This document shows, piece after piece, positions 1 to 64,000 of a DNA stretch of 64,000 bases; position 1 is the stretch's first letter, and every line of letters starts with the position of its first letter. This DNA is from Deltaproteobacteria bacterium. Lineage in GTDB: Bacteria; Desulfobacterota; Dissulfuribacteria; Dissulfuribacterales; DYLC01. The stretch lies in NCBI GenBank assembly GCA_028695735.1, contig JAQVIJ010000005.1, positions 124,001 to 188,000 of the forward strand. The letters run 5' to 3'. The notes under the pieces were generated by a model. The model was not told the origin of the DNA, did not search any database, and worked only from the letters and a program-made list of their open reading frames with translations. A program made the position numbers and the translations under genes.

Positions 1-780
1 TCCTTGACCAATATCTCCCGTTATGTAAGTGAAATCGCAAACCTGCCCCACAACAAATATCAGCCCTATGTGGGCAGAAGCGCCTTTGCCCATAAAGGCG
101 GAGTCCATGTCAGTGCTGTGAGCAGGAATGCCTCCACCTATGAGCACATGGCACCTGAACTGGTGGGAAACCACAGGCGCATTCTGGTTTCAGATCTCTC
201 TGGTAAGAGCAATGTGCTGGCCAAGGCCAGACAGTTCGGCCTGGATATAGAGAGCCACGACCCAGTGGTTATGGATATAGTTGCCCGGCTCAAGGAGCTG
301 GAGGCCCAGGGATTTCAGTTTGAGGGCGCAGAGGCGTCTTTTGAGCTGCTCATGCGCAGGGCCATGGGACAGGCCCGCAAGTATTTCGACCTCATAGGCT
401 TTCGCGTGATAGATCAAAAGGTGGAAGAGGATGCCCCGCCTCAGGCAGAGGCCACAGTGATGATTCGAGTGGGGGGGCATGTGGAGCATACGGCAGCTGT
501 GGGAGAGGGGCCTGTAAACGCCCTGGACAATGCCATTCGCAAGGCCTTGGAGAAGTTCTATCCTGCGCTTAAGGATGTGAGCCTGGTGGATTACAAGGTC
601 CGTGTACTGCCTGGTGTGCCGGGCACATGCGCTCGCGTGCGGGTGCTCATCGAGTCCACTGACAGGCATGACAAATGGGGAACAGTTGGCGTCTCCCATG
701 ACATTCTGGAGGCGAGCTGGCAGGCCTTGCTGGACAGTATCAGTTATAAGTTATTGAAAATAGAACAGAGGGGGGAATGA
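1..780 (+). CDS. cimA: (R)-citramalate synthase, C-terminal part (5' end outside window)
   Basis: The protein condenses acetyl-CoA with pyruvate to citramalate, the first step of the threonine-independent route to isoleucine. Only the last 259 codons are in the window; the frame is open through base 1. The visible part begins in the linker after the catalytic barrel, with the HKGGVHV motif near residue 30, and continues through the LeuA-type dimer/regulatory domain ([20 protein letters not shown] and [18 protein letters not shown]). The [13 protein letters not shown] stretch and this tail fit the CimA branch (TIGR00977 type) better than 2-isopropylmalate synthase. The stop lies just before the next gene, so the two are probably co-transcribed. 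Confidence 0.88.
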
Positions 781-782
781 AG

Positions 783-1328
783 ATGGCACAAGAGACTTCT
801 ATATTGACCATTGCACAGATCATGGGAAAGACCATTCAGGATATATTGGCCAGATCCGCTCGAATGCAGGTAGCGGTGTCCAAGACTGCACAGATGCTCC
901 AATCCCTGCAGATGTGTGAGGATATCAGCGCATTTGTGAGCTTTTATGGGAGTTATAACGGCATACTTGTTATGAATTTCCATAGGGCGGCGGCCGTGGA
1001 GATCGTGGCCAATTCCTTTCGCACCATGGGGCTTCCTGAGGCGGAAATACCAAAGCACCATATGTCAGAGTCGGTGAGGAGCTCTCTTGGAGAGCTTTTG
1101 AATCAGATCATTGGTGGTGCCCGTGCCACCATTCAGTCTGTTTTTGATCTGACGGCAGAGGCCAACATACCAGCAGTGGTGCCCATAACCACCCCCATCG
1201 GCCTGGTCTTCAAGTCCTCTACCATCGAACAGATGCCATGCTGCCGCCTTTCCTTTCTGACGGACAATAAAAACCGTTTTCACATGGATCTGACCATTGA
1301 ACCCACGCTGTTTGTGCCGTTGAAATAA
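783..1328 (+). CDS. CheX-like / DUF3334-type protein
   Basis: A soluble protein of about 181 residues that resembles CheX-like domains: a helical first half, a conserved GELLNQIIGGARATI helix and a following beta-rich half ending FVPLK. CheX-family proteins dephosphorylate response regulators, but I cannot confirm the CheX catalytic E-N pair here, and no chemotaxis genes are nearby, so the function is unassigned. The start at 783 is preferred to the ATG at 777 because the purine-rich SD (GAGGGGGG) lies about 7 bases before 783 and touches 777. It directly follows cimA and precedes a CsgG-like gene on the same strand. Confidence 0.6.
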   Translation: MAQETSILTIAQIMGKTIQDILARSARMQVAVSKTAQMLQSLQMCEDISAFVSFYGSYNGILVMNFHRAAAVEIVANSFRTMGLPEAEIPKHHMSESVRSSLGELLNQIIGGARATIQSVFDLTAEANIPAVVPITTPIGLVFKSSTIEQMPCCRLSFLTDNKNRFHMDLTIEPTLFVPLK

Positions 1329-1338
1329 GAAAAGACAT

Positions 1339-2118
1339 ATGAAAATGCCCTTATTGCCTGCTTTAGTTGGTATGGTCTGTTTTTTGGGGTTGACACCTGT
1401 TGTGTCCTGGTCATTTAGTTTCAGCAGTGCCTCTGATACAGCCAATCGTGAGGCGGATTCCCGCATGTATCAGGAGCGGTCTTATGCCAATGCCCGTGTG
1501 CAGGGCCCCAGCGTTATAGTGATGCCAGGCGAGATCAAGAGTAACAATGCCACCTTCCGCCAGAAGATTACTGCCAACAACATCAAGGACTTTGCTGAAT
1601 TGGAGCTTTCCAGGGCCAATTTTAGAGTGCTGGAGCGAGGTGATATAGACTCACTGCTCAGGGAACAACAGCTTGCCCATGAGATGGGCAGCGCAGACAG
1701 GGGGCAGTTCAAAAAAGGGCAGTTCAAGACCACCAAGTGGTTTGTGCGCTTTGACATCCTCAAGGCTGAACCGGTTGCCGCCGCCTCACAGGGTTTTGAT
1801 GGAGGCGTGGCAGGCGATATAGCCGGTTCACTCATACGGCATGGCCGGACCGCTGCCGCTGTGGATACCGGAGTCTCCTCTGTGCAATACAGGGATTCTG
1901 CCAAGGTATGGGTGATAGGTATGAGATATAAGGTCATGGATGCATCTACATCCGAGCAGGTTACCAGTGGCTATCTTGAGAAAAAGATGGAAGTGGATGA
2001 GACAGCCAAGGCTGCACTGGGTTTTTCTGGCAGTCAGCAACGGGGTGTAACCCTTGACACCATGGTTCAACAGCTTATAGGGGAGGCTGTGGCCCGTATT
2101 GATGCCGAAAATAAATAG
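1339..2118 (+). CDS. CsgG-like secreted protein
   Basis: A 259-residue exported protein. Residues 1-25 form a signal peptide (MKMPLLPALVG then a hydrophobic run), without a lipobox cysteine. The body has the signature of the CsgG / LpoB-like fold: VIVMPGEIKSN, then ELELSRANFRVLERGDIDSLLREQ near residues 88-112, and a C-terminal amphipathic helix. CsgG itself is the outer-membrane curli secretion channel, but many relatives of this size are periplasmic proteins of unknown role, and no csg genes are seen here. The stop codon overlaps the stem of the hairpin at 2118-2137. Confidence 0.7.
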   Translation: MKMPLLPALVGMVCFLGLTPVVSWSFSFSSASDTANREADSRMYQERSYANARVQGPSVIVMPGEIKSNNATFRQKITANNIKDFAELELSRANFRVLERGDIDSLLREQQLAHEMGSADRGQFKKGQFKTTKWFVRFDILKAEPVAAASQGFDGGVAGDIAGSLIRHGRTAAAVDTGVSSVQYRDSAKVWVIGMRYKVMDASTSEQVTSGYLEKKMEVDETAKAALGFSGSQQRGVTLDTMVQQLIGEAVARIDAENK

Positions 2119-2137
2119 GGACGTGTTGCCACGTCCC
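2118..2137 (-). terminator. Hairpin terminator of the exporter/USP operon
   Basis: A perfect 8-bp stem (GGGACGTG/CACGTCCC) with a 4-base loop lies between two convergent genes. Read on the minus strand it is followed by TATTTATTTTC, which suits termination of the minus-strand USP operon. On the plus strand it is followed by an A run, so it is a poor terminator for the CsgG-like gene. Confidence 0.55.
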
Positions 2138-2161
2138 TAAAAAAAGAAATCAGTGAATAGC

Positions 2162-2201
2162 GGGAGCCTTGAAAAATTAGGATTTTCGTTCGAGCACAGG
2201 G
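2162..2201 (+). repeat. Left-half copy of the dispersed TTGAAAAATT element
   Basis: The start of this stretch (GGGAGCCTTGAAAAATTAG, then ATTTTCGTTCGAG) matches the left end of the full elements at 24545-24670 and 30366-30508. The rest of the element is missing, so this is a truncated copy in the gap between convergent genes. Confidence 0.6.
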
Positions 2202-2217
2202 CCCCCTAATGCTTAGG

Positions 2218-3084
2218 CTATGCCTTTACCACCAGCACAGGGCATGGTGAAAGATTTATAACCCCCTCCGTTACACTACCCATGAGCAGGCGCCTAATAC
2301 CGGTTCTGCCATGGCTTCCCATTATGATGGCATCCACGCCCTCCTGCCGAGCCAATTCTGCAATGACTTGCGCCGTGTCTCCCTCCTTTACGAAGGTCTC
2401 TACCTCGCAGCCTGCCTCTTTTGCCGTTTTTGCGGTATCAGATACCAGTTTTTGGGCATTTTTGACCATTTCATCTTGAATCTTTGGGGCGATGGTCATG
2501 AATTCGTCCGATGTATTGATAACCGCCACCACCTTCAGGCGTTCGCTGTAGGCCTTTGCAAATGCGATGGCCTTTTGTGTGGCGGCTTGGCTGTAAAGGG
2601 AGCCGTCCGTGGCCAGGAGTATGGAACCCCAGCGAATAGAGGCATTTTCCGGCACCACCAGCACATCGCATCTGCTGTAACCTATGACACGGGTCAGGGT
2701 GCGTCCCAGCATCTGCTTTGCCCCCTTTTCTACGGCAGAGTAGTCCTTGGAACCAAGGACGATGAGGTCACAGCCCTCTGCCTCGGCCATGTCCAGAATG
2801 CGTTCATGGGGCTCGCCCTGCTCTGTAATCACCCTCATGGTCAGCCCGCGTTCTTCTTTGGCTATGGCCTGTGCCTTGGCTGCTATTCCCTCTGCCGGGC
2901 CTTTTATGACCGCCTCTATGTCCCTGATGCCTGTGAGATCCAGATCGCCCAAGAACCGTGGGGCCACATAGATGCCTGTTATGGCCCCTTTTTGCTCTGA
3001 TGCCAGCTTGATGGCCTGCCTGAGGGCGTTATAGCAGGCCGAAGAGCCGTCTAAGGCCACCAATATCTTCTGATATCTTTCCAT
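2218..3084 (-). CDS. Tandem universal stress protein (UspA family)
   Basis: A 288-residue cytoplasmic protein made of two UspA domains (about 1-145 and 150-288). The second domain has the ATP-binding signature G-2X-G-9X-G-S (MGSHGRTGIRRLLMGS), so it probably binds ATP. The first has a divergent version (LGSKDYSAVEKGAKQMLG). Universal stress proteins act as ATP-dependent stress switches. It is the last gene of a minus-strand operon starting at 4742, 12 bases after the TauE/SafE exporter, which suggests a stress role linked to that transporter. Confidence 0.9.
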   Translation of the reverse strand: MERYQKILVALDGSSACYNALRQAIKLASEQKGAITGIYVAPRFLGDLDLTGIRDIEAVIKGPAEGIAAKAQAIAKEERGLTMRVITEQGEPHERILDMAEAEGCDLIVLGSKDYSAVEKGAKQMLGRTLTRVIGYSRCDVLVVPENASIRWGSILLATDGSLYSQAATQKAIAFAKAYSERLKVVAVINTSDEFMTIAPKIQDEMVKNAQKLVSDTAKTAKEAGCEVETFVKEGDTAQVIAELARQEGVDAIIMGSHGRTGIRRLLMGSVTEGVINLSPCPVLVVKA

Positions 3085-3096
3085 GGTGTTATACCG

Positions 3097-4197
3097 TTAT
3101 GCCCTGTGTGCAAGGGCTGCCTTTGCCTGACGTTCCTGCACCATACCCTTGATGATGGCGCTCATGATGATGAATGCACCGACCGCCAGGGCAATACACA
3201 TGATGATGAAACTGCCGGTTTTAAGTATCTTGATGGTGTCCGCAGGGAGCTCCATGAGCTTCAGGGCCACCAGATATTCCGGAATGGCCAGGAGCCTGGA
3301 GGCCGCAACGATGAGCATGATGGTGCTCATGACGAATTTTACCATATAATCCTTTACATATGTGGTGCCTATGGCGCCGAGCTGCACTCCGAACAAGGAG
3401 CCCATCAGGATGATGAGTGTAAGGCGTAGATCAACCATGCCAAGCAGGGCCCATTTTATGGAGCCTGTAAAGCCCATCACGCCTGCAACCACCAACTCGG
3501 TTGCGCTGGCTACCAATGCCGAGGCTCCCAGAACATATATCATGCCAGGCACGCCTATGAAGCCGCCCACTGCTATGGTGGCCGCTAAAAGACCGGTCAG
3601 AAAACCCACAGGTGCTATGAACCAAAAGCTCATGCGGATACCTGCGGTCTTGAAGGTGATCATGGGCGGCAGATTAATCTTTGCAAGTTTTTGTGCCAGG
3701 GGCGCCATGACCTCTTTTTCTGCATCAACACCGCCTTGAAGGGCCTTTTTCTTGGCCTTCTGCGCATCCATGAATACATATCCACCTACTACCACAAGCA
3801 CTACAAAGAATGCCACGCTCACATACAGGTTGGACCCGGCCTCACCCCATGTGTGCTTGATGAATTCCTGTATCTTGATGCCGACGAGCACGCCTATGCC
3901 CGCAGTAGTGGCCATGACCAGACCCAATTTCAGGTCCACCTGGCCGTATTTCAGGCGTCTGTAGGCGCCCACTACGGCCTTTGGAAACTTGTGACACATA
4001 TTACTGGCCACAGCTACAGCCGCCGGTACACCTAAACTCATCATGCCTGGTGTGAGGACGAAGGCACCTCCTGAACCTATAAAACCGCTTACCAGGCCGC
4101 CGATAAAGCCGACTATGAAGAGAAAGCCGATCTTGGCGGCATCCAGTGTGATAAAGACCTGATTTATATCTGTTGGTATTTGACTTACATCAGCCAT
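3097..4197 (-). CDS. Sulfite exporter TauE/SafE family membrane protein
   Basis: An inner-membrane protein of 366 residues with about eight to nine hydrophobic segments. The two family repeats are visible: GFIGGLVSGFIGSGGAF near residue 30 and FLTGLLAATIAVGGFIGVPG near 200, each followed by a Ser/Thr- or Asn-rich stretch. The family exports small sulfur-containing anions such as sulfite, taurine-derived sulfonates or sulfoacetate; the true substrate cannot be read from sequence. It contains a longer cytoplasmic linker (about 150-185, Lys-rich) than the exporter at 63012-63968. It lies 13 bases downstream of a two-TM small protein and upstream of a USP gene. Confidence 0.88.
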   Translation of the reverse strand: MADVSQIPTDINQVFITLDAAKIGFLFIVGFIGGLVSGFIGSGGAFVLTPGMMSLGVPAAVAVASNMCHKFPKAVVGAYRRLKYGQVDLKLGLVMATTAGIGVLVGIKIQEFIKHTWGEAGSNLYVSVAFFVVLVVVGGYVFMDAQKAKKKALQGGVDAEKEVMAPLAQKLAKINLPPMITFKTAGIRMSFWFIAPVGFLTGLLAATIAVGGFIGVPGMIYVLGASALVASATELVVAGVMGFTGSIKWALLGMVDLRLTLIILMGSLFGVQLGAIGTTYVKDYMVKFVMSTIMLIVAASRLLAIPEYLVALKLMELPADTIKILKTGSFIIMCIALAVGAFIIMSAIIKGMVQERQAKAALAHRA

Positions 4198-4210
4198 TTT
4201 ATTTGCCTCC

Positions 4211-4558
4211 TTATTTTTTCTTGGCCGTTATGCCGAAGTAATCATAGAGTCCATGCGCAAAATTGGCATGTATGTATGTATAGATAGCAACCATCACCAG
4301 CGGAAATAGAAAATATAGACCGCCTGATTGTCCCTTGAAATCCAGCTCATTGATAATATTTTGATATTTCAATACCGCCCAAATAAAAGCAAAGGACAGA
4401 ATACCTTGGAAGATAATAGTGACCAGGGATGGTTTGTGGGCCGCAGGGGCGGGCGCCGTCTTTCTGGCGCCTTCCTGCATCATCTGGCGGGCGGTTTCAT
4501 GTTCGCCCGCCTCTGCAAAGGCGATTGCCGCCATATCTGCCTGTATGCTTTGCATCAT
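4211..4558 (-). CDS. Small two-TM protein with N-terminal AFAEAGE motif
   Basis: A 115-residue protein I do not recognise. Residues 5-30 form a helix with MAAIAFAEAGEHETARQMM, a motif shared with the 60-residue protein upstream and the USP-like protein at 7956-8477. An Ala/Pro-rich linker follows, then two hydrophobic segments (about 45-65 and 80-100). A GGGAGGT ribosome site lies 5 bases before the ATG. It sits between the 60-residue gene and TauE/SafE in one operon, so it may be an accessory subunit of the exporter; this is inference from position. Confidence 0.7.
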   Translation of the reverse strand: MMQSIQADMAAIAFAEAGEHETARQMMQEGARKTAPAPAAHKPSLVTIIFQGILSFAFIWAVLKYQNIINELDFKGQSGGLYFLFPLVMVAIYTYIHANFAHGLYDYFGITAKKK

Positions 4559-4559
4559 C

Positions 4560-4742
4560 TTACACCTCCCTTGCTACGAGCCTTTTGAGCTCAGGCTGTG
4601 TCTTTTTATAGGTTTTGGGGTTGTTACAGCATGAACCGTTCAGAAACCGTCTGGCCTCGTCGGGTTCACCGGCTTCGGCAAAGGTGACTGCCGTCATCAG
4701 CCGTTCCAGATGTGCCGTCATTTGTGAAAATAAACGTTTCAT
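4560..4742 (-). CDS. 60-residue protein with AFAEAGE-type motif and a CC pair
   Basis: First gene of the exporter operon. The N-terminal 32 residues hold HLERLMTAVTFAEAGEPDEARRFL, matching the motif in the next gene; the tail has a vicinal cysteine pair (NGSCCNNPKTYKK) and is basic. An AAGGAG ribosome site lies 7 bases upstream of the ATG. A sigma-54-type promoter lies about 70-80 bases further upstream. No known family comes to mind. The match of motif, ribosome site and operon position argues that it is a real gene in spite of its small size. Confidence 0.68.
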   Translation of the reverse strand: MKRLFSQMTAHLERLMTAVTFAEAGEPDEARRFLNGSCCNNPKTYKKTQPELKRLVAREV

Positions 4743-4808
4743 TTTTTATCTCCTTGTCTTTGATTTTGACCGCATCGGCGGTATTATTTTGTTGTCGGTT
4801 TTATATTA

Positions 4809-4824
4809 TTCAATAATAATGCCA
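4809..4824 (-). promoter_or_regulatory. Sigma-54 promoter of the 4742-2218 operon
   Basis: On the minus strand the sequence reads TGGCAT-N5-TTGAA. The GG and the -12 TTG have the strict sigma-54 spacing; the only weak point is A in place of C at the -12 GC. The start point would be near 4798, about 55 bases before the 60-residue gene. The presence of a sigma-54 activator encoded next door supports the call. Confidence 0.55.
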
Positions 4825-4903
4825 TATTTTTTTGGGCATAACTACTTGATATAATGGCATTTTTATTAAATATAGCCTGCCGGTGCGATTTTATTGCAAT
4901 ATT

Positions 4904-4920
4904 TGTTGCAAATCGCAACA
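4904..4920. promoter_or_regulatory. Inverted repeat TGTTGC-N5-GCAACA, likely activator site
   Basis: A perfect 6-bp inverted repeat with a 5-base spacer, about 110 bases upstream of the predicted minus-strand sigma-54 start. That distance is typical for an enhancer site of an NtrC-type activator, and the activator at 6580-7926 is the obvious candidate. Confidence 0.55.
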
Positions 4921-5005
4921 TTATTTTCTATTGTCTGGAGTGTGTGTTGTAAAATAGCTATTGAAAAGAAATAGTTGTGTATTTTGTAACAGTTTGAAGT
5001 AAGAT

Positions 5006-5022
5006 TGTTGCATTTTGCAATT
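5006..5022. promoter_or_regulatory. Second TGTTGC-N5-GCAATT site
   Basis: This matches the site at 4904-4920 with the same 5-base spacer and two changes in the right half. The pair of sites lies in the 380-base gap between the divergent exporter operon and the kinase gene. The remaining gap (4743-4903 and 5023-5141) is AT-rich and shows no gene. Confidence 0.5.
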
Positions 5023-5141
5023 AAAGACATGCACGGGCCGTGGCCGCAAATTCTGTTTTTAAGAATAGATGGTGGCCATGCCCCGAATGTCTGATGCCGC
5101 CGGACCCTATAAGTCCTGCGTAATTGAGAGGTTATCTTGTA

Positions 5142-6587
5142 ATGTTCAGGATCTTCATGAACAGCATATCCAGGAAGATACAATTTGGTTATTATCTCCT
5201 GATAATTATCGGCATTATATCAAGCATACTCATGTGGTATAACGTCAACATGGTCAGGACCCGTCTCAGCAAACAAGAGGCCTCCAGTCAGATATATGAG
5301 GCGGTTTTGGAGATGAGGCGGCAGGAAAAGAACTGGCTGCTGTTCAGAGACGACGAGGCCTTTGACACCAATCAGCGCCTGATAGGTCGTATCAAGGAAT
5401 TGATTGCAACATATCGCAATGAATTTCAGACACTCGGACTGTCTTCTGCATTGAACGATCTATCCACACAGCTTCTGGAATACGAAAAAAACATTCAGGG
5501 ATTGGCCTATGAGTCAGGTCAAGCCGATGACTTCAGATTGCAGATTGTGCGTCAGCTTGGTAGGGATATAGAAAATGACACCCGGCAACTTACCACAAAG
5601 GAATTGAGTGAGATATATCAAACCCTTGATTATATACATTTTACAACACTCATGTGGTTGATGCTCATGTTCTTTGTGGCGTTGTTTTTGGGTCAGCAGT
5701 TGTCCACGGTTATTATGAAACCATTGCAGGAGATAGTGGATTATACCACCAAGATCGCCCGTGGTGATTTTACGAGTTATACGCCTAAACATCGTGTGAT
5801 GGAACTGAATGCGGTGGTGGAGGCGTTGAATGTCATGAAACGGGAGCTGAAAAAGTGGGAAGAGCAGGTGATTCAGAGCAAAAAACTGGCGTCTCTCGGC
5901 ACCCTCATAGCAGGTGTCGCTCATGAACTGAACAATCCCATCTCCAATATCTCCACCTCGGCCCAGATATTGATGGAGGAGCTCCAGGAGGCCAAACCGG
6001 ATTCTGAAGGTGATTTCTGTCGCGAGATGATCGGACAGATGCTTTCGGAACTGGACCGCGCCAGGCGTGTCATTTTTTCTCTTCGGGAGTTTGCCAGGGC
6101 TACCGACGTCCGTTTCGAGCCATTGCAGCTTTCGGTATTTTTAGAGACAGCAGTGCAGCTGGTACGCGGTGCTGTGCCCACTGGTGTGAATCTCGAGGTC
6201 TCCGTAACTCAGGATGGCCTTTTTCAGGGGGATAAGCAGCGGCTGCAGCAGGTGGTGGTGAACCTCTTGATGAATGCCCTTCAGGCGGTGGGAGACGAGG
6301 GCGAGATATGTATCGAAGCCAGGGTGGACTCAGCGGCGGACAGGGTGGTGATTCAGGTTATGGACAACGGCCCAGGCATACCTGATGACATCAAGGACCA
6401 CATATTTGATCCATTTTTCACTACAAAAGACGTGGGAGAGGGTTCCGGGCTGGGGTTGTCCATCGTCTATGAGATCATCAAAAAACACGGCGGAAATATC
6501 ACAGTGGAATCAAGCCCTGGAATGGGCGCAAAATTTATAATAAAATTGCCGCTTGAATTGAGTAAGGAGGAAAATGGTAATGGCTGA
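5142..6587 (+). CDS. Sensor histidine kinase (HAMP, HisKA, HATPase)
   Basis: A membrane kinase of about 481 residues: TM1 near 14-34, a helical periplasmic sensor with RRQEKNWLLF, TM2 near 165-190, HAMP, a HisKA box AGVAHELNNPISNIS with the phospho-acceptor His near 261, and an ATPase domain ending in the G box GEGSGLGLSIVYEI. The ATG at 5142 is chosen over a TTG at 5124 because GAGAGGT lies about 9 bases before it. It overlaps the next gene, a sigma-54 activator, so the two form a classic NtrB/NtrC-type pair. The signal is unknown; the adjacent TauE/SafE operon suggests a sulfur anion or envelope stress. Confidence 0.9.
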   Translation: MFRIFMNSISRKIQFGYYLLIIIGIISSILMWYNVNMVRTRLSKQEASSQIYEAVLEMRRQEKNWLLFRDDEAFDTNQRLIGRIKELIATYRNEFQTLGLSSALNDLSTQLLEYEKNIQGLAYESGQADDFRLQIVRQLGRDIENDTRQLTTKELSEIYQTLDYIHFTTLMWLMLMFFVALFLGQQLSTVIMKPLQEIVDYTTKIARGDFTSYTPKHRVMELNAVVEALNVMKRELKKWEEQVIQSKKLASLGTLIAGVAHELNNPISNISTSAQILMEELQEAKPDSEGDFCREMIGQMLSELDRARRVIFSLREFARATDVRFEPLQLSVFLETAVQLVRGAVPTGVNLEVSVTQDGLFQGDKQRLQQVVVNLLMNALQAVGDEGEICIEARVDSAADRVVIQVMDNGPGIPDDIKDHIFDPFFTTKDVGEGSGLGLSIVYEIIKKHGGNITVESSPGMGAKFIIKLPLELSKEENGNG

Positions 6588-7926
6588 TGAAACCAAGGCC
6601 CGAATGCTGGTGCTTGACGATGAACAGGTGGCATTGCGCAATCTGCAATATATACTCACCAAGGCCGGTTATGATGTAGTGGCTTCACAAAGCGGCGTCA
6701 AGGGTTTGGAGTTGATAGCCAATCAGGAGTTCGATGTGGTATTGACGGATCTCAAGATGCCCAAGGTGGATGGTTTCAAGATACTGCAACGGGTACGAGA
6801 GACCTGGCCTGACACTGAAGTCATCATCATCACCGGCTATGCCACCATAGATTCCGCTGTGGAGGCCATAAAAATGGGGGCATTCCATTATATCTCCAAG
6901 CCATATCAGATCGAAGAGGTGCGCCGGGTGGTGCAGCAGGCGCTGGAGCGCCGCAATCTCAAGAAAGACACGACATATTTCAACGACCGCCTGGAACGGC
7001 TGAAATCCTCCAGGATCATTACGGAAGATCCTGTCATGCTGAAACTTCTGGCAACCGCCCAGGATGTGGCGCAGAGTGACTGTAATGTCCTGATCACCGG
7101 AGAAAGCGGCACCGGCAAGGAACTGCTCGCCAATTTCATACATGAGAACAGCCCTCGCGCCAAAGGCCCAATGCTTGCCATAAATTGCGGGGCCTTTACG
7201 GACGAACTGCTGGCAAACGAGCTTTTCGGCCATGAAAAAGGGGCATTTACAGGGGCCGACCGAGTGAAGATAGGCCTCATAGAGGCGGCACATGGAGGAA
7301 CACTTTTTCTGGATGAGGTGGCTGAGATGTCTCTGGCTATGCAGGTGAAGCTTCTGCGCGTCATTCAGGAAAAGGAGGTCTTGCGACTGGGCGCCACACG
7401 CGCACAGCCCATAGATGTGCGTTTTATCGCCGCCACCAATAGGGATTTAGCCACCATGGTGCAGGAAGGACACTTCAGAAAGGACCTCTATTATCGCATC
7501 AACGTGGTGCATCTGCACATACCGCCTTTGGTGGCCAGACCCAACGATATTTTGCTCCTGGCACATTTTTTCTTGTATAAGTATGCGAATAGTATGAATA
7601 AAAAGGTAACCGGCATCGATTCCGACGCAGCGGAGATACTCAAGTCCTATGCATATCCGGGCAATGTCCGAGAGCTTGAAAATCTGATGGAACGGGCTGT
7701 AGTGTTTACAAAGAAAGAGCTCATCGGGGCTGAAGACCTGCCTGATCTGGCTGTGGAGACCTTCCGTCCTAAAAAAGATCGAATGCCCGCCCTGGAAGAG
7801 CAGGAATCAAGCTATATAAAATGGGTGCTGGAGCAGGTGGGCGGCAACAAGAAAAAGGCAGCTGATATCCTGGGCATAGACAGGGTGTCTTTGTGGCGCA
7901 AACTCAAAAAGATGGGCGTGGAGTAA
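6580..7926 (+). CDS. Sigma-54-dependent response regulator (NtrC family)
   Basis: Receiver domain (about 1-120) with phospho-acceptor Asp in VVLTDLKMPKVDG; AAA+ domain with Walker A GESGTGKELL, the sigma-54 contact loop GAFTGA, Walker B GGTLFLDEV; C-terminal Fis-type helix-turn-helix GGNKKKAADILGIDRVSLWR. It activates sigma-54 RNA polymerase after phosphorylation by the upstream kinase, whose 3' end it overlaps. The ATG at 6580 is preferred to 6574 because AAGGAGG is 9 bases before it. Likely targets are the sigma-54 promoters at 4809-4824 and 8585-8600. Confidence 0.93.
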   Translation: MADETKARMLVLDDEQVALRNLQYILTKAGYDVVASQSGVKGLELIANQEFDVVLTDLKMPKVDGFKILQRVRETWPDTEVIIITGYATIDSAVEAIKMGAFHYISKPYQIEEVRRVVQQALERRNLKKDTTYFNDRLERLKSSRIITEDPVMLKLLATAQDVAQSDCNVLITGESGTGKELLANFIHENSPRAKGPMLAINCGAFTDELLANELFGHEKGAFTGADRVKIGLIEAAHGGTLFLDEVAEMSLAMQVKLLRVIQEKEVLRLGATRAQPIDVRFIAATNRDLATMVQEGHFRKDLYYRINVVHLHIPPLVARPNDILLLAHFFLYKYANSMNKKVTGIDSDAAEILKSYAYPGNVRELENLMERAVVFTKKELIGAEDLPDLAVETFRPKKDRMPALEEQESSYIKWVLEQVGGNKKKAADILGIDRVSLWRKLKKMGVE

Positions 7927-7955
7927 CAGTCCGATACAGCAGGCCTTTTGAGTGA

Positions 7956-8477
7956 TTATATGGTTATCAGGGGGCAGGGTAGGCCCAGCGGTAGTCTTTT
8001 GAGGGATGCGGATCGAGAGTAGGTGAGCTTTTCAAGGACAACCGAGATCACCTGTTTTCTGGTGCGCAGAAAGGATGTAATGGAGTCCTTGAACCTGCCG
8101 TTGGCTGTGTGTTCACGAAATGGTATGTCCAGCAGCCCTTTTTTCTGGGCCTCCTGCGTGGTGAGGAGTTGTGCCCCATCCGCTGTTTCAGCCTGCCGGT
8201 GCAGTGTTGTCCCGTCATCAGTTTTGGCGCCGGGACGGTTGACATGCAGTATGTCCAGCACCGAACTGGTGCGATGGCAGAGGTCAACTGCATACCGCAG
8301 GGTGCGTGCCCCGATGCCGTCTCCCTCCACTACCAGCAGCACCGTTGGTTTTGCATCAAGCACTTCCAGCGCCGCCTGCGACAACCCTTCTTCGGCCAAG
8401 GCGGTTGCCGCCATGTGCTGATTGAAAAAGTCCTTTATTTTTGTGATGTAAGTATCTCTATCGGAAGGTTCTGGCAT
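7956..8477 (-). CDS. USP-like protein with N-terminal helical motif
   Basis: A 173-residue soluble protein. Residues 15-42 carry FFNQHMAATALAEEGLSQAALEVL, the same helical motif as the small proteins at 4211-4742. From residue 45 on there is a UspA-like Rossmann pattern (PTVLLVVEGDGIGARTLRYAV), but the usual ATP-binding glycine signature is not visible, and the last 40 residues diverge. It is convergent with the activator gene (29 bases apart) and has its own sigma-54-type promoter at 8585-8600, which makes it a probable member of the same regulon. Confidence 0.7.
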   Translation of the reverse strand: MPEPSDRDTYITKIKDFFNQHMAATALAEEGLSQAALEVLDAKPTVLLVVEGDGIGARTLRYAVDLCHRTSSVLDILHVNRPGAKTDDGTTLHRQAETADGAQLLTTQEAQKKGLLDIPFREHTANGRFKDSITSFLRTRKQVISVVLEKLTYSRSASLKRLPLGLPCPLITI

Positions 8478-8584
8478 GGCTTTTTGCCTCCTGATTCGGT
8501 TTGGATTCGTGTAGGATGCCGTTGAACAAACCCATGATTTTTGTAATTTTATTCTTGTTTTTTTGGCATCTATATATAGTCTTA

Positions 8585-8600
8585 AGCAAAATTCATTCCA
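8585..8600 (-). promoter_or_regulatory. Sigma-54 promoter of the USP-like gene
   Basis: On the minus strand this is TGGAAT-N5-TTGCT, with GG and GC exactly 10 bases apart as sigma-54 requires. The start point would be near 8573, leaving a leader of about 95 bases before the ATG at 8477. Confidence 0.6.
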
Positions 8601-8692
8601 TTAGATTTGAAAACCATCCTTGATGCTATATTGTTGATTTAAATGATATTTTAGGTGGATTTATTGAATGGTTTTGGTGTATTTCAAATAGT

Positions 8693-8703
8693 TGTTGCAG
8701 ATT
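8693..8703. promoter_or_regulatory. TGTTGC half-site upstream of the USP-like gene
   Basis: The half-site TGTTGC occurs about 120 bases upstream of the predicted start of the USP-like transcript, in the same relation as the full inverted repeat upstream of the exporter operon. The right half is degenerate (GAAATC), so this is a weak call. Confidence 0.35.
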
Positions 8704-8870
8704 GAAATCCCCTCGTTTCATTCTGTAAACATTTACTGTGTAATTCTTTGCACAAATCTTAGGTCGAACGGCTGAATCGTGAAATGCGGTTGTCATTGCG
8801 CCACGCGCCGAGGCCTTGGCCCGAGGGCGAGCCGCCGCAGGTAGCGAAGCAATCCCCTGAACAAAAGAAT

Positions 8871-8898
8871 GTAGGGGCGACCGGCCGGTCGCCCCTAC
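8871..8898. repeat. 28-bp perfect palindrome (GTAGGGGCGACC family)
   Basis: A perfect palindrome with arms GTAGGGGCGACCGG and its complement. An identical copy lies at 47688-47715 and a degenerate one at 14773-14799. It looks like a REP-type dispersed repeat in the gap 8478-9354, which otherwise contains no gene. Confidence 0.85.
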
Positions 8899-8952
8899 TG
8901 CGGCGGTTATGCGCCGCATGGAACAAATGCCATCACTGCCGCCCTCTTCACA
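8899..8952 (-). repeat. Dispersed repeat with CATGCGGCGCATAA core
   Basis: Minus-strand copy of the repeat seen at 47591-47641, 43621-43656 and around the IS element: the core ATTTGTTCCATGCGGCGCAT is intact, flanked by GGCGGCAGTGATGG-like sequence. It abuts the 28-bp palindrome, as in the copy near 47600-47715. Confidence 0.7.
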
Positions 8953-9148
8953 GTATATTTTTTTGTTTGTTGAGTCCAAACACGGAATTTGGACTGTATT
9001 TTTATATTGCTTTTTCCAGCTAATGGTTATATAGTCCTTGAATCAAATTCATCGTATCCGACCTTTCATGTAGTTTGTAAATCCCGATCCACTATAATCT
9101 GGTGATGCCTCGCTTGTTGTTTGGCTTGTTTGGGGTTTGGCAGCCTGC

Positions 9149-9195
9149 ACCCGTTGCCGTTTTTCGTCTTTGATGACGATTTTGATGTAACGGGT
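9149..9195 (+). promoter_or_regulatory. Structured leader hairpin upstream of rhlE
   Basis: A 7-bp perfect outer stem (ACCCGTT at 9149-9155 with AACGGGT at 9189-9195) encloses an inner CGTC/GACG stem (9165-9168 and 9175-9178). Further GGCGC/GCGCC pairs follow up to about 9275. The stretch contains no gene and lies 160 bases before the helicase ATG, so it may be part of a folded mRNA leader. Confidence 0.4.
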
Positions 9196-9354
9196 TTGAA
9201 CGTAGGTTGGCGCCGATGTAACAGCGCCTGTTCACAGTTGATTGCTGGCGCAATGCAGCGCAGCCTATGAAGGCGCACTCACTGGTCATGCCGTGAATAG
9301 CTGGCCTTATTCCAAGCCTGGCGGTTTTTCCGCCTTATACAAGAAAGGACTGTC

Positions 9355-11049
9355 ATGAATTTTTCAGATTTTGAACTCAACCCCGTTATTCTCAATGCCA
9401 TTTCAAAAGCCGGCCATACAACGCCTACCCCTGTGCAGGAGCAGGCTATTCCAGTCGCCCTTCAGGGTGCTGACCTGCTTGTTTCTTCACACACCGGAAG
9501 CGGTAAAACCGCCGCCTTTCTGTTGCCAGCCCTGGAGCGTTTGCAGTCAAATGCGGCCAACAAAGGCCGAGGTCCCAGAGTGCTGGTGTTGACTCCGACC
9601 CGTGAGCTGGCACTACAGGTGCAAGCCGCAGCGGATATCTACGGAAGCGGGCTGAAACGTCTGCGCACTGCATGTATCGTAGGAGGTTCTTCCTACAATC
9701 AGCAGCTGCGCCAGCTGAGCCAGCCTGTGGATATTGTGGTGGCCACTCCCGGCCGTCTTCTGGACCATCTTCATCGAGGCCGCATTGATTTCGGCAGAAT
9801 AGAGATATTGGTTCTGGACGAGGCGGACCGTATGCTTGACATGGGATTTATTGATGACATAGAGGAAATCGTTTCGCATACCCCTCAAAAGCGTCAGACC
9901 CTTCTCTTTTCCGCTACCCTTGAAGGCGTAGTGGGGAATCTGGCCAAACGTTTGACGACAAACCCCACTCGTATAGCGGTTCCCACGCCTGCCGTCGCCG
10001 AACAACTCATAGAGCAGCAACTCCTTTTCACCGATGACATGGCCCACAAGGAGAATCTGCTGAATGCAATCCTGCAGGATGACGCCGTGGAACAGGCGCT
10101 TGTCTTCACATCCACCAAAAGATCCGCAGAGGACCTCTCCGTAACCCTTCAGACCGCCGGTTTTTCCGCAGCGGCCCTTCACGGTGACATGAATCAGGGC
10201 CAACGCAACAGGGCCTTGCAGAGATTGAGGGATGGCCGTGTGCGGGTGCTGGTGGCCACCGATGTGGCCGCCCGCGGCATAGATGTCCTGGGCATAACCC
10301 ATGTCATCAATTTCGACCTGCCAAAACAGGCCGAAGACTATGTCCATCGCATAGGCAGGACGGGTAGGGCGGGCAGGCAGGGAATCGCCATGACCTTCGC
10401 TTCACATCGTGAAAGGGCAATGGTGCGCACCATAGAAAATTACACAGGAAAACCCATTCAAGTGCATGTTATTGCTGGTCTTGAACCCCGATTCAAGCCT
10501 GTGCCTGCCGAAAGAAGCGACCGTGGGCGGTTCGGCAGACCTTTTGCCGCTGCTGGCAATAGAAGGAATTCACGGAGTGACTCACGGCAAGTCTCATACG
10601 GCGGAGACAGCTTTCGTGCGGAACGCTCCGGCAACACGCAGTCAAGCCGCAGAAGAAGTGATGGGCCGAATCGTGATGCCTCATTTGAAAGGGGCGGCAG
10701 AAAGGAATTCTCTCATGAAAGCAGGCAATGGAAAAGGGACGTCATGCCATCAGAGGAGCGCAGTGAGCGGAATGCCGGTCCTGCCCGTTTTCATGATCGC
10801 AGTGACAGTACATTTTCGCCCAATAAAAGGCGCAGCCTTGCGGGCGATTCAGCGGAATGGAGACCTGTGAGCTCATTCAAGTCCGGTGAGTCTGACACCA
10901 GGCCGAATGCCCGCCTGAAGATAAGGGGTGGAAGCCCCAGACAGGAAGGATCCCGCGACCGCTCTCACAACACCACAACGCCGCAAAAGCGCCGCTCCTC
11001 CTCCACGTCTGTCTGGATGGCGGACTGGGACAGCGTAAAAAGGCGTTAA
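9355..11049 (+). CDS. rhlE: DEAD-box ATP-dependent RNA helicase, RhlE type
   Basis: A 564-residue helicase. All core motifs are visible: Q motif (TPTPVQEQAIP), motif I SHTGSGKT with Lys51, Ia PTRELA, II DEAD at 155-158, III SAT, V ATDVAARGID and VI HRIGRTGRAGRQG. From about residue 385 the tail is long, basic and disordered (rich in Arg, Ser, Gly), suited to RNA binding. Such helicases unwind short RNA duplexes in ribosome assembly and cold adaptation. The SD AAGAAAGGA is just upstream. The gene is monocistronic, with a long leader and a strong terminator. Confidence 0.93.
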   Translation: MNFSDFELNPVILNAISKAGHTTPTPVQEQAIPVALQGADLLVSSHTGSGKTAAFLLPALERLQSNAANKGRGPRVLVLTPTRELALQVQAAADIYGSGLKRLRTACIVGGSSYNQQLRQLSQPVDIVVATPGRLLDHLHRGRIDFGRIEILVLDEADRMLDMGFIDDIEEIVSHTPQKRQTLLFSATLEGVVGNLAKRLTTNPTRIAVPTPAVAEQLIEQQLLFTDDMAHKENLLNAILQDDAVEQALVFTSTKRSAEDLSVTLQTAGFSAAALHGDMNQGQRNRALQRLRDGRVRVLVATDVAARGIDVLGITHVINFDLPKQAEDYVHRIGRTGRAGRQGIAMTFASHRERAMVRTIENYTGKPIQVHVIAGLEPRFKPVPAERSDRGRFGRPFAAAGNRRNSRSDSRQVSYGGDSFRAERSGNTQSSRRRSDGPNRDASFERGGRKEFSHESRQWKRDVMPSEERSERNAGPARFHDRSDSTFSPNKRRSLAGDSAEWRPVSSFKSGESDTRPNARLKIRGGSPRQEGSRDRSHNTTTPQKRRSSSTSVWMADWDSVKRR

Positions 11050-11072
11050 CCGGTCAGGGAATACCTTGCACT

Positions 11073-11109
11073 GTGGGCAGACTGTCTAACAGGGTCTGCC
11101 CACCTTTTT
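11073..11109 (+). terminator. Rho-independent terminator of rhlE
   Basis: A 10-bp perfect stem (GTGGGCAGAC/GTCTGCCCAC) with an 11-base loop, followed by CTTTTT. It lies in the 69-base gap between rhlE and the convergent argF. Confidence 0.88.
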
Positions 11110-11118
11110 AGATGTGTT

Positions 11119-12054
11119 TTAAATCCCCATAGCCCACTCAAGAATGGCCTTGTGGACATGCATTTTGTTTTCGGCCTGCTCCCAGACTACGGAGCGCGGC
11201 CCCTCCAGCACCTCTTCTGTGATCTCTTCCTCTCTATGGGCAGGCAGACAGTGCAGGACTATGGCATTGGAAGCGGCGTTGCTGAGCAGTCTTTCATTTA
11301 TCTGATATGGTGCAAAAAGCGTTTTGCGTTTCTCCGCCTCTGCCTCTTGTCCCATGCTGGCCCATACATCTGTATTGATGACATCCGCCCCTTTGACCGC
11401 CTCCATAGGATCATGTGTGATCACGATTCGAGAGCCTTTGAGTTGACCCAGTGCCCAGCCCATTACTTTAGAGTCCGGCTCATAGCCTGAAGGGCAGGCC
11501 AGTTGCAGCCTGAAACCCATGCGAACCGCCAGTTCTATCCAGGAATTGGCCATATTGTTGCCGTCTCCCACCCAGGCGATGGTGAGTTCTTTCACATCCC
11601 TGCCTTTGTGCTCCATGACCGTCATGATGTCCGAGAGGATCTGGCATGGATGGTAGAGGTCTGAAAGGGCGTTTATCACCGGAATATCAGCCCAGGCCGC
11701 CAACTCCTCTACCACCGACTGTCCGTAGGTGCGCACGGCAAGGCAGTCGATGTATCTTGACAGGACACGTGCCGTGTCCTTCAGGGGTTCTCCCCTGCCT
11801 ATCTGCAGGTCTCTGCCGGCCATGAAGCTCACATTCCCACCCAGTTGATACATGGCCGCTTCAAAGGAGATGCGTGTGCGCGTGGATGGTTTTTCAAAGA
11901 GCATGCCCAGTACCTTGCCGCGAGCAGGTGTCTCATGGGGTCTCGGCTGGTTTTTCCAGTAGAAGGCGCGGTCCAGCAGGCTGTTCAGGACCTCTGTCTC
12001 AAAATCGGCTATTCTTAAAAAAGAACGTGAGTGTTTGGAGAATGTATTTTGCAT
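11119..12054 (-). CDS. argF: Ornithine carbamoyltransferase
   Basis: Makes citrulline from ornithine and carbamoyl phosphate in arginine synthesis. At 311 residues it has normal length. The carbamoyl-phosphate site STRTR (FEKPSTRTRISFEAAM), the HPCQ motif and the ornithine-binding HCLP (VLHCLPAHR) near residue 270 are all present. It is the last gene of the argB-argD-argF series on the minus strand, 9 bases after argD. Confidence 0.96.
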   Translation of the reverse strand: MQNTFSKHSRSFLRIADFETEVLNSLLDRAFYWKNQPRPHETPARGKVLGMLFEKPSTRTRISFEAAMYQLGGNVSFMAGRDLQIGRGEPLKDTARVLSRYIDCLAVRTYGQSVVEELAAWADIPVINALSDLYHPCQILSDIMTVMEHKGRDVKELTIAWVGDGNNMANSWIELAVRMGFRLQLACPSGYEPDSKVMGWALGQLKGSRIVITHDPMEAVKGADVINTDVWASMGQEAEAEKRKTLFAPYQINERLLSNAASNAIVLHCLPAHREEEITEEVLEGPRSVVWEQAENKMHVHKAILEWAMGI

Positions 12055-12063
12055 GGGTTTACC

Positions 12064-13227
12064 TCATAGAATTTCCTGCAATGTCTTCAAAAGCAGGTCG
12101 ATTTCATCTCTGGTGATCACGAGCGGCGGAATCAGGCGCAGCACGGTATCGTGGCTCAAAATGGCCAGAATGCCTCGCTCAAGCAGTTTCAATGCCAAGT
12201 CCGGCATGGGGTTGTGAAACTCCATGGCCTGAATGAGCCCTCTGCCCCTTACTTCCTTGACTTTGTCTGAATGTTGTGCGGCTATTGCCGTCAGGCCCTG
12301 TTGCAGGTAATCACCATGTTCTCGAATTCTTTGCAGAAAGCCATTCGAGAGCATGGTCTTGACCACTTCCACCGCAGCGGCACATGCAACAGGGTTGCCG
12401 CCGAAGGTGGAGGCATGGCTGCCAGGAGTGAGATGGGACATAGTGGTCTCGCCGGCCAGCATGGCGCCTATGGGAAGCCCATTTCCCAGGGCCTTGGCCA
12501 GGCACATGACATCCGGTGTGACGGGTGTCTGTTCGTATGCAAAGAGGCTGCCTGTGCGGCCCATACCCACCTGCACCTCGTCAAACATGAGCAGTAGGTC
12601 GTGTTCGTCACAGAGGTCTCGGGCGGTCTGTAAAAATTCGTCTGTGGCTATGCGCACACCGCCTTCACCTTGAATGGGCTCCAGCAATATGGCGCATGTG
12701 CGGCATGTGACCCCGCGTTTCAGGGCATGGGGATTGTTTAACGGTACGTGTTTGAAACCAGGCATCATGGGCTCAAAGCCCCGTTGATATACGGGTTGTC
12801 CCGTGGCAGAAAGGGATGCCAATGTCCTGCCGTGAAAGGAGCCTTCAAGGCAGATGATCTCATAACAATCCGGGCCATGCAGGTTGTGGCCCCGGCGTCT
12901 CGCCAGTTTTATGGCGGATTCCACGGCCTCGGTGCCGGAGTTGCAGAAGAACACCCGATCAGCAAAGGAGTGTCGGCATAGCAGGGCCGCCAATTCCATC
13001 TGAGGCTGCGAGGAGTAGAGATTGGAGACGTGTACCAGACGCTCCAGCTGGGCCTGTGCAGCCTTGATTACCTGGGGGTTGCAGTGCCCCAGGCTGCAAA
13101 CAGCTATGCCTGCCACGAAATCCAGGTATTCACGACCCATGTCGTCCCAGACCCGTGTGCCTGCCCCCCTTACGAGGGTAACGGGGAATCTTCTGTATGT
13201 GTCGGCTATATAGCCTTGCGCCTGCAT
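12064..13227 (-). CDS. argD: Acetylornithine aminotransferase
   Basis: A PLP enzyme converting N-acetylglutamate semialdehyde to N-acetylornithine. The class-III transaminase signature is visible: FCNSGTEAVESAIKLAR, the FDEVQVGMGRTG segment and the PLP lysine in CLAKALGNGLPIGAM. The ATG at 13227 (MQAQGYIADTY) is chosen over a GTG at 13242 because TGAGGAT lies about 8 bases before it; this start also avoids overlap with argB, whose stop is at 13232. Confidence 0.95.
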   Translation of the reverse strand: MQAQGYIADTYRRFPVTLVRGAGTRVWDDMGREYLDFVAGIAVCSLGHCNPQVIKAAQAQLERLVHVSNLYSSQPQMELAALLCRHSFADRVFFCNSGTEAVESAIKLARRRGHNLHGPDCYEIICLEGSFHGRTLASLSATGQPVYQRGFEPMMPGFKHVPLNNPHALKRGVTCRTCAILLEPIQGEGGVRIATDEFLQTARDLCDEHDLLLMFDEVQVGMGRTGSLFAYEQTPVTPDVMCLAKALGNGLPIGAMLAGETTMSHLTPGSHASTFGGNPVACAAAVEVVKTMLSNGFLQRIREHGDYLQQGLTAIAAQHSDKVKEVRGRGLIQAMEFHNPMPDLALKLLERGILAILSHDTVLRLIPPLVITRDEIDLLLKTLQEIL

Positions 13228-13231
13228 ATTT

Positions 13232-14137
13232 TTAATCCTCACCTGTGATCTCTGTGCCTATGCCGCTGTCCGTAAAGAGCTCCAGCAGTATGGCGTGTTC
13301 CTGTCTGCCGTCTATTATGTGCGCCTTTTTGGCCCCTTGTTCCAGTGTTTTGAGACATGACTTGAGTTTTGGAATCATGCCACCGGTGGCGGTACCGTCT
13401 TCCAGGGCTTTTTTGACATCAGTTACGGTCATGGATGGTATCAGCTCCCTTTCACCATTTGGGTTTTCTTTCATTACGCCCATGATGTCGGTGAGCAGAA
13501 TGAGCTTTTCAGCCTTGAGGGCGGCGGCGATGGCCCCTGCCACCAGATCGGCATTGATGTTATAGGCCTGTCCGCCGGGTCCGACGCCTACCGGCGCTAT
13601 GACAGGCACAAAGCCGGCCTTTTCCAGGGCTGTCAGGACATCTGTGTTGACCCGCACTACCTTGCCCACCCGGCCTATGTCGATGATCTCTGTGGGCCTA
13701 TCGTCTCCTGAATATCTGTATATCTTCATGCGTTCCGCCTGAATCAGATCGCCGTCCCGGCCAGAAAGCCCCACTGCTCGCGCCCCATGGCTGTTGATGA
13801 GTCCGACTATCTCCTTGTTGACTGTGCCAACCAGGACCATTTCCACCACGCTCATGGTCTCATCATCGGTGACCCGCTGGCCTTCTATGAATGTGGGTTG
13901 AATGCCCATGCGCTCCAGGGTGCGGGATATCTGAGGACCTCCGCCGTGCACTATCACGGGATTGATGCCTACGTACTTCATGAGGGCCACGTCCTGGGCG
14001 AATTGGGCCTTGAGCCGCTCATCCTTCATGGCGTGGCCGCCGTACTTGATGACGATGGTCTTGCCGTAAAATCGTTGAATATAGGGCAGGGCCTCCGTGA
14101 GGATATGTGCCTTTGATATGTTATCTTCAGTAGTCAT
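13232..14137 (-). CDS. argB: Acetylglutamate kinase
   Basis: Phosphorylates N-acetylglutamate, the second step and usual control point of arginine synthesis. The 301-residue amino-acid-kinase fold shows [12 protein letters not shown] near residue 30, [11 protein letters not shown] near 60 and the ATP-site region [11 protein letters not shown]. The N-terminal helix (residues 8-25) is of the kind found in arginine-inhibited hexameric forms, so feedback inhibition is likely but inferred. It is followed closely by argD. Confidence 0.96.
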
Positions 14138-14159
14138 GGATATTGCTCCGGTCTTTTAA

Positions 14160-14678
14160 TTATAAGAGTTTTGCGGCCTGTAGGGCGTTTAGGAGTTCAG
14201 GTTGTTTTTGGGCATATTCCTTGATGGCCCTTTCAAGCCTTTCCCCCCTTTCCTCCAGGTTTTTTCGCTTTTTGATCTCTTTTTCCAGCTCTTCTTCCAA
14301 TTCTTTTGTCTTGTGTACAGCAGGGGCCAATGCTGTACGTCTGTCCCAGAGCACAAAGCTAATGAGGGTAAAGATGCCAGTGGTCATCAGACCCAAGCCC
14401 CAAAGCAGGATGGTTTGCAGCATGTCGAGTCGTTTGTCCATGCCGTCGAGTCGTTTGTCCATGCCGTCGAGTCGTTTATCCATGGCCTCTAATCGTTTGT
14501 CCATATCCAAAAAACGCTGATCAAAGCGTTTTTCCATGGCCCTCATCTCGATTTTTAGCTCTGTAAGGGACGCTATGATCTCCCTGTCAGATATGCGGTC
14601 AGCCTTTTCAATGGCAAGGCCATTGGATGCCCAGCAACATATCATGAGGCTCAAGCATATTGTTATAATTCCTTTCAT
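14160..14678 (-). CDS. Exported coiled-coil protein with heptad repeats
   Basis: A 172-residue protein with a signal peptide (cleavage probably after SNGLA, residue 22), a long coiled coil, one TM segment near 95-117 and a Glu/Lys-rich C-terminal helix. Residues 58-85 consist of repeats of RLDGMDK, encoded by four tandem 21-bp units at 14424-14507. Similar small coiled-coil membrane proteins are widespread and have no firm function. It sits between hslU and argB in the operon. Confidence 0.75.
   Translation of the reverse strand: MKGIITICLSLMICCWASNGLAIEKADRISDREIIASLTELKIEMRAMEKRFDQRFLDMDKRLEAMDKRLDGMDKRLDGMDKRLDMLQTILLWGLGLMTTGIFTLISFVLWDRRTALAPAVHKTKELEEELEKEIKKRKNLEERGERLERAIKEYAQKQPELLNALQAAKLL
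14424..14507 (-). repeat. Four tandem 21-bp units in the coiled-coil gene
   Basis: Two units are identical (14424-14444 and 14445-14465), the third differs at two bases and the fourth is more diverged. Each encodes one heptad. In-frame units like this can expand or contract by slippage. Confidence 0.85.
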
Positions 14679-14772
14679 GGCACCTCCTGAAAGAACCTTT
14701 ATTTCTCGAATATTTCTTAAACGAACATTCTAATTTCTTAGAGGTTTCCTTAAAACTATCATAAGAGCCGAA

Positions 14773-14799
14773 GTAGGGGCGACCGGTCAGCGCCCCTAC
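14773..14799. repeat. Degenerate copy of the GTAGGGGCGACC palindrome
   Basis: GTAGGGGCGACCGGTC then AGCGCCCCTAC: the outer arms match the 28-bp palindrome but the centre is changed. It lies between hslU and the coiled-coil gene and could also act as an intra-operon hairpin. Confidence 0.65.
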
Positions 14800-14807
14800 T
14801 CCATTAA

Positions 14808-16130
14808 TCATAGAATGAATCTGCTCAGGTCCTGATCCTTTACGATCTCCTTGAGCCGCTCCCGAACATAATTTGCGGTGACACTGATCTCTTGAGGCCC
14901 TATATCAGGGGCGTTGAACGAGACCTCCTCAAGAAGCCTTTCCAGTACCGTGTGAAGCCGTCTTGCCCCGATATTTTCCGTCTTTTCGTTGACCTCGCAG
15001 GCGATACGCGCTATTTCGTCGATAGCCTCGTCGTCGAAGCTTATTTTTATGCCTTCGGTGGCAAGCAGGGCCTGGTATTGCAGAATAAGGGCGTTTTCCG
15101 GCTCCAGCAATATGCGTTTGAAATCCTCTTGAGTCAGGGAGTGTAGTTCCACACGAATGGGAAATCTGCCTTGCAGCTCAGGCAGCAGATCAGAGGGCTT
15201 TGAGACATGAAATGCCCCGCTTGCGATGAAAAGGATGTGATCCGTGCGCACAGAGCCGTATTTGGTGTGCACTGTGGTGCCTTCCACTATGGGCAGCAGG
15301 TCCCTCTGCACGCCTTCCCGTGAGACATCCGGGCCGTGTCCGCCCCCCTTTGCTGCGATCTTGTCGATCTCGTCCAGAAAGATGATGCCGGATTGCTCCA
15401 CCAGCGTCACAGCCTGTTCCGTGACCTTTTCCATGTCGATGAGCTTGGCAGCGGCCTCTTGGTGCAAGAGCCTGAGGGCCTCCGAGACTCGAAGCTTGCG
15501 CCGCTTTTTTTTGCCTGGGAATATGCCGGAAAGCATCTCCTGAATGTTGTTCTGCATATCCTCCATGCCGGTGACCGCAAAGACCTCCATCATGGGGCCT
15601 GCCGGAGGTTTATGGCTGACCTCCAGCTCCACCATGCGCTCATTGAACTTGCCGTCCCTCAGCATCTCGCGAAACTTCTCACGCGTGTTGCTGGAGTCGG
15701 CCTCGGTGTCTTCGATGCGTTTTGGCAGAAGCAGGTCCAGGACCTGTTCCTCCGCCAGGGCCTTGGCCTTTTCCTCCACATGGGCCTTTTCCTGATTCTT
15801 GATCATGTCAACTGCGATGTGGATGAGGTCGCGAATCATGGATTCCACATCCCTGCCCACATACCCGACCTCTGTAAATTTCGTGGCCTCCACCTTTAGG
15901 AATGGTGAGTTGGCGAGTTTAGCCAGCCTGCGGGCAATTTCTGTCTTGCCCACGCCGGTTGGGCCGATGAGAATGATGTTTTTGGGTGAGATTTCGTCCT
16001 TGATGAGGCCGGTGACCTGCTGTCTTCTCCAGCGGTTTCGAAGGGCCAGGGCCACGGCCTTTTTGGCCTCAGCCTGTCCTATGATATATTTGTCGAGTTC
16101 GGTGACTATCTGTTTTGGCGTAAGTTCCAC
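14808..16130 (-). CDS. hslU: HslU, ATPase subunit of the HslUV protease
   Basis: The AAA+ unfoldase that feeds substrates to HslV. The 440-residue protein has Walker [16 protein letters not shown], the pore motif region [17 protein letters not shown], a shorter I-domain than usual, Walker [15 protein letters not shown] and a C-terminal tail LSRFIL, which docks into HslV. It follows hslV by 2 bases. Confidence 0.96.
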
Positions 16131-16132
16131 GT

Positions 16133-16687
16133 TTATTTCCCTTCGGTGTCAAGCGTTTCTACTGTTATGTTGTCGTTGGTGTATATGCAGATGGAGGCCG
16201 CTATGCGCAAGGCCTCTTCTGCGATTTCCCTTGCGGAGAGAGCTGTGTGTTTCATGAGCCCGCGGGCTGCGGCCAGGGCATACGGCCCGCCTGAACCAAT
16301 GGCGAGAATACCGTCATCCGATTCGATGACATCGCCAGACCCCGAGAGCAAAAGGGACGACTGGGCGTCCGCCGCTATGAGCATGGCCTCCAGGCGGCGC
16401 AGCATGCGGTCGGTGCGCCAGTCCTTGGAGAGTTCCACGGATGCTCGCAGCAGATTGCCTTTGTATTGCTCCAGTTTTTCTTCGAGCCTTCCAAAGAGGG
16501 TAAAGGCATCAGCTGTGGCGCCTGCAAAACCGGTCAAAACCCTGTCGTTATAGAGTCTGCGCAGTTTTTTGGCGGAGTGTTTGATGGCCGTGTTTCCGAG
16601 GCTTACCTGGCCGTCTCCCGCCAGGGCCACTGCGCCTCCTCGTCTCACACATATTACGGTGGTGCTTCGCATTTTATTTTCAGTCAT
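16133..16687 (-). CDS. hslV: HslV, peptidase subunit of the HslUV protease
   Basis: A 184-residue N-terminal-nucleophile peptidase. [10 protein letters not shown] begins at residue 8, so a short propeptide (MTENKMRS) would be removed to expose the catalytic threonine. Also visible: [13 protein letters not shown] and the [14 protein letters not shown] stretch. The ATG at 16687 is favoured by AGAGG 6 bases upstream, although an internal ATG at 16672 would give a propeptide of the common length. It lies between xerC and hslU. Confidence 0.95.
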
Positions 16688-16699
16688 TTCAACCTCTTG

Positions 16700-17590
16700 T
16701 CATTTTTTTGATCTTGGATGAGCCGAACGATAGACATCGGTCAGCCGATCCATATCCAGATGTGTATATCGCTGGGTGGTGGCAAGACTGGCATGGCCCA
16801 GAATCTCTTGAATGGAGCGCAGGTCTGCACCGCCTTCCAGCATGTGTGTCGCCATGGAATGGCGCAGGCTGTGGGGCGTGATGCCGTCTGGAAGCCCTGC
16901 CTGAAGGCATCTTTGCTTCAGACTTCGCTGAACGCTGCGGGGCGTCAGCCGGCCACCCCGTTCATTTATGAATACGGCCTGTTGCGAAAGTTTCAAACGG
17001 TTCAAAAGCTCAGCCCGTTTTGCAAGATAGGCGGTCATGGCCTCCTTCGCCTTGCCTCCAAATGGCGTGATGCGGTCCTTGCCGCCCTTTCCGTGCAATT
17101 TGAGCATCTCGGGGGACATGTGCAGGTCGTCCATGTCCAGACCGCACATCTCGCTCACACGTCCACCCGTGCTGTAGAGCATCTCCCAGATGGCCTTGTC
17201 CCGTATGGCCTGAAAGGTATTCACTGTTTGCGCATTCAGCAATCCTGCCGCCTGGTCCACCGTGAGATACGAAGGCAGGCGTTTTTCCGGTTTGGGGGGA
17301 TGGATCTCCTCTGCCGGATTTGCAGTGACCCTGCCCTGACGTGCGAGAAACCGAAAGAACGAGCGCAGACAGGCGAGGCGTCTGGCTGCGGTGGCCCGTG
17401 AAAGGCCTTTCTGCAGAAGTGCGGCCAGGTGCCCGCGAATATCCCGCGAGGTGATACGCGACGGGTCTGAAGCGCCGGTGGCTGCCTGGAATTCCGTGAG
17501 GTCCCTGCGGTAGGCATGGGCAGTTCTCTCGGACATTCCGCGCTCCGCAAGTAAAAAGTCGATGAATTCGTCGATGTATCTCTCAATCAT
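16700..17590 (-). CDS. xerC: Tyrosine recombinase, XerC/XerD type
   Basis: A site-specific recombinase that resolves chromosome dimers at dif. The start MIERYIDEF at 17590 gives 296 residues, the normal length; an ATG at 17623 is possible. The SAM-like N-terminal domain is followed by the catalytic domain with Arg in STGGRVSEMCG, HSLRHSMATHML (His-x-x-Arg), HASLATTQRYTH with the active-site Tyr. The conserved xerC-hslV-hslU order supports XerC rather than an integrase of a mobile element. Confidence 0.92.
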   Translation of the reverse strand: MIERYIDEFIDFLLAERGMSERTAHAYRRDLTEFQAATGASDPSRITSRDIRGHLAALLQKGLSRATAARRLACLRSFFRFLARQGRVTANPAEEIHPPKPEKRLPSYLTVDQAAGLLNAQTVNTFQAIRDKAIWEMLYSTGGRVSEMCGLDMDDLHMSPEMLKLHGKGGKDRITPFGGKAKEAMTAYLAKRAELLNRLKLSQQAVFINERGGRLTPRSVQRSLKQRCLQAGLPDGITPHSLRHSMATHMLEGGADLRSIQEILGHASLATTQRYTHLDMDRLTDVYRSAHPRSKK

Positions 17591-17717
17591 AAGGGCATTA
17601 TTATGCCACTTTATGCCTGCCATGCAAGGGAATTTGAGAGGGGAAGAAAGGCCGAGGTGTTAATGCCGCCTTGCCTCCACGGCTATGGTGTCCCGTTGCT
17701 TTTATGAAAGGGTTGTG

Positions 17718-18764
17718 TTACGTGGGCGTTTCAAAGAGACTGTTTCTGCCAATCAGGCCTTGGCCCTGACGCAGGGCCGCTATTATCATGCCTTTTTCCT
17801 GTGCAAGACGGGAGGCCACGGCCCTTCTGATTTCAATGGGCGAAGACCTGAATCGCTTCATGCGCTCTGCATATATCGTCTGCACCACAGCCTGGGGTGA
17901 GGCTGTTTTTCGGTTTTTCAATGCCTTTTCCAGGATATTGGCCGCGCCCTGGGGCCCATGCTGCACAGCGGTACTGAAAACAGCCTCCTGGACCTGCAGC
18001 GGCTGGGTTGCAATATCCACTCCCGTCCGTTCCTTTATGGCCTCACATGCTGGCAGATAGTGTGTCTGCTCTATGAAATCCCTCTGAAGCCTTTCAAAGC
18101 CCACAGGGTCCTGGGCAGCGATCTGTTGCCACACGGCAGGCATACGGCCTGTCTTTCCGCCGGTGTTTGCAGGTCCGCAATGCCTCAGCCTTGCTGCATA
18201 TGCAGGGGCTTTTTCCGCCAGATACTGAATGAATTCATTCATGGTGCCTGGCCTGGATGCGATCTGATAAGTTCCGTATGAGGTGCCTGCCATGGGGTCA
18301 AAGCCGATGGTGCCAGGTCCGTTTGCACCGGATTCAAAATATGCGGATATACGGCCTGGGCCGGATTGAGTAAGTTTTTTTGTCTGCAACAGGGGATTGC
18401 CCTGTTCGTTCATGGCTTGATATGCCTTTTTTGCCTGAGAGAACGTGACACTTCTATGATTCATGCCGTTTTTTGATAGATAGATGGGGTGTCTTGGTTT
18501 GACTGTAAGGGCAGAATTAATGGCTGTTTTCATTTCATCTCTCTTGGTGTCAAGATTTTGGCTATCTGTATGTGTGGTATTGAGGATTGGAGTTGAGTGC
18601 TGACTGGTCTGATGCATCTGTCTGTTCTTCAATACCTGGGCGAAGGAGGTCTTTGTCGGTCTGGAACGCCGGGTATGAGGCTGTCCTGGCCCAAAGGATG
18701 CCGGTTCTGTATTGACATTGTCGTACAGGATGAGATTTTTTGAAGTCATTTCCAGCCCTCCCAA
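17718..18764 (-). CDS. Lysozyme-like protein with VgrG3-type hydrolase domain
   Basis: A 348-residue protein. Residues 1-130 are low-complexity and polar with no signal peptide. From about residue 135 it resembles the muramidase domain at the C terminus of VgrG3-type effectors: ISAYFESGANGPGTIGFDP (likely catalytic Glu144), TSYGTYQIAS, then an all-helical part with QEAVFSTAVQHGP. This should cut peptidoglycan. No type VI secretion genes are in the window. The N terminus (TKTSFAQVLKNRQ) resembles flagellar rod/hook-associated proteins, so an FlgJ-like role is possible but speculative. It follows the methyltransferase-like gene. Confidence 0.65.
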   Translation of the reverse strand: MGGLEMTSKNLILYDNVNTEPASFGPGQPHTRRSRPTKTSFAQVLKNRQMHQTSQHSTPILNTTHTDSQNLDTKRDEMKTAINSALTVKPRHPIYLSKNGMNHRSVTFSQAKKAYQAMNEQGNPLLQTKKLTQSGPGRISAYFESGANGPGTIGFDPMAGTSYGTYQIASRPGTMNEFIQYLAEKAPAYAARLRHCGPANTGGKTGRMPAVWQQIAAQDPVGFERLQRDFIEQTHYLPACEAIKERTGVDIATQPLQVQEAVFSTAVQHGPQGAANILEKALKNRKTASPQAVVQTIYAERMKRFRSSPIEIRRAVASRLAQEKGMIIAALRQGQGLIGRNSLFETPT

Positions 18765-18799
18765 TTGCTTTTAAAAAAACAAAAGCAACATGTATGCCA

Positions 18800-19600
18800 T
18801 TATTTTGAACAGATAAGCCCTATTACCTCCATGGTCATGCTGCAATGCCTTGATAGTTCTCCCAATGGCGCCATTTCCCATTGCCATTGCGCCTTGTATC
18901 TGATGTCAGGTAGCTCCATCTCTGGTCTTATACCATACAACGTGTCTCTGACAGCTTGTATCCTGCCGCTTTCGTCCTTAAAGGAAATGCTGCGGTCGGT
19001 TATGAGGCAAACCGTACATGTCAGATTCGCAAGACGTTTCAGATGGGCATTAATAAGCGTTTTCGACCAGTTTTGAACATCTATTTCATTCGCACGGCAT
19101 TTTTCTGCCAGAAAAGAGGCGGGGCAAAGAGGAAGCTGGGACAGGGTGTTCGCCGAGATCAGAAGACTGGTCTGTGAGTCGCAGCCCGGGAGCCAGGCAG
19201 TTGTCTCAAGAGGGACGATTCTGCGGGTTTTGTAAACCGCATGGGCTGCTCCGGTTATGTCGGCATTCAATGTGGATAGGTTGCGATATCTGCGGGTCTC
19301 CCATTTGGTTGCAGGAAGATGGGCTATGTCCACCAGCACTACCTCCTCGAATGCCTTGGACAATTCCGGAATAGGGATGTCGAGGAGCAGGCCTGATCCC
19401 AGTATCACGGCCTTTTTACGGTTGGGGCAGAGATTTACGGCCTGCATGATGAAATTTTTGCTGGACTCAAGATGAGGCTGCCATGCACTGCGGCAGCGTT
19501 TATGGCGTGCTGAAATGGCAATCAATTCATGCAGATAGCCCATTTTTTTGACATGGCGCGGGGCAAAGGTAAAAAGGTGTGTGAGAAATTCCTGAAGCAT
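18800..19600 (-). CDS. Rossmann-fold, methyltransferase-like protein
   Basis: A 266-residue protein I cannot name. KAVILGSGLLLDIPIPELSK near residues 65-83, followed by VVLVDIAHLP, looks like motifs I and II of a class I SAM-dependent methyltransferase, and the later NTLSQLPLCPASF looks like a substrate-side loop. The start abuts the stop of the NamZ gene (0 bases), so the two are translationally linked. The link to peptidoglycan metabolism is only by position. Confidence 0.6.
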   Translation of the reverse strand: MLQEFLTHLFTFAPRHVKKMGYLHELIAISARHKRCRSAWQPHLESSKNFIMQAVNLCPNRKKAVILGSGLLLDIPIPELSKAFEEVVLVDIAHLPATKWETRRYRNLSTLNADITGAAHAVYKTRRIVPLETTAWLPGCDSQTSLLISANTLSQLPLCPASFLAEKCRANEIDVQNWSKTLINAHLKRLANLTCTVCLITDRSISFKDESGRIQAVRDTLYGIRPEMELPDIRYKAQWQWEMAPLGELSRHCSMTMEVIGLICSK

Positions 19601-20812
19601 TCAATAGAGCAGGAAAGGCATTCTTGCCTCTTTAAAGCAATCCTCTTCGTTTTGCCATAGGGTCTTCAGTTCAGCCGGGCCTGCACCTGCCTCCAATGCC
19701 AGCCTTACGGTCTGATTGCCCAGAATCAGGTCCGCCGGCAGCTTTTGGAACTCGTATTCATAAGGTGGTGATTTCCATTGAAAATCGGTTTTATGCAACT
19801 GAATGATCAGAGAGACCATGGAAAGGCTTGTGAGATATGGTGTGAAGCTGCGCCGGTCTGTGACATGTATCTGGAATCCGTGGCATGGCTGCCCTGCCCA
19901 TTTGTGAAAGGTGGGTTCGAAGTGTTGTTCACGCAGGCAAAAGCCCGGTAATCCCCATGTGTTCACCTGTTTCAAGAGCCCTGCGCAATTCAGGTACGGC
20001 GCGCCGAATATCTCAAAGGGCCTGGTAGTCCCCCTGCCTTCAGAGATGTTGGTGCCTTCCAGGAGTACCTGACCAGGATATACAAAGGCAGTTTCAAGAG
20101 ATGGCATGTTGGGGGATGGCATAACCCAGGCAAGCCCTGTATCTTCAAAGGTCATTTCCCTTTTCCAGCCCTGCATGGGCACTATAAACAGCTCCAGATT
20201 TGGGAAATGTCGGGACTGAAACAGACGGGCCAACTCCGCGATGGTCATGCCGTGCCGCATGGGGATGTTATCCATGCCCACAAAGGATCGAAATTCCCAT
20301 TGCAGCGCATTGCCTTCTACTGCATCGCCGCCTATGGGATTGGGTCTGTCCAGCACCACCATGGTCTTGCCGTGTCTTTCACAGGCCTCCATGGCCAGAA
20401 ACAGGGTCCAGATGAATGTATAGACACGAGTGCCCACATCCTGCATATCCACCACCAGCATGTCTATGTGCTCCAACTGCCGGGCCGTGGGCCGGCGGTG
20501 CTCGCTATAAAGGCTGAAGACCGGTAGTCCGTTCCAGACGCCGTCGGCGGATTCCACCATGTTGTCCTGTTTTTCTGCAAAAAGTCCGTGTTGTGGAGTA
20601 AAAAGACAGCGCAGATTGTCTGAAAAGGCCTGTTTGAGCAGGGTTGCGGAGTGCAGAAATTTCAGGCCGTCGAAAAGAATGGATGCCTGATTGCATAGCA
20701 GACCCAACCGCCTGCCTCTTATCCACGAGGGGGGTGTGTCCAGCAGGCATTGGAGACCGGTTTTTACATGAGACTGAGATACTGCGGCCATACAGGATGA
20801 TAGCCCTGTCAC
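19601..20812 (-). CDS. namZ: DUF1343 / NamZ-type exo-beta-N-acetylmuramidase
   Basis: A 403-residue member of the DUF1343 family, whose characterised member NamZ releases MurNAc from the non-reducing end of peptidoglycan fragments. Family landmarks: [44 protein letters not shown] and [10 protein letters not shown], then [16 protein letters not shown]. No clear signal peptide is present, so it may act in the cytoplasm on recycled muropeptides. Its ATG overlaps the hisF stop by 4 bases. A nagZ gene lies at 46408-47469. Confidence 0.85.
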
Positions 20813-21588
20813 CAGTTCATGCGCACAGGGATTCCGCGGGCACTTAAATAGTCTTTGATCTCGCGAATGGTGTAATGGCCGTAGTGGGTCATGGAGGCGA
20901 TGAGGGCTGCATCCGCTCCGGCCTTCAGAATCACTTCCGCCAGGTGTTCGGGTCTTCCTGCACCACCGGATGCGATTACCGGAATGTTGACGGCATCACA
21001 GACCATTTTGGTGAGTGTGAGCTCATATCCGTTTTGAGTGCCGTCGGCGTCTATGGAGTTGAGACATATCTCGCCGGCCCCAAGCCTTTCAGCCTCTTTG
21101 GCCCACCAGATGGCGTCGATTCCCATGTGTGTCCGCCCGCCGTGCACTACTATTTCATAACCTGATGGAATGGCCTGATGTCTTTCCACCTGCTTTACAT
21201 CCATGCCCAGCACAATGCACTGGTTGCCGAAGGCGTGTGCACCCTGAGTGATGAGGTCAGGATTCTTGACCGCAGCCGAATTGATGCTGATCTTTTCCGC
21301 GCCCGCCAGCAGCACTTGCCGCATGTCTTCGACGGTGCGGATGCCGCCGCCCACTGAAAAAGGCATGAATATCCGTTCCGCCGTGTTTTTGACCACGTCC
21401 AGCATGATGCCGCGATGGTCGCTGGAGGCGGTGATGTCGTAAAAGACCAGTTCATCCGCTCCCTGTTCATAGTAGAATTCGGCCATTGCCACCGGATCGC
21501 CGATGTCCACATTGTTTTTGAATTTGATTCCTTTGGTGAGCTTGCCTTCTCGAACGTCCAAACATGGGATGATGCGTTTGGTCAGCAT
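20809..21588 (-). CDS. hisF: Imidazole glycerol phosphate synthase, HisF subunit
   Basis: The cyclase subunit of the histidine-pathway enzyme that uses ammonia from HisH. The 259-residue barrel begins [15 protein letters not shown] (catalytic Asp11), has [11 protein letters not shown] and [12 protein letters not shown] (second catalytic Asp region) and ends with the phosphate-binding [11 protein letters not shown]. It lies 1 base after hisH. Confidence 0.97.
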
Positions 21589-21589
21589 G

Positions 21590-22213
21590 TCAGATGCTCC
21601 ATTTGCAGAAATTTTCCAGGAGTTTAAGCCCTGGTCTGCCGCTCTTTTCCGGATGAAACTGCACTGCCACGAGATTTTCTTTGCCTGTCGCCGATGCGAA
21701 GGAGATGCCGTAGTCCGTAAGGCCTAAAATGTGTGCAGCCTCTGCAGGCTCCGGGTAATAGGAGTGCACAAAATAGAACCTGGAATCTGGCGATATGCCT
21801 GTAAAGATAAAGTGGTCCTGAATGGGCTCTACGTTGTTCCAGCCCATGTGGGGAATCTTCAGGCGTTCCTGGCGTGTGGAGAGCCCATCTGGAAATCTGA
21901 CCACCTTGCCCGGCAGTATGCCAAGGCACGGCGTATCGCCCTCATCGCTCCAGTCAAAGATGATTTGAGTGCCGAGACAGATGCCCAAAACAGGTTTCCC
22001 TGCCTTTACAACCGAACGAATGGCATCATCAAGCCCTAATTCCTTGAGGTCCGCCATGGCCTTTTGAGCGGAGCCCACACCCGGAAATATGACCCTGTCC
22101 GCCTTTAATATCTCTTCAGGCCGGAATGTGATGGAGCATTCAAAACCTATGTGGCGGACGGCACGGCCCACACTGGTCAGATTGCCGGCGCGATAGTCGA
22201 TGATTGCGATCAC
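21590..22213 (-). CDS. hisH: Imidazole glycerol phosphate synthase, HisH subunit
   Basis: The glutamine amidotransferase partner of HisF. At 207 residues it shows the nucleophile motif [11 protein letters not shown] (Cys near 82), the oxyanion region and the His-Glu pair in VQFHPEKSG. The gene starts where pth stops, so hisH-hisF are embedded in the prs-rplY-pth series rather than in a full his operon. Confidence 0.97.
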
Positions 22214-22813
22214 TTAAGCACCCTCCACTGACTTTTTGTTGAATTGGTTCATGGCTACATTCATTCCCTTTGTGAGAAACAGGAAAACCGCATTTACGGC
22301 CGTTGCAATCACTCGCTGGCAGACAGGCAATTCATGGGGTTCAAAGGGCATGAGCACGTATTGTTCCACGGCGATGGTGGGCAGCGGCCTGCCTATGCCC
22401 AGTTTCAGACGGGGGAAATCATCGGTTCCGAGGTATTGAATGATGGAACGAACGCCGTTATGCCCTCCAGTCCCGCCTTTTTTTACGAATTTCATGTTAC
22501 CCAAGGGTTGGTCAAGGTCGTCGTGAATCACAAGAATTTCCTGCGAGTCGATGCGATAATACCGCAAAAACGGCGCCAGAGCCTCTCCGCTTCTGTTCAT
22601 GTAGGTCATGGGCTTGATGAGCCGGATATCCGTTTTCATTCCATCAATATCCATCTGGAAAGCGGCTGTTTCGGCTTGAGCGATTTTGGAGCCGGAAAAA
22701 CTGATGGCCTCATGAGAGGCCATCGCATCCAATGTGATAAAGCCCATATTGTGGCGGGTCATGGCATAACGGGGACCAGGGTTGCCAAGCCCGATGATCG
22801 CTCTACAGGGCAT
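22214..22813 (-). CDS. pth: Peptidyl-tRNA hydrolase
   Basis: Releases peptides from prematurely dropped peptidyl-tRNA. Starting at MPCRAIIGLGNPG the protein has 199 residues, the normal size; an upstream in-frame start at 22912 would add a basic stretch that overlaps rplY and is not credible. The catalytic His is in MTRHNMGF, with PMTYMNRSGEA and VIHDDLDQPLGNMKF following. It lies 19 bases after rplY. Confidence 0.95.
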   Translation of the reverse strand: MPCRAIIGLGNPGPRYAMTRHNMGFITLDAMASHEAISFSGSKIAQAETAAFQMDIDGMKTDIRLIKPMTYMNRSGEALAPFLRYYRIDSQEILVIHDDLDQPLGNMKFVKKGGTGGHNGVRSIIQYLGTDDFPRLKLGIGRPLPTIAVEQYVLMPFEPHELPVCQRVIATAVNAVFLFLTKGMNVAMNQFNKKSVEGA

Positions 22814-22832
22814 GTTGACCGTGTATGTCCGT

Positions 22833-23480
22833 TTATTCCTTCTTGGCTGCCTCTGCCCCTGCTTCTGCCTCTGGTGTCTCCTCTGCCGCCGGAGCCGCCT
22901 TCTCGCCATCACTGGTACCTACGATGGTGATGACGGCTGTCTTGGCATCCTCGGTGAATTTTACCCCCTCGGGCGCTTGAATGTCGGAGATGTGAATGGC
23001 CTGGCCAAGCCCGAGGTTGGTTATGTCAACCTTGATCTCTTTGGGCATGGCGGTGGGCAGACACTTCACCTTTACGGTGCGCTTTATGATCTCAAGGATG
23101 CCTTTGTCGATTTCCACACCCTTGGCCTTGCCGAATGGCACCAGGGGGATATCTACCTCGATGGTCTTGTCCAGGGAGACCTCATAAAAGTCCACGTGTC
23201 TGAGCCGTTCACTGACCGGATGGAACTGAAGCATCTTGACCATGGCAAGGCGTTTTCCTGTGTCCTGCCCATCTTTTTTCAGATTGAGTGTAAACAGGAT
23301 ATGTTCCCCGCGGTTTTTCTTGAGGATTAGGTCTATGGCGTGACCGTTCACTGCAAGGGGAACGGATGGATTTCCTGGCCCGTAAAGTATGGCAGGCACT
23401 TCACCTGCACTCCGCAGTTTCCTGGCCCCGCCCTTGCCGGTTGCAGTTCGAATGGATGCGTCTAAGTCGATCTGTTTCAT
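22833..23480 (-). CDS. rplY: Ribosomal protein L25, long (CTC) form
   Basis: Binds 5S rRNA. The 215-residue protein has the L25 domain (GKGGARKLRSAGEVPAILYG), the C-terminal CTC/TL5 beta domain (PLVPFGKAKGVEIDKG) and an Ala/Glu-rich tail from about residue 190 that is typical of the CTC form. It sits between prs and pth in an order conserved in many bacteria. Confidence 0.96.
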   Translation of the reverse strand: MKQIDLDASIRTATGKGGARKLRSAGEVPAILYGPGNPSVPLAVNGHAIDLILKKNRGEHILFTLNLKKDGQDTGKRLAMVKMLQFHPVSERLRHVDFYEVSLDKTIEVDIPLVPFGKAKGVEIDKGILEIIKRTVKVKCLPTAMPKEIKVDITNLGLGQAIHISDIQAPEGVKFTEDAKTAVITIVGTSDGEKAAPAAEETPEAEAGAEAAKKE

Positions 23481-23500
23481 TTTTATAACTCCTTGTGATA

Positions 23501-24445
23501 TTAGACAAAAAGTGAACTTACTGAATCGTCGTTATGTATGCGCCAGATGGCCTCTCCCAACAGAGACGCCACTGATAATACCTGTATCTTGTTTATGGAT
23601 TTTGCCTTTTCAGACAGGGGAATGGTGTTGGTAACAATCAGGGATTTCATGGGAGAGTCTGCAATGCGTTCCAGGGCTGGGCCGGAAAGTACCGGATGAG
23701 TGGCGCAGCCATGCACCTCTTTTGCCCCGTTGGCCATAAGCGCCTCCGCTGCCTTGCAAAGCGTGCCTGCCGTGTCCACCATGTCGTCCAGAAGAATGGC
23801 TATTTTTCCTTTTACATCGCCTATCAGGTTCATGACCGTGGATTCGTTGGGTCTTTCCCTGCGCTTGTCGATGATGGCCAGGCCTGCATTCATCCTGCGT
23901 GCAAATGCACGGGTCCTTTCCACGCCGCCTGCATCGGGAGAGACCATGACCACAGGCGGTTCAAATTTTTCTCTGAGGTATTGAAGCAAGACAGGCGCGG
24001 CAAAGAGATGATCCACAGGAATGCTGAAAAAGCCCTGAATCTGGCCTGCGTGCAGGTCCATTGCAAGGACACGCCTGGCGCCTGCGGTAGTAATGATATC
24101 AGCCACCAGCTTGGCCGTTATCGGTACACGTGGGGCGGCCTTTCTGTCCTGTCTGCCATAGCCGTAATAGGGCATGACTGCTGTTATGCGTCTTGTGGAG
24201 GCGCGTCTCAGTGCATCCACCATGATGAGCAGTTCCATGAGGTGGTGATTGACCGGAGGACATGTGGGTTGAATGACATACACATCGGCGCCCCTTACGT
24301 TTTCTCCGATCTCAACGAAGGTTTCACCATCGCTGAAGGTCTTGACCGTGGCCCGGCCCAGCGGCAGGTTCAGACAGTCGCATATCTCCTGGGCCAATAC
24401 AGGGTTGGCATTTCCAGTGAAGATCTTTATTTTTTTTTCAGACAT
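23501..24445 (-). CDS. prs: Ribose-phosphate pyrophosphokinase
   Basis: Makes PRPP from ribose 5-phosphate and ATP. Starting at [15 protein letters not shown] the protein has 314 residues. Longer in-frame starts would run through the tRNA-Gln gene and are rejected. The signatures are [17 protein letters not shown] PRPP-binding region ([10 protein letters not shown]), [11 protein letters not shown] and the PRPP loop [13 protein letters not shown]. The gene starts 16 bases after the tRNA. Confidence 0.96.
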
Positions 24446-24461
24446 ACACATCCTCAAAAAA

Positions 24462-24537
24462 TGGCTGGGGTGGGAGGATTCGAACCTCCGGAATGCAGGT
24501 TCCAAAGACCCGTGCCTTACCGCTTGGCTACACCCCA
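24462..24537 (-). tRNA. tRNA-Gln (anticodon TTG)
   Basis: A complete cloverleaf read on the minus strand: acceptor TGGGGTG/CACCCCA, D arm with AGCGGTAA, anticodon stem CGGGT/ACCTG with loop CTTTGGA, T arm GGAGG/CCTCC with TTCGAAT, and an encoded CCA end. It lies between ispE and prs. Confidence 0.95.
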
Positions 24538-24544
24538 ATTATTT

Positions 24545-24670
24545 GGGGATCTTGAAAAATTGCGTTTTTGCCCGATAACTGCGTTGCCCGTCGGCGAAAA
24601 ATGCTCACATATTTTTCGCCTTTCATCGCGCCTTGTTCTCGAACGAAGATGCTAATTTTTCAAGGCTCCC
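24545..24670 (-). repeat. Full copy of the dispersed TTGAAAAATT palindromic element
   Basis: A 126-bp element whose ends form an inverted repeat (GGGAGCCTTGAAAAATT at one end, CAATTTTTCAAGATCCCC at the other). The internal GTTCGAGAACAAGGCGCGATG and the ACGCAGTTATCGGGC segment are shared with the copy at 30366-30508. It separates ispE from tRNA-Gln and shows no ORF. Confidence 0.85.
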
Positions 24671-24753
24671 TTATATTTTATAATAATGCCCGGCGGATCA
24701 AAAAAACGATGAACTCACAGCAATCTGTAAGGATATGGTTTGATAGCGATTTG

Positions 24754-25653
24754 TCACAGGGTTGTGACCGGCGCCACCAGCCACGCCACCGGATTATCCT
24801 CCGCTGGCTTGTATGTTTTCTCGTCTTTCAATTGTATTGACAGCGCATCGGCGGTTTTGTTGGCCTCCTCTTCGGTTTTGAAGACTCCAAATACAGCGGA
24901 ACCACTTCCTGTCATCATGGCGTGTAATGCCCCGCAAGAAATGAGCCGTGTTTTTAGATCGTTCAAAAGTGGATAAGAGGGCATCACGGCCTGTTCCAGG
25001 TCGTTTTGCCATAAAAATGCCGTCAAGCCGTCAGCGCCCAGTAAATTAGTGTGTATGCCCGAATTTGTCAACACAAAATGGTCATAAACCCACTTTGTGG
25101 AAATACAGAATCCGGGCCACACCACAACAAACCAAAACCTTTCGATGTTAATCGGCTTCAGTTCTGTTCCAGTGCCACTGCCTATGGCGGAGGTCTGCCG
25201 CGAGATAAAAAAAGGCACATCGGCCCCGATACTCGCGCCTATTTTCATGAGTTCAACGGATGGCAGTAAATCGTCTGTGAGGCTGTTCAATGCCAGCAGC
25301 ACCGCAGCCGCGTCACTGCTGCCCCCTCCCATGCCTGCACCCGAGGGTATGTTTTTGTGCAGATGAATGGCCACAGAACAGGGTATCCCCGTGTACTGCA
25401 GAAAGGCCGCTGCCGCCTTGTATGCCAGATTTGTTTCATTCTGCGGGACAGGCCAGCCCTCGGCCGAGATTTGAATGCCGTTGGATTTTGTGCCTGTGTG
25501 GTGAGTAAGTTCGATAGTGAGCTGGTCTGCCAGGGATATCTTCTGGAAAAGGGTTAGTATGTCGTGATAGCCGTCAGGTCTTTTCCCCAAGACCTTCAGA
25601 AAGAGATTCAGTTTGGCGTGTGCTGAAATCTGATATAAAGATGTAACTGACAT
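24754..25653 (-). CDS. ispE: 4-diphosphocytidyl-2-C-methyl-D-erythritol kinase
   Basis: A GHMP kinase of the MEP isoprenoid pathway that phosphorylates CDP-methylerythritol. The 299-residue protein has the substrate lysine region AHAKLNLFLKVLGKRPDGYH, the ATP loop IPSGAGMGGGSSDAAA near residue 100 and the C-terminal GSGSAVFGVF. It continues the ispE-tRNA-prs gene order. Confidence 0.95.
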   Translation of the reverse strand: MSVTSLYQISAHAKLNLFLKVLGKRPDGYHDILTLFQKISLADQLTIELTHHTGTKSNGIQISAEGWPVPQNETNLAYKAAAAFLQYTGIPCSVAIHLHKNIPSGAGMGGGSSDAAAVLLALNSLTDDLLPSVELMKIGASIGADVPFFISRQTSAIGSGTGTELKPINIERFWFVVVWPGFCISTKWVYDHFVLTNSGIHTNLLGADGLTAFLWQNDLEQAVMPSYPLLNDLKTRLISCGALHAMMTGSGSAVFGVFKTEEEANKTADALSIQLKDEKTYKPAEDNPVAWLVAPVTTL

Positions 25654-25683
25654 GGTATGGAGTGGCCGGGCTTTCGTTTCTTT

Positions 25684-25971
25684 TCAAGCCGATGTCGCTG
25701 TTATGTATTTCATGCGCAGGTCGTATAAAAGCTGTCTGAGCAGCTCGGTCTCGTCGTTTGTCAGATTGCCTGCTGTTTTGGTCTGAAGCATGGCCAGGGT
25801 GTCGATGGTATGTTTGGCCATGGCCAGGTCTTTTTTCGGGCCTTCTGCGCCGGGTGCGCTGAGTTCTCCGAGATACATCAGGGCGGATGTGCCTATGGAA
25901 ACTATGAAGGTCGAAAAATTCACTCCAGGCATCAGTTTGCCCTCGTCTTTGTGTGCATCGGTGTTGCTCAT
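25684..25971 (-). CDS. DUF1844 family protein
   Basis: A 95-residue protein starting MSNTDAHKDEGK. The family signature is clear: FSTFIVSIGTSALMYLGEL, then an acidic/Pro stretch, and IDTLAMLQTKTAGNLTNDE with a C-terminal helix LLRQLLYDLRMKY. DUF1844 proteins are common next to ispE or cell-envelope genes in this group; no function is established. A longer in-frame start at 26061 would overlap the nuclease gene and lacks support. Confidence 0.85.
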   Translation of the reverse strand: MSNTDAHKDEGKLMPGVNFSTFIVSIGTSALMYLGELSAPGAEGPKKDLAMAKHTIDTLAMLQTKTAGNLTNDETELLRQLLYDLRMKYITATSA

Positions 25972-26014
25972 GGGTCGTTTTCCTCCTTCTCGAATGTGGT
26001 TTGAGTCTGTGAGG

Positions 26015-26671
26015 TTATGGTTTGCATCTCCTGCAAGGACAAAAACCCTGCATAAAGGCATCGTTTCGTGTATGGAATATTGTCTTGTTGCCCTTGGCGG
26101 TCTCTCTGGCAGACGGGCAATCAGGCCTATGAACCCGCATGGTCCTGTTGTTTCCTATGTAAATCGGCTCGGATTTTGCGGGTGAAACGGCCCACATGCC
26201 CTTTTTGGCGGAAATGGCCGACCTTTGAGCGGACAACAGCTCTTTGAAAGTGGATGCGGCAGTGGGGCTTTCTTTGTCGTACAGGCACACATAGGCCAGT
26301 CCCTCGGCCGCCATGGCCTTGTTGATCCATGTGCCGTCCGGCAGAAAGACCTGGGCCAATATGCGGCCATAGTGATCCGTATGTTGTTCGTCGAGTTTCA
26401 GCCTCACCTTTCTGCCCTGAAGCAATTTTTCGTTATAAAGTCGGGCTTCTTCTCCGAAAGGGTCGCCGGACTGGCCGTCATGCGCTATCTCAGGGGCATC
26501 TATGCCCTGATATCGCACATGCCTGCCGTCCACAAGAATGATGGTGTCTCCATCTATTACATATTTCACCGTCGCTGTTTCGTCTGCCAGGGCAAGAGTA
26601 ACCAGCCATGCAGTGAACAGCCATGTAATTGGAATGATGTAATACAGTTTTTTGCGGCGTATTGCTTTCAT
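26015..26671 (-). CDS. Exported thermonuclease (SNase) family protein
   Basis: A 218-residue protein with a signal peptide or anchor (residues 8-30). The SNase fold follows: [21 protein letters not shown] near 38-57 with catalytic Asp/Arg positions, [22 protein letters not shown], then a C-terminal zinc-ribbon-like tail ([24 protein letters not shown]). Such proteins degrade DNA and RNA outside the cytoplasm; the Cys-rich tail probably binds metal. It starts 4 bases inside the purC stop region. Confidence 0.85.
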
Positions 26672-27564
26672 TTCCGCTCAAATGGTCTTCCTGTAAGCCG
26701 TTCCAATGCAGTGATGTAGCGGGTACGCGTCTTTTCAACTATCTCCTGAGGCAGCACAGGGCCGGGTGCCTTTTTGTTCCAGCCGATGGACTCCAGGTAA
26801 TCCCTGACGAACTGTTTGTCGAAGCTGGGTTGAGGGCCTCCCGGTCTATATTCGTCCGCCGGCCAGAAACGTGAGGAATCCGGTGTCAGGACCTCGTCTA
26901 TGAGGATCAGCTCGTCGTTCACAAGGCCGAACTCAAACTTTGTATCCGCTATGATGACTCCGGATTCCAAGGCCTTTTGGGCGGCTTTGGCATATATCTT
27001 GAGGCTCAAATCCTGTATTTTGTCCGCCAGATCCTTGCCTATGAGGTCTTTTACGCGGTTCATGTCTATATTTTCATCGTGTTCGCCCACCTGAGCCTTG
27101 GTGGAGGGAGTAAACACAGGTTCAGGCAGCCGGCTTGACTCCACCAGCCCGGCAGGAAGAGGAATGCCGCAGACAGAGCCGGTCTTTTTGTAGTCCTTCC
27201 AGCCTGAACCCGAGAGATAACCCCGGACTATACACTCCACAGGCAGGGGGCTCGCCTTTTTCACCAGCATGCTTCGGCCCTGAATCTGCTCGCTGAATTT
27301 TTGCAGTTCGGCAGGGTAATCGTCCACTTCGTGGGCAATCAGGTGTGTCCTCACAGTATCCTTGAGAAAATCGAACCAGAAAAGGGAGAGTTGTGTCAGA
27401 ATAACGCCTTTGTCTGGAATCGGAGTGGGCAGTATTACATCAAAGGCCGAAAGCCTGTCCGTGGCCACGATCAGCAGGGCGTCATGAAGCTCATAGACAT
27501 CCCTCACCTTTCCCATGTGGGCCAATGGAATACCTTCTAATCGAGTGGCAAAGATTGTGGCCAT
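26668..27564 (-). CDS. purC: Phosphoribosylaminoimidazole-succinocarboxamide synthase
   Basis: SAICAR synthetase of purine synthesis. The 298-residue protein is the long type, with [25 protein letters not shown] start ([15 protein letters not shown]), [24 protein letters not shown] and [17 protein letters not shown]. It lies 1 base after rlmE and overlaps the nuclease start by 4 bases. Confidence 0.96.
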
Positions 27565-27565
27565 G

Positions 27566-28153
27566 TCATTCTCCTTTTTCTTTTTTCTTTGAACACAACA
27601 CGAATATCTCGACGCTTTCGCTGCGTGAGCCCTTAGGTTTTATCAATTTTACAACATCAAATGCCTTTTTGCACTGTTCTACAAAGGCAGGCAGGTCCTT
27701 TCCCTGAAACACCTTGCAGAAGAACGTCCCCTCACGTGTCAGTAGCCGCATTGCCGTATTCAAGGCCTGTTCGACCAGGGCCATGGAACGCATGTGGTCC
27801 AGCTCCCTGTGACCGCTGGTCTTGGGTGCCATATCGCTCAGAATTGCCTGAAAGCCTTCGGCGGGCAAGAGCCCTTCCGGCAATGGGTCAAAGGCATCCT
27901 GCTGAAGGGTGATGATGTTACCTCCACTGCACCGAATGGGCTGAAGATCAACGGCCACCACACGGCCGGTGGCACCTACAATCTTGGATGCATATTGAGT
28001 CCAGGAACCAGGTGCCGCGCCGAGATCCAATACCCAGTCTCCGCTTTTCATGATATGGTATTTTTCCTGCACTTCTTGCAATTTATAAATGGAGCGGGCG
28101 AGAAACCCCTCCTTTTTTGCCTTCAGGAAGTAAAAGTCGTGCAGCTTCTTCAT
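27566..28153 (-). CDS. rlmE: 23S rRNA (uridine-2'-O)-methyltransferase RlmE/FtsJ
   Basis: Methylates U2552 of 23S rRNA. The 195-residue protein has the SAM motif [15 protein letters not shown] and the K-D-K-E tetrad positions: Lys in RSIYKLQEV, Asp in [11 protein letters not shown], Lys in CKVFQGKDL and Glu in SESVEIFV. It overlaps the 3' end of the Fe-S protein gene by 4 bases. Confidence 0.93.
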
Positions 28154-29379
28154 AAAAAAAGCTCCGCTAAATGCACCGCCTCAATGGGCATGCCCATGGC
28201 CTTCGAGAGTTCCCTCCACTGCAGAAGGCAGCCTGAACAGGTGGTCACCACGCAGGCGCCTTTATTCCCTGACAGAATGCCCTGCAACTGTTTTTGCAGA
28301 ATACTTGCGGACAGCTCCGTGTGTTTTACGCCGAAGAGCCCGCCGCCACCGCAGCAGCCCTGTGTGACTTGCGTTTTGCCGTTTGTGAGGCCAGTCAAAA
28401 GGGACGGCAGGGATGTGGTATCCTTGAGACCGTATCTTTGATGGCATGGGATGTGTGCATATAATGGCATATCTTTATATTTCGGTGCCAAGGCAGGGAC
28501 GATGCCGTACTCAACCAGGAATTGTGAAAGCTCCATGACGCGACCGATGCCTTTTGAGCCCGTAAGGGAAGGCCAGTGATTTCGCATCATATCCGCACAG
28601 CTGGCGCAGCCTGTGAGCACAATGTCAGGTTCGGCCTTTCTCAGAGCGGTTATGTTTTTAAGGGCGAGTTCTTTGGCTGTGTCGGGTCTGCCGTTTGTCC
28701 ACGCAGGCATGCCGCAGCAGCCCTGGTCCTTGGGAATGCAAAGCGATGCGCCGGGTATAGCTGCTATGGCCTCGGCTACACGCGGGTAGATGTAGTTTTG
28801 TACGCATCCTATGAAGAATGCGATGCGCAGGCCTGCCAAGGATGCTGAGCTCTTGCAAATTTTACAGGAATTTTTGAGTGTTATGGTGTCTATGGCGGTT
28901 TTGAAGGCCGGTTTGATTCGCAGCCGCAGTGCGTCTCTTTCATGGCGGAACAGGCCGAGAAGCCTTAAAAGCAGGCCGCTGTTCTGAGGCACAAGGGACA
29001 GGATTGGAAGCGTCCAGTCCAAAAGCCGCCTGTTTTCCAGGAGGTGCCATGCCCATTTGGGAATGGTGTGCAGTTCCTTGAATCGGGTGCGGGCCTGAAG
29101 CACCCGAGCAGCCGTGTCTTCTCCTGCCTTACACGATGCACTGCATGCCCCACACTGCAGACAGGCGTCCATGGCCTCGAAAAATCTGCCACCCGTATTC
29201 AATGGCAGTCTTTCCGCCTCGATTTCCGTAAGCAGATGACTCCTGCCCCGAGGAGAAAAGCATTCCGTGCGCAGTATGTCATAGACAGGACAGACCGCAA
29301 GGCAGGCGCCGCAGTGTGTGCAGGGAGAGCCTTGCGGGATTGAGGTATTTGAAACGGCTTTCAGGATGGTTTCATGCAT
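28150..29379 (-). CDS. glcF: GlcF-type iron-sulfur / CCG-domain protein
   Basis: A 409-residue redox subunit. The N terminus has two CxxCxxC 4Fe-4S motifs (CTHCGACLAVCPVY and CLQCGACSASC); the C-terminal half has two CCG cysteine-rich modules (PKDQGCCGMPAW and TQGCCGGGGLFG). This is the architecture of the glycolate oxidase Fe-S subunit and of related lactate or heterodisulfide-type subunits. No flavoprotein GlcD is adjacent in the window, so the substrate is uncertain. The ATG at 29379 is chosen over an upstream in-frame start. Confidence 0.85.
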   Translation of the reverse strand: MHETILKAVSNTSIPQGSPCTHCGACLAVCPVYDILRTECFSPRGRSHLLTEIEAERLPLNTGGRFFEAMDACLQCGACSASCKAGEDTAARVLQARTRFKELHTIPKWAWHLLENRRLLDWTLPILSLVPQNSGLLLRLLGLFRHERDALRLRIKPAFKTAIDTITLKNSCKICKSSASLAGLRIAFFIGCVQNYIYPRVAEAIAAIPGASLCIPKDQGCCGMPAWTNGRPDTAKELALKNITALRKAEPDIVLTGCASCADMMRNHWPSLTGSKGIGRVMELSQFLVEYGIVPALAPKYKDMPLYAHIPCHQRYGLKDTTSLPSLLTGLTNGKTQVTQGCCGGGGLFGVKHTELSASILQKQLQGILSGNKGACVVTTCSGCLLQWRELSKAMGMPIEAVHLAELFL

Positions 29380-29386
29380 TCGGTAT

Positions 29387-30298
29387 TCATTTGGGCAATG
29401 CCTCGATGCGGCGTTCCAGTGCCTCATCCACGGGCAGGTCCGAGGCGAGTATCTCCAGACGATTGGTCAGGCCAGTGAGTTTCTTGTCAGAGATGGAGAG
29501 GGTAGCGACTCCGATGGACTGGCCCTTGTTGTGCGCCTTCAGTATGTATGTATTCCCCACCTGTTTTGGCGTATTGATGGGTGGCATGGGGCCGCTTTCT
29601 ATGATGAGGTCTATGCCGGGCACATTTTGAGCAAGCTCAAAATCCGCCGTACCCCCCAGATTGGAAAGCACTATGACTATATCCCCCTTTGCTTTAAGCA
29701 TGGGCAATTGCTCCTTGAAAACCGTCACAGGGTCCAGAATCTTGTAAGAGTCCGGAATCCTTCCAGGATTCTTGGCGGTTTGTAACACAGAGATGAGATC
29801 CCCTGCGCCGGCTGCCTGTGTTAGGGCGGTGACCACCACCTTTATCCCTTTCAGTTCAAAGACCTCGTAAGGCCTCCAGACAGGTTTTTCTGCCTGGAGA
29901 TTCAGGCTCAAAAGCAGGGGCCTTTTGTCAGGCAGGCTGGAGAGATATGGCAGGTCCATGGTGCCCACGGCCACTGCATTGTAGCCCATGTCTTTATATG
30001 TCTCCATGAGCAGCCTTTCCTGGGCTATCTCTTTTTCAGTGGGGACATTCACTCTGGCAGAGAAATCCCCTGCATCCAATAACAGGGTGGAAGAACGGTC
30101 TTTCAGATTGTCTTGCGCCCACCTGGCGCGACGGGCAAGGCCGCCGGATGTATTGCCTTTTCAGCTGGGGCAAGGCGATAGAATGCCGATGGTGCTGCCT
30201 GTGTAACAGACGGTGATGGTTTGGCCCTCTTCGGCCATGGACAAGGTGGTGAGGCTGCATAGCAGCAGTCCCAGAATCGTTGCGATGATTTTTGTCAT
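29387..30298 (-). CDS. Exported 5'-nucleotidase-like protein with in-frame TGA at codon 46
   Basis: Read from the ATG at 30298, the frame gives a signal peptide (MTKIIATILGLLLCSLTTLSMA), then TVCYTGSTIGILSPCPS, a TGA at 30161-30163, and straight on with KGNTSGGLARRA and DAGDFSARVN to a normal stop at 29387: 303 codons in all. The sequence after the TGA is clearly homologous to metallophosphatase/5'-nucleotidase-like proteins, and frame is kept on both sides. In that family I recall a Cys-rich CxC-type motif at this place, so the TGA may encode selenocysteine; a nonsense mutation is the alternative. A 5-bp stem (GGCAA/TTGCC) starts 4 bases after the TGA. Confidence 0.6.
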
Positions 30299-30365
30299 TT
30301 CTTTTTCCTTTCCCTTAATGGTTTATTAAAAAATAAAACAAACTGTTACCGTTTTATATCAAATT

Positions 30366-30508
30366 GGGAGTCTTGAAAAATTAGAATTTTCGTTCGAGAA
30401 CAAGGCGCGATGAAAGGCGAAAAAGCGGAGCATACTTCCTGTATGTGAGCATTTTGCGCCGACGAGCAACGCAGTTATCGGGCGAAAGGGCAATTTTTCA
30501 AGATTCCC
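30366..30508 (+). repeat. Full copy of the dispersed TTGAAAAATT palindromic element
   Basis: A 143-bp copy in opposite orientation to that at 24545-24670. It is about 17 bases longer because of an extra segment around CATACTTCCTGTATG. Its ends are GGGAGTCTTGAAAAATT and CAATTTTTCAAGATTCCC. It fills most of the gap between the HD gene and the nucleotidase-like gene. Confidence 0.85.
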
Positions 30509-30516
30509 AAATAGAG

Positions 30517-31119
30517 TCATTCACACTCACCAATAAGTTCATTCATCCACCAGCAGGCCCAGTGTTCCTGCAAAATGGCCTCTGCCAACGCCTTTGCCTT
30601 TTCAGTGAGCAGACGCTTTTTGACATGGGGCAGCCAGCGCAGGGCGTCTTCACTCCCTGTGTCCAAGTGCATCTTAAGGGATAAAATCATATCCAACTGG
30701 TCGGCATCATGGGCCAAAATGGCCTCTTTGGAGGACCTTTCCTGAAATTCTTGAAATAACGCTGCCAGTTCTGCGCCCCACGCCAGGCCCTTTGTCATAT
30801 CTCTTACGGCCTCTTCCTCATGCCGTGTAACATATCGTTTATGCACTGCATTGGCATCCCCTGTACGCGCCTCGGGCAGGTCGTGAATCAGGCAGAGCTT
30901 CAAAAGCCTCAACTCATCTATGTCAGGCTCTCCCTTGGCCAGGGCAAATGCCATGAGCAGGGTGCCGAAGGTGTGAGCCGCCACTGATTCGCGGCCCTGG
31001 CCTAAAAAGGCATAGCCCGTTCGCCAGGTGCGTTTGAGCATGTTGCCTTCGAAGAGGAATCGCACCAGCCTTTTTAGGTCATTGTGTCCGGTTGAATGGT
31101 CTCTATGAGTGATTTCCAT
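30517..31119 (-). CDS. HD-domain protein, YfbR/HDDC2-like nucleotidase
   Basis: A 200-residue metal-dependent phosphohydrolase. The metal ligands are visible: His in SVAAHTFGTL near residue 50, HD in CLIHDLPEARTGD near 77 and a late Asp in AHDADQLDMIL. Size and motifs match the YfbR/HDDC2 5'-deoxynucleotidases that hydrolyse dNMPs. Its start overlaps the upstream reductase-like gene by 17 bases, so the two are co-translated. Confidence 0.85.
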   Translation of the reverse strand: MEITHRDHSTGHNDLKRLVRFLFEGNMLKRTWRTGYAFLGQGRESVAAHTFGTLLMAFALAKGEPDIDELRLLKLCLIHDLPEARTGDANAVHKRYVTRHEEEAVRDMTKGLAWGAELAALFQEFQERSSKEAILAHDADQLDMILSLKMHLDTGSEDALRWLPHVKKRLLTEKAKALAEAILQEHWACWWMNELIGECE

Positions 31120-31744
31120 AACTTATCTTATACCGTAGAAAAAGTTCCTGGTTTTCACCGTGTTGAATTTCGAGGGGGGTCAGGTGGACCTTCAGGGATG
31201 TGGCACCGGAAAAAAGGGATATGGAGTTATTCGAGCCGTCTATTTGGGGTAGAATCGTCAAAATGAGCTCGTGGGCCGCTTTTTGTCTCAATGCCTCATA
31301 GTTAAGCCTGCCGCCTCCTTCTATGAGCAGGGAACGGGCTCCCCTGGCCCTCAATGCCTGCACTGCCGCCTGAAGGGAGAGGCCGTGGCCGCAATCATAA
31401 GCGGGCAAAGGGAGCACCTCAGCCCGTGTTTTCAGGCGGCTGGCTAACAAAGGGGCATGTTCTTCGGATGTAAAAACGATGGGTGCAGGAGCGGAGTTAA
31501 AAAGCCGTCGGTTTACTGGAATCTCGCCGCTTTGACTGATGATACAGCGCATACGACTGAGTGGGAGTTGTCCGTGTCCGCAGCGCATCTCTGGTTCGCC
31601 GTCCCGCAGCGTGCCCGCGCCCATGAGGCTGGCGTCCGTGCGTTCACGCCATGCCTCCAGGTGTCTTCTGTCTGAGGGCGTACTGATGAGACCTGGCCCG
31701 ATTCTGCCGCAGACAGTGGCGGCTGCGATGATATAGACCTTCAT
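31103..31744 (-). CDS. RibD C-terminal / DHFR-like reductase
   Basis: A 213-residue NADPH-binding protein of the RibD reductase fold: the start VYIIAAATVCGRIG, then DASLMGAGTLRDGEPE and SLLIEGGGRLNYEAL near 145 are typical. It lacks the RibD deaminase domain. It may reduce a riboflavin or pterin precursor, but the substrate is not predictable. It overlaps the SYLF gene by 4 bases and the HD gene by 17. Confidence 0.85.
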   Translation of the reverse strand: MKVYIIAAATVCGRIGPGLISTPSDRRHLEAWRERTDASLMGAGTLRDGEPEMRCGHGQLPLSRMRCIISQSGEIPVNRRLFNSAPAPIVFTSEEHAPLLASRLKTRAEVLPLPAYDCGHGLSLQAAVQALRARGARSLLIEGGGRLNYEALRQKAAHELILTILPQIDGSNNSISLFSGATSLKVHLTPLEIQHGENQELFLRYKISYGNHS

Positions 31745-32439
31745 CGAGGGCGCTTTGCGTAATAGAGATTCAGAAAATCCAGCAGCTTTTGAGCTGAAGA
31801 CGGGGGGGATGCGACAGCCTTTTGAAAGAGTATCTCGCGAGGCAGCATGGGCTTGCCATAAAAACGCTCATTGGCCTTGTAATCCACCTGAACATAGACA
31901 CCCTGTAGGGCAACGCCTGCAAAAAGCCCACGGGAGATGGAGTATGAATAGACCTCGGCATTCAAGGCGATATCAGTGGAGGCCTCTAATTTTCGGCCGA
32001 TGGGGCCTGCCGCCACAGAGAGGTCTCCGCCCAGTGTGAGGTTTTCCTGTATAAAGCCGTTGATGCCCTTGGGGTTCATGATGACCAGCACCAGCTCAGT
32101 GACATTGACGCCGATCTGATATCCGATGCTGCCGCCTCCGATGGTGAGGAAGATGGGGCCGGTCCACTGTCCGGTCTGCGAGTCTCTTGCCACCAGAATG
32201 CCCTGGCCGTAATTCCCGCCTATGATGAAGCCGGCCTTATATACCTTGGGAAAGATGGCAAGCCCTGAACAACGGTAAAGGAGGTCATCGGGGATGTTGG
32301 CTTCAGGGATGTTCCGCAATTCCTGAAGCACATATTGGGCCTCTTCCACAGTGGCGGCAGGCACGGTATCAGTGGCCGCGGCGAAATGCGAGAGAAAAAG
32401 ACACAGGATAATTATAAGAGAGGCAATGAGTTGTCGCAT
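31741..32439 (-). CDS. SYLF-domain lipid-binding protein, exported
   Basis: A protein of about 232 residues starting MRQLIASLIIILCLFLSHFAAA, a clear signal peptide. The SYLF (YSC84-like) domain follows: CSGLAIFPKVYKAGFIIGGNYG near 55-76, GGGSIGYQIGVNVTELVLVIM and AGPIGRKLEAST. Eukaryotic relatives bind phosphoinositides; the bacterial role is unknown, perhaps in the periplasm. An upstream in-frame ATG at 32493 would spoil the signal peptide. Confidence 0.85.
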   Translation of the reverse strand: MRQLIASLIIILCLFLSHFAAATDTVPAATVEEAQYVLQELRNIPEANIPDDLLYRCSGLAIFPKVYKAGFIIGGNYGQGILVARDSQTGQWTGPIFLTIGGGSIGYQIGVNVTELVLVIMNPKGINGFIQENLTLGGDLSVAAGPIGRKLEASTDIALNAEVYSYSISRGLFAGVALQGVYVQVDYKANERFYGKPMLPREILFQKAVASPPSSAQKLLDFLNLYYAKRPR

Positions 32440-32523
32440 GGTTTCAACATGAACACAGCCCTTTGACAAGGGGTTATGGAACACGCTTAACATGAATGTT
32501 TAAAGAAATAAGGTTAAAAGAAG

Positions 32524-32598
32524 TGGTGGGCGGTATAGGGATCGAACCTATGGCTTCCACCGTGTGAAGATGGCACTCTACCGCTGAGTTAACCGCCC
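32524..32598 (-). tRNA. tRNA-Val (anticodon CAC)
   Basis: A complete cloverleaf on the minus strand: acceptor GGGCGGT/ACCGCCC, anticodon stem CCATC/GGTGG with loop TTCACAC (anticodon CAC), T arm ATAGG/CCTAT with TTCGATC, encoded CCA. It lies between the radical SAM gene and the SYLF gene. Confidence 0.95.
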
Positions 32599-32624
32599 AT
32601 ATTTCATGTGCCTATATTGTTAGC

Positions 32625-33665
32625 CTATTTTCTGAGAGTTTGCAAGGGGGCAAGATACACCCCTGGCACAGGTGTCTTGCACTGCGGACACTCGCCGTCC
32701 TGAATCAGGTTTTGTATTATTCTGTAGCCCATGCGCCTGATGAGCACGGTCTTGCAGTGGGGGCATCTGGTGGTTTCCCCTTCCTCATTCAGGATATTGC
32801 CCACATATACGAAATTCAGCCCGTTTTTAAGGCCTATTTCCCGTGCTTGCACCAGTGTGGAGGCCTTTGTTGAAGGCGTATCCAGCATTTTATAGGCCGG
32901 ATAAAAGGCGCTCACATGCCATGGCATGTTCGGGCTGATGCCTGCTATGAACTGGGCGATGGCCTCCAGTTCCGAGGGACTGTCGTTTTTGCCAGGTATG
33001 ATCAAGGTGGTCACCTCCACCCAGACACCTAATTCATGAAACAGCTTTACATTCTCCAGGACAGGCTGAAGCCGGGCCTTGCAGACCTCGTGATAAAAAC
33101 CTTCGGTAAAACCCTTGATATCGATGTTTATGGCATCCAGTACAGGCGCTATGTGTCTTGTGACCGCCTCAGACATATAGCCGTTACTTACGAAGACGTT
33201 TTTCAGCCCCTTTTGCCTTGCCAATACAGCACAGTCATAGGCGAATTCATAGAAGATGGTGGGCTCCACATATGTGTAGCTGATGCTGGACGCCCCTGCT
33301 GCCAGGGCATTTTGCACCACTTCTTCTGGCGAAAAGGTGTCCCCTGGCATTTCCTTTTGAGGGAACAGGTGCGGAAACTGGGAGATCTGCCAGTTCTGAC
33401 AGTGGGCGCATTGAAAGTTGCATCCTACGGTTGCAATGGAAAAGGAGGTGGTGCCGGGCAGAAAATGAAAAAGCGGTTTTTTTTCGATGGGATCCAGATT
33501 GGCTGAAACCAGCCTGCCGTACACCAGGCTGTACAGGGTGCCCCCTTGATTCTCTCTTACGCCACAGATGCCTCTGCCATTGGGTTTTATGACACAGTGG
33601 TGGTTGCAAAGCAGACATTTTACGCGATTTTCCGTAAGTTTTTCATAAAACATGGCCTCTTTCAT
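32625..33665 (-). CDS. amrS: AmmeMemoRadiSam-system radical SAM enzyme
   Basis: A 346-residue radical SAM protein. The cluster motif is VGCNFQCAHCQNW (CxxxCxxC) near residue 80; a zinc-ribbon-like CLLCNHHC and GICGVRENQGG precede it. This matches the AmrS group, usually paired with AmrA and AmrB (Memo) proteins, neither of which is visible here. The start MKEAMFYEKL at 33665 follows an AAGGAGG site. Confidence 0.88.
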   Translation of the reverse strand: MKEAMFYEKLTENRVKCLLCNHHCVIKPNGRGICGVRENQGGTLYSLVYGRLVSANLDPIEKKPLFHFLPGTTSFSIATVGCNFQCAHCQNWQISQFPHLFPQKEMPGDTFSPEEVVQNALAAGASSISYTYVEPTIFYEFAYDCAVLARQKGLKNVFVSNGYMSEAVTRHIAPVLDAINIDIKGFTEGFYHEVCKARLQPVLENVKLFHELGVWVEVTTLIIPGKNDSPSELEAIAQFIAGISPNMPWHVSAFYPAYKMLDTPSTKASTLVQAREIGLKNGLNFVYVGNILNEEGETTRCPHCKTVLIRRMGYRIIQNLIQDGECPQCKTPVPGVYLAPLQTLRK

Positions 33666-33758
33666 GACATGACCTCCTTTTTTGCTTCTATGGGGGACAA
33701 TCCCATAGAAAAATATAAGCACGATGTTTGCATTTAATTAAAAAATCTAAAACTACAA

Positions 33759-33787
33759 TTTACCTTTTGAGACATTTGCGCTAAAAT
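33759..33787 (+). promoter_or_regulatory. Predicted sigma-70 promoter of ftsH
   Basis: TTTACC and TAAAAT are separated by 17 bases, about 30 bases upstream of the ftsH ribosome site AGGAGG. The region is AT-rich and divergent from amrS. Confidence 0.5.
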
Positions 33788-33818
33788 AGGTCAACAATTC
33801 GTTTTATTAGGAGGCAAT

Positions 33819-35621
33819 TTGGACACCTTTACCACGTTTCTCAAAAATCTGAGCCTGTGGCTTATTATAGGCCTTGTAGGGATTTTTTTGTATAACCTTT
33901 TCAACACGCAGCCTGAATATGTGCCGGAGATACCATACTCGGACTTTGTAAATCGCGTGATCAACAATGAGGTCGCCAAGGTGACCATCGAGCACGACAA
34001 GGTCACCGGCGCCATGGTGACACAGGAGGCCTTCCGCACCGGGCTTCCACCTCAGGATACAGAGATCATGAAACTCCTGAAGCAGCACAATGTCACCGTG
34101 CATGTGAAGCCTAAGGAGGAGACGCCCCTGTATCTGACCATGTTTATCTCCTGGTTCCCCATGCTCATCCTCATCGGCGTATGGATATTTTTTATGCGAC
34201 AGATGCAGCCAGGCGGAGGCAGGGCCATGTCCTTCGGCAGAAGCAGGGCCAAGCTCCTTTCCAGTCAGAATATCACCGTCACCTTTGAGGATGTGGCCGG
34301 CATCGACGAAGCCAAGGCTGAATTGACCGAGATAGTGGATTTTCTCAAAGACCCCCAGAAATTCACGAAACTTGGGGGCCGTATTCCCAAGGGCGTTTTG
34401 TTGGTGGGAACTCCGGGCACAGGCAAGACTCTTTTGGCAAAGGCCATTGCAGGAGAGGCCGGTGTGCCGTTTTTCAGCATAAGCGGCTCGGATTTTGTGG
34501 AGATGTTCGTGGGCGTGGGTGCCTCTCGAGTGAGGGACCTCTTTGTTCAGGCCAAAAAAAATGCACCCTGCATCATATTCATAGATGAGATCGACGCAGT
34601 GGGCAGGCATAGGGGGGCAGGCGTTGGCGGCGGCCATGATGAAAGGGAACAGACCCTCAATCAGCTCCTGGTGGAGATGGACGGTTTTGAAACCTCTGAG
34701 GCAGTGATTGTGATAGCAGCCACCAACAGACCCGATGTGCTGGATCCAGCCCTTTTGAGGCCGGGCAGGTTCGATCGTCAGGTGGTGGTGCCTGTACCGG
34801 ATGTTCGTGGCCGTGAGCAGATTCTTGCGGTACACGCCAAGAAGATCGCCCTTGCCGAGGGGCTGGATCTGGCCAAGATAGCCAAGGGGACTCCAGGTTT
34901 TTCAGGGGCGGATCTGGAAAATCTCGTGAACGAAGCAGCCCTGCTTGCAGCCAAGGAGGGAAAGGAGAAGGTCACCTTTGATGATTTCGAGCGGGCCAAG
35001 GATAAGGTCCTGATGGGTGCCGAGCGCAGGAGCCTCATCCTTTCCGATGAGGAGAAGCGGATAACGGCCTACCATGAGGCAGGACATGCGCTGGTGGCCC
35101 GTCTGTTGCCCGGCACTGACCCCGTTCATAAGGTCACCATCATTCCGCGCGGCAGGGCATTGGGCCTCACACAGCAGTTGCCACAAAACGACCGGCATAC
35201 CTATCCGAGCCATTATCTGCTGAACAATCTTGCCATTCTCATGGGCGGCAGAGTGGCCGAGGAACTCGTATTCAACGAATTCACCACCGGGGCCGGAAAC
35301 GATATAGAACGGGCCTCTGATATGGCCAGAAAGATGGTCTGTGAGTGGGGTATGAGCGATATGGGGCCGGTCGCCTTTGGAAAGAAACAGGAGCATGTAT
35401 TTTTGGGCAAGGATTTCGGCCAGGTGAAGGATTACAGCGAGGAAACCGCCCGCAAGATCGACGATGCCATTCGCAAGATTGTAATAGATGCCCATGATAG
35501 GGCGAAGACGCTGCTTAGTGAACATATCAACTGCCTGCATTCACTGGCAAACGGCCTTCTGGAAAAGGAATCCCTGGATGCCGATGCCATAGATGAAATC
35601 CTTGGTGCATGCAGAGCATGA
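33819..35621 (+). CDS. ftsH: Membrane AAA+ zinc protease FtsH
   Basis: A 600-residue inner-membrane protease for quality control and LpxC or SecY-type substrates. Two TM segments (about 9-28 and 105-125) flank a periplasmic domain. The AAA domain has Walker A GTPGTGKT (Lys203), Walker [12 protein letters not shown] and the second-region motif; the zinc motif HEAGH is at 419-423. The start is a TTG, supported by AGGAGG 5 bases upstream. First gene of the ftsH-folP-cdaA-ybbR-glmM series. Confidence 0.97.
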
Positions 35622-35637
35622 GGCATTACATTCAAAG

Positions 35638-36486
35638 ATGACATCGCTTTCCATCAGGGGGACACATTTCGTCTGGGGTGAACGGCCTTATGTCATGGGT
35701 ATCGTCAATGTAACTCCGGATTCTTTTTCGGATGGCGGGCGGTTTTTCCATGTTGATGACGCAGTGGCCCATGCAGAACGTCTTATAGAAGAAGGGGCCG
35801 ACATCCTGGATGTCGGCGGAGAGTCCTCCAGGCCTTTTTCCGCCCCGGTCTCCACAGAAGAGGAACTGCGGCGGACAGTGCCGGTCATTCAGGCCATTCG
35901 TGAACGCTCCGGAATTCCCATCTCGGTGGATACCACCAAGGCGGAGGTGGCTCAGGCATGTCTGGATGCTGGAGCCGACATGATAAACGACATCTCGGCG
36001 CTTCGTATGGACAGTCGCATGGCCGATGTTGTGCGGGAACACGGGGTGCCATGCGTGTTGATGCACATGAAGGGTGTCCCAAAGGATATGCAGGTCAATC
36101 CGTTTTATGCGGATGTGGAGGCCGAGGTCAGGCATTTCCTTGAGGAACGCATCGCCTTTGCCCGGAATGCAGGGATACCATCTGAAAAAATAATCATTGA
36201 TCCAGGTATTGGATTCGGCAAGCGTTTTCAGGACAATCTGGTGTTGCTGAACAGAATAGACAGGTTGCGGGCATTGGGATACCCTGTCCTCGTCGGTCCT
36301 TCACGCAAGGCCTTTCTCGCTGCCGTGACCGGAATTGCAAGACCTGATGCAAGGGATACCGCCACTATCGGGGCTGTGGCAGTGGCTGCCCTGCGCGGGG
36401 CGGACATGGTTCGCGTCCATTCGGTGCAGGATATACGTATGGTGCTGCGGGTTATGACCGCAATAATCAAGGAAACCATGGAGTGA
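35638..36486 (+). CDS. folP: Dihydropteroate synthase
   Basis: Joins p-aminobenzoate to the pterin pyrophosphate in folate synthesis. Starting MTSLSIRGTHF the protein has 282 residues. The signatures are MGIVNVTPDSFSDGG, ADILDVGGESSRP, ISVDTTKAEVA and DPGIGFGKRFQDN. An in-frame start at 35593 would overlap ftsH and is less likely. It ends 3 bases before cdaA. Confidence 0.96.
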   Translation: MTSLSIRGTHFVWGERPYVMGIVNVTPDSFSDGGRFFHVDDAVAHAERLIEEGADILDVGGESSRPFSAPVSTEEELRRTVPVIQAIRERSGIPISVDTTKAEVAQACLDAGADMINDISALRMDSRMADVVREHGVPCVLMHMKGVPKDMQVNPFYADVEAEVRHFLEERIAFARNAGIPSEKIIIDPGIGFGKRFQDNLVLLNRIDRLRALGYPVLVGPSRKAFLAAVTGIARPDARDTATIGAVAVAALRGADMVRVHSVQDIRMVLRVMTAIIKETME

Positions 36487-36489
36487 AAA

Positions 36490-37302
36490 TTGTTTGATGT
36501 ATTGACCCATTACATGGCTGAATATCTGCCCATACTGCGTTGGCAGGATATAATAGACATCCTGGCAGTGGCCTTTATCATATACAGGGTCATTTTGCTC
36601 ATTCGAGGCACGCGGGCCATGCAGACCATGGCAGGTCTGGCAATAGTGGTTGTGATATATTTTGTGGCGGGCAAGTTTCAGCTTCAGACCCTGCACTGGC
36701 TGTTGGGCGCTGTACTGGGTTCCATCTTCATTCTCATCATCATCCTGTTTCAGGACGACATACGCCGGGCCCTCATACAGATGGGCCAGAGCCCGTTTTT
36801 GAAGACCAAGGTCAAGGCATTCAATGCCCTGGAGGAGATAGCAAAGACCGCGGCGTACCTTTCTGAGGAAAAGACAGGGGCATTGATAGTCATAGAAAAG
36901 GATGTGGGCCTGAGCGAATATATATCGTCCGGCATCAAACTGGACGCAGAGACCTCCCGTTATCTCTTGAGCACCATCTTCTATAAAGGCACCATCTTGC
37001 ACGATGGAGCGGTCATCATACAGAACGGACGTATAGCCGCCGCAGCATGTGTGCTTCCCCTGACCACAAACCCGGATATCAGCCGGCGGCTGGGCACAAG
37101 GCACAGGGCCGCTATCGGCATCACGGAACAGACCGATGCGGTTTCTGTAATCGTTTCCGAGGAGACAGGGGCCATCTCGGTGGCTATAGGCGGTAAGATT
37201 ACGAGGGACATCGATCCAGGCACCCTGAGGCGTATTCTGCACAATACCTTCATGGTTGAAAATGAACCGGATGCCTGGTGGAAGAGGTTTCAAAAGCGAT
37301 GA
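36490..37302 (+). CDS. cdaA: Diadenylate cyclase CdaA
   Basis: Makes c-di-AMP at the membrane. The 270-residue protein has three N-terminal TM helices and the DAC domain with DGA at 172-174 (TILHDGAVII) and RHR at 204-206 (LGTRHRAAIG). The start is a TTG 3 bases after folP. The following ybbR-like and glmM genes are the standard partners that modulate cyclase activity. Confidence 0.96.
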   Translation: MFDVLTHYMAEYLPILRWQDIIDILAVAFIIYRVILLIRGTRAMQTMAGLAIVVVIYFVAGKFQLQTLHWLLGAVLGSIFILIIILFQDDIRRALIQMGQSPFLKTKVKAFNALEEIAKTAAYLSEEKTGALIVIEKDVGLSEYISSGIKLDAETSRYLLSTIFYKGTILHDGAVIIQNGRIAAAACVLPLTTNPDISRRLGTRHRAAIGITEQTDAVSVIVSEETGAISVAIGGKITRDIDPGTLRRILHNTFMVENEPDAWWKRFQKR

Positions 37303-38216
37303 GGTCCTTTTTCTCTTCTGGTATCGTCATCAAGATCATTTCCCTGCTCTTTGCCACGTTGCTGTGGTTTTTTGTGGTGGCGGAGGAGAAATCCGAACTC
37401 ACATTACCTATTTTGGTGGAATTGGTGAATGTGCCCAAGGGCCTCATGGTGTTAAACGAGATTCCCACCACCATCAATGTCAGGTTTTATGGGGCGCGCA
37501 GTCAGATACGGGAGCTGTCTGTACAGCGGCTGTCCTATGTGGTTGACCTCAAGAATGTCAACTCCGGCACGATAACCATCAATATAACTCCTGACGCCAT
37601 CGCCACTCCTGCCAATGTGAAGATCATTCGTATTCAGCCCAATCAGTTCGACATCGAACTGGGGCAGATAGAAAAACGCATGGTGCCGGTCTCTCCCAAT
37701 ATAGTCGGCAGTCCTGCCAAGGATTATGAAATCGACGGCATAGACATAGATCCCCCCAGAGTGGAGATTATAGGCTCCAGGGAACACCTTGAACGAGTGA
37801 AGACCATAAGGACACAACCCGTGGTGGTGGAGGGCGCAACCAAGGATGTCATGGAAAAGGTCGGCCTGGAATTGAACAGCCTGAAGCGTGTCAATGCCAA
37901 TCTATCGGAGGGTATTACTGTAAAGGTCAGAATAAAACCTGTGATAGGCAGGAGAAAACTGCAAAACATACCAGTATCCCTGGATGCCCCCAACGAGAAA
38001 ATAAAATTATGGCCTTCGGAGGTCACCGTGACCGTAGAGGGGCCTGCGTATAAGATCAGGGAATTGAGCCCTGACGATATTCGGGTGCTGATTCCCCAGC
38101 ATGCGGTGGAGTCAAGACAAAAGGCCATTGCGCCGCAGATTATTCTGCCCGATGATGTTCATCTCATAGAGATAAGGCCCATGGAAATCAATACGGTTTT
38201 GAAACGCAAGAGTTAA
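37299..38216 (+). CDS. YbbR-domain protein (CdaR-like)
   Basis: A protein of about 305 residues: one N-terminal TM anchor (about 8-28) and three to four YbbR repeats outside the membrane, each with a PVxV/PxxVxVxG pattern (PRVEIIGSREHLERVK, WPSEVTVTVEGPAYKI). Family members bind CdaA and adjust c-di-AMP output. The ATG at 37299 overlaps the cdaA stop by 4 bases; a start at 37278 is possible. Confidence 0.92.
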   Translation: MRSFFSSGIVIKIISLLFATLLWFFVVAEEKSELTLPILVELVNVPKGLMVLNEIPTTINVRFYGARSQIRELSVQRLSYVVDLKNVNSGTITINITPDAIATPANVKIIRIQPNQFDIELGQIEKRMVPVSPNIVGSPAKDYEIDGIDIDPPRVEIIGSREHLERVKTIRTQPVVVEGATKDVMEKVGLELNSLKRVNANLSEGITVKVRIKPVIGRRKLQNIPVSLDAPNEKIKLWPSEVTVTVEGPAYKIRELSPDDIRVLIPQHAVESRQKAIAPQIILPDDVHLIEIRPMEINTVLKRKS

Positions 38217-38237
38217 TGATGAATTGTGGAAGAATGA

Positions 38238-39608
38238 ATGATGGTGAATGGTGAATCGCGGAATAGAAGACTTTTTGGAACAGATGGTATTCGTGGGACG
38301 GCAAATGTCCACCCCATGACTGTTGACACCGCCATGTGCCTTGGAAAGGCTGTGGCATACGTGTTTCAGCGGAAAAACGGCAGGCACAGGCGGATTCTCA
38401 TCGGGAAAGACACGCGCATCTCCTGTTATATGTTTGAAAACGCCATGGCAGCCGGCATCTGTTCCATGGGTGTTGATGTATTGTTGGTGGGCCCCATGCC
38501 CACTCCAGCCATCGCCTTTTTGACAGCGGGCATGAGGGCAGAGGCGGGCGTGGTGATCTCCGCCTCACATAACCCTTTTTATGATAACGGAATCAAGCTG
38601 TTCTCATGTGACGGTTTCAAGCTTCCAGATGAGATAGAGATGCGTATTGAGGGCCTCATGTCAGCGAATAGTTATGAGCAGCCCACAGGCAGGGATATCG
38701 GTAAGGCCTTTCGTATCGAAGACGCACCAGGCCGTTATATCGTTTTTCTCAAAAACACCTTTCCAAGACACCTGACCCTGGACGGTCTGCGGATAGTCCT
38801 GGATTGCGCTAACGGCGCCACCTATCGAGTGGCCCCCACAGTCTTCGAGGAGCTGGGTGCTGAGGTCATTCGTACAGGTGTGGAGCCCAACGGTCTAAAC
38901 ATCAACGACGGCTGCGGCTGCCTGTTTCCGCAACATCTGCGCGAATTGGTCTTGAGCCATCAAGCCCATCTCGGCATCGCCTTTGATGGCGACGGAGACC
39001 GGGTGATATTCGTGGATGAAAAGGGCAATATCTTGAATGGGGATCATGTGCTGGCCATCTGCGCCCATTATCTCAAGGGGGTGGGCAGGCTGAAGTCAAA
39101 TACTGTGGTGGCTACGGTCATGAGCAACATGGGCCTTGAGGTCGCCCTGAACGCTATTGGCTGCCGTCTGTTGCGGACGCAGGTGGGAGACAGATACGTA
39201 GTGGAGGCCATGAGACAGGGTGAATACAGCCTTGGTGGAGAGCAGTCCGGGCATCTCATTTTTTTCGATTACAATACCACAGGGGACGGCATACTGGCCG
39301 CGTTGCAGCTTCTCGCGGTTATGCAGGAAAGGGGTATGCCGTTGTCGGAACTCGCTGGGGTGCTGACCGTGTTCCCTCAAATCCTGCAAAATGTGCGTAT
39401 CAAGGAGCGTGTTGAGGTAAGCGCCATTTCCGGTCTGAAAGAGCTGGAGAGGAATCTAACCAAAGACTTGAACGGCAGGGGCCGCATACTCATTCGCGCA
39501 TCCGGCACGGAGCCCCTGATCCGTATTATGGTGGAGGGAGAAGACGATAATAAAATCAAAATGATAGCCGCCGCCCTCTGTGAGCATGTGGAGAGAAATT
39601 GTAGCTGA
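38238..39608 (+). CDS. glmM: Phosphoglucosamine mutase
   Basis: Interconverts glucosamine 6- and 1-phosphate for peptidoglycan and LPS precursors. The 456-residue protein has [13 protein letters not shown] at the start, the phosphoserine loop [15 protein letters not shown] (Ser110), the metal loop FDGDGDR, GGEQSGH and the C-terminal [14 protein letters not shown]. It completes the cdaA-ybbR-glmM block. Confidence 0.97.
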
Positions 39609-39621
39609 ACAGGGATTGATT

Positions 39622-40587
39622 ATGGCGGAGAAAAAACCCAAAATGCGGCATTATCCTGATGCACAGCAGGACTCCATTGCAGCGAGGCGTATTGTAAGAA
39701 CGCCTCAGACACTTTCACCTTCCTACAGGCTGGCCTTTGTTGACGCAGACTTTCTGCTGCGTGATGAATTAAGGTCTGTGAGGCTGCAACTGGAGCTTCT
39801 GAAGCCGGAGCTCCTCTTTCAGGAGTACAACATCGAGCATACCATTGTGGTGTTCGGCAGCGCCCGCATACCCCCCCGCGAGCAGGCTCAGCGTCATTAT
39901 CAGGAGATATTGAAGAGGCATCAGAGCAAACCCGGAGACGAGGAATTACAGCAGCAGGTGATTATAGCCCAAAAGATGTTGACCAAGACCGCCTACTATG
40001 AAGAGGCGGTGCGTCTGGGCAGGCTCATTGCCGATAACTGCATGAAGTGTTCGGCTGCCGCCTGTTATGTGATGACGGGCGGAGGCCCAGGCATCATGGA
40101 GGCGGCCAACCGGGGGGCCAGCGAAGGCGGGGCCAAGACCATCGGCCTGAACATAGTCCTTCCCCATGAACAGAGGCCCAACCCCTACATAACGCCTGAG
40201 CTCTGCCTTCAGTTTCACTACTTTGCCATGCGCAAGATGCACTTTCTCATTCGCGCCAAGGCCCTGGTGGCATTTCCAGGCGGATTCGGCACCATGGACG
40301 AGCTCTTTGAGGCCCTGACCTTGATTCAAACGGGCAAGATTACCCCCATTCCAGTCATCCTTTTCGGCAGGGAGTTCTGGAAAAGGGCCGTAAACTTCGA
40401 TTTCCTTGTGGAGGAAGGAGTGATCTCTCCAGAAGACCTGAATCTTTTCAGCTACGTGGAGACGGCGGAACAGGCCTGGGAGATCATTTCAAACTACATG
40501 CGCAGTCTGAATCCTGCCCAGAACGGTCAGGCGAGTCAGCCTACTGCACCAGATGCTGAAGTGCCTCATGAATCTCAGGGAATCTGA
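39622..40587 (+). CDS. LOG family protein (lysine-decarboxylase-like fold)
   Basis: A protein of about 321 residues with the cytokinin-activating LOG fold: VFGSARIPPREQA, the GGGPGIMEAANRGA loop and PGGFGTMDELFEALT. It probably cleaves nucleotide 5'-monophosphates from ribose; an N-terminal extension of about 80 residues has no clear match. The start MAEKKPKMRHY at 39622 avoids overlap with glmM. Its 3' end overlaps the convergent SDR gene by 47 bases. Confidence 0.9.
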   Translation: MAEKKPKMRHYPDAQQDSIAARRIVRTPQTLSPSYRLAFVDADFLLRDELRSVRLQLELLKPELLFQEYNIEHTIVVFGSARIPPREQAQRHYQEILKRHQSKPGDEELQQQVIIAQKMLTKTAYYEEAVRLGRLIADNCMKCSAAACYVMTGGGPGIMEAANRGASEGGAKTIGLNIVLPHEQRPNPYITPELCLQFHYFAMRKMHFLIRAKALVAFPGGFGTMDELFEALTLIQTGKITPIPVILFGREFWKRAVNFDFLVEEGVISPEDLNLFSYVETAEQAWEIISNYMRSLNPAQNGQASQPTAPDAEVPHESQGI

Positions 40588-41440
40588 ATTGAAAGCCATG
40601 CCTTGGCAGGACCTCGGATGTCACTCGCTGGCCTGCCAGAATCACAGCAGCTGTCTCACCAAGGGCCAGGCGCAGGGCGAATTCCGGTATCCTGAAAAAT
40701 GCCGGCCGTTGAACAGCGCAGGCCAAGGCCTTTGTAAATTGTGCATTGGTCACAGGCTCTGCGCACACATTTACCACGCCTCTGATTCGGTCTTGAGTGG
40801 CCGAGAACTCCAATATGCGGCAGAGGTCCAGAATGTGCACCCATGAAAACCAGCGGCTGCCGTCTCCGATTTTGCCGCCGAGCCCCTTTTTGAACACAGG
40901 AAGCATCTGCTGAAGTGCGCCCCCGTTGCTGCCCATGACCGCGCCGAACCGTGCGATGACCACGCGTGCGCCCTTTGCTTCGGCCTTGAGTGCCTCATTC
41001 TGCCACGCCTCACAGACATCGGAAAGAAAGTCATTTCCCTTTGCAGATGTCTCGGTGCGCACCTCGTTTCCCCCTGCGTAATATCCCACTGCGTTGGCGT
41101 TGATCAGTGTCATGGTCTGGCCTGAATTGGAAGGTATGGCCTCTACCAAATTGCGCGTGGAGACCACGCGGCTCTCCAATATCTCTTGTTTGATCGCCTC
41201 GTTCCAGCGGTCGAAGATGGAACGCCCCACCAGATTTATGAGCACATTCACTTGCCCAACCTGATTCTGCCAGGCCCCCTTTTGCATGGGATCGCCTTGT
41301 ATGGTCTGTAACTTCAAGTGCTTCAATTGAAATTTGGCGGGATTTCTCACCAATGCCATGACCTCATGTCCGCAGTCCAGCAGGTGGCCGATGAGGTGCC
41401 TGCCCACAAAGCCTGTTCCGCCTGTGATGAAAAAACGCAT
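40541..41440 (-). CDS. TIGR01777-family epimerase (YfcH-like SDR)
   Basis: A 299-residue extended SDR protein: NAD(P) motif GGTGFVGRHL at residues 7-16, LINLVGRSIFDRWNEA, then the C-terminal DUF1731-type region (TSEVLPRHGFQFRFPEI). Substrate unknown; relatives are common in many bacteria. It follows the histidine kinase by 2 bases in the 43526-40541 operon. Confidence 0.9.
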   Translation of the reverse strand: MRFFITGGTGFVGRHLIGHLLDCGHEVMALVRNPAKFQLKHLKLQTIQGDPMQKGAWQNQVGQVNVLINLVGRSIFDRWNEAIKQEILESRVVSTRNLVEAIPSNSGQTMTLINANAVGYYAGGNEVRTETSAKGNDFLSDVCEAWQNEALKAEAKGARVVIARFGAVMGSNGGALQQMLPVFKKGLGGKIGDGSRWFSWVHILDLCRILEFSATQDRIRGVVNVCAEPVTNAQFTKALACAVQRPAFFRIPEFALRLALGETAAVILAGQRVTSEVLPRHGFQFRFPEIHEALQHLVQ

Positions 41441-41442
41441 CG

Positions 41443-43002
41443 TTACTCCTCCTTTTGAGTATAACTCGGCAATTTTATTATAAATACCGTCTCCATACCT
41501 GCCTCCACAAGTGCCTCATCCCTTGGCGGCGACTCCACCGAGATAGTGCCTCCGCACTCCTGCACAATGCCGAAGGACACAGACAGCCCCAGTCCGGTGC
41601 CCTTTCCCACCTCCTTGGTGGTGAAGAAGGGGTCGAATATCTTGGTTAGAATGTCAGGTGGAATGCCGGGGCCTGTATCGCCTATGATCACCTCCACCAT
41701 TTGCGTGGCCGGGTTATAGCGTGTCCAGACACCCACCAGTCCTTCCTTGTGAATGGCGTCGTGGGCGTTGTTGATGATATTTACAAATACCTGCCGCAGC
41801 TTTTCCTTGTCTGCCAAGACAGGTGGCAGGTCAGGGGCATAGACCTTGTGAACATAGATCATGTCCATTTTCAGTGAGTGCTCCACGATGGCCATCACCT
41901 CCTCCAGACACTGCGTGATATTTACGGGTTCCTTGGTTTTATGCAGGGACTCTCTGGAAAAATTCAGGAGGTCGGCCACGATCTTTTTGCAGATCTTGGT
42001 CTGTTTTTCAATGAGTTCAAGGGATTCCATCAGGTCTTTGCGTTCACTCAAATCCTCTTTGAGAAGCTGAGTATAGCCCAAAATGATTCCCAAAGGCGTA
42101 TTGATCTCATGGGCCACATCCGCTGCCATGCGTCCCAGAGAGGCCATCTTTTCAGAATGCACGAGATTTGCCATGACCTGTTTGTATCGAGTCAGGTCCT
42201 TGGCGATGCCCTCACAGCCCACCACAGCCCCGTTTTCGTCTCGAATCAGGTCCGAGGTGATGAGCATGGAGATGTGAGAGCCGTCCTGGCATTTGAATTC
42301 CACTTCCAGGTCCTTTACATGCCCTGCCTCCTTGAGATTGCCCTGAAACCGCTGCCAGTCGTTTTCATTTACGAACAGCCCTCGAATTTCCTGGTGGGCA
42401 AGCCCTTTTTTCTCTGAAAAGCCCAGCAGTTCCAGGCCGCTGTCGTTGATATCCAGAATCTTGCCATTACAGTCGCAAAAAAAGATGATGTCCTTGGAGT
42501 TTTCGAACAGCCGTCTAAATTTCTGTTCAGACAATTGCAGTTCCCGTGTGCGCTCCTCTACGCGCTGCTCCAGGTTTTGATTTAGTTCCACAAGGGCCTT
42601 GTTGGCCATGGCCAGCTCATAAGAGGTCTGTTTCAGCCTCTTTGCGTCATCTTTAACGCGGCCGATAACTCGCCGTACCGCAGGGAAGTAAAAGGTCAGG
42701 GTGGTGATGGAGATAAAGGTTATGGTATTGAGCCCGCCGCTGTAGGGGGCAAAGAAGTCCCAAAAATGGGGAAAACCCATGAAAATAAAGACAAATTTCA
42801 ATACATGTCCTATGCCCCGAGAGAGGGCAAAGGCCACCATGGCCATGCACAGCCAGAAGAGATAGCTCCACAGCACGCTCTTGGGCTCCAGGACGGTGAG
42901 CTTCCAGGCATAGTAAAAGGCCACAAGGGAAAAGAGGATCATGAGGCTTGCGCCTACAAAATCCACCACATGCACAGGCAGCAGAGGCAGACACGAGTTC
43001 AT
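41443..43002 (-). CDS. Membrane PAS histidine kinase
   Basis: A 519-residue sensor kinase. Four hydrophobic segments in residues 1-130 form a membrane sensor; a coiled coil follows, then a PAS domain (about 155-285, with [20 protein letters not shown]), HisKA with [21 protein letters not shown] and an ATPase domain ([20 protein letters not shown]). Its ATG overlaps the stop of the small membrane gene upstream by 4 bases, so the two probably form one sensing unit. A lone receiver at 43830 is divergent. Confidence 0.92.
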
Positions 43003-43526
43003 ATGGCCTCCGCCCTGTCTTTCTGACTGCGCTGCTCCGCCTCACTGCAAAAACTTCGCAGGGCCATGGCCAGACAGAACATGGCAGGCACGCACAGCAG
43101 ATGGTCAAATTTGCCGATGTAATAGATACATACCTTGAAGGTGAGGGGGATACACAGTGCATTGGGCAAGAGCCCTTCTTGCCTTATGGTCTCATGGGGA
43201 ATCTCCAGCTCCAGCCCATGAGTGATAAAGGCGTTTATGTTCCAGATAAAGAAAAATAGCAGGGAGAATTTCAGGTATTGCCAGCCCTTGCCATGTCCAA
43301 GTGGGTGCCTGAACAGAATATACGAAAGAAAGACCATGGCAGCCATGAAGAAGAGGTGTGCCATCTGATGTGTATAAAACCCCTCGTTTCCGCCATGTAC
43401 CTGAAGACAGAAGGCAGGGTCTGGCCGTAGCAGAAAAAACAGGCAAAAAATGAAAATGGGCCTTATGATATTCCGTAGCCGAAATAAGGCTGGTGAAAAG
43501 CGAATGGATTGCACTAACATGGTCAT
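42999..43526 (-). CDS. Multi-TM protein paired with the PAS kinase
   Basis: A 175-residue protein I do not recognise. A signal-like N-terminal hydrophobic stretch is followed by HGGNEGFYTHQMAHLFF and three more TM segments. Several His residues face the membrane boundary (HQMAH, THGLELEIPH), which hints at metal or heme binding, but this is speculative. It overlaps the kinase gene by 4 bases and is likely its sensory partner. Confidence 0.65.
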   Translation of the reverse strand: MTMLVQSIRFSPALFRLRNIIRPIFIFCLFFLLRPDPAFCLQVHGGNEGFYTHQMAHLFFMAAMVFLSYILFRHPLGHGKGWQYLKFSLLFFFIWNINAFITHGLELEIPHETIRQEGLLPNALCIPLTFKVCIYYIGKFDHLLCVPAMFCLAMALRSFCSEAEQRSQKDRAEAI

Positions 43527-43620
43527 GGCCTCGCCGCTTGTCTTTTGGTGGTTCCCTTATGTTGTTAAGCATGTCACATGTTATGGTGTGATGTCAACCT
43601 TTTTATGCCTTCACATCACC

Positions 43621-43656
43621 GCCAAGAAGGGCGGTTATGCGCCGCATGGAACAAAT
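43621..43656 (-). repeat. Dispersed repeat with CATGCGGCGCATAA core
   Basis: A minus-strand copy of the repeat at 47591-47641 with intact core. It occupies the 303-base gap 43527-43829 between divergent genes; the rest of the gap is AT-rich and I see no other feature in it. Confidence 0.65.
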
Positions 43657-43829
43657 ATCTTCCCCCTTCCGCTTCATGCCTGCATCTTTTTGTTTTTTTA
43701 GATTAAATCACGGAATGTGAATGAATTCTTTATGTTGAATCTTTGGTTCGATGGACATATACTCGTCATAATAAATATCGACCGGGTATTTATAAGAAGG
43801 CGCACGAAAAGTAAAAGACAGGGGGTTGT

Positions 43830-44189
43830 ATGGCTCAAATACTTGTATTGGACGATGTGCTGGATGCCGGCATCCTCATAAAAAAGATACTGGAGAGAAA
43901 GGGCCATAGCGTTCAGGTCTTCGACGAGGAAGAGGAGACCTTGAAGTATGTTCGGGAACACGCAGTTGACCTGGCCATTTTGGATATAAAGCTAAAGAAG
44001 CTCACCGGCATAGAGGTATTGGAGGAATTGAGAAAGATTCGGCCCGAAATACGGGTCATCATGCTCACCGGTTACCCCACCATAGAGACGGCTGGACAGG
44101 CCCTGAAGTTAGGCGCAGCGGAGTATTGTGTCAAGCCCATAGATAAAGAGGAGCTGGAAGAAAAGGTGGAACGGGTGCTCTCCGCATGA
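43830..44189 (+). CDS. Single-domain response regulator (receiver only)
   Basis: A 119-residue CheY-like receiver. Acidic pocket LVLDDV near residues 5-10, phospho-acceptor Asp in LAILDIKLKKLTG, Thr in MLTGYPTIE and Lys in CVKPIDKEEL. There is no output domain. It is divergent from the kinase operon at 41443-43526, the closest partner candidate. Confidence 0.92.
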   Translation: MAQILVLDDVLDAGILIKKILERKGHSVQVFDEEEETLKYVREHAVDLAILDIKLKKLTGIEVLEELRKIRPEIRVIMLTGYPTIETAGQALKLGAAEYCVKPIDKEELEEKVERVLSA

Positions 44190-44227
44190 GCCTTTTGAAG
44201 TTATGTAGCTCAATTACTTCAAGGCTC
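44188..44227. terminator. Hairpin between convergent genes
   Basis: GAGCCTTTTGAAGT and ACTTCAAGGCTC pair over about 12 bp with a 2-base bulge, spanning the gap between the receiver and the phosphatase gene. There is no T run on either side, so its role as a bidirectional terminator is uncertain. Its right arm also resembles the end of the TTGAAAAATT repeat. Confidence 0.35.
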
Positions 44228-45283
44228 CCTTCCTGAAGGATTCGTAGATTGTTTGGCCGTACTATCTTGTAAGAGTAGCATGTTATGAAAATATGTCTGC
44301 ACAAAACGCCCTGAGATGACATCCAAAAAAGGAAACAGCAGGGTCTCTTTTGATGCAAAGGCGCCGGAAAGGGCAAAAAACAGGCTTTGAGACAGCTTGA
44401 GCAGCATCTCTTGCACCAGATCCTGTTGTATGAGCGCATTTGAAAGGCCATGGGCCCTGCACACGAGGGGGCGATAGTTGTAAAGGATGCAAACCCCGTT
44501 TCGATTGAGCGGACAGAGATAGGACACGGCCTGTGCTGTATCGCATTTTTTTAGATGGGAGGTGAGTCGGGCCGCCTCATTGAGGACTGCCATTCTGTCT
44601 TGGCTGGTCAGTGTCCTTCCCATCTGATGATTGACATACACTGCCTCAATGAACAGCACATGAAAGGGTGTGTGGCAGCATGAACTGGTCTTTTTGCCGC
44701 ACTCCGGCACATCAAGGCCGTTTTGTACGGCGTTTTTCCGTTTTTCTTCCAGATCTCGGCAAATGGCCTCGTATTCAGCAAAGAAGCCGCCAAGTTCCAC
44801 TGTCCTTTTGTTCTCCAGGGAAGGTTCCCGTATCTTGAGTTCGCCTGTCTGTTTTCCATATTTCTTGAGAAGCTTCCATTGAGTATAGCTGGAGGGCGTG
44901 GCGCGCGTATTTTTCAGTTTCTTTTCCGCCATTTTGAGTCCAAGGCCCCTGCGCAGCAGATAGGCTGTCACGAAGGTGCCTGTCCTTCCGATGCCATGAC
45001 GGCAGTGCACCAGCACCTTTTTGCCCAGATAGATGGCCTCGTCCAGCCATGCCAAGGCCTTTTCCATTGCCTCTATGTTTGGTGCGCTGTCGTCCTCCAC
45101 CGGCATATAATAGACCTCAAAGCCCTCGCCCTGTTCTATCTGGTGCAGGTCGCAGAATTCGGCGCAGAGGTTCAAAATGGCGTTTATGCCATGCTCTTTC
45201 AGGAGATCGAGCTCCTCATAGGACATGGGAGCACCACCTACGGCCAGATTGGGAGTGATCCAGTTCAGATTGTATTCAGTCAT
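44219..45283 (-). CDS. Dual-specificity phosphatase fused to a YkgJ-type Cys cluster
   Basis: A 354-residue two-domain protein. Residues 1-150 are a dual-specificity phosphatase: general-acid Asp at 64-65 (PVEDD) and the P-loop VHCRHGIGRTG with Cys94 and Arg100. Residues about 195-290 hold a YkgJ/UPF0153 metal cluster (SCCHTPFHVLFIEA, CDTAQAVSYLCPLN, CILYNYRPLVCRAHG). The fusion suggests a metal- or redox-controlled phosphatase. It overlaps the headless PEP-synthase-like gene by 8 bases, so the two are co-translated. Confidence 0.85.
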   Translation of the reverse strand: MTEYNLNWITPNLAVGGAPMSYEELDLLKEHGINAILNLCAEFCDLHQIEQGEGFEVYYMPVEDDSAPNIEAMEKALAWLDEAIYLGKKVLVHCRHGIGRTGTFVTAYLLRRGLGLKMAEKKLKNTRATPSSYTQWKLLKKYGKQTGELKIREPSLENKRTVELGGFFAEYEAICRDLEEKRKNAVQNGLDVPECGKKTSSCCHTPFHVLFIEAVYVNHQMGRTLTSQDRMAVLNEAARLTSHLKKCDTAQAVSYLCPLNRNGVCILYNYRPLVCRAHGLSNALIQQDLVQEMLLKLSQSLFFALSGAFASKETLLFPFLDVISGRFVQTYFHNMLLLQDSTAKQSTNPSGREP

Positions 45284-46457
45284 TCTTGCCCACCTTGCCT
45301 TGCATTAAGTCATCTTTACCCTTCAAAAACTGTACAGCCCATGCCGTGGCCGTGTCTTTGTCCACAATGACCATATCCATCAGTCGCGTAACCGCCAGCA
45401 ATCTGCCTAGGGTTTGCAGTTTTTCCTGTATCTCCCCTTGTTCGAGCCAGTTGATACGGGCCTGTAGGTTGTCCTGTCTTTGCGTCACCTCAAAGCCCGA
45501 GTGCTTCAGTACATCGGTGAGAAAATGGATGCGCAGCATACGGCCTGAAAGCCCTGCTCCGCCGCCTGTAAAGCTGAACAGGATGTAGTTGTGCGAGGCA
45601 TCCTTTACACAGAGGCTGTCAATGACGGAGAAATGGTAGCCGAATTTGATGTTCAGGTTCATGTAATCAGCCGATATGACGGCATAACTGGCGTAATCCG
45701 CAGAGGTGGAATTTGTTATGCCCTCAGCCGATACATTCTCTGCAAATGCCTTCCAGTCGAAATGTGGGCGGTCAGCCGCCCATTGAATGCTCGCATGTGA
45801 CATGCCGTTCCACAGGGCAAGAAAAGGCGTGGAGCGCACCGCTGATATGTCCACCGGGTTTTCATCGCCGATGTTATGAGTCAGTCCGCCGCCCATGTCC
45901 AAGAGGTAGAGCTCAAAGGGCAGCTCTGCTTTAAGCCGTTTGGCGCCCTTCTTGACAGCGCCTATTTGGGAGGTGGAGGAAAACATCTCCCAAACGGCCT
46001 TTTCGTGCACAAATCGTATGATGTCGTGCATGGAACGGCACTCGAATGGCATGAAAGAGGCATGCGAGGCATTTGTTAGATTTAGGTGATCGATGAGGTG
46101 CATCACTGGTTTTATATCGCCGTTTGATGCCCCATTCATGAGCCTGTCGCGTATCTGCGTATCTATTCTTTGAAATACCTCCAATAAACCTTGGTAGGAG
46201 GAATTTGAAGGCGCCATGAGCAGCAACTGGTCTATCATGTCGTTTATGGCGTTTCTCAGGCGTTCATAGGTGGCAAGTAGGGGCTGAGCGACTTTGATCA
46301 TGCTGCTGGAATACGCCACTTCCTGCAGGTCGGCCAGGGCCTCATGGGCCGATGTGTCCGCCTGAAGAAGGGCCTTAAATGCCCTGTATCTGGCCTTCAG
46401 AAAGGTTTCAGGACGCAGGGTCCTCTGTATCCAGCCTTTCATTTTGTGCATGATCAT
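45276..46457 (-). CDS. Head-and-tail PEP-synthase-like protein lacking the catalytic middle
   Basis: A 393-residue protein of no named family. Residues 20-110 match the N-terminal helical region of the proteins at 51169-62175 (RYRAFKALLQADTSAHEAL), and residues about 120-393 match their C-terminal module: ECRSMHDIIRFVHEKAV, DMGGGL, STPFLALWNGMS, ISADYMNLN, HFSVIDSLC, SFTGGGAGL and LGRLLAVTRLMDM. The ATP-grasp and phospho-His domains of the paralogs are absent. It overlaps nagZ upstream and the phosphatase downstream. A substrate or antagonist role in a phospho-relay is conceivable but unproven. Confidence 0.75.
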   Translation of the reverse strand: MIMHKMKGWIQRTLRPETFLKARYRAFKALLQADTSAHEALADLQEVAYSSSMIKVAQPLLATYERLRNAINDMIDQLLLMAPSNSSYQGLLEVFQRIDTQIRDRLMNGASNGDIKPVMHLIDHLNLTNASHASFMPFECRSMHDIIRFVHEKAVWEMFSSTSQIGAVKKGAKRLKAELPFELYLLDMGGGLTHNIGDENPVDISAVRSTPFLALWNGMSHASIQWAADRPHFDWKAFAENVSAEGITNSTSADYASYAVISADYMNLNIKFGYHFSVIDSLCVKDASHNYILFSFTGGGAGLSGRMLRIHFLTDVLKHSGFEVTQRQDNLQARINWLEQGEIQEKLQTLGRLLAVTRLMDMVIVDKDTATAWAVQFLKGKDDLMQGKVGKND

Positions 46458-47469
46458 CGCTGCAATATCTCTCTCTAAACCTTTGAAGCCGTCGGGCAGA
46501 CTCTGCTATGCGTTCCAGGGGAATTCTGCCCTGCTTCAACTCCAGTTCCAGGGCGGCTATGATGTCCAGGGCCTGATCCTGATGGTGACAGACTAAAAGC
46601 AGGTCATGGCCTGCCTGAAACGCCCTTATTCCGGCATCGGTGATGTGATCCATGGTGTGAATGCCGCCCATCTCCAGGTCATCGGTGAGTAAAATGCCCT
46701 TGAAGCCCAAACGCTCCCGCAGCAGTTCATGGGCTATTTTGTATGAAAATGTGGCTGGAACCCCTGAATCCAGGGCTTCATACACCACATGCGAGGTCAT
46801 CATCGCCGCCACATTGGCATCGATGGCCTCTATAAAGGGCAATAATTCGCTCTCCAGAGAAAGCTCGGCCGGCACCACGGGTCTTGTGTGATGGGGGTCT
46901 GTGGTGACGCTGCCTATGCCAGGAAAGTGTTTGGCTGTCGCTGCAATGCCATGGGACTGCAGGGTTCCAATGTAGGCGGTTCCACAGTCTGCCACTAACC
47001 TCTCGTCTGAGCCATAGGAACGCTCTTGCAACAGGGTCTCCTGGCTGCCTCTATAGATGTCCAGCACGGGCGCCAGGTTCAGGGGAATGCCGCAATCCTT
47101 CAAGGCCAGGGCCGCCTCGGTGGCCTGTCTTTGTGCTGCACTTATTGGATTTAACTGACGGCCCACCTCCCTGTTGGAGATGAGCTTGGGCCAGCGGGGT
47201 GGGCCAAGTCTCTGCACCTCTCCGCCTTCCTGGTCCACTGCTATGATGGGTGGCGGCAGGCCTGCATTCTTGCATGCCTCTTTCAATTGTGTGCACAGGA
47301 GTTTTAACTGATTATGGTGTAGTACATTTCGCTTGAACAGAATGAAATTGCAGATGCCGCAGTTGGTGATGTTCAGCAGGGTCTCATCGTTCAGGACGAA
47401 ACCAGGCAGTCCGATCATCAAAAATTGAGAGAGGTTGAGGTTACAGTTTGTCATGGCAAAGTTCCGCAT
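46408..47469 (-). CDS. nagZ: Beta-N-acetylglucosaminidase NagZ (GH3)
   Basis: Cleaves GlcNAc from anhydro-MurNAc muropeptides in peptidoglycan recycling. The 353-residue GH3 protein has VDQEGGEVQRL, the catalytic-loop KHFPGIGSVTTDPHH and the nucleophile Asp in LLTDDLEMGG. The start at 47469 (or ATG at 47454) is not clearly marked by a ribosome site. It overlaps the next gene by 50 bases. It may work with the NamZ-type enzyme at 19601-20812. Confidence 0.92.
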   Translation of the reverse strand: MRNFAMTNCNLNLSQFLMIGLPGFVLNDETLLNITNCGICNFILFKRNVLHHNQLKLLCTQLKEACKNAGLPPPIIAVDQEGGEVQRLGPPRWPKLISNREVGRQLNPISAAQRQATEAALALKDCGIPLNLAPVLDIYRGSQETLLQERSYGSDERLVADCGTAYIGTLQSHGIAATAKHFPGIGSVTTDPHHTRPVVPAELSLESELLPFIEAIDANVAAMMTSHVVYEALDSGVPATFSYKIAHELLRERLGFKGILLTDDLEMGGIHTMDHITDAGIRAFQAGHDLLLVCHHQDQALDIIAALELELKQGRIPLERIAESARRLQRFRERYCSDDHAQNERLDTEDPAS

Positions 47470-47590
47470 GAAGTTCTATAGTATGCTTTGAGGTCCCTGA
47501 TATGTTATTGCAACTACCACATAATAACCCTTATGGCAACAGAGCCCAAAATTCGCGATTGAATTTAAAGAACAAAAAGAAATTGGGAGG

Positions 47591-47641
47591 GGGCGGCAGC
47601 GGTGAAGCATTTGTTCCATGCGGCGCATAACTGCCAAGAAG
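47591..47641 (+). repeat. Dispersed repeat with CATGCGGCGCATAA core, plus-strand copy
   Basis: GGGGCGGCAGCGGTGAAGCA then TTTGTTCCATGCGGCGCATAACTGCC. This intact copy shows what the site at 48915-48947/50365-50384 looked like before the IS element inserted. It is in the gap 47470-48025, which holds only repeats and a short leader ORF. Confidence 0.8.
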
Positions 47642-47687
47642 GGCGATACAGACTCATCGTCATTGCAGGGCGGCGATAGCCGCCGAA

Positions 47688-47715
47688 GTAGGGGCGACCG
47701 GCCGGTCGCCCCTAC
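47688..47715. repeat. 28-bp perfect palindrome (GTAGGGGCGACC family)
   Basis: Identical to the copy at 8871-8898, with both arms perfect. It lies 46 bases from the CATGCGG repeat, again as a neighbour. Confidence 0.85.
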
Positions 47716-47745
47716 ATTCTTTTGTGGGGAGGGGCGATGAGTAGC

Positions 47746-47846
47746 CGGTGTTTGTGGAATAGGCGCCACGAGGGCGCCGGCCCCACATTCTCCGCCATGG
47801 AGGGCGGTTATGTGGGGCATGGAACAAATGCCGGCTGCCCTCGCCC
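47746..47846 (+). repeat. 100-bp direct repeat, copy 1
   Basis: Nearly identical to 50789-50888 (GTGTTTGTGGAATAGGCGCC, the CCGCCATGGAGGGCGG hairpin, GTGGGGCATGGAACAAATGC). The two direct copies flank the phosphatase gene and the IS element, so recombination between them would delete about 3 kb. Confidence 0.85.
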
Positions 47847-47982
47847 CCAAAAATAAAAAACATGATGCCTCGCCCCAAAAACAAAAAACATGTCAGAATA
47901 TCCATAAGATAATATCCCTCGGAAACTGGACATGGTAATAAGGTGCATGGTAGGCTGCCATAAATCAAGGAGGAGAAAAAAG

Positions 47983-48009
47983 ATGGCAGAGAGCATGCTG
48001 TTAATTTGA
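47983..48009 (+). other. Possible 8-codon leader ORF upstream of the phosphatase
   Basis: A strong ribosome site (AAGGAGGAG) precedes an ATG followed by seven codons and a stop (MAESMLLI), 16 bases before the TTG of the phosphatase. It may be a leader peptide or the leftover start of a lost gene. I cannot tell which. Confidence 0.3.
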
Positions 48010-48025
48010 AATAGAGGTAAAGACA

Positions 48026-48691
48026 TTGAGTGCATTTTCAGACAGACACATCTTTGCCATAGGCGATATTCACGGCTGCCTTGCCCATCTAAAGCGGCTG
48101 CTGAATGGTCTGCCCTATGTAAAAGGCAGGGATGTGCTGGTCTTTTTGGGCGATTATATAGACAGGGGCCCTGATGCGCGCGGGGTTGCGGACCTTCTCT
48201 GTGACCTGGAGGATACGGGCCATGAGACCGTGATGCTCATGGGCAATCATGAATATTATCTGCTTCAGGCGGCCCAAGGGAGTGATGAAAATTTTATAAC
48301 CACCTTGCGGCTTATCGGCATAGAGGCCACATTACAAAGCTATGGGGTTCAAGAACCGTCGCAGATCAAGGACTTGGCCTTTATGCCCGAAAGGCACAGG
48401 CGTTTTTTGCAAGGCCTCAAACCCCTTTGGCAGACAGAAGACTTTATCTTCGTGCACGCCGGGCTTGAGCCCTTTAAGGCCTTGAGTGACCAAAGGCCTC
48501 CGATCATATACGAAATTCGAGATGCCTTTTTTGACTCCGATTTTGAGTTTGAAAAGACCGTTGTATTTGGACATACTCCATTTGAGACGCCGTTTGTGCG
48601 ACATGGCCGCATCGGCATAGATACAGGCGCTGTATATGGAAACCTCCTCACCGCCGTTAAGCTGCCAGAGGTGGAGTTTTACTTTGGGTGA
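48026..48691 (+). CDS. PP2A/PrpE-like Ser/Thr protein phosphatase
   Basis: A 221-residue metallophosphoesterase. The metal motifs are in order: GDIHGCLAHLKRLL (GDxHG), GDYIDRGPDARGV (GDxxDRG) and LMGNHEYYLL (GNHE), followed by FVHAGLEP and VFGHTPFETP. It is of the bacterial PPP type that acts on phospho-Ser/Thr or diadenosine polyphosphates. The start is TTG at 48026 with AGAGG upstream. It is bounded on both sides by repeats. Confidence 0.9.
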   Translation: MSAFSDRHIFAIGDIHGCLAHLKRLLNGLPYVKGRDVLVFLGDYIDRGPDARGVADLLCDLEDTGHETVMLMGNHEYYLLQAAQGSDENFITTLRLIGIEATLQSYGVQEPSQIKDLAFMPERHRRFLQGLKPLWQTEDFIFVHAGLEPFKALSDQRPPIIYEIRDAFFDSDFEFEKTVVFGHTPFETPFVRHGRIGIDTGAVYGNLLTAVKLPEVEFYFG

Positions 48692-48760
48692 TTCCAAATT
48701 TTGCTATCGCATTTAAAGGACAAAAAGAAATTGGGAGAGGGCGGCAGTGGTGAGTGTTTG

Positions 48761-48890
48761 CGGAACTCCATGTCCATCACGGATGCCCTATCCATTTCTG
48801 ATGTAATTCCACTCGGATTGACCTGCTGGAATAATGAGCGGCACTCCTCCTAATGAAAATCGCAGAATTGACCTTTACCCTCTTTAATAA
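48761..48890 (+). repeat. Degenerate direct repeat, copy 1
   Basis: Shares long segments with 50469-50637: CATGTCC-A-C-CGGATGCCCTATCCATT, GGATTGACCTGCTGGAATAAT and TTGACCTTTACCCTCT. It lies in the gap 48692-49057, which also contains a truncated start of the CATGCGG repeat near 48720-48760 and the left end of the IS. Confidence 0.65.
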
Positions 48891-48937
48891 ATACAAAAAA
48901 ACATCATTTTTTGGGGGCGGCAGTGGTGAAGCATTTG

Positions 48938-48947
48938 TTCCATGCGG
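48938..48947 (+). repeat. Target-site duplication, left copy
   Basis: TTCCATGCGG, repeated at 50365-50374 right after the IS. The bases before and after the two copies join to a normal CATGCGG repeat. Confidence 0.7.
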
Positions 48948-50364
48948 ATACTGTGCTAACTTGTGTGCAAAAAAGCGTCAGCAGTGGGAAGCGGGCGGGT
49001 GGTCATGGTAAAGGTTGATGAACCAAATCGATCTTAAACCCTTGAAAGGAGGCAACCATGACCACGAGGAAGCATAAGACGAAAATGTTGGCATTGGAAG
49101 CGGTGGCGGGCGACCGCGACCTAATGAAAGCGCTGATGAAGGAGGCGTTGCAGGAAGTGCTGGAAGGCGAGATGACTGAATTTTTGGGAGCGGCACCCGG
49201 GGAGCGGACGGAAGGCCGCACGGGTTACCGTGCCGGTTACTACAGCCGCAACTTGGTCACTCGGATCGGCAAGCTGGAATTGCGTGTGCCGCGCGATCGC
49301 AATGGCGAATTCTCGACTGCCTTATTCGAGCGCTATGCGAGGAGCGAGAAAGCGCTGGTGTCGGCCTTGGCCGAGATGTATGTCCAAGGGGTTTCCACCC
49401 GCAAGGTCAAGGCCATCACGGAGGAGTTGTGCGGTCACAGCTTCTCGGCAAGTAGCATCAGCAGCATCAACAAGAGGCTGGACGCTGCCTTGGAGCGGTT
49501 TGCCAATCGGCATCTGGAAGAGGAGTATCCCTACCTCATTCTCGATGCCCGTTATGAGAAAGTGCGGGAGGATGGGGTGATTGTTCATCGGGCCGTGCAG
49601 ATCGCCATCGGCATCAACTGGGAAGGGCAACGGCAGGTGCTCGCTGTCGAATTGGCCAACCGGGAAAGCCAGAGCAGTTGGAAGGACTTTCTGGTTCGGC
49701 TCAAGGAGCGCGGGCTCTCTGGCGTCGAATTCGTCGTTTCTGACGACCATGCTGGCCTCAAGAAAGCGATCCGGGAAGTACTGACCGAGGCGGCGTGGCA
49801 ACGGTGCTATGTGCATTTCCTGCGCAATACCCTTGACTATTTGCCGCGCAAGGCAGACGACGATTGCCTGCAGGAGTTGCGCTGGATCTACGACCGGCGC
49901 GACATTCAGGAGGCCAACCGTGACTTGGCGGCATGGATCGGCAAATGGCAGGGCAAGTATCCGAAGCTGGTCGATTGGGTCGAGACGAACATCGGCGAGA
50001 CGTTGACCTTCTACCGGCTACCGCGGGCCCATCACAAGCATATGAAGAGCACCAACATGCTCGAGCGGCTCAACGAGGAGATCAAGCGCCGTACCCATGT
50101 CGTCAGAATCTTTCCCAATGCCGACTCCTGTCTGAGGTTGGTTCGCGCGCTGTGCGTTGAAACCCACGAGGCCTGGCTGGAGGATAGCCGCTATTTGAAC
50201 ATGATGCTCCTGGCGGAGCAGAAGAAGGAGGCGTTGCGACTGGCTGCATGAGGCGGCCGTGCGCTGTTGGCGCCGCTGCGGGCTACGCCCTACGCGTCAC
50301 CCACAGCGCACCCAGTATCAACCTTTACCAGTACCGCGTTTTTGCACAACTTGACAGACACCAC
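48948..50364 (+). mobile_element. IS256-family insertion sequence
   Basis: A 1417-bp element bounded by related ends: 48948-48977 and the complement of 50335-50364 share TGTGCAAAAA and GCG near position 17-30 and TGT near 5-7. It contains one transposase gene, and direct repeats of about 10 bases flank it. It sits in a copy of the CATGCGG dispersed repeat, whose two halves continue on either side. Confidence 0.8.
49058..50251 (+). CDS. IS256-family transposase
   Basis: A 397-residue Mutator-type transposase. Catalytic acidic residues lie in LILDARYEKVREDGVI (first Asp), FVVSDDHAGLKKAI (second Asp, DDE block) and the Glu in NMLERLNEEIKRR; the CYVHFLRN segment is typical. The reading frame is intact, with a GAAAGGAGG ribosome site just before the ATG, so it may still be active. 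Confidence 0.95.
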   Translation: MTTRKHKTKMLALEAVAGDRDLMKALMKEALQEVLEGEMTEFLGAAPGERTEGRTGYRAGYYSRNLVTRIGKLELRVPRDRNGEFSTALFERYARSEKALVSALAEMYVQGVSTRKVKAITEELCGHSFSASSISSINKRLDAALERFANRHLEEEYPYLILDARYEKVREDGVIVHRAVQIAIGINWEGQRQVLAVELANRESQSSWKDFLVRLKERGLSGVEFVVSDDHAGLKKAIREVLTEAAWQRCYVHFLRNTLDYLPRKADDDCLQELRWIYDRRDIQEANRDLAAWIGKWQGKYPKLVDWVETNIGETLTFYRLPRAHHKHMKSTNMLERLNEEIKRRTHVVRIFPNADSCLRLVRALCVETHEAWLEDSRYLNMMLLAEQKKEALRLAA

Positions 50365-50374
50365 TTCCATGCGG
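50365..50374 (+). repeat. Target-site duplication, right copy
   Basis: TTCCATGCGG again, followed by CGCATAACTGCC, the continuation of the disrupted repeat. Confidence 0.7.
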
Positions 50375-50468
50375 CGCATAACTGCCATCCCTGGCAGGAT
50401 GCGCCGCCGGCGCCCTCCGTGGCGCCTATTCCACAAACACTCCACCACTGCCGCCCTCCTCGCCCCTA

Positions 50469-50637
50469 CGGAACCCCATGTCCAGAACGGATGCCCTATC
50501 CATTCCCACTGCAATCCCACTGACAACGGATTGACCTGCTGGAATAATAAACCTACCCTTCTGATAATAAAAATCGCTGGCTGAACCGGCACTTCTGCCA
50601 ATAAAAAACGTGGAATTGGCCTTTACCCTCTGTTAAC
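50469..50637 (+). repeat. Degenerate direct repeat, copy 2
   Basis: Same orientation as 48761-48890 and clearly related, with an extra internal segment. It lies in the gap 50252-51168, which I read as repeats only, with no gene. Confidence 0.65.
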
Positions 50638-50770
50638 CAAAGTTCAAAGGCTATGTGCTGTCTTGAGATGTCGTTTACTGTTGGACGTGGGGTTTTAGCA
50701 AGGGTGTTAAGCAAAGTTCAAAGGGTATATGGTGTTTTTTAAGCGTCGTTTACGGTTGGGCGTGGAGTTC
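50631..50770 (+). repeat. Two-unit tandem repeat, 74-bp period
   Basis: Units at 50631 and 50705 both run TGTTAA-CAAAGTTCAAAGG, then a TCGTTTAC-GTTGG-CGTGG core, with scattered changes. Confidence 0.7.
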
Positions 50771-50788
50771 CGGAGGGGCGAGGGCAGT

Positions 50789-50888
50789 CGGTGTTTGTGG
50801 AATAGGCGCCACGAGGGCGCCGGCCCCACATTACCGCCATGGAGGGCGGTTATGTGGGGCATGGAACAAATGCCGGCTGCCCCCGCCC
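50789..50888 (+). repeat. 100-bp direct repeat, copy 2
   Basis: Nearly identical to 47746-47846; differences are a base or two and one deletion. Confidence 0.85.
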
Positions 50889-51143
50889 AGAATATTGCAT
50901 TCACCACATACACATACACAAAAAATACCAAAGGGATTGCCTCACTTCGTTCGCAATGATGCCTGGTATTTCAGGCCTTGCCATCAACATTTTCCATCGC
51001 AAGCAGAAAGTCGCAATCAAAGTTATAAAGTCATCACATATTGCCCCACAAAAAAAGTCCAGGCACATTTTAGGCCTGAAACAAATATCCGTTGACCTCG
51101 CACTAAAAACAAAAAATATATTCAAAATATTATTCAATCGTCT

Positions 51144-51172
51144 GGGCGAAAGGGCAATTTTGCAAGGCTCAC
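51144..51172 (+). repeat. Right-half copy of the TTGAAAAATT element
   Basis: GGGCGAAAGGGCAATTTT followed by GCAAGGCTCAC matches the right end of the element at 30366-30508. It overlaps the last codons' stop of the PEP-synthase-like gene, so the repeat may have supplied that stop codon. Confidence 0.55.
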
Positions 51173-53778
51173 TTAAGTGATGTCAATGCGTAATCCCCCT
51201 CCATAAAGGCCTTTGCCACCTGTTCAGCCGAGCTGTCGCTGGTCATGGCCATGTCCAGAAGCCGTGTAAAGCCCAGAAGCCTTCCCAAAAACACGAGTTT
51301 TCCCTGCATGGCCGTCTGGTCTATGCCGCTTATCTCGCCGTTTATCAGGTCGTCCTTCCAGTCCACGAAGAAGTCGTTTTGCTCCAGAAGCTCGGCTATG
51401 AAACTCGCCCGTCTTCTGCGCTGAATTAGGTCGGTGCCTCCTCCCTTGAACCTGAACTTGATGTAGTTGCCAGAGGCATTTACTCCGCAGACCGTGTCGA
51501 TCATCACGAAATGAAAGTCCATGCGGGCATTCAGATTGAGATAGTCCCTGCTGATCATGGCATAGTTGGGCAGGCCTATGGGCCGTTCCGAGCGTGCATC
51601 GGCCACCCAGCGGGAGTAGGTCTGAGAGATATCTGAGACGCCGGGCGGCGGGCTTGACCAGCGCAGCCCTGGTGTGGAAATGCCCTGCCACAGGGCCTTA
51701 AATGGTGTGGAGACCACCTCTTCAGGCCGCACCTTAAGCCAGCGGTGTTCCTTCGGCGCCAGGCCACCCCCTAAATCCACTATGTGCAAAAAGAAAGGTA
51801 TGCCTGATTCCAGGGTAAAGACAGCGCCTGTTGTATTGGCCAGCAGGTCATCGTTTGTGTCAAAGATGGAGAGCACGGCCTTTTCGTGCACAAAGCGAAC
51901 GATGTCGTGAAGGGATTTGCACTCCAGCATGGAAAAGGTCGGACCATAGGCATCGGTGAGGTTTAGTGTCACTATGAGCCTGTTGAGCTCATTTTGAAAT
52001 TCAGGCAGCACAGCGGCCTTTTCCTCTGGTGTTTTTTGAGCGGTATCAGCGCCTTTCAGCATTGCGCTTCTTGCCCTGGCCATCTCGGCCTCATCGGCCG
52101 CAAGGACTCGGTGTGCATCGGCGTCTATGGTGATGAACTGCCCGTTTTTTAGTGTTTTGGTGGCAGTCTGAAGGCCTGTGAGCATGGGTTTCCCATATTC
52201 CCTGGCTACGCATGAGAGATGGTCTGCTGGATTGCCCAGGTCCACAAGCACTCCCTGCACTTGGCCCATGACGCGGGCCGCATCCACCAGGCTTTGATGC
52301 AGCACCAGAATCACGGGTTCTGAAGGCAGGTGATTGAGGTCCTGCCTGCTTTTTGCGATAAACACGCTGCCTGTGGCAATGCCTCTGGAGGCCGTGACTC
52401 CCTGTGAAAACAAGATCTCCCTTGTCGGCTCCACCTTGTAAGCGGCCTGTGCAGCCAGAAATCTCAATGGCCTTGCCTGAAGAATAAAGAGCTCGCCCGC
52501 GGCATCCTTGGCCCATTCTATGTCCTGAGGGGCTTGGGCCAGACGCTCTATCTCCATGCCCTGGCGAACCAGGGTCTCTATGTCCCCTTGAGTCAGGACA
52601 GGTTGTGTCTGTTCCTCTTCAGGTATGTCTTGCATGGCCATTTTGCCCATTGAATCGAGAATGAGCCGCCTTTCCTTTTTAGCTATAAAGCATGGCATGG
52701 TGTCTTCTTTGGCGGGCTGTCGAAGCGGTCTGTAGATGTCGGCATTGGACTCACCGGCCACGGCCAGCTCTCCCAATCCAAAGACGGCGCTGATGAGCAT
52801 GCGGCCTGATTCGTGTTCGTTGGGGTCGATGGTGAAGAGTATGCCCGCCGCCACTGCTGGAATCATTTGAATGCACAGCACTGCCATGCTGAAGTCCAGC
52901 GGCTCTATGCCGGCGTTTATGCGATAGGCGATGCTTCTGGGATTGAAGTTGCTCGCTATGACCTCCTTGACCGCTGTTATGAGCCCTGACCCTGTTCTTA
53001 CATTGAGGATGGTGGTGAACTGGCCTGCAAAGGAGTATTTCTTGCCGTCCTCACCAATGGCACTGCTTCTGACCGCAAGCCCATGACCGGCCTCGAAGAA
53101 GGGCTTGGCCAGGTCAAGAATGTGTTCCTCCAGTTCTCTGGAAAGCGGGGCCAGCAGAATCTCATTTCTTACGGCCTCAAAGACAGGTTGCGGCAGTTGG
53201 GCATTGCCCGTTCTGCCTTGCTTAGCGTATCTCCCCAATTTTTGAATGATTTTGAAGGTAAGGCCGTTTTCCTCCAGAAAGTGGCGGCAGGCATGAACAG
53301 AGATGGCAAACCCTTCAGGTATGTGAAAGAGGCCTGTCTTCATGAGCCTTGCAAGCACAAGGGCCTTGTTGCCGAAGAGCCTTTCTGAATTGAATTCGAT
53401 TTGTCTCAGAGAAAGGCAATCAGGCAGTTCCTGCTGCCTTGGGGCCTGCTCCATTTCCTTTTTTATGTCCTTTGAGATGAGCTCATGCCGTGCAAAAAGG
53501 GCTTCATAGCGGTTGTCACTTATGTCATTGAGTTTTTCCACCATTTCAAAGGTCACAGAGAGCAGTTCCTCGATTCTGCTTGCCATGTCCTCATAGGAGA
53601 CTTCGGTTTCTCGAAGCCTCATGTCGAGTTCAGTGATGAGCTCTATGGCCCTGCCGTTTAATTGGAGTATGGCCCGAAAGATCTGATACCTGGCCTTGAG
53701 CAGGGCAACCTGTTCCTGTGCCTGCCTGGTTTTGGCCGCATGCCACTTGCTTATTTGATTTTTGACCCATTGAAGCAT
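51169..53778 (-). CDS. PEP-synthase-like protein (ATP-grasp, phospho-His, novel C-terminal module), copy 1
   Basis: An 869-residue cytoplasmic protein. Residues 1-120: helical region shared by all paralogs. About 125-440: PPDK/PpsA-type ATP-grasp with AVRSSAIGEDGKKYSFAGQF, GILFTIDPNE and DIEWAKDAAGELFILQARPL. About 455-570: swivelling phospho-His domain with GNPADHLSCVAREYGKP, His520. About 590-869: the module ECKSLHDIVRFVHEKAV, DLGGGLAP, STPFKALWQGIS, YIKFRFKGGGTDL, LGRLLGFTRLLDM. The PEP/pyruvate barrel (GxxRTE, CxNP-type motifs) is not seen. It is the last gene of the 63968-51169 operon, 4 bases after copy 2. Confidence 0.85.
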   Translation of the reverse strand: MLQWVKNQISKWHAAKTRQAQEQVALLKARYQIFRAILQLNGRAIELITELDMRLRETEVSYEDMASRIEELLSVTFEMVEKLNDISDNRYEALFARHELISKDIKKEMEQAPRQQELPDCLSLRQIEFNSERLFGNKALVLARLMKTGLFHIPEGFAISVHACRHFLEENGLTFKIIQKLGRYAKQGRTGNAQLPQPVFEAVRNEILLAPLSRELEEHILDLAKPFFEAGHGLAVRSSAIGEDGKKYSFAGQFTTILNVRTGSGLITAVKEVIASNFNPRSIAYRINAGIEPLDFSMAVLCIQMIPAVAAGILFTIDPNEHESGRMLISAVFGLGELAVAGESNADIYRPLRQPAKEDTMPCFIAKKERRLILDSMGKMAMQDIPEEEQTQPVLTQGDIETLVRQGMEIERLAQAPQDIEWAKDAAGELFILQARPLRFLAAQAAYKVEPTREILFSQGVTASRGIATGSVFIAKSRQDLNHLPSEPVILVLHQSLVDAARVMGQVQGVLVDLGNPADHLSCVAREYGKPMLTGLQTATKTLKNGQFITIDADAHRVLAADEAEMARARSAMLKGADTAQKTPEEKAAVLPEFQNELNRLIVTLNLTDAYGPTFSMLECKSLHDIVRFVHEKAVLSIFDTNDDLLANTTGAVFTLESGIPFFLHIVDLGGGLAPKEHRWLKVRPEEVVSTPFKALWQGISTPGLRWSSPPPGVSDISQTYSRWVADARSERPIGLPNYAMISRDYLNLNARMDFHFVMIDTVCGVNASGNYIKFRFKGGGTDLIQRRRRASFIAELLEQNDFFVDWKDDLINGEISGIDQTAMQGKLVFLGRLLGFTRLLDMAMTSDSSAEQVAKAFMEGDYALTSLK

Positions 53779-53782
53779 GGTT

Positions 53783-56332
53783 TCATTCCACTGATGCTGT
53801 TTGCGCGCTGGTCTGTTTCAGGAATCGGTCAAAGAAGCGATCTATGGATTCATCATCGGTCATGCGCACATCGAGCTGCCTTGTAAATGCGATGAGCTCA
53901 CCCAGTTTTACGAGGATGTTTTCTGTCTGTTGGTCGTCCAGCATCTTCACTCTGCCTACTACCAGGTCACCGTGCTGTTCCACTCGAAAAAAGAGGGCCT
54001 GCAACAGTGAGACGATGAGTGATGCCCGGCGTTTTCTGCGTTCTTCATCGGCAAAGCCTCCCACAAAACGGAAATATATGTAGTTGTTGTCAGGATTGGC
54101 CGTGAGATATGAGTCGATGACATTGAAATGATAACCTAACCGCAGGCTGATATTGCAGTAATTTTCGGCTATGATCGCCAGGTTTTTGCCGCTGTATTCA
54201 GGGATACCCATCAAGGACAGGGATGGCCTGGCGATGCCTGACAGGATATCCCTCATGCCGAGGGGTGCCGGCTCCTTGTCCCATGCACCTTCCCTGAGAA
54301 GCCCCTTGAGGATGGCATTGAATGGTCTGCTCAAAATGCCGGAGAGAGGCACGGTAGCCCCCTTTTTGTTGGGTTGTGCACCAGGTTTAAGGCCTCCTCC
54401 CAGGTCTATTATGTGAATGCCGATGGGAATGGGTGCTTCAAGGAGATTGCTGGACATGGTTTCTGATGAAGGTGTAAGTGTCTGCAGATGAATCAGGGAC
54501 TCCACGGCCTTTTCATGGCAGAAGCGCAGGATGTCGTGATAGGTCTGGCAGTTTTCCGGTGCAAACATTGAAGAAGAGGGGTCCACCAGATTGAGGGGTG
54601 CTATCCATCTGAGCAGCCTTCGCATGGTGCGCACCTCATTGGATTCAAAGAATACATCCTCCTCCAGGGTGTCCATTGTCAAGAAATCCGGAATACCGCC
54701 GGCATATATGCACATATCATAGGCATCTACCGTCACCTCCATGCCTTCTTTGAGGAGTTCCGTTGCCTTTTCTGCGCCAACAATGGCCGGCGTCCTGTAT
54801 TCCCTGGCAATGGTCGCCAGGTGTCCTGTGGGACTGCCCACCTCCGTGACCAGGGCTGCGGCCCTTTGAAGTATGGGGCTCAGCGCAGGACTTGCGTTTT
54901 TAGATACGGCTATGGCGCCCACTGGAAACCTTGTTAAATCGTCCTCTGGTGAGACATGCACCACAGGGCCTGTGGCGATTCCCACATGTGCCGCCTGGCC
55001 TTTCCCTTTTAGAATCAGAGGTAGTTGTTGAAGCTGATTTGCAAGCTCCGTCTGCAAGGCTGGTGAGGCGGATTGCAGGCGTAGCGGCCTTGCTTGTAAA
55101 ATGACCAGATTATTCAAGTCATCAAAGGTCCATTCGATGTCCTGCGGTCTTCCAAAGGCCTTTTCAATGGTGAGGGCCGCCTCGGCAACCATCTGAAGCA
55201 TTCTGGGGGTAAGCAGGGCCGACCCCCTTCTTAAACCTGATGGCATCGTGTCGAGGCAATGCTCATGTGCCTTGGTGTTCAACCTGGCCTCAAGCAGTTT
55301 GAATGGATGTGTGCGGGAGAGCCTGTACCAGTCAGACGGCGCAGAACCATTTACCAATGAGGCCCCGATGCCTGACACAGCGGACATCACCATTTCTTTT
55401 TTCAAAGGATTGGACGGGTTACGAGTGTAGATGACACCCGATACGCTGGCAGTTATCATCTCCTGAACAGCGATGGCCATGGGGAGTACATTTAAGGAGA
55501 TGTCGTCATTGCCCAAATATGCCATCACCTGCGGAGAAAAACGGGCGGCCATCACCTGTTTACATGCCCTGAAGACATCCTCGTGCCGCACATTTAAAAC
55601 GCTTTTGAATTGGCCTGCAAAGCTTCTCTCCGTGTCCTCGCCCACAGCGCTGCTTCTGACGGCAAGGGCAGGTCTGCGGCCAAGCCTTTCATATAGCTCT
55701 GAAAGGGCGGCCATCACCGCCTGTTCGAACTGTTCTGGTATGACGGCCTTTTCAAAGAGCTGTTTCACTTGCCGCCAGACCTCTTCATTGTTTTTATTGG
55801 CATTGAAGGCCAGTCTGATCTGTTCCAACAGGCCGTTTTCTTCCATAAACAGCCTGTATGCCTGAGTGGTCAGGGCAAATCCTTCGGGTATGCGAAGGTG
55901 CAGCCGGTTACAGACCTCGCCAAGGTTGGCGTTTTTGGCACCTACGAGCATGTCCATATCTATGTTGAGCTGATTGTAGGGCAGGGTTAGCTGGTCATGA
56001 TATGGCCCTGGGCCGCCTGACAGGATATCTTCCAGGCTGTTTTTTATGGCCTCAAATGGCTCATACAGGCCGAGATAGGCGTTTTTGGACATGGCATTGA
56101 GGTTGTAGATGACCTCTCGAATGATGTCATTCAGTCTGGCTATAGACCTTTCCAGAAATACCTTGTCAAAGAGATATGCACCGCCCAGACTTTCCTCCAT
56201 GGCGCTGATGATCTCAAGGGCCTTGTTGTTGAGCTCTATGATGTGTTGAAATCGTCTGAATATGCCTGTGAGGGACAGTGCGTTCGAGTCACTGGAATGC
56301 CGGGGAGTATGAAAGGCCGAGAGGGCTGTCAT
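53783..56332 (-). CDS. PEP-synthase-like protein, copy 2
   Basis: An 849-residue paralog with the same plan: N-terminal helices (FQHIIELNNKALEIISAM), ATP-grasp (AVRSSAVGEDTERSFAGQF, VSGVIYTRNPSN, DIEWTFDDLNNLVILQARPL), phospho-His domain (EVGSPTGHLATIAREY, His504) and the C-terminal module (NCQTYHDILRFCHEKAV, DLGGGLKP, YIYFRFVGGFAD, FTRQLDVRM). It starts 5 bases after the sigma-54 activator gene. Its C-terminal module is closer to copy 3 than to copy 1 in having RQLDV rather than RLLDM. Confidence 0.85.
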   Translation of the reverse strand: MTALSAFHTPRHSSDSNALSLTGIFRRFQHIIELNNKALEIISAMEESLGGAYLFDKVFLERSIARLNDIIREVIYNLNAMSKNAYLGLYEPFEAIKNSLEDILSGGPGPYHDQLTLPYNQLNIDMDMLVGAKNANLGEVCNRLHLRIPEGFALTTQAYRLFMEENGLLEQIRLAFNANKNNEEVWRQVKQLFEKAVIPEQFEQAVMAALSELYERLGRRPALAVRSSAVGEDTERSFAGQFKSVLNVRHEDVFRACKQVMAARFSPQVMAYLGNDDISLNVLPMAIAVQEMITASVSGVIYTRNPSNPLKKEMVMSAVSGIGASLVNGSAPSDWYRLSRTHPFKLLEARLNTKAHEHCLDTMPSGLRRGSALLTPRMLQMVAEAALTIEKAFGRPQDIEWTFDDLNNLVILQARPLRLQSASPALQTELANQLQQLPLILKGKGQAAHVGIATGPVVHVSPEDDLTRFPVGAIAVSKNASPALSPILQRAAALVTEVGSPTGHLATIAREYRTPAIVGAEKATELLKEGMEVTVDAYDMCIYAGGIPDFLTMDTLEEDVFFESNEVRTMRRLLRWIAPLNLVDPSSSMFAPENCQTYHDILRFCHEKAVESLIHLQTLTPSSETMSSNLLEAPIPIGIHIIDLGGGLKPGAQPNKKGATVPLSGILSRPFNAILKGLLREGAWDKEPAPLGMRDILSGIARPSLSLMGIPEYSGKNLAIIAENYCNISLRLGYHFNVIDSYLTANPDNNYIYFRFVGGFADEERRKRRASLIVSLLQALFFRVEQHGDLVVGRVKMLDDQQTENILVKLGELIAFTRQLDVRMTDDESIDRFFDRFLKQTSAQTASVE

Positions 56333-56337
56333 GGGCT

Positions 56338-57717
<1,380 letters not shown>

Positions 57718-57727
57718 AACGGGTTGA

Positions 57728-59152
57728 TTATAACCACAGAGGAAATTCAAGCCTGAAGGTAGTGCCCTGTCCGGGCTCGCTGATGACCTGTATATCGCCT
57801 TTATGCTCCTTTACGATGCCGTAACTTACGGAAAGCCCAAGGCCTGTGCCGTCATGTTTTGTGGTGAAAAAGGGTTCGAATATGTGTTCCATGACAGCAT
57901 GTGGTATTCCGGGCCCTGTATCCGATATCTCTATCATGGCCTTATCCTGTTCGGAAACCGCCTTTATTTCTATACGCAATTTACCGCCGTCTTTCATGGC
58001 CTGCAATGCATTCAGGATGATATTTACGAACACCTGTTGCAGTTGGCTTGAGTTGCCCATTATGGTTACAGGTTCTTGAGGCAGGTTCAGTTCCGTTTCA
58101 ACACCGCTGAGGCGTATCTGGTTTTTCAAAAGCCCCAGGGTGTTGTGAATAAGTTCTCCGAGATTCACCCTGTTCCAGTCGGTGGGTTTTCTTGCCCTTG
58201 AGAAGTCCAGCAGATTGCGCACGATCTCCCTTGCCCTGTCCACCTGTACGATGATGTCATGGATCATGCCGCGGCGTTCATCACAGTCCATATTGGAGAT
58301 GTCTTCCATGAGGATCTCGGCGGTAAGGGAGATATTGTTCAGGGGGTTGTTGATCTCATGGGCTATCCCTGCGGTCACCTTGCCCAGGGCCATGAGCTTT
58401 TCGGCCTGTATGAGTTGTTGATGTTTATCTTCAAGGGCCTGAAGCATCTTGTTGAGGGCATCTATCAATTCAGCGCATTCCGAACATATTTTTTTGGTAG
58501 GTTCAACAGGAATATATGATAATTCACCCCGCATGACCTGGGCCACAGCCTTTCTGATCTCCCTTAAGGGGGTCATGATCCATCTTGCCAGAAATATACC
58601 TATCATGGCGCAGATAGGTAAAATTATAAGAATTAAAATAAATGCTATAGCTTTATAATTTCTTGATTCCCTTTCTATCTGTTGTTTTGCACTGCTGTCC
58701 ATTGACATGGCACAGTTCATGAAATCATGTCCATATGCCCTTAGATTTATCTTAAGATTATTAAAATCTATTTCGCTGTAATCTTTACGAATAAGTTGGT
58801 GAATTAAGTCATAATAATTTTCAAATTCTGTTTTGCAGTTTTTGATATTATGATTAGTGATTATGCCAGATGTTTCCAACGCATCCATTGAAGTTTTTAT
58901 CTCATTTAATTTATCAATGGTTGATATTAGTTCATTTTTATTTTCGTATAATAGAAAGTTTTTTTCAGATGATCTTACTTCGAGTATCCTCTGATTTATT
59001 TCATAGAATGATTCTATAACACTTATTTTATCTTCTACCTTATAAAGCGAATAAATAGCGGCCATCGCGGCCAAGCCGCTTATGATGCATATAATGGAAA
59101 AACTCAGTATCAGTTTCCCATAGATGGTTCTAAATGCAAAAGAGATAAACAA
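57728..59152 (-). CDS. Sensor histidine kinase of the PEP-synthase-like operon
   Basis: A 474-residue membrane kinase. TM1 near 12-32, helical periplasmic sensor with VRSSEKNFLLYENKNE, TM2 near 168-190, HAMP, HisKA box AGIAHEINNPLNNIS and ATPase domain ending [19 protein letters not shown]. The sensor resembles that of the kinase at 5142-6587, with the same RxxEKN-LL pattern near residue 58. The first 150 codons are AT-richer than the rest. It sits between a receiver and a sigma-54 activator, either of which could be its partner. Confidence 0.92.
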   Translation of the reverse strand: MFISFAFRTIYGKLILSFSIICIISGLAAMAAIYSLYKVEDKISVIESFYEINQRILEVRSSEKNFLLYENKNELISTIDKLNEIKTSMDALETSGIITNHNIKNCKTEFENYYDLIHQLIRKDYSEIDFNNLKINLRAYGHDFMNCAMSMDSSAKQQIERESRNYKAIAFILILIILPICAMIGIFLARWIMTPLREIRKAVAQVMRGELSYIPVEPTKKICSECAELIDALNKMLQALEDKHQQLIQAEKLMALGKVTAGIAHEINNPLNNISLTAEILMEDISNMDCDERRGMIHDIIVQVDRAREIVRNLLDFSRARKPTDWNRVNLGELIHNTLGLLKNQIRLSGVETELNLPQEPVTIMGNSSQLQQVFVNIILNALQAMKDGGKLRIEIKAVSEQDKAMIEISDTGPGIPHAVMEHIFEPFFTTKHDGTGLGLSVSYGIVKEHKGDIQVISEPGQGTTFRLEFPLWL

Positions 59153-59175
59153 AATATTATTTCTCGCTTATTGAT

Positions 59176-59574
59176 TTATATGTTTTTATTACTTTCTGAT
59201 AATGCGCCTGACATTGCCCTTAATATGATATTTTTCAATTCTTCTAAACGGAATGGTTTAGGAATAAAATCGAAGACACCTTTCCTGAAGGCTTCCGATG
59301 CAGTATCCACCTGCGCATAACCTGTTATGATTATGACCTTGGCTTTTGGATTGAGTTTTTGTACCTCTTCCAGGATAGTCATTCCATCCATGCCTTCCAT
59401 CTTTAGATCTGTTACTACTATATCAAAAGATTTTTGCTTGATTGTATTCATAGCTTCTCTTGGATCTGTGAAGGTTTCCACTTCCATGCCCATTTTCATG
59501 AACGCCTGTTTCAATCTTTTGCCTACAATAGGTTCATCATCGATTACCAATAGTTTTATTGTTTGGTCTGACAT
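59176..59574 (-). CDS. Single-domain response regulator
   Basis: A 132-residue CheY-like receiver: LLVIDDEPIVGKR near 8-20, phospho-acceptor Asp in IVVTDLKMEGMDG, IIITGYAQVDTA and Lys in FIPKPFRLEEL. There is no output domain, only a short Ser/Asn tail. Encoded 23 bases before the kinase and 12 bases after copy 3, it could act as an intermediate phospho-carrier. Confidence 0.93.
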   Translation of the reverse strand: MSDQTIKLLVIDDEPIVGKRLKQAFMKMGMEVETFTDPREAMNTIKQKSFDIVVTDLKMEGMDGMTILEEVQKLNPKAKVIIITGYAQVDTASEAFRKGVFDFIPKPFRLEELKNIILRAMSGALSESNKNI

Positions 59575-59586
59575 AATTCATGCTCC

Positions 59587-62175
59587 TCAGTGTCTGCCTA
59601 TTATTTCATAATCTCCCATCAGAAAGGCCTCAACATATCTATCGACTTGTGCATCGCTGTCCATTTGAACGTCAAGTTGTCTGGTAAATCCAACTATTCT
59701 GCCCAGAATGTTAAGGGTCCTGATGATCTCCGATTTGGGCATATTGCCTGAACGTCCTGTGACTATATCACCTTTGCTCGCCACATTGAAGCCGAATGCC
59801 TCCAGTATGATGGCGATCATGCGCGCCCGCCTGGAGCGTTTGGTGATGTCGGTGGCACCGCCCAGAAAACGGAAATATATATGGTTGTCCCTTGTCATGT
59901 CGCTGCAATAGGCGTCTATGATATTGAAATGGTATCCGAATCTCAGACTCAGGTTCAGATAGTCCTTGCTGATTATCGCTATGTTGTGGCCTGAATATTG
60001 TCCGGCCAATGCATCCGTGGGTACATTGACTATACTGGTGATCAGGTCTCCAAAACTCACATCTGCGGCCCTGGTATGCCACACGCCAGGAAAAAGCATG
60101 CCCTCCAGTATGGCCTTCAGCGGTTCCGATGTTACGGATGCAAAGGTGATTCGATCGCCCGCCGCCTTTGGGTCTATGCCGCCGCCCAGATCAATCAAGA
60201 GTATGCCTGTTGGAATGGGGAGGTCCAGAGGCACTGCACGATAGTCCTTTAAAAGCCGTCTTTCGTCCTTGCCCATCTCCACCATTTGTGCCACTGCCTT
60301 TTCATGTATGAAACGCAACAGGTCATGGTATGTTTCGCAGGCCTCGGGTGTAAATTCATCCATCAACGGATCTACGAGTTTCAGGGAAGAGACATTGTCC
60401 AGCAGGCGTTTGAGCAGCCTGAATTCCTTGGTGGCGCTGATATTCAGGTCTGTTGCAGTCTTGAATGCCAGGAGTTCAGCCACTCGGCCTTTGTAGATTC
60501 TCCGGTCCTCAGCATCCACAGTGATCTCCATGCCGTCTGATACCTTGGAGAGGATGTCTGTTACATTGACGAGGCACGGCACCTGAAATTCCCTGCACAG
60601 AGTGGCCATGTGACTTACCGGCGTGCCGATTTCTGTTACAATGGCCGCTGTCTTGTGCATCACTCGAATGAAATTGGAGGAATCCCTTTTGCTGACCAAT
60701 ACAGCGCCTTCAGGAAATTCATTTAGGTCGGAGATGGTGTTTACAATGTGGACATGCCCTGCTCCAATCCCTTGCTGGGCTACTGAACCACTATCAGATA
60801 CGATAAGTTCATATTTTTTGAGGGCATCGGCCAGGGAACCTTTAGGGCCTGCCGTCGCTGGTATTACCAGATGCCGTGCCTGGAGTATGTATATGTCTCC
60901 GTTATGGTCGATGGCCCATTCTATGTCCTGAGGGCGTTTGTAATATATTTCAATCTGCATGGCATAAGCGGCAAGCCTTTCCAGTTGAGAAGGCGTAAGG
61001 CTTGGTTGGTCCTGTAATTCCGAAGGGATATCCAATTCACCCAGTTCACCCTCCTCCTTTGGGTACAGACCTGTATTCTTGCGGGCTATGCTTTGGGTTA
61101 ACAGGGTATAGGGCGGCTTTTTTTGAACACGGAATGTGTCCACAGGTGCCCGGCCTTCCACGATGGCCTCTCCCTGCCCCCATGTGGAGACAATGATCAT
61201 GGCATCGCCCGCGGGGTCAGCGGGATCAACGGTATAAATTACGCCGCTTGCACTGGATTCCACCATTCGGTAACAGCCGACAGCGATGGACATATGCCCT
61301 TCGCCTGGGAATACCCTCAGCCGGTAACGCAAGGCCTTTGGGCTGAAGAGGCTGGCCACTACTTGCAGATATGCCTTGAATACAGCCGTAGGGGCTGGAG
61401 ATACATTTAGGATGGTCCTGAACTGGCCTGCAAAAGAGAAATTCATGTCCTCTTCCTGGGCGCTGCTTCTGATTGCAAGCCGCAGATCTTCTCCAAATAT
61501 ACCTTTGATGGCCTTTAGTTGATCAGCGATAGCGGACAGCAGTCCATCGGGCGGCTGGGCATTCAGAATGCCTTGCTCAAGGGAGTGTCTCAAGGGCTCC
61601 AGGGCTTCTACTGTGCATTCTGGTGCCTCCATGGCGGTCTCAAAGGCATTCAAGGCCTCCCGCAGGCCGTTGTGGTCTATGAGATCGTGGTATGCCCTGG
61701 TGGTCAGAATAAAGCCTTCCGGAATTTTAAGCCTCAGTTCATGGAGCATTTGAGAGAGATGGGCATTTTTACCTCCCAGTATGATGTAATGGGAACGGGA
61801 TGTGTCTGCGATATTGATCACTGGAACGCCGTCCCTGTCCTCTCTGTTTTCCATGACTGTATCAAGGCGTGTAGTCAATCGGTCATATGTGGAATACAAT
61901 ATTTGATATTTGTTGTTACAAAGTGCATTCAGGGCATGAACAGATTGCAATACGGCCTTTTCAAGGCCTTCCATGGTGTTATATATGTATTGTCTGTCAA
62001 AGATGTAGTCCCCGCTTAGCTTCTCTCCAAGATCGGCAATCAATTCAAGGGCGCTGTTGTTGCAGCGAAGGACCTCTCTAAAACGCTCAAAGGCGGTGGC
62101 CGCTGAAAGGGGGGCTTCGCCGCCTTCTGTTTTGCCACCGCCAAAGATATGTTTCAGGCTCTCAAGGATATTCAA
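59587..62175 (-). CDS. PEP-synthase-like protein, copy 3
   Basis: An 862-residue paralog. N-terminal helices (FREVLRCNNSALELIADL), ATP-grasp (AIRSSAQEEDMNFSFAGQF, GVIYTVDPADPAGD, DIEWAIDHNGDIYILQARHL), phospho-His domain (EIGTPVSHMATLCREF, His522) and the C-terminal module (ACETYHDLLRFIHEKAV, DLGGGIDPKAAG, YIYFRFLGGATDI, GFTRQLDVQMDSD). Note QARH in place of QARP at the end of the ATP-grasp region. First of the three in the operon, 24 bases after the TIGR02186 gene. Confidence 0.85.
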   Translation of the reverse strand: MNILESLKHIFGGGKTEGGEAPLSAATAFERFREVLRCNNSALELIADLGEKLSGDYIFDRQYIYNTMEGLEKAVLQSVHALNALCNNKYQILYSTYDRLTTRLDTVMENREDRDGVPVINIADTSRSHYIILGGKNAHLSQMLHELRLKIPEGFILTTRAYHDLIDHNGLREALNAFETAMEAPECTVEALEPLRHSLEQGILNAQPPDGLLSAIADQLKAIKGIFGEDLRLAIRSSAQEEDMNFSFAGQFRTILNVSPAPTAVFKAYLQVVASLFSPKALRYRLRVFPGEGHMSIAVGCYRMVESSASGVIYTVDPADPAGDAMIIVSTWGQGEAIVEGRAPVDTFRVQKKPPYTLLTQSIARKNTGLYPKEEGELGELDIPSELQDQPSLTPSQLERLAAYAMQIEIYYKRPQDIEWAIDHNGDIYILQARHLVIPATAGPKGSLADALKKYELIVSDSGSVAQQGIGAGHVHIVNTISDLNEFPEGAVLVSKRDSSNFIRVMHKTAAIVTEIGTPVSHMATLCREFQVPCLVNVTDILSKVSDGMEITVDAEDRRIYKGRVAELLAFKTATDLNISATKEFRLLKRLLDNVSSLKLVDPLMDEFTPEACETYHDLLRFIHEKAVAQMVEMGKDERRLLKDYRAVPLDLPIPTGILLIDLGGGIDPKAAGDRITFASVTSEPLKAILEGMLFPGVWHTRAADVSFGDLITSIVNVPTDALAGQYSGHNIAIISKDYLNLSLRFGYHFNIIDAYCSDMTRDNHIYFRFLGGATDITKRSRRARMIAIILEAFGFNVASKGDIVTGRSGNMPKSEIIRTLNILGRIVGFTRQLDVQMDSDAQVDRYVEAFLMGDYEIIGRH

Positions 62176-62199
62176 GCCGGGTCCCCACCTCCCTTGCCT

Positions 62200-63009
62200 T
62201 TAATGACCTCCGCCGCCTTTGAATACTATGCCTACGCCAAGACCAGCAAGCATGGCTATCACAATGGCTATTACACCATATATGGCCGGATTTTTAAATG
62301 CAAGGTCTGACAACAGGGTTATCATGCCGGATGTCTTGACAAAGAGTTTTTGGGATGCTTCAGCATAGACCTTGCCATCTCGAATGGCAAGAACAGCCAC
62401 TTTATATTCGCCGGGAGATGCCTGGTAAGGCCAATCCACCGTCGCTGAAAAGCCGCCCTTCCCATCTTTTACAACAGTACCCTCGTGAATGCCATAGACC
62501 CTGTCTTTTTCCTTGAATTTTATAAATTCATTGAACCAGCGGTCCTTGTCCACAGGGCCCTTGGAACTGGTTATTTCCACCTGTGCCTTGATGGCATCAT
62601 ATCCCACCAGACTCCTGATGCGTTCCTCTGGAGTTGTGATCTTCTGAATCTCTCCTGTTGTGTAGAGCAGATAGACATTGGAAACAGGTTTGAATTCCAT
62701 ATCCCCTATCTTCATCCAGAAGAGGCCGGCTGCCTTGCCCATGAATTTTAGACTGCTTTCCGTGGGAGGCGAGGAGATCTTGATGATGATCTCGTCGTTG
62801 GCGTCGCTTTTTCCGGTGATGGTCAATTTAGCCCCATGATAAAAGGAGTCGATGAAGACCTCATCCGGAAGCACCTCACAAGTGACCGGTGCCTTTTCAA
62901 TAACGGATGATGCGGCCTCGGTTGGTTCCGCTGCCATCGAGTGGTCTGCCATAAAGAGGGCGCCAATGAGCAGGACTACGGCTACATATAGATATTTTGT
63001 ATGTGACAT
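62200..63009 (-). CDS. TIGR02186-type membrane-anchored protein
   Basis: A 269-residue protein with a signal peptide (residues 1-26), an extracytoplasmic beta-rich domain (EVLPDEVFIDSFYHGAKLTI, then LKFMGKAAGLFWMKIGDMEF) and a C-terminal TM helix ending GVGIVFKGGGGH. The family (Alph_Pro_TM) is regularly found next to TauE/SafE exporters, and that is the case here, 2 bases after the exporter gene. It is probably an accessory protein of the exporter. Confidence 0.85.
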   Translation of the reverse strand: MSHTKYLYVAVVLLIGALFMADHSMAAEPTEAASSVIEKAPVTCEVLPDEVFIDSFYHGAKLTITGKSDANDEIIIKISSPPTESSLKFMGKAAGLFWMKIGDMEFKPVSNVYLLYTTGEIQKITTPEERIRSLVGYDAIKAQVEITSSKGPVDKDRWFNEFIKFKEKDRVYGIHEGTVVKDGKGGFSATVDWPYQASPGEYKVAVLAIRDGKVYAEASQKLFVKTSGMITLLSDLAFKNPAIYGVIAIVIAMLAGLGVGIVFKGGGGH

Positions 63010-63011
63010 GA

Positions 63012-63968
63012 TTAGTGTCCTCCTTTATATGCCAGAAGAAGCGATGGCTCCATGAGAAGCTCCAGGACGATCTTCACTGTCACTGCAAGCACTATAATGG
63101 CAAGCAATATCTTGAGTTGGTCACCGTGGAGTTTTTTGCCGATCTTTGTGCCGATTTGAGCGCCGAATGTGGAGCCGAGCAGCAGCAGAATGGCCAGCAC
63201 AAAGTCCACTGTGTGGTTGGTGTAGGCCTGAAGGAATGTTACCTCCACGCAGGTGAACATGATCTGGAAAAGGCTGGTTCCCACCACTACGTGCATGGGC
63301 ATTCTCAGCAGGTAGATCATGACAGGCACCATGAGAAAACCGCCTCCAACCCCCATGATGGCTGCCAGTATTCCCACAAACGCTCCAAGGCCTACCGGCA
63401 CCAGAGCGGAATGAGTGACTCCCGATTTTTCAAAGTATATCTGTATGGGTAAGGCGCCCATAAAACCTTTCGATGGTTTGGTGCCTGCGTCTTTTTTTGA
63501 TGATGCGTCCTGTTGTGTCTTTTGGGCATTGCCGCCGCCAGCCTTGGCCTTTCTCAGGGCGTTCAGGCTCTCAAAAAACATGAATGTGCCCACAAGGCCG
63601 AGCATGATGACATAGGTCATTTTAATGAGAAAATCGGCTCCGCCGGTCGCCCTTAGTACCTTGATCAATTGAACCCCCAATGCGCCGCCTGTAAAGCCGC
63701 CGACGAGCAGCAGAAAACCCATCTTGAAATCCACATTGCCAAGCCTCCAGTGGGCTAGTGTGCCTGTGGCTGACGCCGCTACGATCTGGTTGGCGTCCGT
63801 GGCCGCTGCAATGGTGGGCGGTATGCCGACCATCATGAGTAGAGGCGTCATGAGAAAACCGCCGCCAACGCCGAAAAGACCCGATAGAAGACCCACCAGC
63901 AGCCCCAAGCCTACTGGCACCAGAATGTTCACACTTGTAAGTGCGAGAGGTAAGTAAAGATACAGCAT
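63012..63968 (-). CDS. Sulfite exporter TauE/SafE family membrane protein
   Basis: A 318-residue inner-membrane protein with eight or so TM segments and the internal duplication of the family: VGLGLLVGLLSGLFGVGGGF at 17-36 and VGLGAFVGILAAIMGVGGGF near 200. It is a different type from the exporter at 3097-4197. A Gly/Gln/Lys-rich cytoplasmic linker lies at about 145-165. It is the first gene of the operon visible in the window; its promoter lies beyond base 63969. Confidence 0.92.
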   Translation of the reverse strand: MLYLYLPLALTSVNILVPVGLGLLVGLLSGLFGVGGGFLMTPLLMMVGIPPTIAAATDANQIVAASATGTLAHWRLGNVDFKMGFLLLVGGFTGGALGVQLIKVLRATGGADFLIKMTYVIMLGLVGTFMFFESLNALRKAKAGGGNAQKTQQDASSKKDAGTKPSKGFMGALPIQIYFEKSGVTHSALVPVGLGAFVGILAAIMGVGGGFLMVPVMIYLLRMPMHVVVGTSLFQIMFTCVEVTFLQAYTNHTVDFVLAILLLLGSTFGAQIGTKIGKKLHGDQLKILLAIIVLAVTVKIVLELLMEPSLLLAYKGGH

Positions 63969-64000
63969 AAGCTCCCTTCCTTTTTAATTGAATTTTTGTC

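Follow-up and report, generated by a model that had tools for sequence, protein, structure and literature searches.

Three large proteins (M1 to M3) encoded in the window, a 64,000-nucleotide stretch from a Deltaproteobacteria bacterium, are built in the manner of phosphoenolpyruvate (PEP) synthase but end in a different module. An earlier note on this DNA had described them as paralogs sharing an ATP-grasp domain, a phospho-His domain, and four C-terminal motifs (HDIxRFxHEKAV, DLGGG, FRFxGG, and TRxLDxxM). The three open reading frames lay at the coordinates claimed, all on the minus strand; the phospho-His positions agreed with the note (His522, His504, and His520); and all four motifs were found in M1, M2, and M3.

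59587..62175, minus strand: M1 (862 aa; TTG start), with N-terminal helices (approximately residues 1 to 115), ATP-grasp (132 to 435), phospho-His domain (487 to 556; His522), and module (approximately 592 to 862)
59590..60402, minus strand: C-terminal module of M1 (271 aa), modelled separately (pLDDT, 82.0; pTM, 0.74)
53783..56332, minus strand: M2 (849 aa), layout as in M1; His504; module at 53786-54613
51169..53778, minus strand: M3 (869 aa), layout as in M1; His520; module at 51172-51984

Pfam corroborated both kinase-half domains, with matches above the cut-offs to PPDK_N (PF01326; 232.7, 231.9, and 242.1 bits for the three proteins) and PEP-utilizers (PF00391; 48.4, 68.2, and 62.2 bits). 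M resembles PEP synthase (PpsA; TIGR01418/NF005057) in the order of ATP-grasp and phospho-His swivel and in the catalytic residues, which are kept; it differs in having the module in place of the PEP/pyruvate barrel and in its extra N-terminal helices, which belong with the module. Several public names (e.g., "pyruvate, water dikinase") would place these proteins, as diverged members, among the PEP synthases or the pyruvate water dikinases, and the kinase half is 28% identical to the PpsA of the same genome. We consider this reading very improbable, given that the three proteins scored 249.5, 261.5, and 281.9 bits against TIGR01418 (cut-off, 739.75), that neither Pfam nor hhalign detected a barrel, and that a complete PpsA is encoded elsewhere in the genome. 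In sulfate reducers, many proteins annotated as PEP synthase or as pyruvate water dikinase are probably misnamed, because they carry the module instead of the pyruvate barrel. The scores against the rifampin phosphotransferase (RPH) family NF041857 were 182.9, 179.2, and 185.4 bits (cut-off, 999). Since the defining features examined were absent from M, membership in PEP synthase or RPH was rejected.

The module itself could not be assigned to a family. Neither the region C-terminal to PF00391 in M1 to M3 nor the module of a solo copy (described below) had a Pfam match at an E value of ≤1, and relaxing the threshold to ≤10 for 13 module sequences yielded two weak matches, each in a single member. 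No NCBIfam family covered the module of M1 to M3, a PDB sequence search with the M profile found nothing beyond profile position 591 of 864, and Foldseek searches with AlphaFold models of the solo protein and the M1 module returned no match at an E value of ≤0.001. These results agree with the earlier note, which knew no family for the module. Both AlphaFold models predict a core in which four antiparallel strands form a meander, accompanied by two helices and a hairpin, rather than an alternating barrel. An alignment of the module with the PpsA barrel of the same genome by hhalign had a probability of 1.2%; together with the Pfam result, this upholds the proposal that the module replaces the barrel. 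A barrel match, which had been named beforehand as the finding that would speak against that proposal, was thus absent from both the hhalign and the Foldseek comparisons. The M1 module is 40% identical to that of M2 and 35% identical to that of M3, and it matched 847 proteins at an E value of ≤0.001 in a protein sequence search, so the resemblance goes beyond chance.

The genome contains exactly four module copies at an E value of ≤0.001. The count of three paralogs therefore holds for proteins with the kinase cassette, and a fourth copy, in a second cluster of the window, had been overlooked.

45276..46457, minus strand: solo module protein (393 aa), with N-terminal helices and module (45279-46103) and without ATP-grasp or phospho-His domain; 8-bp overlap with the phosphatase gene
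44219..45283, minus strand: dual-specificity (DSP) phosphatase, Cys-rich in its C-terminal half; in other genomes its homologs come after M genes, and one is fused to M
43830..44189, plus strand: REC2, receiver-only response regulator (119 aa) of the subtype seen beside phosphatase-linked M genes; predicted acceptor Asp52 by inspection
41443..43002, minus strand: PAS histidine kinase

These four genes lie close together. AlphaFold modelled the solo protein (pLDDT, 85.6; pTM, 0.74) with its N-terminal helices and the first helix of the module in one bundle, so that the kinase cassette of M is nested inside the module unit. What solo copies are missing is precisely the cassette that separates the third helix from the module. 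The shared module of about 280 residues described in the earlier note is therefore real (approximately 270 residues), although the whole unit is larger and includes the N-terminal helices; the treatment of those helices as a separate feature did not survive, as the solo copy retains them along with its module. In a tree built by a quick method from 97 of 174 distinct modules (with the class of other modules sampled at random), the 11 solo rows formed one clade (support value, 96) inside a 38-row clade (support value, 99) whose remaining members were 26 M proteins linked to the phosphatase plus one further protein. This placement indicates that the second cluster of the window descends from the phosphatase-linked type by loss of the cassette.

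Conservation was assessed in 159 distinct full-length relatives. The kinase residues K136, R236, E242, E419, Q432, R434, and His522 (M1 numbering) were all kept in 154, and the swivel His was kept in 155; in a smaller set, which held no decayed copies, the kinase residues were kept in 142 of 142. Eight module residues (D618, H624, E625, H749, G772, G773, R783, and D835) were invariant in all 159. They were likewise present in each of the five relatives with decayed kinases, although these departed from the consensus at between one and three of the six remaining module sites tested. Four of these five had His replaced by Arg along with several ATP-grasp losses, and the fifth had lost ATP-grasp residues with its His retained. 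One operon (order: M, kinase, receiver, M) contains both a decayed and an intact M. Among 11 distinct solo copies, 9 matched at each of the 14 module sites tested, and the other 2 differed at one site. The retention of the module core in both decayed and solo copies indicates that the module is selected apart from its own kinase.

By their look, the invariant residues in the alpha/beta part of the module resemble a ligand or metal site as much as a phosphorelay site. This acidic, His-rich set looks like an active site and brings in the main rival to the reading that we prefer below, namely, that M is a small-molecule or glycan dikinase whose module binds a metabolite, whose swivel His phosphorylates it, and whose product is dephosphorylated by the DSP phosphatase, with the receiver serving as an on-switch. 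We regard this as possible but doubtful. Enzymes of this superfamily use ATP to pyrophosphorylate the swivel His, which then takes one phosphate to a second site in a separate domain (PMC4844700). Like M, rifampin phosphotransferase and HpeHI, a two-component dikinase, combine a swivel His with an acceptor domain other than that of PEP synthase; the characterized third domains bind small molecules (rifampin in PMC4844700 and hydroxyphenylethanones in PMC12167813), which favors the dikinase reading. The arrangement differs, in that the His of rifampin phosphotransferase lies at the C terminus, after the acceptor domain (PMC4844700), whereas that of M lies in mid-protein (His504 to His522 of 849 to 869 residues). 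The persistence of modules without a kinase speaks against a dikinase of this kind.

The gene neighborhood bears on the same choice. M1 to M3 belong to a minus-strand operon of eight genes (TauE permease, PF09608, M1, REC1, kinase, NtrC-type regulator, M2, and M3), in which the gaps do not exceed 24 bp.

63984..64000, minus strand: 3' end of a universal-stress-protein-like (USP-like) gene (167 aa), mostly past the window (L100:1485-1988); USP-like by eye, with no Pfam match
63012..63968, minus strand: TauE/SafE (TSUP) permease, the first operon gene inside the window
62200..63009, minus strand: PF09608/TIGR02186 transmembrane protein (Pfam and NCBIfam)
59176..59574, minus strand: REC1, receiver-only response regulator (132 aa), of the type beside M1; predicted acceptor Asp56 by inspection
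57728..59152, minus strand: HAMP-HisKA-HATPase histidine kinase (Pfam)
56338..57750, minus strand: NtrC-type sigma-54 response regulator (Pfam)

For comparison with other genomes, a set of named loci was taken as the best 80 of 351 relatives from one genome scan; one had no M open reading frame, leaving 79 scored loci. Within 6 kb of M, 66 of these 79 had a two-component gene (a raw count, without a background rate), with receiver-only genes at 51 and histidine kinases at 59; PF09608 was present at 39 and the TauE permease at 36. Only eight, several with short flanks, lacked all five scored neighbors. When neighbors at the same best 80 of 351 loci were clustered by similarity, the permease (46), PF09608 (46), and USP-like (38) genes recurred, and the order permease-PF09608-M was found repeatedly across the named loci. 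The recurrent clusters seen were signalling, USP-like, and membrane genes, with no recurrent metabolic enzyme among them, which argues against the dikinase reading. In the draw of 297 genomes from the phylum of the window, 51 encoded PF09608 and 50 of these 51 also had M; at least 38 of 59 PF09608 places were within 4 kb of a listed M, 2 of the 38 being on the opposite strand.

The receiver-only gene lay within 350 bp and on the same strand at 71 distinct M genes. Its subtype was REC2-like beside all 17 phosphatase-linked M genes and REC1-like beside all 23 PF09608-linked M genes and beside the other 31. Receiver subtype follows species phylogeny as well as M subtype.

Glucan water dikinase and its DSP phosphatases act on starch in plants, and the linkage of M to a DSP phosphatase is accordingly a point in favor of the dikinase reading. 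The order histidine kinase-receiver-M-DSP occurred in 17 of 19 Desulfovibrionaceae loci, where the receiver was mostly 119 aa, and a TauE gene was nearby in 14 of the 19. Because 16 of these 19 loci had been picked by a DSP match, the linkage count of 16 of 16 applies to the loci fetched, from 22 genomes searched. In one further locus, M and DSP are fused in a single protein (L176:4013-7792; 1,259 aa), directly behind a kinase and a REC2-type receiver. Also favorable to a dikinase is a C-terminal extension of about 200 aa on M, present in 14 of 16 further loci (chosen for long open frames, i.e., for long M proteins); 6 of 7 scanned extensions had lectin-like Pfam matches, all weak and below the cut-off.

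The closest described counterpart is the poorly annotated Desulfovibrio "nitrate cluster" (DVU0251-DVU0245/Dde_0597-Dde_0605) reported by Korte et al. in 2014 (PMC4001038). It comprises a TauE permease, a conserved hypothetical protein, a PtxB-like protein, a histidine kinase, a receiver-only protein, a PPDK-like protein, and a dual-specificity phosphatase. The likeness to the window extends to the TauE, kinase, receiver-only (360 bp there and 119 aa here), PPDK-like, and DSP genes, in the order seen in the Desulfovibrionaceae loci. There are two differences: the text covered from PMC4001038 says nothing of the module, and in the window a solo module adjoins the phosphatase while M1 to M3 sit in an eight-gene operon of their own. 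We take DVU0246 as a member of the M family because gene order, lengths, and annotation agree, an assignment made by these features and not by sequence. The name D. vulgaris was absent among the matches listed (120 of 850, some of them named), which did include Pseudodesulfovibrio and other Desulfovibrionaceae.

The phenotypes given in PMC4001038 connect the permease, the receiver, and M, in that an insertion in any of the three genes confers resistance to nitrate. In pool assays with nitrate, the fitness values were 11.44 for insertions in the permease, 9.14 for the receiver, and 2.18 for the PPDK-like gene, compared with 3.86 for DVU0249, -5.82 for DVU0250, and -6.04 for the phosphatase gene DVU0245. 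The strong positive fitness of the receiver and PPDK-like insertions arose despite the listing of the cluster's histidine kinase gene as a pseudogene in D. vulgaris. Single insertions in DVU0246, DVU0247, DVU0250, and DVU0251 grew equally with or without 100 mM nitrate, so that the pool and single-mutant results for DVU0250 disagree; the DVU0245 single mutant was inhibited by 100 mM nitrate. The DVU0245 mutant was nitrate sensitive (-6.04), whereas that of the G20 homolog was resistant (2.08). The authors of PMC4001038 suggested a leaky thiosulfate transporter, and a 2021 paper again attributed nitrate resistance to putative thiosulfate transporters (PMC9723548).

We tentatively favor, at somewhat less than an even chance, a reading in which M is an ATP-charged phosphohistidine protein whose phosphate leaves at the module and which acts with the adjacent receiver-only regulator to keep TauE/TSUP anion uptake active. 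ATP would likely charge His522, as in PEP synthase, and the phosphate would depart from the swivel domain at the module. Its acceptor would be a signalling partner (the invariant His624 of the module and then the receiver Asp) rather than pyruvate, the DSP phosphatase would reverse the mark, and the M paralogs may work together. Three observations lead us to a signalling phosphotransfer unit acting on anion uptake: among recurrent partners, the receiver-only gene lies closest and is matched in subtype, the module survives without the kinase, and insertions in the permease, receiver, and M genes give a common phenotype. The analogy with rifampin phosphotransferase and glucan dikinase drawn in the earlier note thus stands for the ATP-grasp/phospho-His machine with an exchanged end, and it gives way where the neighborhood points to signalling and anion uptake instead. 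Against the preferred reading stand the ligand- or metal-like look of the invariant module residues, the loci without a nearby permease, the agreement of receiver subtype with species phylogeny, the discordant phenotypes of the phosphatase and DVU0250 mutants, and the M genomes that lack dsrA. M may pass phosphate to the receiver, or it may itself be switched by the phosphorylated receiver; the kinase pseudogene of D. vulgaris mildly favors the former.

A more specific and, in our view, unlikely version of the preferred reading would make M an ATP-grasp-powered route into two-component signalling. Phosphate would pass from the swivel His to the module His and on to the receiver, the solo and decayed copies would be HPt-like shuttles, the DSP phosphatase would be an eraser, and the route would gate sulfur-oxyanion uptake, with nitrate poisoning through the gate. 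M may be likened to HisKA kinases and HPt proteins for its invariant His, which is predicted to lie in a bundle of helices, and for its receiver-only partner gene. It differs from histidine kinases, given that HisKA and HATPase_c were absent from M1 to M3 and the solo protein at an E value of ≤1 in Pfam, and alignment of the module with the kinase catalytic domains of the neighboring kinases by hhalign had a probability of only 1.6%. For this version and the preferred reading alike, we know of no case in which a swivel phospho-His hands its phosphate to a receiver. Should the receiver link prove true, two-component signalling would be entered without a HisKA/HATPase kinase.

The recurrence of the permease-PF09608-M order and the single phenotype of the permease, receiver, and M insertions would also fit an analogue of the sugar phosphotransferase system fed by ATP, in which the phospho-His protein energizes or gates the TauE/TSUP permease directly via the module. 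The phospho-His domain is related to that of enzyme I (TIGR01417 matched M1 with an E value of 6.8e-05, and enzyme I chains were among the PDB matches). We nevertheless hold this analogue to be quite improbable, as many M genes have no permease nearby (it was present at 36 of the 79 scored loci); no HPr or EII homolog was noticed in passing near M.

In the literature searched (with subscription journals largely outside the search), the 2014 study of the nitrate cluster, along with papers that cite it or touch on it, was all that surfaced on the M family or the module. Within that literature, the phosphotransfer half is of a known kind, and the acceptor half, the nesting, the solo and decayed forms, and the signalling setting are without description. 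The preferred reading offers a concrete hypothesis, in molecular terms, for how the Desulfovibrio nitrate cluster works, and it bears on the selection of resistant mutants by nitrate dosing against souring.

Judged from gene content, the M family is a marker of organisms with dissimilatory sulfite reductase that crosses lineages. M was present in 107 of the 297 genomes drawn from the phylum of the window, and dsrA was found in 102 of these 107, compared with 42 of the 190 genomes without M. Genomes were counted as dsrA positive in this phylum when the best E value was under 1e-100 (144 genomes, of which 143 were above the curated cut-off); 42 of the 144 lacked M, and the five M genomes without dsrA were each at most 80% complete. 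A second draw, of 148 genomes, covered the phylum to which a Thermodesulfovibrio record belongs (Nitrospirota); there, M was present in 38, dsrA was above the cut-off in 61, and both were present in 32 (i.e., dsrA in 32 of 38 M genomes and in 29 of 110 others). Six of the 38 Nitrospirota M genomes had no full dsrA, and counting three fragmentary dsrA genes brought the total to 34 of 38. The Fisher P values for the two draws (2.8e-38 for the phylum of the window and 3.8e-10 for Nitrospirota) overstate the independence of the genomes, which share ancestry. Among the genomes of the named loci, which were chosen mostly outside the phylum of the window, 30 of 32 had dsrA above the cut-off.

Two further genes lie in the region of the solo module gene (45276 to 46457, minus strand), which encodes the N-terminal helices and C-terminal module of the PpsA-like M proteins without the kinase cassette.

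46408 to 47469, glycoside hydrolase family 3 gene, sharing ~50 bp with the solo module gene's 5' end
49058 to 50251, Mutator-family transposase, with the solo-module cluster on one side and the M operon on the other

The dual-specificity phosphatase gene (44219 to 45283, minus strand) encodes a C-terminal half that is Cys-rich by eye, for which a Pfam search (E ≤ 1) returned no match. An additional match to PPDK_N, the Pfam ATP-grasp domain, was present in the same genome (G000:C7:161570-162481); the open frame that holds it (1483 aa) has a different layout, with two partial matches.

Among the relatives, a Desulfovibrionaceae locus (L131) carries two M genes (7890 to 10637 and 12771 to 15419) in a single operon, flanking a histidine kinase and a receiver. 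One copy is intact, and the other has a decayed kinase (i.e., the RSSA motif is absent and the His is replaced by Arg). In the molybdate section of PMC10102598, the molybdate-responsive Desulfovibrio vulgaris cluster DVU0539-DVU0545 combines a histidine kinase and a regulator with a pair of USP proteins and a putative sulfate exporter, a gene make-up similar to that of the M-associated set but without M. A longer M subtype (~1050 to 1090 aa; L163-L167, L169-L175, L177, and L178) has an added C-terminal domain of ~200 aa, which weakly matched lectin-like families.
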